DNA of 34,383 nt from Acidobacteriota bacterium (GCA_021828835.1 JAJZCY010000013.1:1-34383), one strand, 5' to 3'; positions 1 through 34,383 are shown, numbered from the stretch's first letter. The notes: generated by a model not told the origin, from the letters alone. Program-made: numbers and translations.

Positions 1-3000
1 TTGAGGATGTCATGCGACTTCGAGCGCCCTTGGTAGAGGGGCACGCCCATGACGCGGTTGGCGCGGCCGCCCCACCAGCCGACAAACTTGGTTCCGGTCT
101 CCGAAAAGGTGACAGAGAGCGGTGTTCCACCGCCGTAGGTCGAGATGCCTGCGATCTGCCATCCACCAATCACAGCGTTTGCCGCCCCGTTAATGTTATT
201 GAGGAACTGGCGGCCACGTCCAAAGGGCAGGTCATACATGTAATTAAAAACCAGCCAGTGCCGCGCCAGCCCCTGCGTGTTGCCGTAGTCGAGCTCAGGA
301 TACTGCCACTGCTGCGGACCGCCAGAGACCGGAACATCGTCCAATCCGCGGCTATATTGATATTCCGCATCGAACGAGAACCCCTTGCTGTAACGCTTGC
401 GCATGCCCAGTTGCAGCTGATTGAAGTTCTCATTGCCAATGCTGCGCGTAGCGTTGATCGCTCCGAAGGGCTGGAAGGGACGCTGCTTCTGCAAAGGCTC
501 GTTGGGGAGCTGCACGTTGGGCACGTTAATCGGTCCCGAGTTGTAGGGCAGGTGATGGGCTACGTTCCCGACGTAGGTCCCCCGCGCGCTCCACTGGCTT
601 CCGAATTGGTGCTCGACGGTGAGATTCCATTCCTGTGTGGAGGCATTCTTGAAATTCCACTGGAGCATGTCGACGGTGGGATTCGGAGAAATCACGTCCT
701 TGCTGTTGGACCCGGGGAATGGATTGGCAAATGTGATATCCGGCAGGTAGGGCAGCGTCGGCTTGCCGGGCAGATTGCTGACGAAGGTTTCGTTGATCGA
801 GAGCTGCCACGGCGGGTTGAACGCGTCCGCGCGCGAGCCCACAAAGCCGGGTTGGAAGTTATAGTAGATGCCGTAGCCACCCCGGATGACCGTCCGCAGG
901 TCGGCAAAAGGACGGAAGGCGAAGCCCAAACGCGGCGCGAAACTCGTGTAGTCGGGCTGGATGTAGTGAATCGGCAACCCGATGCTCTGCGTCGTCTCAT
1001 AGGGATAAGCGGCGAACAGCGCCGGCGAAGCTCCCTGCGGAAGGGTAGGCGTCGCGCTGTTCTCCGGCAAGACGAGCTTGTCGTTGGTCATGTCGAAGGT
1101 TGTTACCTGCTGCTGCTTGTACTGCCAAGGCTTCTGGTACTCCCAGCGCAGGCCGTAGACGAAGGTGAGCCGCTGCGTGGCCTGAAAGGTATCCTGCGCG
1201 TAAATGCCCCAGTCGCGCGAGTAGATATTCTTCGCGAATGCGCCCACCGGAGCGGTTGTAGCGCTGTTTGCATCGCCCAAGAGGAAATCGGCGAAGGAGT
1301 TCCCCTGCGAGTGCGGTTGTCCGGGCCAACCCAGATTTCCAGTCCATTTTCCGCTGAACGCGAAAGCGCCCGTCGCCTGTCCAACCGACGGGACCCGGGA
1401 ATTAATCTTGTAGCCGGATTCGTCGATGCCAGCTTCGATAGTGTGGCGCCCATGGATGTGCGTGAAGTTCTCCGCAAACTCCACTGTCCAGCGCGGAGTG
1501 TATAATCCGGTGCCGTAGTCGTGGAACATGCCGGTGTAGCCGCTCATCGTCATGGTCGGCAGGCCGCGATACATGGTGGTGGGCATCTGTGGAAACAGGG
1601 TCTGCGGATTCACATCCTGATTCTGACCGCTAAACTTGGTGCCGTAATCACCCCAGGAGACACGGAAATCGTTCAAAGTGTGGGCATCGAAGGTGTGGGT
1701 CTCGGTGCCGCTCAGAGTCATGTCTTTATAGCCGTAACGGCCCTGGCCGTAATCCGCGGGATAATTGGTCGCCGAATTCCAGGGGTCCGCCACCCTGCGC
1801 GCAAACACGCCAAATAGGCGGTCAGAGGAAGAGAGGTTGTAATCCACTCTGGCGTCGAGGGCATCCACGTCCTGGGTCACGGGAACCGCGGTCACGTAGT
1901 TGATGCCGCCCGAGGGCAGGCCGGGGCTACCCTGAATGGACGGAGCGGGCAGATACTTCAACAGGAGCTGCGCCTGCGGCGCGATCATGTTGGTGGGGAT
2001 CTGGTTCTTGGAGAAGGGTTGGCCCGTATAGGGATCGTAGAGCTGGGTCCCGGTCAGTGCCGAGAAGTCGCCGGCCCGCATGGACATGCCCGGGAAGCTG
2101 AGCTGCACGGTGTTCGAATTCTCCTGGCGAAATCCGTTGTAATCGAAGAAGAAGAAGGCCTTGTCGCGCCAGATGGGGCCGCCCAGGTTTCCTCCAAACT
2201 GGTTGAGGTGGGTTGCTGGCCGCGGCTGACCCGCCGCATTGAGCACGAAGCTATTAGCGTTGAGCACGGTGTTCTGCAGGTACTCATAGAGGAGGCCATG
2301 AAAGTTGTTGGTACCGCCTTTGGTGACCAGAGTGACCGCCGAGTGGCCGGTGTACTTGGCGCTCATGCCATTACTCTGCACGTTCAGTTCCTGGATGGAG
2401 CTGGGCGGGGGCAGCACCAGCATACCCACACCCTGGACAGTGACCGCGCCGCTATTGCCAGGATCGTTGACGCCGACGCCGTTGAGCGTGAAGTTGACGC
2501 TGCCCCAGTGGCTTCCGCCTCCGATCTCAGGGTTGGTGGCGTTGCGGAATGACTGGACTCCAGGCGCGAGCCCCACGAAAGCGTCCACGGTCTGCAGCGA
2601 AGTGGGCAGATTGTGGAGCTTCTGGGCGCTGATGGATTCCCCCACCGTCATCGAGTCTGTCGTGATGAGCGGCGCCTGGTCGGTGACGGTGACAGTCTGC
2701 TGCACCGCTCCGACCGCCATGCTCACATCCACACGCTTGGTCGAGGAGGAAGTGACATGCACCGCAGCAACACGATAGGTTTTGAAGCCGGGCCGCTCAA
2801 CCGTGACCGTATAGACACCCGCCAGCAGCCCCGGCACCGAATAGGTGCCGCTCGCCCCGGTCTTTGCCCTCACTACGGCGCCGGTGGCGATGTTCCGCAC
2901 CGTGACGCTGGCGCCCGAAATGGCAGCGCCACTCGAATCAGTTACGCTGCCTACCAGCGAGCTGCTAATGTACTGCCCAAATGCTAGGCTGCAAGTAAGG

Positions 3001-3041
3001 ATCAGCGAAACTGCCAGGGTCAGTCTGAGGATGCTTTTCAT
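1..3041 (-). CDS. TonB-dependent receptor, Oar-like, with N-terminal carboxypeptidase-regulatory-like (Cna-B/CarboxypepD_reg) domain; C-terminus runs off the window
   Basis: Reverse-strand translation from ATG at 3041: MKSILRLTLAVSLILTCSLAFGQYISSSLVGSVTDSSGAAISGASVTVRNIATGAVVRAKTGASGTYSVPGLLAGVYTVTVERPGF..., then plug-like LNGVGVNDPGNSGAVTVQGVGM and beta-barrel segments to the window edge with no stop. Not in the supplied ORF track because it is open at the edge. Confidence 0.93.
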   Translation of the reverse strand, partial: MKSILRLTLAVSLILTCSLAFGQYISSSLVGSVTDSSGAAISGASVTVRNIATGAVVRAKTGASGTYSVPGLLAGVYTVTVERPGFKTYRVAAVHVTSSSTKRVDVSMAVGAVQQTVTVTDQAPLITTDSMTVGESISAQKLHNLPTSLQTVDAFVGLAPGVQSFRNATNPEIGGGSHWGSVNFTLNGVGVNDPGNSGAVTVQGVGMLVLPPPSSIQELNVQSNGMSAKYTGHSAVTLVTKGGTNNFHGLLYEYLQNTVLNANSFVLNAAGQPRPATHLNQFGGNLGGPIWRDKAFFFFDYNGFRQENSNTVQLSFPGMSMRAGDFSALTGTQLYDPYTGQPFSKNQIPTNMIAPQAQLLLKYLPAPSIQGSPGLPSGGINYVTAVPVTQDVDALDARVDYNLSSSDRLFGVFARRVADPWNSATNYPADYGQGRYGYKDMTLSGTETHTFDAHTLNDFRVSWGDYGTKFSGQNQDVNPQTLFPQMPTTMYRGLPTMTMSGYTGMFHDYGTGLYTPRWTVEFAENFTHIHGRHTIEAGIDESGYKINSRVPSVGQATGAFAFSGKWTGNLGWPGQPHSQGNSFADFLLGDANSATTAPVGAFAKNIYSRDWGIYAQDTFQATQRLTFVYGLRWEYQKPWQYKQQQVTTFDMTNDKLVLPENSATPTLPQGASPALFAAYPYETTQSIGLPIHYIQPDYTSFAPRLGFAFRPFADLRTVIRGGYGIYYNFQPGFVGSRADAFNPPWQLSINETFVSNLPGKPTLPYLPDITFANPFPGSNSKDVISPNPTVDMLQWNFKNASTQEWNLTVEHQFGSQWSARGTYVGNVAHHLPYNSGPINVPNVQLPNEPLQKQRPFQPFGAINATRSIGNENFNQLQLGMRKRYSKGFSFDAEYQYSRGLDDVPVSGGPQQWQYPELDYGNTQGLARHWLVFNYMYDLPFGRGRQFLNNINGAANAVIGGWQIAGISTYGGGTPLSVTFSETGTKFVGWWGGRANRVMGVPLYQGRSKSHDIL

Positions 3042-3079
3042 AGGCTGGTCACTCCGAAAGGAATTCGTGCCGCATCGAA

Positions 3080-3097
3080 TGTTCTATTAGCAGAACA
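3080..3097. promoter_or_regulatory. Perfect inverted repeat TGTTCT-ATTAGC-AGAACA upstream of the TonB-dependent receptor (operator candidate, site A)
   Basis: Sequence tgttctattagcagaaca, 39 bp upstream of the receptor ATG; shares GTTC-N8-GAAC with sites at 8923 and 16643. Confidence 0.6.
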
Positions 3098-3125
3098 TAT
3101 TGACAGCATTCTGTACGGTGCCAAC

Positions 3126-3155
3126 CTTATAATACTTTTGGGAGCTGATGGTCAA
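3126..3155 (-). promoter_or_regulatory. Putative sigma70 promoter of the TonB-dependent receptor gene
   Basis: Reverse strand TTGACC (3150-3155), 18-bp spacer, TATAAG (3126-3131). Confidence 0.4.
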
Positions 3156-3170
3156 GGGAAAATCAGCAGC

Positions 3171-4217
3171 CTATTGCGCTTGGCTCTCGCTCAGCAGTTC
3201 CTCAGCCGGCATTTCGCCCATCTCCATACCTTCCGCCGTGCCGCGACAGCCGGCCCAGAGCGTGGTTAGAACGCCGCTCAGAATCAGCGTCGAACCCGCA
3301 TAGTCGCGCTGCGAGGCGGTGCGATGAAACAAGGCTGCATTCAGCACGAATCCGAAGATCACCGAACTGGTCATCGCGCTGGAGACGACGACGCTGCTCA
3401 AGTGCTTGAGCGAATGGGTCAACAGTTGCTGGTAAACCGCGGTGAGCCCGCCGATCGCCACAAGGATTCCCCAGTGGTGAACGGAAAGCGGCTTACCATT
3501 CGCAACTGCCCATACCAGCGACAACAGCAGGGAGGTGTTGAAGAAATAGAAGAGGACGGTGTAGCTGCTGTCGGTTCGCCGCAGCCACGCGACCAGGACG
3601 GTCGCCGAAGCCGCGGCGACGGCGGAACCCAGGGCCAAGAGGCTGCCTACACCGATGCTGGCGTGGGCGTGGAAACCGGAGACCACAACAATGCCGGCGA
3701 ATCCAACCGCCAGCCCCACGAATGCTCCGGGGGCAGGGCGCCGGCGCAGAAACAGCAGCAGCAGCAGCGGCACGAACAGTATGTAACTGGAGTTGAGGAC
3801 CATTGCGTTCTGTAGCGGAATGCGCTCCAGGGCCATGGTGTACATGAGGAACATGACGAAGCCAATGGCTCCTCGCAGCACATGCCACCAGACGCGCGGC
3901 GTGCGGATGGGAGGTCGCTGGTGTGCGAAGTAGAGCGGTCCCAAGGCCAGCACCGCAAAGAGATAACGCACCACGAACACGATGGAGGGGTCTTCCACCG
4001 CGACGGCCTTCTTCATGAGGGCGATAATCCACGCGTACAGCATGGCCGCGAAGAGCACGAGGCCCAGATCGCGGATCCGCTTCGCGAGACGTGCACGCGG
4101 CAGCAGCGGAGCTGTAGCAAGCTGGTCAGCAGATTGCCCCAGTTCGGCAACCTCTCCTTCATTGCCGCAATTTCTCATGAGCCGGCCCGGTTCCATCCGT
4201 CCGTTTCCGCAATTCAA
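3171..4217 (-). CDS. EamA/DMT-superfamily transporter
   Basis: About ten hydrophobic segments; two EamA-like halves (YAWIIALMKKAVAVEDPSIVFVVRYLFAVLALGPLY...; LLLLLFLRRRPAPGAFVGLAVGFAGIVVVSG...). True start may be the internal ATG near 4178. Confidence 0.8.
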   Translation of the reverse strand: MNCGNGRMEPGRLMRNCGNEGEVAELGQSADQLATAPLLPRARLAKRIRDLGLVLFAAMLYAWIIALMKKAVAVEDPSIVFVVRYLFAVLALGPLYFAHQRPPIRTPRVWWHVLRGAIGFVMFLMYTMALERIPLQNAMVLNSSYILFVPLLLLLFLRRRPAPGAFVGLAVGFAGIVVVSGFHAHASIGVGSLLALGSAVAAASATVLVAWLRRTDSSYTVLFYFFNTSLLLSLVWAVANGKPLSVHHWGILVAIGGLTAVYQQLLTHSLKHLSSVVVSSAMTSSVIFGFVLNAALFHRTASQRDYAGSTLILSGVLTTLWAGCRGTAEGMEMGEMPAEELLSESQAQ

Positions 4218-4290
4218 TCGGGCGTACTCGCTATTCCGTATCGGGCACTTCCGGTGTGAGTCCGATGCCGAAGCCGGGCTCCGAGGAGCG

Positions 4291-5106
4291 CTATCCTACC
4301 GGAGCACCTGCGCGGTATCCCAACTGCACAGACATGTTCAGTGCATATTTACGGACGAGTTCCCCGAGCCGGGGAATGTCCTTCCCGCGGATCTGCAGTT
4401 TGCTCGCCCCCAGATTGACTGCGGCCACGACTCGCTTCGATCCGTTGAAGATTGGCGCCGCCACGGAGCGCACGTCTGTCTCGTTTTCCTCGCTGCACCA
4501 CGTGTATCCCTGCGCACGCAACTTGGCCAGATGCTCCTTCAGCAGGCGGGGATTGGTGATCGTCCGCTGCGTCAGCTTGGGAAGCGGATACTGAGCAAGG
4601 ATCCTGTCTAATTCCGGCTCCGGAAGGAAGGCCAGCAACGCCTTACCGATGGAAGTCGAGTGCAGAGGCATGCGCTTGCCGATCCAGGTCGTGAGCCGCA
4701 CCGCATCCAGGACTTCCACCTTGTCGATGTAGACCGCATAGGCGCCATCCCGGATGGCGACGTGTCCGGTGATCCCGGCTTCTTTGGTCAGCGCCTCCAG
4801 CAGCGGGTGTACTTCTGCGCGGACATCCAGCTTGTCCATGAGCGTAGCCGTCAGGCTGAAGAGGCGGGGGCTCAGGGAATAGCGGTCCTGATCATCCTTA
4901 TCGACATAACCGCGCGACTTCAGGGTCTGCAAGATCGCGTAGGCCGAGCTCTTAGGGATATCGAAAAGGCGGCTGATGTCGCTGATGCTCAGGGAGCGGT
5001 CCTCGATCAGCCTTTCGATGATGTCAAGAGTGCGGTGGATCGCCGGTACCGAATAGGCGTTTTCGCTCTGCCGGGTTTTCAGGGTGCTGGTTCCGTTGTT
5101 TCTCAT
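4291..5106 (-). CDS. IclR-family transcriptional regulator (regulator 1)
   Basis: N-terminal wHTH AIHRTLDIIERLIEDRSLSISDISRLFDIPKSSAYAILQTLKSRGYVDKD and C-terminal effector domain (HSTSIGKALLAFLPEPELDRIL; AAPIFNGSKRVVAAVNLGAS). Confidence 0.93.
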   Translation of the reverse strand: MRNNGTSTLKTRQSENAYSVPAIHRTLDIIERLIEDRSLSISDISRLFDIPKSSAYAILQTLKSRGYVDKDDQDRYSLSPRLFSLTATLMDKLDVRAEVHPLLEALTKEAGITGHVAIRDGAYAVYIDKVEVLDAVRLTTWIGKRMPLHSTSIGKALLAFLPEPELDRILAQYPLPKLTQRTITNPRLLKEHLAKLRAQGYTWCSEENETDVRSVAAPIFNGSKRVVAAVNLGASKLQIRGKDIPRLGELVRKYALNMSVQLGYRAGAPVG

Positions 5107-5152
5107 GTCGTTGGTGCCTCAGGTGCGGTAGTGGATATCTTCCGTATCGTAG

Positions 5153-6025
5153 CTAAGCCACCACGCTGTTTTCCAGCACCCCTATCTCTGCGATCTCCAC
5201 TTCCATGTGGTCACCGGCCTTGAGAAAGACCTGGGGCTTGCGGTGGAAGCCTATGCCCGCGGGGGTGCCGGTGCTGATGACATCTCCCGGCCGGAGCACC
5301 AGTGTCTGCGCCAGCGTCGCGATCAGCTTCTCCGGAGCAAAGATCAGGTTCGAGGTATTCGATTTCTGCAGCGTCTCTCCGTTCAGGCTCAATGAGATCT
5401 GCAGCGCTCCGGCGTCCTTTATTGCGTCTGCCGTGACCATCCAGGGTCCCATGGGGCCGAAGCCTTCGCAGTTCTTAGAGCGGAACCACTGTTTGTCACG
5501 GACCTGGAAATCGCGGGCCGTCACATCGTTCATGATGGTGTAGCCGGCAATGCACTGTTTTGCTTGCGCCTCATCTACCTGGAAAGCCCGCCGCCCAATG
5601 ACCACTGCGAATTCCGCTTCATAGTCGACCTGCGACGAGATGGCGGGAAGCGGAATGGCCGAGCGATGGGGCACGATCACCGCCGCCAGCTTGGAGAAGA
5701 AGATCGGCGACCCCGGGGCCGGCAGGTTGTTTTCCGCCGCATGGTCCACGTAATTCAATCCCACGCAGAAAACGCGCGCATCCGCCTCCACCAAGGGGGC
5801 GAGCTTCGCATCGGCCAACGGCACGGCATGGGCCGGGTCCGCAGTCAGTTGGTTCGCGAGTCGTCTGGCCTCGGCCATGGCGGCCTCACCAGCCTGCAGC
5901 AAAGCGCCCAGGGAGCTAAACTCCGCTCGACCTCCGGCCGCTCGGGTGAGGTTGTGGAGTCGCTCGCCTTCGACAACGCCCAAAGCTTTGGCTTCCTGTG
6001 CATCGAAAAAATTCAGCAGCTTCAT
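5153..6025 (-). CDS. Fumarylacetoacetate hydrolase (FAH) family protein
   Basis: FCVGLNYVDHAAE...EAEFAVVIGRRAFQVDEAQAKQCIAGYTIMNDVTARDFQ...GPWMVTADAI...VISTGTPAGIGFHRKPQVFLKAGD, characteristic FAH-family motifs. Confidence 0.93.
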   Translation of the reverse strand: MKLLNFFDAQEAKALGVVEGERLHNLTRAAGGRAEFSSLGALLQAGEAAMAEARRLANQLTADPAHAVPLADAKLAPLVEADARVFCVGLNYVDHAAENNLPAPGSPIFFSKLAAVIVPHRSAIPLPAISSQVDYEAEFAVVIGRRAFQVDEAQAKQCIAGYTIMNDVTARDFQVRDKQWFRSKNCEGFGPMGPWMVTADAIKDAGALQISLSLNGETLQKSNTSNLIFAPEKLIATLAQTLVLRPGDVISTGTPAGIGFHRKPQVFLKAGDHMEVEIAEIGVLENSVVA

Positions 6026-6031
6026 AGTGCT

Positions 6032-6793
6032 TTATCCCCTTATCAGCTCCAGAAAATTGGTTCTCAAAATCTGCTCCTTGCTGGCGTCGGCAATATCCGC
6101 GGTGAGCACTTGTGCAAGCGTCATCGAGGCCTCGAGGAACGGCATGTCCGACCCGAAGAGGATCCGCGCGGCGCCAAGACGGTCCACGCACTTTTCCAGA
6201 ATCAGGCGGTGATGGTGGGAGCCGGCCAGGTCGAGATAAAGATTCGGCGCGGCCTCCGCCGCCTCCATGGCCTGCATGTAGCCGCGCCAAGTGACGCCGG
6301 CGTGGCCCAGTAGAATGCGCGCCCGGGGATGCTCCTTGGCAATGCATGGAAAGAGCAGCGGACCGCAATTTGGATCGGAGTCCCAGGTGTGGACCAGCAC
6401 CACGGCCTCATGCTGGTCGGCATACTCCCAGACCGGCTTGTAGTTCGCTCCGTGCACGGGATACTTGTGCAAGCCGGGATGGAGCTTAATCAGCGGCGGG
6501 CGGTGAAATGCTGACCATCGCTCCAGTTCGGCCACCGCTTGTCCCGGGGGATTGGGATTGACGGTCACGTAGCCCAGGAAGCGGTCTGGATGCCGGCGCA
6601 GCACCTCTTCCACCTCCGGGTTGCCGCGCGGGCAATCGTTGTAGCAGGCCAGCGTAGACGTAACCGCGAGCTTTTCGATGTTCAGCGCATCCATCACCGC
6701 CAGCATGGCTTCGCAGTCGGTCTTGTAGGCTGGAAAATCCGGATGCACACCGATGTGTCCGTGACAGTCCATCACGGGGATTGGAGATCTCAT
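6032..6793 (-). CDS. Amidohydrolase family (TIM-barrel metal-dependent hydrolase), metal ligands apparently intact
   Basis: MRSPIPVMDCHGHIGVHPDF...LIKLHPGLHKYP...VVLVHTWD...ILLGHAGVTWRG...ILFGSDMPFLEAS. ATG at 6793 overlaps the upstream gene stop (ATGA). The ORF-track extension to 7213 is an upstream overlap, not supported. Confidence 0.88.
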   Translation of the reverse strand: MRSPIPVMDCHGHIGVHPDFPAYKTDCEAMLAVMDALNIEKLAVTSTLACYNDCPRGNPEVEEVLRRHPDRFLGYVTVNPNPPGQAVAELERWSAFHRPPLIKLHPGLHKYPVHGANYKPVWEYADQHEAVVLVHTWDSDPNCGPLLFPCIAKEHPRARILLGHAGVTWRGYMQAMEAAEAAPNLYLDLAGSHHHRLILEKCVDRLGAARILFGSDMPFLEASMTLAQVLTADIADASKEQILRTNFLELIRG

Positions 6794-7620
6794 GCCTGCC
6801 TCCCGCTGCGCGTGACCACCTCGGCCAGCAGTCGCCGCAGGTTGCCCCCTGCGATGGCCAGTCTGTTCGGGTCGGAGATGGCCGCGCTCGCCAACACCCC
6901 CAGCGCCGAGGCCGGGGTGAAGAGCGGCAGCCGAGTGCCGAAGAGAAGCGCGTCGGCCCCGCGCTTCTGGACGTGGTGCTCCAGTTGCCGGTGTGCCAGA
7001 TAGGTGGCGGTGTCGAAATGCAGCGAGGGAAAGCGGTCGAGCAGTGGGAACAGGTAGCGGTCTGCGCGGTAGCCGATATCCAGGAGCACCAGGGGAAGCC
7101 GCGGAAAATTTTGCAGCAAGGTTTCGAGTTCGGTCCACCCGATGTCGGCCAGCGCAATCAGAGTCACCACCGCATGGTCCTGCAGAAACTCCAGCACCGC
7201 GCCCGCACACCAACTGCGCAGCGAGAAGTTATGCTGGGTGGTCCCGGGAGTGATGCGCACCGCGCGCGGCTGCCGCGCCTCCAGCGCCTCCACGAAACTG
7301 CGGTCGGGCAGCGCCGCCCATGCCGGTGTGAAGCGCGGATCGTTGTCCGCGGCAAGAGCCAGATTCCCGATCTCCGCGTCGTACTCCTCGCCCCGCCAAT
7401 GCGAAACCACTGCCGAACGGATGAAGAATCGGTCCATTTCGCTCAACAACCCCGCGCGGTCCAGGGCAAGATGGCCGTGCACCCCCGACGATCCGACGCG
7501 TGCGTTCGCGTCGAACAGATCCCAGGCCGCGGCTTCACTAAACTGCTCTGCTGCGCTATACCCCGGCACATGCCTCCTTGATTCCCATACAAAGTTTTTC
7601 CTCTCGGAGAAATCCTTCAT
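6790..7620 (-). CDS. Amidohydrolase-fold paralogue lacking the usual metal ligands
   Basis: LFDANARVGSS... aligns by eye with MDCHGHIG of the downstream gene; later segments VTLIALAD, LVLLDIG and LLFGTRLPLF correspond to LVHTWD, LLGHAG and LFGSDMPFL. Confidence 0.75.
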   Translation of the reverse strand: MKDFSERKNFVWESRRHVPGYSAAEQFSEAAAWDLFDANARVGSSGVHGHLALDRAGLLSEMDRFFIRSAVVSHWRGEEYDAEIGNLALAADNDPRFTPAWAALPDRSFVEALEARQPRAVRITPGTTQHNFSLRSWCAGAVLEFLQDHAVVTLIALADIGWTELETLLQNFPRLPLVLLDIGYRADRYLFPLLDRFPSLHFDTATYLAHRQLEHHVQKRGADALLFGTRLPLFTPASALGVLASAAISDPNRLAIAGGNLRRLLAEVVTRSGRQA

Positions 7621-8846
7621 AGCACGCGTGCGGCGCCGCGCGGCGTCAGCTTCTGCACCTTGCGCAACGCCTCCAGAATGTCATCGACGTCGCGACGGCT
7701 GCCCAGAAGTGCATTGTGGTTGAGCCACACGCCTTCCCGACAGACCCGCTCTGCCACCGGCAACTGCAGGCGCGGATAGTCCTGGGCCGGATACCAGCCT
7801 CTTCGCGACAGTTCGTCCTGCTCGGCGACGAAGAGCGGGTTGCGATAGAGCGGGTGCGGATAGGTCGGCTTAAAGGGAATTCCTTCGGCCTGCATAGCCT
7901 CCAGGAATGCCTCCCGCGGCAATCCACCGAAAGCTTCGGGGGCGTACCAGAAGGTGAGGAGATAGTATGGCTGCCGCTCGATGCGCCCATCATCCTCCGG
8001 GAGCAGCAATCCCGAAATTTCCCTGAGCCCAGCCTTGAGATGCGCATAATTGGCCGCACGAAGCTCGGTCTGCTCCGGCATCCTGCGCAACTGCACGTTC
8101 AGCACCGCTGCCTGGAAGGCGGTGATGCGGTAGTTGCTCCCCAGCGTGAAGTGATCGAACCATCCCCCTTGCTGCTTGCGTCCCTGATTGCAGTAGCTCC
8201 AGCACCGGTCTGCGATGGTCGCGGAGTTCGTCGCGATCATGCCTCCCTCGCCTGCGGTGATGAGCTTGAAGGACTGAAAGCTGAAGGTGGCCACATCGCC
8301 CCAGCCGCCTACCGGCGTTCCCCGCCAGCACGCTCCGTGCGCATGCGCGGCATCTTCGACGATGCGCAACTCGTGCCGCCGGGCCAACTGCTGAAAGGCG
8401 TCCATCTCGGCCGGCCGCCCGCCAAAGTGCACCACCACGATGGCCCGGGTTCGCGGGGTGATAGCCGCCTCTGCCGCAGCCGGAGACAGGTTGAAGGTGT
8501 GCGGATCGATGTCCGCGAAGACCGGAGTCGCCCCGCAGAGCAGAATCGCGCTGGCCGATGCCACGAAGGAATAGGGTGTCACGATGACTTCATCGCCGGG
8601 CCCCAGCTGCAGCGCCCGGAGAGCTACTTCCAGGGCCACCGTTCCATTGGCGCACGAAACTCCATGCGCAAGTCGCTGGTACCGGGCAAAGCCTTCCTCC
8701 AGTTCGCGCACCGCAGGGTGGTACCCCCCCCAGGTCCGGCTGTGCAGCGCTTCGAGCAGCGCCTTCTCTTCCTCCGGCCCGTATTGCGGCCACTGCGGAA
8801 AGGGCGACGTCCGAACCGGAGTTCCACCGTGCAGCGCCAGCTCCAT
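7617..8846 (-). CDS. DegT/DnrJ/EryC1/StrS-family PLP-dependent aminotransferase
   Basis: MELALHGGTPVRTSPFPQWPQYGPEEEKALLEALHS...VTPYSFVASASAILLCGATPVFADID...EDAAHAHGACWRG...FSFQSFKLITAGEGGMIAT. Start set to ATG 8846; the ORF-track extension to 9026 crosses a promoter. Stop overlaps the next ATG (ATGA, 7617-7620). Confidence 0.92.
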   Translation of the reverse strand: MELALHGGTPVRTSPFPQWPQYGPEEEKALLEALHSRTWGGYHPAVRELEEGFARYQRLAHGVSCANGTVALEVALRALQLGPGDEVIVTPYSFVASASAILLCGATPVFADIDPHTFNLSPAAAEAAITPRTRAIVVVHFGGRPAEMDAFQQLARRHELRIVEDAAHAHGACWRGTPVGGWGDVATFSFQSFKLITAGEGGMIATNSATIADRCWSYCNQGRKQQGGWFDHFTLGSNYRITAFQAAVLNVQLRRMPEQTELRAANYAHLKAGLREISGLLLPEDDGRIERQPYYLLTFWYAPEAFGGLPREAFLEAMQAEGIPFKPTYPHPLYRNPLFVAEQDELSRRGWYPAQDYPRLQLPVAERVCREGVWLNHNALLGSRRDVDDILEALRKVQKLTPRGAARVL

Positions 8847-8922
8847 TTGCTCTTCCTCCCCGGCCCGAGAATCCCTGCGGGCGCGACGACCGGTTTCCCG
8901 GCGGGCTCGTTGTCGGCCAATC

Positions 8923-8938
8923 GTTCCATATACCGAAC
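8923..8938. promoter_or_regulatory. Inverted repeat GTTC-CATATACC-GAAC (operator candidate, site B)
   Basis: Sequence gttccatataccgaac between the DegT gene and the divergent symporter gene. Confidence 0.6.
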
Positions 8939-8949
8939 AGCCGTACAAC

Positions 8950-8978
8950 ATACTAACCGTCGCGTGGGCGACTGTCAA
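8950..8978 (-). promoter_or_regulatory. Putative sigma70 promoter of the DegT-amidohydrolase-FAH operon
   Basis: Reverse strand TTGACA (8973-8978), 17-bp spacer, TAGTAT (8950-8955). Confidence 0.6.
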
Positions 8979-9055
8979 CCAGCTTCGCCCCCGGCCCTTT
9001 GCGCTTGACATCAGGGCTGGGATCATTAACCATCCCCATACGATTATCTGATCGA

Positions 9056-10852
9056 ATGATTCTCTTATCGAACACGTTTCCGTTGGGTAGGGGAGGGGAG
9101 GGTGTCATTCCGCAGTTTCCGCTTACGGTCTCTGACCTGGCAGTTATCATCGGCTATCTCCTGCTGGTACTGGGAATCGGCCTCTATTTCCGGGGCCGCA
9201 TGCGTTCCGCGGAAGATTATTTCGCCGGGGGGCATCGCATTCCCTGGTGGCTCGCCGGCATCTCGCACTATATTTCCAGCGCCAGCGCGCTGACCTTTGT
9301 GGCGTACTCGCAACTGGGCTACACCTCCGGCCTGGTCTCGATCGCGGTGGCGTGGACCGCGGTTCCGGGCTGCATCCTGGGCGGTCTCTTCTTTGCTCAC
9401 CGCTGGCGTCAGGCGCGCGTAAGCACGCCGGTGGAATTCCTGGAGCGGCGCTTCGGCTTTTTCGTGCGCCAACTGATGGTATGGGCCGGCATCCCGATGA
9501 AAGTTGCCGAGGATGGCCTGAAGCTTTTCGCTACCAGTCTATTTCTGGCGGTGGGACTGCATATTCCGGTGAGTTGGGCCGTGCTGGCCTGCGGCGCGAT
9601 CGCCATGGTCTACACATTCCTTGGCGGGCTGTGGGCCTTGGCGGTAACCGACTACGTGCAGTTCCTCATGAAGGCACTGGCGCTGCTCCTGCTGGTGCCG
9701 CTTGCCATCTGGCGTGCGGGCGGCCTGGTGCACGCCGCTGGGGCGCTACCCCATGGATTTCTCCACGTCACCGACGCTGCTCATAGCTGGACCTACATTG
9801 CCGGATTCGTGGTGATGCTGACCATCACCCTGAATGGCTCCTGGTCGCTGGCGCAAAAGTTCTACTCGGTTGAAGACTCGCACCAAGCCAGAAAAGCAGC
9901 GTTCCTGTCGGCGGCCCTCTACCTGGTTGCCACGCCGATGATGATCCTGCCGGCGATCCTGGGACGGTTGTTCCTGCCTAACCTGATCGCGCAGCACCAC
10001 ACGGCCGACGTTTATGTATTCCTAATGATCTCGCTGCTACCCGCCGGGATGGTAGGTATTATCGTGGCGGCCCTGCTTTCGGCCACCATGGCCACGGTGA
10101 GCGCCGATTTCAGCGTCATCGCGGGCGTGCTAACGCGCGACGTGTACCAGCGTCTGTTTCGTCCCGACGCTTCCGCTGCCCATCTACTACGCACGGGGCG
10201 GCTGATCACTCTGCTCGTGGGGAGCGCCTCGGTAGGGATTGGCCTCTATCTTTCCCGAGGCGGAGATCAGCCGATCCTGCACCTGATGGTAATTATTGCC
10301 AGCGCGTTCCTGGCTCCTTCCTTCCTCCCTCTGCTCGGGGCGCTGGCCTCGCGCCGCCTTACCGGGCGCGGTGTCATTCTCGGTTTCTTTCTGGGACTTT
10401 CTACCGGACTGGGTCTGCTAGCGGCTCGCGCATGGCTGCTGCCGCACGGCTACTGGCCCTGGCTGCGCACGAATTTTGACGGCGTCTCGATCCTCATCAA
10501 CACGGGCATGACGATGCTTGGCATGTGGCTCGGCTCGCTTGCCTCCGTTTCTTCGGAGGCAAGCTCGCGCAGCTACGATGCGATTTTTGGCACCCCTGAA
10601 CCCAACCCGGCGCCAGCCAGCGTTGCGGGTGAGCACGCCGGGGTTCAGACCGTGATTGCTTTCGCCACGCTGACCGTGGCAGCCCTGCTGGGATTGGCAG
10701 GGCTGCTTGCACCTACGGCCTCAGCGCGCGCCGCCGACCTGAGCATCGCGTTCCTGATCAGCACGCTGGGAGGACACCGACTGGCTTGCACGCGACGCCG
10801 CGTGCAAGCCGCCGCCAGCCAGGAGTCGCCCCACAGCGAGGTGAAATCCTGA
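9056..10852 (+). CDS. Sodium:solute symporter (SSS) family transporter
   Basis: MILLSNTFPLG...LTVSDLAVIIGYLLLVLGIGLYFRGRMRSAEDYFAGGHRIPWWLAGISHYISSASALTFVAYSQLGYTSG..., typical SSS N-terminus with many TM segments. ATG at 9056 preferred to the upstream TTG at 8999. Confidence 0.9.
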   Translation: MILLSNTFPLGRGGEGVIPQFPLTVSDLAVIIGYLLLVLGIGLYFRGRMRSAEDYFAGGHRIPWWLAGISHYISSASALTFVAYSQLGYTSGLVSIAVAWTAVPGCILGGLFFAHRWRQARVSTPVEFLERRFGFFVRQLMVWAGIPMKVAEDGLKLFATSLFLAVGLHIPVSWAVLACGAIAMVYTFLGGLWALAVTDYVQFLMKALALLLLVPLAIWRAGGLVHAAGALPHGFLHVTDAAHSWTYIAGFVVMLTITLNGSWSLAQKFYSVEDSHQARKAAFLSAALYLVATPMMILPAILGRLFLPNLIAQHHTADVYVFLMISLLPAGMVGIIVAALLSATMATVSADFSVIAGVLTRDVYQRLFRPDASAAHLLRTGRLITLLVGSASVGIGLYLSRGGDQPILHLMVIIASAFLAPSFLPLLGALASRRLTGRGVILGFFLGLSTGLGLLAARAWLLPHGYWPWLRTNFDGVSILINTGMTMLGMWLGSLASVSSEASSRSYDAIFGTPEPNPAPASVAGEHAGVQTVIAFATLTVAALLGLAGLLAPTASARAADLSIAFLISTLGGHRLACTRRRVQAAASQESPHSEVKS

Positions 10853-10864
10853 GCACGTTTGAGC

Positions 10865-11929
10865 CTACCGCCCTGTATATTGAATGTTCGGCGAAAGATC
10901 TGCCGGAGGCGGGGTCACGGCGACGTTGCTGCCTCCATTTTCCAGTGATTGATGGATCGCTTCCAGCGCCGCAGTGACCTGGCGACCATCGAAACCCGTT
11001 ACACGAGGCGTGGTGTCCTTCACGATGGCAAAGACGAAGTCTTCCAGACAGGAGGGAAACGCGCCACGCAGGCGGCCGAAGATGTCGGCGCTGAGGAATC
11101 CCTTGGGGTAGCTGAAGGACTGCTCGGTGCTGATTTCAAATGACTCCCGCTTGCGATCGAGGTTCACGTGCCCCGCTGACCCGATCACCTGAATGAAGGA
11201 GTCAACCGGCGTAGGGAAGGTATTGGGATAAATCCAACCGGACTCGAAGGTGACGAACGCACCCGACGCAAATCGCACCTGCGCCTGAATGATGTCGTAG
11301 GTGGGAATGCCGCGCGCCACCAACACTTCCTTGCGGCCCCACGCGCGCGCTTCCACCGGCTCGCTGCTGAGAAACCAGCGCACCAGGTCGATGTCGTGCG
11401 CCGAGAGCAACCAGGCTGGCGTTGTCTCTCCGGCCCAGCGGATATTGCGCGTCGACACCACGATGGTGTCGTTCTTGCGTGCGTAGCCGGCCAACGGCGT
11501 GCCGATCTGCCCGGACGCGATTGCTGCATGGGCCTGGTTGTATGCTGATAGCCACCGGTGGTTGAAGGCCACCTGAATCTTGCGATTTTTTTGCCTGGCG
11601 AGCCGCAGCAGAGCGTCTGCCTCCACCACTTTCGTGGTGAACGGCTTCTCGACGAACACATGACATCCGGCCTCGAGAGCTGCGCGGGCGAAGTCGTAGT
11701 GCCAATTATCCGGGGTGGCCACGACCACCGCATCCAGCTTTTCCTTCTCGAGCATCTGCCGGGAGTCGGTGTACCCCTGCACGCCGAACTCCGCAGTAGC
11801 TTCGCTAACCTGCTCTTGCCGGCGCGCGCAGACCGCCGCCACCTTCGTCAGGTGATTCTCTCCGAACACGCGAATGCACATGCGCGCCATCTTGCCCAGT
11901 CCAATAATGCCGATTCGTATCTGCTCCAT
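10865..11929 (-). CDS. Gfo/Idh/MocA-family oxidoreductase
   Basis: MEQIRIGIIGLGKMARMCIRVFGENHLTKVAAVCARR...VVATPDNWHYDFARAALEAGCHVFVEKPFT; RBS-like GGAAAGGCGG precedes ATG 11929. Confidence 0.92.
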   Translation of the reverse strand: MEQIRIGIIGLGKMARMCIRVFGENHLTKVAAVCARRQEQVSEATAEFGVQGYTDSRQMLEKEKLDAVVVATPDNWHYDFARAALEAGCHVFVEKPFTTKVVEADALLRLARQKNRKIQVAFNHRWLSAYNQAHAAIASGQIGTPLAGYARKNDTIVVSTRNIRWAGETTPAWLLSAHDIDLVRWFLSSEPVEARAWGRKEVLVARGIPTYDIIQAQVRFASGAFVTFESGWIYPNTFPTPVDSFIQVIGSAGHVNLDRKRESFEISTEQSFSYPKGFLSADIFGRLRGAFPSCLEDFVFAIVKDTTPRVTGFDGRQVTAALEAIHQSLENGGSNVAVTPPPADLSPNIQYTGR

Positions 11930-12049
11930 ATCCGCCTTTCCCATCGGCTGTTCCGCGCCTGCGGTCCGGCCGATTTCTGTGTGTCCCGTTCGAGCATATC
12001 CCCTCGAATATAGTCACTCCGCTGTTGCTGCTCTGTCTTATGCCCTCCA

Positions 12050-15000
12050 TCAGTGGATGGCAAGCAAGCGAATGCGGTGCTGTCCCGGCGCTAACTCCGG
12101 AAGGACCAGCCGATTTCCGCTGTACCGTGCGGCAGCCGGTCTGCCGTCCACTTGAATCTCGCACGACACTGCCGCCGCATACAGGTCGATCACCGTCGCC
12201 GCGGAGTTGGCAATGAACAGTCTCACTCCAGCCGTCTCGCTTTCCCACTCCACCGTCACTGGCCTGGTGGCATACAGCAATGGTTGGCCCGCACGCGTCA
12301 CGGAGGTGGCGCCCGCCGCCAGCCAGCCCGCAGGCGTGCTACCGCCGTGCCACGCGAGCACGGAGCCGTCGGTCGCCAATCCTGCGGTCTGTAGCAGTCC
12401 AGCCGCGGTACGGAACACGACTCCTGCCGCGCCTCCGCCCGAGATTTGCAGCCCCTCTCCGGATGGTTCGTGCCATGCTTGCAACGCTCCGCGTACCGAA
12501 CTGTCTCCGGATGCGATCCGCAGGCCGACGAGGAAAGCTGTCTTCCTGGCCGGTTCGGAGTCAAGCTTCAGCTCCTGCGGTACCGGGATAGGCGCACCAT
12601 CGAGGCGGCTGAACTGCCTCACCGCAATGGGCGCCTCGACCACTTTCCAGGCGGTGTTGGCGCCTGCCGCTTGCAGGGTAACCCCCACCTGGCGGTTACC
12701 TGCTTTGGCAGGCAGCGCGATCGATGCAGTTCCGCTGCGGACGGCTACGTTCGCACCGGGAACCGGATGCAGCAGCCAGGAGAAGCGATGCGGCTCGGGC
12801 GCGCTGAGATCGTCACGAATCACTAGGATTCCGGGCTTGAGAAAGAGATACTGCCGTTGGAAACGCGCCAGCCTGCCTTCATAGGCCGGCGCCAGATCCG
12901 CTGCGAGATAGTCGAAGGAAGCTCCCAGCAACGTACTCGTGAAGTGCGGGTACTCGAAGCCGGGCCAGAACCTTGAAGGGATTGCGCCCTGACTAAACGG
13001 ATCACTGTCGAGAAGCACCGTATTGTGCCCGGCTGCCTGCGAGAAGTAATCCGCATAATGAGGATCGGTATAGTAGCTTGCGTAGCCCGCCTCGCTCACC
13101 AGTGTGCGGCCGAACGCAGCCACCTGAAACGTGCCTTCGTCCGCATGCTGGTGATTGAACCACGGACCTACGCGCAGCGAGATGACGGTCGAATCTGCAC
13201 CCCAGCCGCTGCGAAGCACGGCGCTTCCCCGCCCCGGAAAGACTCGCGACGGCGGCGGCTTACGCAGGGGGAACGCAGAATCTGTGCAGCACACCAGGTC
13301 CAGCGGGCCCTGCAATTCCTCAAGATGATGCCCGTTCTGGTCGGGGGCCGCTCCCTTGAGGAGGTCCAGATCGGTGCCGGCATCATAGAATGCGCGGAAC
13401 GCCGGGTCGCCGCTGTGCTGCGCGCCCCACGCAAATCCCGACAGCGCCTTCAGCCTTCCATCGAAGTCGCCAGTGTCCAGTTGGCGTCCTGGGCGAATGG
13501 TCGCGTAGTCGGGCCACCAGAATGCCTGCATCGCAGCATGGGCGCCCCGGGGCCGGATGCCCAGATCGGCCAATGCGCTCATGCCCCAGGAGATACCCTG
13601 CATCGCGAAGTTCTCGTATCCTGCCGGCTCGGCTTCGCTCCCACCGCCGGGAAACAGCCCGCGTAGCAACTGCTCAAAGGCGAACTCCAGGTCGGCGAGA
13701 GCGGGCCCGTCCTGCTCTTGCCAATCCGGCGACTCTGCGGCCAGAGCGACCTCCGCCGCCAAAGCACCGCCCACCGAATTCGCCATCCAGTTGCTTGCCG
13801 CAATCGGATTGCGATTGTAGAGGAAATATCCCTTCACCACCGGCTCGATGGCTTGCTGGCGAAGGGCCATGGCCACAAGCTCCCGCTCCGGCGCGGTAAG
13901 CTGGTCCGCAATGAGGTCGTAGCCGAAGGCGACCCTCTGCGCAACGCAGCCAACCTCGTAGTAGGTGTTCAATCCGTGCTGGCGAAAGCGCGGCGGGCTC
14001 CAGGTGCGCCACTGTGCCATGGCCAGCAGGGCTCGCCGGGCGGCCTTCAGCGACTGGAGATCACCGTTCAGGCGAAAATCGAGCGCATTGTAGGAGATCG
14101 CGTTGGCATAATCCTCCACCAGCGTCATGTACGGCAGGATCTGCCCCGGGAAGGCCGGCTCAATACCCGGTCCGGACGGCATCAGCGCAATGTTGTCACC
14201 CGCCGCCGAGCTGTAATTAATCGTCGAAGCCAGCGATGCGGCGCGCCGATGAATCTCCTGGCGCAGGCCAGCGTTGCCTGGGGCCCCGCGCAACTGCGCC
14301 ATGCGTTCGGGCGTAAGCAGGAGATGACCATGGGCTGGGATCCCACCCAGCACCAGAAATCGAAAGCTGGCGGCGGCATCACCCTGCACGACCTCGGCGC
14401 GCCACAAGCCCGGCACGGCAGCGCGCGCGACGGGAATCGCTATCTGCGTCCCCTCCACCGTGGCGGGTGGGCCCGCGATTTTTTGGCCGCGGCCGTCGAA
14501 GAGTTCTATGTGAGCCGCGGGGCGCGCGCCAGCCAGCGTAATCCGCAATGTGCCGCCCACGCGAACCACCTCGCGGGCAACGAGCGATCCGTCCACCGCA
14601 GCATCCATCTGCGGACTCAACAGCGCCACTTGCCGAGGCTGCTTCGCCGTCAGCTCGAACTGGCGGAGAACCCATCGGGAACTCCAACCTGGAATGGGCT
14701 TCTCGATTTGGCCCAGGAGCACCACGGCGACAACCCTGGTAGGCTCCCGCAGCGAAAAGGCCGCCGCGTGCAGGATGATATGGTGTCCCCCGCTGCTGCC
14801 CGGAAGCGCCGCCTGGTAATGGTGCCCGTCCGCTGCGACCAGGATCACGCGGCTGCCCCGCAACGCGCCGCTCACCTGTAGCTGGTACTCCATCCGGATG
14901 GTGCTGGATGCATCCGCGAGGAAGCTGAGCGGCCGGATCATGCCGAAGTATGCCTGTGGCTCGCCGTGTGCCACGAACTGGTGGACCAGGAACGCCTGTT

Positions 15001-15211
15001 GGCCATGCCTACCTATATATATGGATGGGTCATACCCGACGTCCTGCGAGAGGGGGTAACTCATCCACCCCGTATAGCCCCCACTCCAGTCGGCCCGATA
15101 GCTCCACGGAACGGGCTCAGCCTGCCGGGCCGTCTGTGCCGGTACGCCGCACGTCACCATGACTGCCCCGGAAGCTGCGGCTAACAGCCGCCTTGCCGCT
15201 TTTGCGAACAT
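12050..15211 (-). CDS. Large secreted heparinase II/III-like protein (polysaccharide-lyase-like)
   Basis: Signal-like N-terminus MFAKAARRLLAAASGAVMVTCGVPAQ; alpha/alpha-toroid-like middle; heparinase-type motif WFNHQHADEGTFQVAAFGRTLVSEAGYASYYTD...AAGHNTVLLD. Confidence 0.8.
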   Translation of the reverse strand: MFAKAARRLLAAASGAVMVTCGVPAQTARQAEPVPWSYRADWSGGYTGWMSYPLSQDVGYDPSIYIGRHGQQAFLVHQFVAHGEPQAYFGMIRPLSFLADASSTIRMEYQLQVSGALRGSRVILVAADGHHYQAALPGSSGGHHIILHAAAFSLREPTRVVAVVLLGQIEKPIPGWSSRWVLRQFELTAKQPRQVALLSPQMDAAVDGSLVAREVVRVGGTLRITLAGARPAAHIELFDGRGQKIAGPPATVEGTQIAIPVARAAVPGLWRAEVVQGDAAASFRFLVLGGIPAHGHLLLTPERMAQLRGAPGNAGLRQEIHRRAASLASTINYSSAAGDNIALMPSGPGIEPAFPGQILPYMTLVEDYANAISYNALDFRLNGDLQSLKAARRALLAMAQWRTWSPPRFRQHGLNTYYEVGCVAQRVAFGYDLIADQLTAPERELVAMALRQQAIEPVVKGYFLYNRNPIAASNWMANSVGGALAAEVALAAESPDWQEQDGPALADLEFAFEQLLRGLFPGGGSEAEPAGYENFAMQGISWGMSALADLGIRPRGAHAAMQAFWWPDYATIRPGRQLDTGDFDGRLKALSGFAWGAQHSGDPAFRAFYDAGTDLDLLKGAAPDQNGHHLEELQGPLDLVCCTDSAFPLRKPPPSRVFPGRGSAVLRSGWGADSTVISLRVGPWFNHQHADEGTFQVAAFGRTLVSEAGYASYYTDPHYADYFSQAAGHNTVLLDSDPFSQGAIPSRFWPGFEYPHFTSTLLGASFDYLAADLAPAYEGRLARFQRQYLFLKPGILVIRDDLSAPEPHRFSWLLHPVPGANVAVRSGTASIALPAKAGNRQVGVTLQAAGANTAWKVVEAPIAVRQFSRLDGAPIPVPQELKLDSEPARKTAFLVGLRIASGDSSVRGALQAWHEPSGEGLQISGGGAAGVVFRTAAGLLQTAGLATDGSVLAWHGGSTPAGWLAAGATSVTRAGQPLLYATRPVTVEWESETAGVRLFIANSAATVIDLYAAAVSCEIQVDGRPAAARYSGNRLVLPELAPGQHRIRLLAIH

Positions 15212-15305
15212 TCAGGCTTCTCTGGCCCCTTCCCGTGGTGGTATCAGCAGCTTGCGCACAGCCGGGGCGGAAGGCTCCCAGCTGCCGGTTGTGCCACCGC
15301 GCCGG

Positions 15306-16574
15306 TCAGCGGCGGAAGCGGTAAACATGCACATCGTGAGGGGCAAACCAATCCGTAAACCTGCCGTCGCTGACGGTCACATGCCGGGGCGACTCGAACA
15401 GCACATCCCCCTCCTGGACCCCGGTGGGAAGGCCGGAAAAGGTCACTTGGACCGTCGATCCCTCGCGCCGTGACGCCAAGATATAGATATAGCTCCCCGA
15501 CTCGCGGACTGTATACTCCATCGCGCTATCGCCATTGGAGGTGATCTTCAGGCTGGAGGCGGGTGCAATGAGAGCCGGGTAGAGCGGCCTGTCCGGGCGC
15601 AGCTGGTCGAGCACCGGCCGCAGCACGTGGTGGTAGAAATGCCAGTTCCATCCATATGCCGCGTCGCGCGTGTTCAGACAGGCCGCAACATTCCCCCCAA
15701 AATAGACCAATCCGCGCGCGCCATCGATGATGGCCTGATAAGTCATGTAGCGTTCCTGCGCGAAGGTGGGGAAGCGCAGCGTTTTCCCCGGTAGGGCCAC
15801 TCCGCTCCAGCAGACCTGCAGCACCATCATCGTAGGCTTGCGGTAGTCGGTGGAGGCCCGAATCTGCTTGGCGTAATCCCCAACCACGCTGATGTCCTTG
15901 TTGGCGATTCCGGAATGCGTCCCGGGCGGATAGCTGATCGGGTAGATGTCCACGGCCCCGATATCGAAATAGCGGGCGTATGGCTTCCACTCTGCCACCG
16001 TGCCGCGAGGGGCTTGCGTGATCCAGATGGGATGGTGGGTATCGAGCTGGTGAATCGTCTCGTAGTAGGCCCGCAGGTTCTCCACTGGAACCTTGCCCCA
16101 CTGCGGCTCATCGTCGCCCTTCCAGAAAAGAACCGCAGGATTGTCCCGGTACTTTTGCACCACCCGGCGCAGTTCCGCGATCTTCGCCGTGTCTCGGGGG
16201 GGAATATGCTGCAAGTCGTCAATGGAGATGACCAGATGCATTCCCTGCGCGTCCGCCTCACGGAGCAGGGCGTCGAGCTGCGCTTCAGCCGCCGGTCCCC
16301 ATTTGTGCTTCGGGCAATACCAGAGCTGGAAGGTGTAGCCTTCCCGGCGCAGATAGGCCATGGCGTTATTCCTATCCGGGGTGGTCATGCCAGTAGGGGG
16401 ACCGGCGGTGAAGCCGATGGGGAAGGTTGGGGCCGAATCGATGAGGAAGGGACCATCGGGCTGCGTCTTGACGTCCGTCACGTGATCCGGCAGCGGTTTC
16501 GGTCCAGCAACGGCCAGACTGAGCCCTGCCCCCACCAGACACAACAGCAAAGTGACTCCACGATACCGGCGCAT
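15306..16574 (-). CDS. Secreted TIM-barrel glycoside-hydrolase-like protein
   Basis: MRRYRGVTLLLCLVGAGLSLAVAG signal peptide; FPIGFTAGPPTGMTTPDRNNAMAYLRREGYTFQLWY...DNPAVLFWKGDDEPQW...DIGAVDIYPISYPP. Start ATG 16574 preferred to 16610. Confidence 0.7.
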   Translation of the reverse strand: MRRYRGVTLLLCLVGAGLSLAVAGPKPLPDHVTDVKTQPDGPFLIDSAPTFPIGFTAGPPTGMTTPDRNNAMAYLRREGYTFQLWYCPKHKWGPAAEAQLDALLREADAQGMHLVISIDDLQHIPPRDTAKIAELRRVVQKYRDNPAVLFWKGDDEPQWGKVPVENLRAYYETIHQLDTHHPIWITQAPRGTVAEWKPYARYFDIGAVDIYPISYPPGTHSGIANKDISVVGDYAKQIRASTDYRKPTMMVLQVCWSGVALPGKTLRFPTFAQERYMTYQAIIDGARGLVYFGGNVAACLNTRDAAYGWNWHFYHHVLRPVLDQLRPDRPLYPALIAPASSLKITSNGDSAMEYTVRESGSYIYILASRREGSTVQVTFSGLPTGVQEGDVLFESPRHVTVSDGRFTDWFAPHDVHVYRFRR

Positions 16575-16642
16575 GTTTCTGCACTTCTCCCTTGTTGGAG
16601 CCGCCCCCACGGCGCACGGCCGGAAGAAGCTCCGAGCGATGT

Positions 16643-16658
16643 GTTCCGCTTATAGAAC
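16643..16658. promoter_or_regulatory. Inverted repeat GTTC-CGCTTATA-GAAC (operator candidate, site C)
   Basis: Sequence gttccgcttatagaac, upstream of the TIM-barrel/heparinase-like/Gfo genes. Confidence 0.6.
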
Positions 16659-16669
16659 GGCGATTCAGA

Positions 16670-16699
16670 ATACTAACCAGCCGCCCGTACGCCTGTCAA
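16670..16699 (-). promoter_or_regulatory. Putative sigma70 promoter upstream of the TIM-barrel glycosidase-like gene
   Basis: Reverse strand TTGACA (16694-16699), 18-bp spacer, TAGTAT (16670-16675). Confidence 0.6.
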
Positions 16700-16714
16700 A
16701 CCCGCTGCGAGGCA

Positions 16715-18787
16715 CTAGGGACCATTGATCTGGCCTTCCGAGAGGCTGGCGAGCGAGGGCACTGCATCGCCCTGCTGGAAGTCCGCCCCCAGATCCTGCA
16801 AGCGCGCCTGCAGGCGCTGCCAAAACTGGTACTCCGCATCCCAGCGCCCCAGCGCCTCGCGCAGCCGGTGCGAGGTGTACTGGGCCAGCCATGCGCTCCG
16901 GTATGCACCCTGCAACTCGCTGACCGCGACCATCAGGTCCTCTGTTCGGCTATGCACCTGGGAGGAAATCCCCTGGCTCAGCACATCGACCAACTGCCGC
17001 CTTGCAGGCCGCGGAGGCAGGGTCGCCCAAGCGTCCTGCATCTCCAGGGCATAGAGAAATTTCATGCCTGCGTAATCCAACAGGCGCGCTCCCACCAGGG
17101 CGCTGCGCAGTTCCGGCGAGGGCACGGCTTCGCTAGCCAGGGCACGGTCAAGAGCCTCTTCCGCCTGCTCGGCGTGCAGCCGACAGGCGCGCAGGTCATT
17201 GCGGTGCTGGCGCACGCGCGCCAGCACCCGGGGCAGGAACGGATCCTCCCACACGGCGTGCTGCGTCTCTTGTCCTACGGCTGCCTGCAGACTCTGCTCG
17301 GCAGCATTGAGTTCGGCGTATGCCGGTGCCACGGCCGGGGCCGTGCCGCCTGCATACAGGATGCGGCTGTAGGCGGCAAAGAAGCTGTCCTGCTGCAAGG
17401 GATGTGTCTGCCATGCCGCAGCCGCGCCATAGGCCATCCCCGGCCACGACATTTGCATGAGCATCTGTCCATCGTCGGTCCACACCGTGTTCACCAGGCC
17501 CAGCGTCCGCGACTTGCGTCCCGCCGCCAGAAAGGTATCCACGTTTTCGAAGGTGGTGTCGAAATCCGGCGCGATCTCATCCCAACTGCTCACCCCGGTC
17601 AGCACCATATGCGGTACATGGTGGGTCACCAGCGGATTTAGCCACTTTCGGTACTCGGGATCGGGATGCGCATCGTAGTACCACGGCAGCGCGATGAGCC
17701 CCGGCGGAAGTTGCGCAATGATGCCGGGGAATTTCACCATGATGTCGGCATAGGCCATCACCTGCTTGCCCCGTGCCTGGAACAAATTTGTGACCTCGCG
17801 CAACTGCGCGAGGAACAGCTTCACCGGCGTGGCTCCAGCCCCTTTTTGTTCCGCCGCCCTCTGAATGCTGAAGGTTTCGTCGAAACCGATGTCGACGAAC
17901 GGACTGGGAAACAGATCGGCCAGCTGCGCGACCCAGTCGCGCAGCTGCTTGTCGACTTGGGGATTCGCCGGATCGAACTCGCCCCCGTGCGGAAAATCGG
18001 CAAGAGCGGAGTATTCCTCGACGCGAAACAGATCGTGGAGATGCCCGAACAGCTCGAGCGCCGGGATAATTTCGATGTGCCGCTGGCGGCCATAGGCGAT
18101 GATCTCCCGCACCTGCTGTTTTGTGAACCGGGCCTGCAGATTGAGTAGCGGATATCCGTCCAGGGCGATATTCGCTTCCGAATAGAAGAAGTACTGGTTG
18201 GCCTTGAAACGCGCGAGCAAATCGAGCTGGCGCTCCACCTGGGCGACGGTGCACATGGGGCCCTCGCTACCCACATCCACCAGCGTCCCCCGATAAGCCA
18301 GTGCGGGCCAGTCGCGGATCGAGACCTGCGGGAATTGGGCATGCTTGCCCCGCCCCTGAGCGAGCTGCAGCAATGTCTCAATACCGTAGAAGACTCCCGC
18401 CGACGAGCGGCCGGTGATGTGCACGCTGCGCGGGCCTACGCTGAGTTGATAGGCCTCGCGTGAACCGGGCCCCGGCTGCTCTCCAGGAATCGGCAGGGGA
18501 TCCGCAGCACCTGTTCGCTCGATCACGATTCCCGCAGCGCAGCCGCCTCCGCCGCGCACCGGCACCTGCACCCCGGTTTTCTCCGCCAGTCCCCGGGCCA
18601 GCTCCGCGGCGGCAAAGCGATCTTCGGCCGCGGGGGGTGCGGCGAAGCAGATCGCGAGCCCCTCAATGGCCAGACTTCCCGTGCGGTACTGCACCTGCTG
18701 GGGTCGCGGCAGGAGCGCCGGATTCTGGGCCGCCCCTGCCTGTCCTGCGCAGAGCAGCCCTGCAAGAACTGCAATCGCCACCCTCAT
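16715..18787 (-). CDS. Secreted GH20-like beta-N-acetylhexosaminidase family protein
   Basis: MRVAIAVLAGLLCAGQAGAAQ signal; GH20b-like N-terminal domain (LLPRPQQVQYRTGSLAI...); YRGTLVDVGSEGP; catalytic-like VDIGFDETF. Confidence 0.75.
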   Translation of the reverse strand: MRVAIAVLAGLLCAGQAGAAQNPALLPRPQQVQYRTGSLAIEGLAICFAAPPAAEDRFAAAELARGLAEKTGVQVPVRGGGGCAAGIVIERTGAADPLPIPGEQPGPGSREAYQLSVGPRSVHITGRSSAGVFYGIETLLQLAQGRGKHAQFPQVSIRDWPALAYRGTLVDVGSEGPMCTVAQVERQLDLLARFKANQYFFYSEANIALDGYPLLNLQARFTKQQVREIIAYGRQRHIEIIPALELFGHLHDLFRVEEYSALADFPHGGEFDPANPQVDKQLRDWVAQLADLFPSPFVDIGFDETFSIQRAAEQKGAGATPVKLFLAQLREVTNLFQARGKQVMAYADIMVKFPGIIAQLPPGLIALPWYYDAHPDPEYRKWLNPLVTHHVPHMVLTGVSSWDEIAPDFDTTFENVDTFLAAGRKSRTLGLVNTVWTDDGQMLMQMSWPGMAYGAAAAWQTHPLQQDSFFAAYSRILYAGGTAPAVAPAYAELNAAEQSLQAAVGQETQHAVWEDPFLPRVLARVRQHRNDLRACRLHAEQAEEALDRALASEAVPSPELRSALVGARLLDYAGMKFLYALEMQDAWATLPPRPARRQLVDVLSQGISSQVHSRTEDLMVAVSELQGAYRSAWLAQYTSHRLREALGRWDAEYQFWQRLQARLQDLGADFQQGDAVPSLASLSEGQINGP

Positions 18788-18883
18788 GCCGTGACTTTCT
18801 CCCTCCCCAGGGCGGCATCGGCCCTGGACAACTAATTGAATGACAGGTCATCATATCGCATGTCTGCTTTGCCTGGGGCGTTG

Positions 18884-18895
18884 TTTCATATGAAA
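18884..18895. promoter_or_regulatory. Perfect palindrome TTTCATATGAAA in the divergent GH20/GH39 intergenic region
   Basis: Sequence tttcatatgaaa. Confidence 0.35.
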
Positions 18896-18912
18896 GATGG
18901 AGAGTGTCTGTA

Positions 18913-18940
18913 TTGACACACGTAAACGGCCCGGTATATA
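18913..18940 (+). promoter_or_regulatory. Putative sigma70 promoter for the GH39-like gene
   Basis: TTGACA (18913-18918), 16-bp spacer, TATATA (18935-18940). Confidence 0.4.
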
Positions 18941-19025
18941 GCTATACGGGTTCCCGTCCTGGACAGCCGGTCCCCAGACCCGCCGAGCGCACCAGTGGCC
19001 AGCGCGGGCGCAGAAGGGACCATGC

Positions 19026-20621
19026 ATGGCGCAGTCTCTGATGGTATTCCCTGCCGCGCTGCTCGCGCTGACCACTGTCTGTTCCCGGTCGGCAGCGGCT
19101 GATCTGCCGCCCCGCCAGATCACGGCCAACGTCGCCCAAGTGGTGGGTGCACACTCGCAGGCGCCTCTGATGTGCGTAGGAGCGGGCCGGGCGAACGAAG
19201 GCCTGCGTGCCGACTGGCAGAAACAACTTGCCCTGGTCCAACGAGAGATCGGGTTCCGCTACATCCGTTTTCACGGCCTGCTGAATGACGACATGGGCGT
19301 CTACAAGGAGGATTCCGCCGGCCATCCGCGCTATAACTTCCAATACATCGACAGCCTCTACGACGCTCTTCTGGCTCTCCACATCCGGCCTCTTGTGGAA
19401 CTGTCGTTTGTGCCCACCGCTCTGGCCAGCGGAAGCAAAACCGTGTTCTGGTGGAAGGGGAACATCACTCCCCCGAAAGATATGCAGAAATGGCAGGGGC
19501 TGATCCGCGCGCTCCTCCTGCACTGGAAGCAGCGCTACGGCGAGAAGGAGATCTCCCAATGGTACTTCGAAGTGTGGAATGAGCCGGACCTGAAGATCTT
19601 TTTTTCAGGTTCCCGCGCGCAGTATTTTCAGCTTTATGCAGCCACGGCCACCGCCATTCGCAGCGTGTGCCCGCAGTGCCGGGTGGGAGGTCCGGCTTCG
19701 GCCACCGCGGCTACGGAGAAGCCCTTTCTGCAGTACGTGGCCAGCCATCACCTGCCCGTGGACTTCATCTCCACGCACGTCTACGCGACCAAGAGCGGCT
19801 TTGTTGATCCGGCAACCGGCGCCGTAAGTACGATCTTTGATACTTCCCCGGAGTCCATCATCAGCCGCATGCGCACATCCCGGGAAGAGATTGTGAACTC
19901 CCCTCTGCCTCATCTGCAGTTGCACTACACCGAATGGGGCTCCTCGTGGACCTCGGCCGATCCGCTGCACGATCAGTATCTGCAGGCGAGCTTTATTCTG
20001 GACAAGGTCCGCAAAGCGTCGCCGTTTGTAGACTCGATGTCCTGGTGGACATTCACTGACATCTTCGAGGAACGTGGTCCGCGCTTCACGCCCTTCTATG
20101 GTGGCTTTGGGCTGCTCAACTACGAAAGCATCCCCAAGCCGTCTTTCTTTGCCTATGAGTTCCTGAGCCGCCTGGGAAAGTCGGACGTGGCAACCACCGA
20201 TACCGCACCCGGCGGTCCTCACGCCTGGATAACCCGCACCGGCGAGCGCCAGGTGCAGGCGCTCTTCTGGGATTATTCGCCCATCGGCCCGCCCCCGGGG
20301 CAGGATGACCAGTCCTTCTTCAAAAAGGAAATCCCCACCTCCCCGGCCTCTCCCGTAGAGCTCACCCTCACCCATCTCCACCCCGGCCGCTACCGCCTGC
20401 AGGTGTACCGGGTCGGATACGAGGAGAACGATGCATACACGGCTTATCTGCACCTCGGCGCGCCGTCACAGCTAACCCGCCAGCAGGTTGCCGCGTTACA
20501 GCGGGATGCGTCCGGCGCGCCAGTGGAAGAGCGGAGGATCACGATCCACCACGGCACCCTTCGGCAGACATTCCCCATGCGCAAGAATGATGTCTGCCTC
20601 GTAACCCTCACCCGCATGTAG
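19026..20621 (+). CDS. Secreted GH39-like glycoside hydrolase (beta-xylosidase/alpha-L-iduronidase fold)
   Basis: FRYIRFHGLLNDDMGVYKED...YNFQYIDSLYDALLALHIRPLVELSFVPTALASG...ISQWYFEVWNEPDLKIFF...LPVDFISTHVYAT...LQLHYTEWGSSW. Confidence 0.85.
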   Translation: MAQSLMVFPAALLALTTVCSRSAAADLPPRQITANVAQVVGAHSQAPLMCVGAGRANEGLRADWQKQLALVQREIGFRYIRFHGLLNDDMGVYKEDSAGHPRYNFQYIDSLYDALLALHIRPLVELSFVPTALASGSKTVFWWKGNITPPKDMQKWQGLIRALLLHWKQRYGEKEISQWYFEVWNEPDLKIFFSGSRAQYFQLYAATATAIRSVCPQCRVGGPASATAATEKPFLQYVASHHLPVDFISTHVYATKSGFVDPATGAVSTIFDTSPESIISRMRTSREEIVNSPLPHLQLHYTEWGSSWTSADPLHDQYLQASFILDKVRKASPFVDSMSWWTFTDIFEERGPRFTPFYGGFGLLNYESIPKPSFFAYEFLSRLGKSDVATTDTAPGGPHAWITRTGERQVQALFWDYSPIGPPPGQDDQSFFKKEIPTSPASPVELTLTHLHPGRYRLQVYRVGYEENDAYTAYLHLGAPSQLTRQQVAALQRDASGAPVEERRITIHHGTLRQTFPMRKNDVCLVTLTRM

Positions 20622-20688
20622 GTCCGCTGGCCGCACCTGCATGCGCAACTGGCGTCATCGGCCGCCTTGTTCCGGAGTTTTCTCGCGT

Positions 20689-22062
20689 ATGCGCTTCCTG
20701 GTTCTGCTCCTTCTTGTCGCTCAAACCGCTTCCGCAGCCTCGCTGCGCGTCGGCGCGGCACAGGTCGATATCACGCCGCCCGCCGGCGCTCCCATGGCCG
20801 GCTACTATGTCCCGCGGGTCGCCGAAGGTACTCACGATCCTCTATTTGTGAAGGCGATCGTGTTTGAGAAGGGCGGCGTCCGCGTGGCCCTGGCCGCCTG
20901 CGATCTGGTCTTGCTGCCGCGCAACCTGGCGCAAGAAGCGCGCCAGTTCATCCAGAAACAGACCGGGATCCCCGCCGATCACGTCATGATCAGTGCCACC
21001 CATGACCACACCGGGCCGGTGATCCTGACCACCCCTTCCCGTTACAACCTGCAGGGAAAGATGCTGCGCATTACGCGGGACTACACAAATGCCCTGCCCG
21101 TGCGCATTGCCCAGGCGGTCGAAGAGGCCGCATCTCATTTGCAACCTGCGGTGATTCGCTCCGGCATTGGCCGGGAAACGTCGCTGGCCTTTAACCGCCG
21201 CTATTACATGAAAGACGGCACGGTGGGCTGGAACCCCGGCAAGCTGAACCCGAACATCTGGCGTCCCGCCGGTCCCACCGATCCTTCCCTCCCGGTGCTC
21301 TATATTGAAACGCCCGACGGAAAGCCGATTGCCTCGTACGTGAACTTCGCCATGCATCAGGACACCACCGGGGGGCTGAGATTCTCAGAGGACTTCTCCT
21401 ACGCGCTCGGCAAGATCCTCACCATGGCCAAGGGAGACGGCCTGGTGAGCATGTTCATGATCGGCTGCGCGGGCGACATCAACCACTTCGATGTCTCGCG
21501 CAAGGGAGCCCAGGAAAGTTATCAGGAGGCGGCACGGATCGGCGCCGTTCTGGCCGGCGACGCGCTGAAAGTGATCCAGCGCGCACCGCCGATCCCCGTC
21601 GACAAAATCACGGTCAGCGATCAGGTGCTACAGCTGGAACTTCCCCACTTCACGCCGGAAGAGGTGGCCTGGGCTCGGCGCACGCAAACTAGCTTCGGGA
21701 CCTCCTCGCCCGCGCCCTTTCTCGATCTGGTGCGTGCCGCCAAGATCATCGAGATTTCAGACCGCCACGGCAAGCCGTTTGCGGCCGAAGTTCAGGTGAT
21801 CGCCCTGGGGCGGCAGATCGCTTTTGCCAGCTTCCCCGGCGAGATGTTCACGCAATTTGGTTTGAACGTCAAGCAGGACTCTCCTTTCCCGATCACCATT
21901 ACCCCGGAACTGGCCAATGGCGACCTGGGCTACATTCCCAACCGCCAAGCGTACGCTGAAGGACAATACGAGGTGGCGAGCACCCGTCTCAAGCCTGGCG
22001 CGGGCGAGTTGCTGATGAACTCCGCCATTGCTCAGCTTCAAGCCGTGTTTCGCAAGCAGTAA
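20689..22062 (+). CDS. Secreted neutral/alkaline ceramidase-like protein
   Basis: MRFLVLLLLVAQTASA signal; LRVGAAQVDITPPAGAPMAGYYVPRVAEGTHDPLFVKAIVFEKGGVRVALAACDLV...VMISATHDHTGPVI, typical neutral-ceramidase N-terminal-domain motifs. Confidence 0.82.
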   Translation: MRFLVLLLLVAQTASAASLRVGAAQVDITPPAGAPMAGYYVPRVAEGTHDPLFVKAIVFEKGGVRVALAACDLVLLPRNLAQEARQFIQKQTGIPADHVMISATHDHTGPVILTTPSRYNLQGKMLRITRDYTNALPVRIAQAVEEAASHLQPAVIRSGIGRETSLAFNRRYYMKDGTVGWNPGKLNPNIWRPAGPTDPSLPVLYIETPDGKPIASYVNFAMHQDTTGGLRFSEDFSYALGKILTMAKGDGLVSMFMIGCAGDINHFDVSRKGAQESYQEAARIGAVLAGDALKVIQRAPPIPVDKITVSDQVLQLELPHFTPEEVAWARRTQTSFGTSSPAPFLDLVRAAKIIEISDRHGKPFAAEVQVIALGRQIAFASFPGEMFTQFGLNVKQDSPFPITITPELANGDLGYIPNRQAYAEGQYEVASTRLKPGAGELLMNSAIAQLQAVFRKQ

Positions 22063-22113
22063 GCCGCGGACGAGCGCTGTCAGCGCTCCGCAGGAAGCAA
22101 CAGGAGAACCGTG

Positions 22114-23205
22114 ATGCACATCGAGGAGCTTGCCACGCCGGCGGTACTGGTGGATCTGGACGTCGCCACGCGGAATCTGGATCGCATGGCCGGTTTTTGC
22201 CAGAAGCATGGCCTCGGCCTTCGACCGCATACCAAGACACACAAGAGCCTGGAGTTTGCACGCCGCCAGCTCAGCCGCGGGTCGCGTGGGCTCACCGTGG
22301 CCAAAGTGGGCGAGGCCGAGGTGATAGTGGCGGCCACTCCCGGCGAGATTCTCGTGGCGCATCCCGTGTTTGGAGCCGCGCAGCTTGAGCGGCTGGCACG
22401 CCTCGCCGCGGAGACCGAGATTCTCATCGCCATCGACAGCGACGCTGCCGCCGAGGCGATCTCCTGCGCCGCAGCCCGCCTAGGGGTGAGTTTTGGAATT
22501 CTTGTGGAGTTCGACTCCGGATTCCGCCGCTGCGGCCTTGCAGCCGGGGCTGCATGCGTTGCCCTGGCCCGCGGGATTGAACGTCTCCCGGGGCTACGCC
22601 TGCGCGGGCTGATGACCTATTTCGGAAATATCTGGGGATCAGAAGAGGAGCGCGCTTCGCAGATCCGCTGCACCGCGCGCGAGGTGCAGCGTGCGGTGGA
22701 GGCATTTGAGGCCGAGCGACTGCCGCTCGAAATCGTCTCCGGCGGATCGACACCTGCCGCGGTTTTGTCGCACCTCATCCCCGGACTCACAGAAATCCGT
22801 CCCGGCACCTACATCTTTAACGACATGAATACTGTGTATCAGGGCGCCTGCAGCCTCGACGACTGCGCGGTGCGCGTCCTCACCACCGTGGTCTCCACTG
22901 CTATTTCAGGCCAGGCAATCATCGATGCCGGCTCGAAGACCCTCTCTTCCGATCCGCTCTCCTCCGGGCCGAAGAGCGGCTATGGCTTTATTGTCGGACA
23001 GCCCTCGGTCACGCTCACTCGCCTGAACGAGGAACACGGCTACGTGGATATCACACGCGCGGGACCGCTCCGCATCGGGGAAAAGCTCAGCGTGATTCCG
23101 AATCACGTCTGCGCATGTGTCAATATGCACGACGAAGTATTTATCGTGGGCGGCGAGCAGGTGATCGATACATGGAAGGTCGACGCCCGCGGCAAAGTCC
23201 GCTGA
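22114..23205 (+). CDS. D-threonine aldolase / DSD1-like fold III PLP protein (alanine-racemase N-terminal domain)
   Basis: MHIEELATPAVLVDLDVATRNLDRMAGFCQKHGLGLRPHTKTHKSLEFARRQ...; C-terminal metal-site-like PNHVCACVNMHDEVFIV. Alternative GTG start at 22111. Confidence 0.88.
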   Translation: MHIEELATPAVLVDLDVATRNLDRMAGFCQKHGLGLRPHTKTHKSLEFARRQLSRGSRGLTVAKVGEAEVIVAATPGEILVAHPVFGAAQLERLARLAAETEILIAIDSDAAAEAISCAAARLGVSFGILVEFDSGFRRCGLAAGAACVALARGIERLPGLRLRGLMTYFGNIWGSEEERASQIRCTAREVQRAVEAFEAERLPLEIVSGGSTPAAVLSHLIPGLTEIRPGTYIFNDMNTVYQGACSLDDCAVRVLTTVVSTAISGQAIIDAGSKTLSSDPLSSGPKSGYGFIVGQPSVTLTRLNEEHGYVDITRAGPLRIGEKLSVIPNHVCACVNMHDEVFIVGGEQVIDTWKVDARGKVR

Positions 23206-23234
23206 TCCGGGCCGCAACCTGTTGCCGCCAACCT

Positions 23235-24209
23235 TCAGCCTTCCTCAATTTTCTTCTCTCCGCCACACGGGCCGGTGAACTCCTGGGTGAGGCGGCGGAT
23301 GCGATAGTTGAACTCCAGAAAACGCTGTTCCCAGGCTGCGGCTTCCTCCTCCGTGTAGCGATAAAAGCCGCGACCATTGCGAATGCCGCGGCCACCGCTC
23401 TCCACCACCTCGCGCATCAGCCGGGGAATCTCTCTTTCGGTGGAGAGATCGGGCAGCAGATCGCCCATCACCCGATAATAGGCTTCGACCCCCATCAGAT
23501 CCATGTAGCGGAAAGGGCCGGCAAAGGGAATCCACCAACCCACGTCATTGCGCAGCGAACGGTCCACGTCCTCCACGGTGCACACCCCGGACTCCACCAG
23601 ATGGCAGGCCTCGCGGAATATGGCGTAAGAGATGCGGTTGGTAATGAATCCTCGAATCTCACGGCGCAACTGCGACGGCTCCTTGCCCCAGCACGGCGCC
23701 AGTTCGGCCACGCGAGCCACGCACGCGGGCGACGTCCGTTCTCCGGGAATTATCTCCATGAAGCGGGTCACGTGAGCGGGTTCGTCCCAGTGGACCCCCA
23801 GAATCCGCTCGGGATGTGCAGCTCCCTCCTGCATAAGAGAGACCGGGAGCGCCGAAGTGTTCGATGCCAGGATGCAAGTGGCGGCGACGATTTGCTCGAT
23901 CTGGCTCAGCAACTGCCGCTTCAGGTTCAGATCCTCGGTCACCGACTCGAAGACGATCTCCGCAGCGGCAATCTCCCGCAGATCGGCGGTCAGGCGGAAG
24001 CGCAAGATGGCCGCCGCCGGTTTTTCCTGGAGCAGACCTTCGCGATGCATCTCCTCAAGCATGGCCGCGATCTTCTGCGGCACGGCGGCACTCGCACGCA
24101 GGTCATCGGTCACTCCGGTCACGCGGTGCCCTGCCCCCAGCAGACAGGCCGCGATGCTTCGACCCATCAGGCCCATTCCAACGACGGCCACTGCTCCCGC
24201 TTCGTTCAT
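23235..24209 (-). CDS. 3-hydroxyacyl-CoA dehydrogenase family protein (single NAD-binding plus C-terminal domain)
   Basis: AVAVVGMGLMGRSIAACLLGAGHRVTGV...IVFESVTEDLNLKRQLLSQIEQIVAATCILASNTSALPVS...RFMEIIPGERTS...GFITNRISYAIFREACHLVESGV. Confidence 0.88.
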   Translation of the reverse strand: MNEAGAVAVVGMGLMGRSIAACLLGAGHRVTGVTDDLRASAAVPQKIAAMLEEMHREGLLQEKPAAAILRFRLTADLREIAAAEIVFESVTEDLNLKRQLLSQIEQIVAATCILASNTSALPVSLMQEGAAHPERILGVHWDEPAHVTRFMEIIPGERTSPACVARVAELAPCWGKEPSQLRREIRGFITNRISYAIFREACHLVESGVCTVEDVDRSLRNDVGWWIPFAGPFRYMDLMGVEAYYRVMGDLLPDLSTEREIPRLMREVVESGGRGIRNGRGFYRYTEEEAAAWEQRFLEFNYRIRRLTQEFTGPCGGEKKIEEG

Positions 24210-24223
24210 CTTCCCTCCGCTTC

Positions 24224-25648
24224 TCAACCGGCAAACTCGATGGGCACCGGCTCACGGCGAAATCCTCCGGTGAGCCCCGCCAGATACAGGCCTCCGATGC
24301 CCAACCAAATCCCCCCGATCCACTTTGCCGGAGCGGGAAGGCTCAACCAGATTGCACCGCAGAACACAAACGCCGCCACTGGAGCCAGCAGGTCCCGCAA
24401 CAAGCTTCGGCTATGCTTCTGCCCGGCATAGAACGTCTTCACCACCGCCGCGTTTACCCCCATGAAGGCGAGAAAGGCTCCGAAGTTCAGGACCTCGGCG
24501 GAGTGCTCGTAGCTCAGTGTGAGCGAACCGCACACTGCGACCGCTCCCACCAGCAGAATATTGAAGACCGGGTTTCCGCCGGCCAGGCGGCCGAAGAGGC
24601 GCCGCGGCAATACCCCGTCCCGCCCCATGCCGTACAGCAAACGTGCGGCCCCCACCTGCCCCGTGACGGCGCTCCCCACACAGGCAACCAGCAAGGTGAT
24701 GGCCATTGCCTGGAACAGCCATGGACCTCCGGCGCGTCCGCACACATCCAGGAAAGCCGTCTCCAGGTGCGGAAAGCTTTCGCAAGTGGGCCAGACGCGG
24801 GCGGCAAGATAGATCTGGATGGAACTGAACAAGCCTGTAATCGCGCAAACAAGCACTGTGGCGATCAGCACATTGCGGCGAGGGTTCTCCACTTCCTCTG
24901 CCAGTGTGGTGACACCATCGAAGCCGATATAGGTGAGCGCCGCAAACGAGGTGGCCGTAAGAATTTCGCGCGAATGGAAGCTGGCCGGATCGTAGAGCGG
25001 CTTGAGGCTGAAAAGCGCCGCGCTGCCTCCATGGTGCGACAAATAGCGGACCGAGAGCACGAAGAATGCCGCAATCACCGCGCACATGCCGCTTAGCAGG
25101 ATTGCGTTCCACCGCGCCGTCGAGCGGATGCCCCGCAGATTCATCCCCGTGGTCAGCACCCCCAGGATCACCACCCAGGCAGCATAAGGGATCTCGGGGA
25201 CCATGCGCGTCAAGGTGAGGGCCGCATAGGTAGTGCTCACGATCGGCACCACGAAATAATCGAGGACCATCGCCCACCCGGCCAGGAAGCCGAGATGCGC
25301 ACTCAGTCCGCGCGAAACATAGGTGTAGGCGGAGCCGGCGGAAGGATACACCGAGGCCATTCTGCCGTAGCTGACGGCTGTCAGCATCATCGCGCACATG
25401 GCGATCAGGATGGTGGTCACCATTTGGCCGTGGGACATCTGCTGGGCCACCCCGAACAGGCCCACCGCGGCAATCGGCTGGACCAGCACAATCCCGTAGA
25501 AGACTAGATCACGCAGCCGGAGTACCCGCCGGAATCCCCATCCTCCTTCTGCCGTAGACAAATCCCCTCCCCGCGCCCTCGCAGTTTGACTTTGCCAGCG
25601 CGCTGTTTCACTATAGAGTGCGCATCCAGTTTGAAACAAGTGGTTCAA
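24224..25648 (-). CDS. APC-family amino acid permease
   Basis: RLRDLVFYGIVLVQPIAAVGLFGVAQ...YGRMASVYPSAGSAYTYVSRGLSAHLGFLAGWAMVLDYF..., typical APC-superfamily topology. A TATAGT -10-like box at 25610-25615 (reverse strand) lies inside the listed ORF, so the true start is probably downstream, e.g. TTG at 25561 after GGGGAGGGGAT. Confidence 0.88.
   Translation of the reverse strand: MNHLFQTGCALYSETARWQSQTARARGGDLSTAEGGWGFRRVLRLRDLVFYGIVLVQPIAAVGLFGVAQQMSHGQMVTTILIAMCAMMLTAVSYGRMASVYPSAGSAYTYVSRGLSAHLGFLAGWAMVLDYFVVPIVSTTYAALTLTRMVPEIPYAAWVVILGVLTTGMNLRGIRSTARWNAILLSGMCAVIAAFFVLSVRYLSHHGGSAALFSLKPLYDPASFHSREILTATSFAALTYIGFDGVTTLAEEVENPRRNVLIATVLVCAITGLFSSIQIYLAARVWPTCESFPHLETAFLDVCGRAGGPWLFQAMAITLLVACVGSAVTGQVGAARLLYGMGRDGVLPRRLFGRLAGGNPVFNILLVGAVAVCGSLTLSYEHSAEVLNFGAFLAFMGVNAAVVKTFYAGQKHSRSLLRDLLAPVAAFVFCGAIWLSLPAPAKWIGGIWLGIGGLYLAGLTGGFRREPVPIEFAG
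25631..25648. promoter_or_regulatory. Imperfect palindrome TTGAAACAAGTGGTTCAA between the APC permease and the aminotransferase gene
   Basis: TTGAA arms pair with TTCAA; located just upstream of ATG 25673. Confidence 0.35.
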
Positions 25649-25672
25649 TACAAAAATACCTCAGGAATTGCC

Positions 25673-27016
25673 ATGACCGCTCCCGCAACCACCGCTCCGG
25701 CCTTCTCTCCCGCCTCCCGCGAAGCCAATATCCGCAGCCGCACCGGCGGTTCTCTGCAGCGCTGGCGGCGGGCGTCCGCCTCGCTTTGCGGAGGCGTGTC
25801 CAGCGGCTTACGCCGCTCGGCCTATCCCTACCCGCTCTATTTCTCGCACGGCGCGGGGGCCACGCTATGGGACGTTGACGGCAATGCCTACTTCGACTAC
25901 ACCCTCGGCTGGGGACCAAATATCCTGGGCAATGCTCCTCCGGCGCTCATCAGCGCCATCGCCGAGGCGGCAGCCAAGGGCCTCACCTTCGGCGCGCAAC
26001 ACGACCTGGAGTATGAAGTTGCCGAATTGCTCACGCGCATCATTCCTTGCGCCGACCGTGTCTGTTTCGCGAACAGCGGCACGGAGATCGTGCAACTCGC
26101 GCTGCGGCTGGCGCGCGCCGCCACCGGCAGGCGGCGATTCATCAAGTTTGAGGGCCACTATCATGGCTGGGCAGACAATGTGCTCGTGAGCTATCATCCA
26201 TCCGCCGACCAGCTGGCGACCTGCGGAGAGCGCCCGGTGCCGGTCGGTCTCGGACAGTTGCCGGCCGACGCTACGGTGATCGCGCGCTGGAATGGTCGGG
26301 AGAGCGTGGAACAGGCGTTCCTCGCCTTTCCCGGGGAGATCTCCGCGGTGATCTGCGAACCGCTGCTGTGCAACAGCGGCTGTATCCCCCCGCAGGCTGG
26401 CTTTCTCAGCTTTCTGCGCGAGATCACCGAGCGCAACGGCACCCTGCTCATTTTCGATGAAGTGGTCACCGGGTTCAGGCTGGGCCTAGCGGGCGCGCAG
26501 GGCTTCTACTCCGTCACGCCCGATCTTGCCACCTATGCTAAAGCGGTGGGCGGCGGCGCACCGCTCAGCGTTCTCGCCGGACGTCTGCCTTACATGGAGC
26601 TGATCGAGTCAGGTCAGGTGATACATGCGGGCACGCTGAACGGAAATCCTCTGGCCCTTGCCGCAGCACGCGCGGCGCTGCAATTCCTAACGGAAGATGC
26701 GCCCGCTCTTTATGCCGGCCTCTTCCGGCGCGGCAGCCGTCTCCGCGACGGCATCCTCGCCATTTTGCGGAGGCGCGGCCACCAGGTGTGTGCCTCCGGA
26801 GAGGGACCGGTCTTTCATCTTTGTTTCAGCGACCGGCAACCCATGAACTACCGCGACCTGCTGGAGGCGGACACCGCCCACTACAAGAACTTTCTGCTTG
26901 CGCTTCAAGACGAGGGCGTATTGCCGCTGCCCGACGGCCGCTGGTACCTGTCCGCCGCGCACAGCGACGCCGACATCGACGCGACCCTGGCGGCGGTGGA
27001 GCGGGCGGCCGGCTAG
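25673..27016 (+). CDS. Class III PLP aminotransferase, glutamate-1-semialdehyde aminomutase-like
   Basis: GATLWDVDGNAYFDYTLGWGPNILGNAPPALISAI...CFANSGTEIVQLALRLARAATGRRRFIKFEGHYHGWADN...LLIFDEVVTGFRLGLAGAQGFYSVTPDLATYAKAVGGGAPLSVLAGR. Confidence 0.9.
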   Translation: MTAPATTAPAFSPASREANIRSRTGGSLQRWRRASASLCGGVSSGLRRSAYPYPLYFSHGAGATLWDVDGNAYFDYTLGWGPNILGNAPPALISAIAEAAAKGLTFGAQHDLEYEVAELLTRIIPCADRVCFANSGTEIVQLALRLARAATGRRRFIKFEGHYHGWADNVLVSYHPSADQLATCGERPVPVGLGQLPADATVIARWNGRESVEQAFLAFPGEISAVICEPLLCNSGCIPPQAGFLSFLREITERNGTLLIFDEVVTGFRLGLAGAQGFYSVTPDLATYAKAVGGGAPLSVLAGRLPYMELIESGQVIHAGTLNGNPLALAAARAALQFLTEDAPALYAGLFRRGSRLRDGILAILRRRGHQVCASGEGPVFHLCFSDRQPMNYRDLLEADTAHYKNFLLALQDEGVLPLPDGRWYLSAAHSDADIDATLAAVERAAG

Positions 27017-27035
27017 GCAAGCTCATCCGCGGCCG

Positions 27036-27431
27036 CTATTTGGTCTCGGGGAAATATGCGATGCAGTCGATCTCTATTTTCATTCCGGGCTCCACCAAGG
27101 TCGCCTGGACGGTGGTGCGTGCTGGCGCGCTTGCGGCGAAGAACTCTGCGTAAACTTCATTCATGGCTGGAAAATCCGAAGCGTCCGTCAGATAGACGCC
27201 ACATTTAACGATATTGCTGCGGCTCGCCTTGCATCCCTGTAGCACACGCTCGATGTTTTCCAGCACCAGTTTTGTCTCTCCCCGGATACCACTCAGGACA
27301 AACTCCTGGCTCTCCGGATCGATCGGCCCCTGCCCGGAGACATAGAGAAAATCTCCCGCGCGCACCACCTGCGCGTAGGCGCCTTTGGGTGCCGGGGCCT
27401 CGTCGACTCGAATCTGCTTCACCTCACTCAT
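27036..27431 (-). CDS. RidA/YjgF family enamine/imine deaminase
   Basis: MSEVKQIRVDEAPAPKGAYAQVVRAGDFLYVSGQGPIDPESQEFV...NIERVLQGCKASRSNIVKCGVYLTDASDFPAMNEVYAEFF. Start ATG 27431 preferred to 27455. Confidence 0.92.
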   Translation of the reverse strand: MSEVKQIRVDEAPAPKGAYAQVVRAGDFLYVSGQGPIDPESQEFVLSGIRGETKLVLENIERVLQGCKASRSNIVKCGVYLTDASDFPAMNEVYAEFFAASAPARTTVQATLVEPGMKIEIDCIAYFPETK

Positions 27432-27513
27432 CGTGCTACCTCCTAGGTGTCTCAATAGGTATATACTATTTTCATTAGAAATACGAGAGTCGCACCCCTC
27501 TCAGGAGAAGTGC

Positions 27514-29046
27514 GTGACTGATTTTCTGTTCTGCGGCGGCGAGGTGATCGACGGTTCAGGAGCGCCAGGGTTCCGGGCTGATCTTCTCACCCGCGCGCAA
27601 CGCATCCTCTGCATTGCGCCGCATATTGAGGCGCCCGCTGCGTTGCGCATCGATTGCACCGGCCTGACGCTCGCTCCTGGGTTCATCGACTCGCATACGC
27701 ATTCGGACCTGCAGGTGCTGGAAGGCCGCACCGAGAAGCTGCGCCAGGGCGTCACCACAGAGGTGGTCGGCAACTGCGGATTCTCCGCTTATCCTCCGGC
27801 CGCCAATCCCGCCGAACTGCGATCCTTCGCCAACGGGATTCTGTGCGGCGATGAGCATTGGGGCTGGCTGAGCACCGACGCTTACCTGCAAGCCCTGGGT
27901 TCCAGCAGCACCGCGCATGTGGTCTCGCTGGTCGGGCATGGCTCCCTGCGCATCGCCGTGGCCGGCAACCGCCAGGGGCCGCTTACTGAAGCCGAACTGC
28001 AAACCATGGAAGGTCTGCTGACGGAAGCATTGCAGGATGGCGCTGCCGGCTTCTCCACCGGGCTTATGTACGCGCCGGGGTGCAGCGCACCGCCCGAGGA
28101 ACTGGAGCGTCTCTGCCGGGTTGTGGCGTGGCATGGCGCGATCTACACGAGCCACATCCGTTCCTACTTTTCCGGCCTGGTGGATGCGGTCGAGGAGCAG
28201 ATCGAACTGGCGCGTCGCACCGGCGTTCGCCTCCAGATCTCTCACCTCCAGGCAGTGGGCGCGTCGAACTGGCCGCTACAGGCCCGCGCCCTCGATGCGA
28301 TCGAGCAGGCCCGCGGCGAAGGGATCGACGTCGAGTTTGACTGCTATCCGTACATCGCCGGCTCCAGCGTCCTCACGCAGGTGCTTCCTCAGAGCGCGCT
28401 GGACGGCGGCACGCAGGCCTTGATGCAGCGACTGCGCGAGCCCGCACGCCGTCAGTCTCTTCGCGCCGCCGTGCTCGCCTCGATGCCCTGGCGCTGGTGT
28501 GATATCTGCATCTCCTCGGTGGGAAGCGTGGCCAACTCCGCGCTGATCGGCAAGAGTCTGGAAGAGATTGCACAGAGTCGCGCCTGCGAACCGGTAGACG
28601 CCATGCTGGACCTGCTGGTTGAGGAAAATGGCGATGTCAACATGCTCTGCTACAACCAGAGCGCCGAAAATCTGCGCGCGAGCCTGACCCACCCGCTGGC
28701 CACCATCATCAGTGACGGCTTCTATGTGAAGGGCCGGCCTCATCCCCGTCTGCACGGGACGTTTCCGCTCCTGCTCGGCAGCATTTCGCGCGAGCGCGGC
28801 TGGCTGTCGCTCCATGAGGCGGTGCACAAGATCACCGGCAAGCCTGCCCTGCGCTACGGGCTTGCCGAGCGCGGCCTGCTGCGAAACGGCTGCTTTGCGG
28901 ATGTGGTAGCTTTCCACTCCGATCGTATCGATAGCCCGGCAACGTACGAATCCCCGGAGCTGGCGCCGGTCGGCATCGAATGGGTGTTGCGCCAGGGGCG
29001 GCCCGCGCCCCTGCCCTCCTCCCGCCGACTCGCGTTTTCCAATTGA
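27514..29046 (+). CDS. N-acyl-D-amino-acid deacylase (D-aminoacylase) family amidohydrolase
   Basis: GTG start at 27514 preceded by AGGAG; VTDFLFCGGEVIDGSGAPGFRADLL...APGFIDSHTHSDLQVLEGRTEKLRQGVTTEVVGNCGFSAYP...GLMYAPG...YTSHIRS...LQISHLQAVG. Confidence 0.92.
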   Translation: MTDFLFCGGEVIDGSGAPGFRADLLTRAQRILCIAPHIEAPAALRIDCTGLTLAPGFIDSHTHSDLQVLEGRTEKLRQGVTTEVVGNCGFSAYPPAANPAELRSFANGILCGDEHWGWLSTDAYLQALGSSSTAHVVSLVGHGSLRIAVAGNRQGPLTEAELQTMEGLLTEALQDGAAGFSTGLMYAPGCSAPPEELERLCRVVAWHGAIYTSHIRSYFSGLVDAVEEQIELARRTGVRLQISHLQAVGASNWPLQARALDAIEQARGEGIDVEFDCYPYIAGSSVLTQVLPQSALDGGTQALMQRLREPARRQSLRAAVLASMPWRWCDICISSVGSVANSALIGKSLEEIAQSRACEPVDAMLDLLVEENGDVNMLCYNQSAENLRASLTHPLATIISDGFYVKGRPHPRLHGTFPLLLGSISRERGWLSLHEAVHKITGKPALRYGLAERGLLRNGCFADVVAFHSDRIDSPATYESPELAPVGIEWVLRQGRPAPLPSSRRLAFSN

Positions 29047-29048
29047 AA
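29036..29048. promoter_or_regulatory. Near-perfect palindrome TTTC-CAATT-GAAA at the deacylase stop / upstream of the second IclR gene
   Basis: Sequence tttccaattgaaa, 6 bp before ATG 29055. Confidence 0.3.
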
Positions 29049-29054
29049 CCAGCG

Positions 29055-29903
29055 ATGGAGAATGCGATGCTATCGAATGTGCCTGTCAAGAAGAAGTCCA
29101 GTGGCTTAAAGAAGCTTGCGGCCCCGGAGTCACGCCCGTCCAGCCGCTACTCCGTTCCCGTGGTGCGCAGCACCTTCCGCATTCTGGAGGAACTCGCGCG
29201 CAGCGATGCCGCGGGCCTGCAGGAAATCACACGCAACACCGGCATCTCCAAATCGACAGTCTTTCGCATCCTGGTCACCCTTCAAGATCTGGGCTACGTT
29301 CTCCGCGATGGGAACCGCAATTACCGGGTCAGTCCGGCGCTCGGCCGCCTGGTCGGGGAAGAGACGGTGAACGAGACGCTTCGCCATCTGGCAGTGCCAG
29401 CCATGCTGGATCTGCGTAACCGCTTCGGAGAAACTGTCAATCTCGGGGTCCGCCAGTTCGACAAGGTGACTTATCTCGAAGTAGTGCCCAGCGAATTTGC
29501 CCTTCGCCTGCAGGAAAGCCGCGGGGCTTCCGTGCCAGCGCACGCCTCCGCGCTGGGCAAGGCAATGCTGGCCTTTTCGCCGGAAGATGTTGTCAAGGAG
29601 CTGATCCGCGGCCGGCAACTTGCAAAGGTGACCCCCAACACGATCTCCAGCCCGGAGGCATTACTGGCAGAACTCCGGCGCGTTGCCGCCGCAGGTGTCG
29701 CCTTCGATCGTGGAGAAGGCTCACTCCTCGCCGTCTGCATCGCCGCGCCGATCCTCGGACCCGACGGGCATGCGCTGGCCGCCCTGAGCCTCTCCGGCCC
29801 GGCCTCTCGCTTCAACCCGGGGAAGGAGTCGCCGGCGGTGGCTGCGCTGCTGAAAGCGGTCGCCTCCCTCTCCCGTGGCTTGGCGCGCTCGCTCCACGCC
29901 TGA
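29055..29903 (+). CDS. IclR-family transcriptional regulator (regulator 2)
   Basis: VVRSTFRILEELARSDAAGLQEITRNTGISKSTVFRILVTLQDLGYVLRDGNRNYRVSPALGRL... and HASALGKAMLAFSPEDVVKELI...LAVCIAAPILGPDGHALAALSLSGPASRF. ATG at 29055. Confidence 0.93.
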   Translation: MENAMLSNVPVKKKSSGLKKLAAPESRPSSRYSVPVVRSTFRILEELARSDAAGLQEITRNTGISKSTVFRILVTLQDLGYVLRDGNRNYRVSPALGRLVGEETVNETLRHLAVPAMLDLRNRFGETVNLGVRQFDKVTYLEVVPSEFALRLQESRGASVPAHASALGKAMLAFSPEDVVKELIRGRQLAKVTPNTISSPEALLAELRRVAAAGVAFDRGEGSLLAVCIAAPILGPDGHALAALSLSGPASRFNPGKESPAVAALLKAVASLSRGLARSLHA

Positions 29904-29909
29904 AGCATA

Positions 29910-29929
29910 CTGGGAGCTACGGCTCCCGG
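29910..29929. terminator. Stem-loop between convergent IclR and GH78 genes: CTGGGAGC-TACG-GCTCCCGG
   Basis: 8-bp stem (one G-U) closed by a cUACGg (UNCG-class) tetraloop; overlaps the GH78 stop; no clear U-tract. Confidence 0.4.
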
Positions 29930-32442
29930 ATCTCGTAATGCCCGCTCGCGCTGATCTGGATCGCCACGCGGCTGCCTCCTTCCACAGGCGTGCCGTGGAG
30001 TTTCGATCCATTCACCAGGACGTAGTCGGTGCCCTTCGCAACAGGGAACAGCACCCGGGCCACCACCCCGTTCGGCAGGTCGATCACCGCCACGAGCCCG
30101 TTGTCTTGGCATAAGTCGACCTTCAGCGGCCCCTGGGGAGTCTGCTCATAACCCCGCGCCCACTTCAGCCCCACAAGGTCGGGTCGAAGGACGGTGTGGC
30201 TGAAGCCCTCGGCGACGGGCTGAATACCCAGCACCTGCTGCATCAGCCAGTAGGTCGGGCCTGCCGACCACCCATGCGCCAGGCTTACGAAATAGCCGGC
30301 CGTGCGGTCGGCCTGCAGCGCCACATGCGGGTTTCCTTTCGGCCAGCTGGGATCATAGGCCTCCCAGAAACTCGTCGCCCCCTCGGCAATCATGCCGCCC
30401 CAGTATTCGCGCATCCATCGCAACGCCTCGGCGCGATGATTCATCTTCGCCATGGCGTCCAGCACATAGGCTCCGTAGTAGGGCGTCATAATGTCCGGAC
30501 GGAAGGTCGGCTGTCCCACCTCGGCCAACACGCTTTTCCAGATCGATGCGTACTGGCTAGGCGCGGCCACCCCAGACAGAACCGCCATGGCGTTGGTCTG
30601 CACGCGCGGCCCGTAGTTTCCTTCCGCCGGCTGCCATGTGCGGCGCTGCAGAGTGGCTTTAATTTCCGCGGCGCGCTGCTCATAATGCGCGGCGTTGGCG
30701 CTGTCTCCCAACACCCGCAGCAAATGGGCCCCGGCAATGTACGCCCGGTAGTACTGGAGGGTGGTTGCCAATTGCGTTTCCGGGTTGTCCCCCTGCAGGC
30801 CGGGCGCCCAGTCGACAAACAACCATGCGTTTGTTCGGTCTGTAAAACGGTCCGCGCTGTCGAATTCCCTGTCCATGTACTGCAGCAATTCCACAAGCCG
30901 CGTATGAACCTGCTTCAGGTAGGCTCGGTCGCCTGTGTGCCATTCGTAGTCCTCCAGTTCCGTGGGCCAGAAGGAGGAATAGCCGGGGATGCCGTTGACA
31001 TGCTGCTGCACGGGAGCGTTCCCGATGAGCCGAGTCAAGGTGTCCTTCAGCAGGAAACGGTCGGAGAACACGGCATCGCTGACCCGGCCGCTGACGTCCA
31101 GATCGCCCATCCACCGCCCGCGGTCACGCTTGGGCGCGTCCCAGATGTCATCCTGCATGCACAGATGCACTGTATAGGCTCCCGTCTCCCAGATTCGGTT
31201 CAGCAGCGGATCGGAGGACTGAAACTCAGCCTGGTAGCGCACCGGATAATAAATGTCTTCCAGATGAATGGCCCGGAACTTCAGCTCAGGCCCTCTGGAG
31301 AGAAAGCGGATGAGGGCGTAGCGGAACGCCGATTTGGGCCCGTGGCCGGCCCCGTGCGCAGCCAGTCGCAGCATATTCACGCCTAGGTATGGCTGCCTGT
31401 CCACCTCGCCCTTCGACTCGCCGTACTGAATCGAGACCGTGACCGGACTGTCCGAATCGGAGACCAGTTCAACCCGGCCGGTCACCTCCCGCCCGAAATC
31501 CAGCGTTAGCTCGGGCGCATCCTCCAGGCCCGGCCCGGTGTTCCCCAGTTTGACCGTGAATTCCCCGGCCCCCGCGGATTTGGTCAGCGCATCGAGATTC
31601 GCAAACGAGCTGCGGCCCGTCTCCACATCCTCCACGCGTGCCGCGTGGAAGTAGGCATGCGCTAAAAAGGGCGAAGCCCCTTCGTATCCCGGCCAGTCAT
31701 AGAGACCCGCGTCCGCGTTCCACTGAAACAGATCGATGGAGCCCTCGATCGGACTGAGAGCTGCCACGGCCGGCCAGCTCGAATCGTCATACTGTGCCTG
31801 TTCCCAGCCCGCCGCGGGGTGCAGTGTGCCCTTCCACTGTGCTCCGCTGATCAGCAGCGGCTTTCCGTCCACGCCCGGCGGCTCAGGCAGGATCTTGGCC
31901 ACCAGCACCTGCCCCGAAACCTGCTGCAAGGCCAACGCGCTGTTCAGAAATCCTGAAACACCGCGTCCGCGGACCACCTCCATGGCGACTACATTGCGCC
32001 CGGGCCGAAGCAGTTTCGTGACGTCCCTCCGGAAAACGTGCATCCCGAGCGGATTGAGCAGATTGCTCGCAAAGTGGCCGGCTATCTGGCCGTTGACGTA
32101 CACCCTCGCCGAACGTGGTCCCGCCAGATACAAGGTCGCTTCGGCGGGCAGCTTCTCTACATCAAAGCTGGCGCGAAAATAATGCGGCTCCGTCCTCTCA
32201 TCCACGCCGGGCCGCTTGTAAACGATCCGCGCCGGCTTGTCGATGGCCGAGTCCTGCCGCGTCCAGATGTATTCCTCTGGCAGGGGCTTGTGCAAAGACG
32301 AGAAGAGTTGCGGCACAGCGATGTCCCGGGTAGGATCCAGATGACCCGTAGGAATCGTGGACCGCTCCTGAGCAGAGCCGGCGCACGCCAGCAAGAGGCA
32401 GAGCATGGGCAGGACGCCGCCACGACGATTTCCGATTTTCAT
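29917..32442 (-). CDS. Secreted GH78-like alpha-L-rhamnosidase family protein
   Basis: MKIGNRRGGVLPMLCLLLACAGSAQE signal; sugar-binding N-terminal domains (ATLYLAGPRSARVYVNGQIAGHFASNLLNP); catalytic domain DDIWDAPKRDRGRWMGDLDVSGRVSDAVF...TELEDYEWHTGDRAYLKQ. Start ATG 32442 preferred to 32526. Confidence 0.82.
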   Translation of the reverse strand: MKIGNRRGGVLPMLCLLLACAGSAQERSTIPTGHLDPTRDIAVPQLFSSLHKPLPEEYIWTRQDSAIDKPARIVYKRPGVDERTEPHYFRASFDVEKLPAEATLYLAGPRSARVYVNGQIAGHFASNLLNPLGMHVFRRDVTKLLRPGRNVVAMEVVRGRGVSGFLNSALALQQVSGQVLVAKILPEPPGVDGKPLLISGAQWKGTLHPAAGWEQAQYDDSSWPAVAALSPIEGSIDLFQWNADAGLYDWPGYEGASPFLAHAYFHAARVEDVETGRSSFANLDALTKSAGAGEFTVKLGNTGPGLEDAPELTLDFGREVTGRVELVSDSDSPVTVSIQYGESKGEVDRQPYLGVNMLRLAAHGAGHGPKSAFRYALIRFLSRGPELKFRAIHLEDIYYPVRYQAEFQSSDPLLNRIWETGAYTVHLCMQDDIWDAPKRDRGRWMGDLDVSGRVSDAVFSDRFLLKDTLTRLIGNAPVQQHVNGIPGYSSFWPTELEDYEWHTGDRAYLKQVHTRLVELLQYMDREFDSADRFTDRTNAWLFVDWAPGLQGDNPETQLATTLQYYRAYIAGAHLLRVLGDSANAAHYEQRAAEIKATLQRRTWQPAEGNYGPRVQTNAMAVLSGVAAPSQYASIWKSVLAEVGQPTFRPDIMTPYYGAYVLDAMAKMNHRAEALRWMREYWGGMIAEGATSFWEAYDPSWPKGNPHVALQADRTAGYFVSLAHGWSAGPTYWLMQQVLGIQPVAEGFSHTVLRPDLVGLKWARGYEQTPQGPLKVDLCQDNGLVAVIDLPNGVVARVLFPVAKGTDYVLVNGSKLHGTPVEGGSRVAIQISASGHYEIREP

Positions 32443-32654
32443 GTCTCTCCTTTGGAGCATTGATTCAACTAGAAATCGCGTATCGCATGCAGGGTTGTCA
32501 ACATTTATCTCTCTATTGAAATTCAAAGTTCGCTGGAGACAATGCCAGACATTCGGATTTGCCCCACGGCCGCGTCCTGTAACCTAAGCACTGGAGTGCC
32601 CGGCAAATTCTGTACCAGTGGGAGTGAGACAAACTGGTATGGAAGGAGCATGGA

Positions 32655-32717
32655 ATGGGCAAGGCAAGGAAGCACACGCCTGAGCAGATTGTGAACATTC
32701 TGCGGCAGATCGAAGTC
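32655..32717 (+). pseudogene. IS3-family transposase OrfA, N-terminal remnant (21 codons)
   Basis: MGKARKHTPEQIVNILRQIEV resembles the OrfA start of IS3-family elements; similarity ends abruptly. Confidence 0.65.
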
Positions 32718-32760
32718 CGCACAGATCTTCGGCCAGCACTCTGGGGGAAGTACCCAATCG

Positions 32761-33275
32761 ATGATCGAGTCTCACAGCATCTTTCTCTTGAGCGCGGCAC
32801 TGACGGCCATTATCGGGCTCATCCTACTCATCGCAGTCTCCAAGCTGAATCCGTTCATCACGCGATTTTGGTTCTCACTGGGCCTTGCCGTGGCGGCGGG
32901 TATGCCCTTCACTGCATGTATCCCTCCCTTCGAGCTGGGGATGGGCACAACCCTGGGGCACATTGCCATCATCGCGCCGTACTGCTGTGCAACATGCAAG
33001 ACAACAAGGGGCAAGTGAGCGTCATGCGTGCCAACTGGTTCACCAACCACGCGGCACGCAACGCTACCAGCCGACACAGCGGAACGACGAAGACGCGCTG
33101 ACCCGGGCCATCATCGCACTGGCCACTCAATATGGCCGGTATGGATACCGACGCATCACCATCGAGCGGCAGGAAGCCGGCTGGAACGTAGGCAAGGATC
33201 GCGTGGAGCGTCGCGCTGGGCACCATGTTAGGCAAGATCCTGGCAGAATCGGGGGGCGCAGACCAGATTGCGCAT
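32761..33275 (+). pseudogene. GntP-family permease N-terminal remnant, interrupted by an IS3 OrfB fragment
   Basis: MIESHSIFLLSAALTAIIGLILLIAVSKLNPFIT...AAGMPF...ELGMGTTLGHIAII (32761-32973), then after about 236 bp in frame from 33210 VALGTMLGKILAESGGADQIAH. Confidence 0.7.
32974..33209 (+). mobile_element. IS3-family transposase OrfB fragment
   Basis: VQHARQQGASERHACQLVHQPRGTQRYQPTQRNDEDALTRAIIALATQYGRYGYRRITIERQEAGWNVGKDRVER, typical of the N-terminal half of IS3-family OrfB; no start, no DDE domain. Confidence 0.75.
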
Positions 33276-33395
33276 AGTCGGCGCACTCGCGGACGAATGG
33301 CGACGGCGTGAGGTCCCGCGTATGTGGCAGCCGATTGACAATTTTGGAGGGCGCAGGCATACCTCCCCTCTACATGGCGCGGGCGGCGGCGCACA

Positions 33396-33985
33396 CGGTT
33401 GGATATGCGCGCTGTGCTTCTTCACCGCCCATTGAAAGAAGCCGTCACACTGCGGGAGATAGAGCTGCTTCCAGTCAGAGATGGACTTCCGCGCGTATCG
33501 CCAGAGCGACGGAGGGAGTGTGCAGAGTTGATGGTTGTAAATGGAGAGCGGCATGTTTCTGAGCGCGAGGAATTGAACCGCCTCTTCGAGTTCCTGCTCA
33601 TAGTCGTGCGGGTCGATCCACAATTCCTCGATGTTCCCCGGCGTGTAGCCAGTATATTCGAGGCCCATGAGCGCGATGTGCTCGACGAAGGTGAGGTTGC
33701 CGTAAATATACTCCGCGAGCTTTGTAAGGCGCGGGATTGTGAGCCGGTGGAGGACGACCCGTACTTCGGTGCGGATTCCGTGGCGCGCCGCCTAGTGGAA
33801 CCCCATCATCGTCTGGTCGAACGCGCTCCGCGCCTGCACTACGTAGTCGTGGACGCTTGCCACGTCGGCGTAAAGGGGAATGGCAAGACTGATATTCGGG
33901 TGGCCCATGGCAGCGAAGCGGCGCGCGAACTCCCGCCATGCGAACGACCTTCCGTTCGTGAGCACATGGAGTTCCGTATCGGGCA
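33396..33985 (-). pseudogene. Decayed radical-SAM maturase resembling HxsC (His-Xaa-Ser system)
   Basis: One frame with an internal TAG (33792-33794): PDTELHVLTNGRSFAWREFARRFAAMGHPNISLAIPLYADVASVHDYVVQARSAFDQTMMGFH*AARHGIRTEVRVVLHRLTIPRLTKLAEYIYGNLTFVEHIALMGLEYTGYTPGNIEELWIDPHDYEQELEEAVQFLALRNMPLSIYNHQLCTLPPSLWRYARKSISDWKQLYLPQCDGFFQWAVKKHSAHIQP. N-terminus missing. Confidence 0.72.
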
Positions 33986-34383
33986 GCCGCACATACTGCC
34001 GATGCCAGCTCGGGTCGTACCGCTGGGCTGTTGTCGCCGCCTCCACCAGCAACCAGCGAAGCAGCGTGTTGCCCTGCTTGGTGATGTGGCCCATCTGCTG
34101 CTGGCGCTTGCCGCTGGAGGCCTCCGACGGAATCAGTCCCAGGTAGCTGCCCACCTGCTTGCCGCGGGGAAACCGCCTCCAGTCGCCCACCACCAGTACA
34201 TACGCCAGCGAGATCACCGGACCTACTCCCGGATGAGTCATCAGAAGACGCGCTTCGTCATCCTGGCAGGCCGCTTCCTCCACTGCCTTATCCAACGGCT
34301 TGATCCGCTGCTCCAGTGCGTCCAGCAAGCGCAGAAGATCTGCGCGCCGCTGCGCGTACCAGCCGCCCAACGGCAGCGCCTCG
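33986..34383 (-). mobile_element. IS110-family transposase, C-terminal (IS116/IS110/IS902) fragment, open at the window edge
   Basis: LLDALEQRIKPLDKAVEEAACQDDEARLLMTHPGVGPVISLAYVLVVGDWRRFPRGKQVGSYLGLIPSEASSGKRQQQMGHITKQGNTLLRWLLVEAATTAQRYDPSWHRQYVR, then runs without a stop into the HxsC-like remnant. Confidence 0.85.

Follow-up and report, generated by a model that had tools for sequence, protein, structure and literature searches.

A gene cluster in an Acidobacteriota bacterium raises the question of whether three dispersed TGTTC-N8-GAACR palindromes are operators of one local regulator and, if so, which protein binds them. The cluster lies in a 34,383-nt stretch of DNA (GCA_021828835.1, JAJZCY010000013.1:1-34383), analysed here in full and called the window. 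An earlier note on this DNA had proposed that the palindromes join uptake, depolymerisation and intracellular catabolism in a regulon controlled by the first of two IclR-family proteins encoded there (IclR1). From sequence comparisons, we consider it highly likely that the three palindromes are operators of IclR1, and that IclR1 is a repressor encoded in an operon under its own control.

Three palindromes precede three transcription units

A pattern scan of the whole window found exact TGTTCN8GAACR matches at three sites only, with the shared arms and 8-bp spacer that the note had described, and each lies upstream of a different minus-strand unit whose gene assignments held (Table 1). Dinucleotide shuffles of the window contained 0.02 matches on average, and the observed count was never reached (0/100 shuffles). 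The inner spacers are alike too, with all three sites reading YGTTC-Y-A-T-W-W-R-C-N-GAACA in one orientation. The distance to the gene start downstream is 39 bp for site 1 (receptor, start at 3041), about 76 bp for site 2 (DegT, likely start at 8846) and about 68 bp for site 3 (glycosidase-like gene GHx, likely start at 16574). A mechanically called 469-aa ORF (7617-9026) covers site 2 through an N-terminal extension only, and the likely DegT start is preceded by a purine-rich stretch. Weaker candidate sites in the window (30832, 3536, 3836 and 9057) scored below these three, were mostly intragenic and found no support.

Table 1. Coordinates of operators, promoters and genes in the window
Feature	Position	Strand	Basis or remarks
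TonB-type receptor, cut by window edge	3..3041	-	Pfam OMP_b-brl_4, CarboxypepD_reg
Operator 1 (putative)	3080..3097	-	TGTTCTGCTAATAGAACA on - strand; exact match; before TonB-type receptor; orthologous sites in G556, G131
Putative promoter TTGACC-N17-TTATAA before receptor	3127..3155	-	Sequence; TTGACC and -10 region partly conserved in G556
EamA-family transporter, end of DegT operon	3171..4217	-	Pfam
IclR1, proposed repressor	4291..5106	-	Pfam HTH_IclR + IclR_C; PDB relatives; tree
FAH-family hydrolase	5153..6025	-	Nearest NCBIfam model 2,4-didehydro-3-deoxy-L-rhamnonate hydrolase, below cut-off
Amidohydrolase 2	6032..6790	-	Pfam Amidohydro_2
Amidohydrolase-like protein 1 (AH1)	6790..7620	-	No Pfam match
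DegT-family aminotransferase, first operon gene	7617..8846	-	Pfam
Operator 2 (putative)	8922..8939	-	TGTTCGGTATATGGAACG on - strand; exact match; promoter of DegT-AH1-AH2-FAH-IclR1-EamA operon; orthologous sites in G556, G131
Putative promoter TTGACA-N17-TAGTAT before operator 2	8950..8978	-	Sequence; TTGACA and -10 box in same arrangement in G556, G131
Gfo/Idh/MocA oxidoreductase	10865..11944	-	Pfam
Heparinase II/III-like polysaccharide lyase	12050..15211	-	Pfam; PDB heparinase II and PL35 relatives
GHx, glycosidase-like	15306..16574	-	No Pfam match
Operator 3 (putative)	16642..16659	-	CGTTCTATAAGCGGAACA on - strand; exact match; promoter of GHx-heparinase-Gfo unit; orthologous sites in G556, G131
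Putative promoter TTGACA-N18-TAGTAT before operator 3	16670..16699	-	Sequence; promoter alignment

Specificity of the motif in the genome

The bare motif TGTTCN8GAACR occurs at about 27 distinct places in the 3.92-Mb genome (~0.24 per 34 kb) and is therefore not specific by itself; the places fetched from the genome nearly all overlap long ORFs, and we rejected the bare motif as a genome-wide marker. A check of genome frequency thus fails for the bare motif but succeeds for an extended one, since GTTCYAYNNRYNGAAC, with no mismatch, occurs in the 3.9-Mb genome at the three window sites and at no other place. The pattern GTTCYRYWWRYRGAAC, with at most one mismatch, matches seven places, three of which are the window sites. 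Across 79 other genomes of the genus, the number of GTTCYAYNNRYNGAAC matches ranged from zero to about eight per genome, and most of these matches have centres that contain G+C. Because the refined patterns were picked after the sites had been seen (GTTCYAYNNRYNGAAC also after the sites of genome G131, described below), their uniqueness is descriptive, and the independent test is the footprint in other genomes.

Corresponding promoters in two other genera carry the sites

Searches with IclR1 in the 60 nearest genomes and the GTDB contig collection returned weak matches only (39% at best) and no orthologous cluster. Related clusters were found through a class-wide search with the first amidohydrolase, and G556 through a family-wide search with IclR1. 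G556, from another genus, encodes an IclR1 ortholog (75% identical) in a syntenic cluster. Each of the three corresponding promoters there has GTTCN8GAAC, about 40 bp ahead of the start of the matched gene; the remaining GTTCN8GAAC matches in 60 kb fall inside receptor and GH20 genes. Genome-wide, the extended pattern matches G556 exactly at just two places, both of them among these three promoter sites of the cluster, and its orthologous third site, TGTTCATTAGGCAGAACA, does not follow the inner consensus. In G131, from a third genus (IclR1 55% identical), sites are kept for all three units, in a shared divergent DegT/GHx promoter and before the receptor. An additional site lies close upstream of the IclR1 gene, and a weaker one before the heparinase gene. 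The phylogenetic footprint suggested for this locus was therefore recovered, with the motif at the same three units in G556 and G131.

A weight matrix built from G556 and G131 alone ranked the window's three sites 1, 2 and 3. The lowest of them scored 17.1 and the best of 30 random sequences 17.0; these are level, so for site 2 the matrix by itself counts as modest evidence.

A further motif site in G131 stands at the start of an operon (L089:2920-7621) for an iron-sulphur protein, a fumarate-reductase-like flavoprotein and class I fumarase subunits, and the G131 regulon appears to include this operon.

The motif accompanies the IclR1 clade

IclR1 has the domains of the IclR family (HTH_IclR, PF09339, 1e-12, N-terminal; IclR_C, PF01614, 2e-48, C-terminal). 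Its PDB relatives are IclR proteins, with alignment to the effector domain of E. coli IclR, and its best NCBIfam matches are KdgR, BhcR and PcaR/PcaU, at scores well below the model cut-offs. To associate regulator and motif we used 22 loci that were chosen by IclR1 similarity, not by motif, and that are related to one another; in 17 of these 22, GTTCN8GAAC lies within 400 bp upstream of the regulator. The upstream regions (8.8 kb) held 33 sites, as against 11 in the 365 kb elsewhere; given the kinship of the loci, the formal p-value makes this contrast look stronger than it is. IclR1 itself is encoded inside the operon that follows site 2, and its G131 ortholog has a site of its own, as expected of an autoregulated gene. 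Assignment of the regulon to IclR1 is thus supported by the footprint, by the co-occurrence of motif and IclR1 clade and by the lack of a G131 ortholog for the second regulator, IclR2. We conclude that the local regulon is real and conserved and that it very probably belongs to IclR1.

One genome, G097, encodes an IclR1 ortholog (59%) that stands alone amid transposase genes (L133:8493-9338) with no exact operator nearby, and the DegT cluster of that genome has a regulator of the other IclR clade.

More distant IclR1 relatives mostly sit beside isocitrate lyase (aceA), with TGTTCA-N6-TGAACA directly upstream. In 16 of the 17 aceA-type loci used for a half-site comparison, isocitrate lyase is encoded divergently on the upstream side, at most about 2.5 kb from the regulator. 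The base after TGTTC is A in 58/68 half-sites at these aceA-linked loci, compared with 2/18 in IclR1 clusters, and the base after GTTC is T or C in 14/18 half-sites of the cluster type. Loci outside both clades (L134, L142, L145, L149, L168 and L169) had no motif upstream of the regulator. The aceA-adjacent relatives suggest a glyoxylate-bypass IclR in Acidobacteria that shares the TGTTC...GAACA arms; neither the G131 cluster stretch nor the annotated window genes include an isocitrate lyase. Upstream of aceA-linked iclR (L135-L152, L106 and L170), TGTTCA-N6-TGAACA is usually paired, 73 ± 3 bp apart or about seven helical turns, a spacing that could suit cooperative binding or looping.

Seven DegT-type clusters (families f5 and f7) mostly carry, by the tree, an IclR of another clade. 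Their receptor-regulator stretches contain ten GTTC-N9-GAAC palindromes in 3.0 kb versus five in the rest of 114 kb, and no N8 palindromes. Among the seven, L103 has no GTTC-N9-GAAC and L102 no detected regulator. The intergenic stretches of L092, L094, L095, L096, L099 and L102 often hold two GTTC-N9-GAAC about 110 bp apart. Since N9 goes with the other clade, spacing is tied to regulator clade, which counts against IclR2-like binders at the window sites. One further reading, which we hold with about even confidence, is that two IclR clades have taken control of one and the same catabolic cluster in different Acidobacteria, with operators changed accordingly, GTTC-N8-GAAC with T or C after the arm for the IclR1 clade versus GTTC-N9-GAAC for the other, and that the base after TGTTC (A versus T/C) keeps the IclR1 regulon distinct from the IclR regulon linked to aceA in this phylum.

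Operator positions and a model of repression

From the last -10 base of the putative promoter to the start of the operator is 11 bp for operators 2 and 3, so these two overlap or abut the expected transcription start. Operator 1 is further away, about 30 bp downstream from its putative TTGACC/TTATAA promoter. The placement of two sites just downstream of a -10 box suggests repression. Without inducer, the IclR1 dimer would sit on YGTTCYAYWWRYNGAACR at the transcription start of the units behind sites 2 and 3, and on site 1 in the early transcribed region of the receptor gene. In this way it would silence three units at once (outer-membrane receptor, lyase/glycosidase and intracellular catabolism), its own gene among them through site 2. 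Blocking of polymerase, or of its escape, is the mode that would fit these positions, and a pathway intermediate, perhaps a keto acid, may release IclR1. We infer binding, repression rather than activation, and the nature of effector and substrate.

Alternative explanations

That IclR1 binds the sites but activates, or has a mixed role, is an unlikely reading with a precedent in the family, of which PcaU and PobR are activators. Activators typically have their sites ahead of the -35 box, and here the expected start is touched or overlapped by operators 2 and 3, with operator 1 still further downstream. It is still less probable that the operators are real and bound by another protein, either IclR2 (28980-29903) or a regulator encoded elsewhere. 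IclR2 is also an IclR protein, is encoded in the window and accompanies the conserved cluster in G556 (66%). Against it, G131 lacks an IclR2 ortholog (best match 37%) yet keeps the sites and has one closely preceding its IclR1 gene; N9 spacing is found with the regulators more similar to IclR2, and the window has no excess of N9 palindromes. On the missing ortholog and both N9 observations we disfavour IclR2 as the regulator.

Two explanations that dispense with an operator have very little probability left. Three unrelated palindromes could have met by chance in a 34-kb window, given the roughly 27 places of the bare motif, but each of them sits close to a promoter and has counterparts at the corresponding promoters of two other genera, and together with the shuffle expectation of 0.02 the footprint in effect already refutes this. 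Equally improbable are RNA hairpins in 5' leaders: by the putative promoters, all three repeats fall at the start of a transcript or inside it, but a single G131 site serves two divergent genes, the arms are almost constant in sequence instead of changing in ways that preserve pairing, and the motif tracks IclR clades. A LexA/SOS box of the Gram-positive type has its arms in the order GAAC...GTTC; it does not fit here, as the window arms read GTTC...GAAC and the targets are catabolic.

Relation to known IclR operators

The window sites, read as IclR1 operators, resemble described IclR sites in their frame. IclR group 1 has the motif GKTYCRYW3-4RYGRAMC, with an even-length subgroup NGT-12-ACN of the form NGTYCRAW4TYGRACN (Suvorova and Gelfand, 2021; PMC8222616). 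The even-length palindrome and GT-N12-AC frame of this subgroup recur in the window, G556 and G131 sites, along with C and G at the arm ends, an A/T-rich centre and local control of catabolic genes. Its sites lie mostly 20-80 bp before the gene start, a range that takes in all three window sites. It differs in the purine after GTYC (CRA...TYG), where cluster-type sites mostly have T or C and aceA-linked sites have A. Many known operators are tandem, with 18-22 bp from centre to centre, unlike the single window sites and the aceA-linked pairs at about 73 bp (PMC8222616). NpdR of Rhodococcus opacus (GTTCMRYATMRTGAWS; PMC8222616) has the GTTC-N8-GA frame and an RY-AT-like centre and comes near the aceA-linked sites, whereas its targets serve nitrophenol use and it has A/C where the window sites have T/C. 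E. coli IclR, the acetate operon repressor, is placed among A/T-rich motifs (PMC8222616); beyond the effector-domain alignment it differs from IclR1, which is proposed for a carbohydrate cluster rather than aceA and falls far below the NCBIfam IclR cut-off. KdgR, BhcR and PcaR/PcaU are likewise local catabolic regulators, with other target genes.

Acidobacteria are absent from the taxonomic table of the survey (PMC8222616), and the openly licensed literature that we searched held nothing relevant on IclR operators in this phylum. The regulon is familiar in kind and new in its members, for a phylum without such sites in the literature searched. It offers a predicted regulator-operator pair and a small complete regulon spanning uptake, polymer cleavage and catabolism. 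The three operator types (N8-A, N8-T/C and N9), matched to three IclR clades, form a natural set for studying DNA reading and regulator replacement, and annotators could use the motif to decide which genes serve the cluster's substrate.

Other features of the locus

The receptor has a carboxypeptidase-like N-terminal domain, and its relatives are found on Granulicella and Acidisarcina plasmids. GHx had no meaningful PDB sequence match either, and its predicted model was poor (mean pLDDT 50). Amidohydrolase-like protein 1, for all its lack of a Pfam match, is 54-61% conserved in class members, generally with a second amidohydrolase encoded after it. A separate gene group at 22111-29903 encodes a D-serine dehydratase-like protein, a class III aminotransferase, amidohydrolase 3, an amino-acid permease and IclR2; it is conserved with the cluster in G556 and contains no motif copies. 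At the right edge (33792-34382) lies a transposase-like reading frame, IS110-like by eye. Taken with the failure to find an IclR1 ortholog in the searched genomes of the genus, it is a hint of horizontal gain or of repeated losses.
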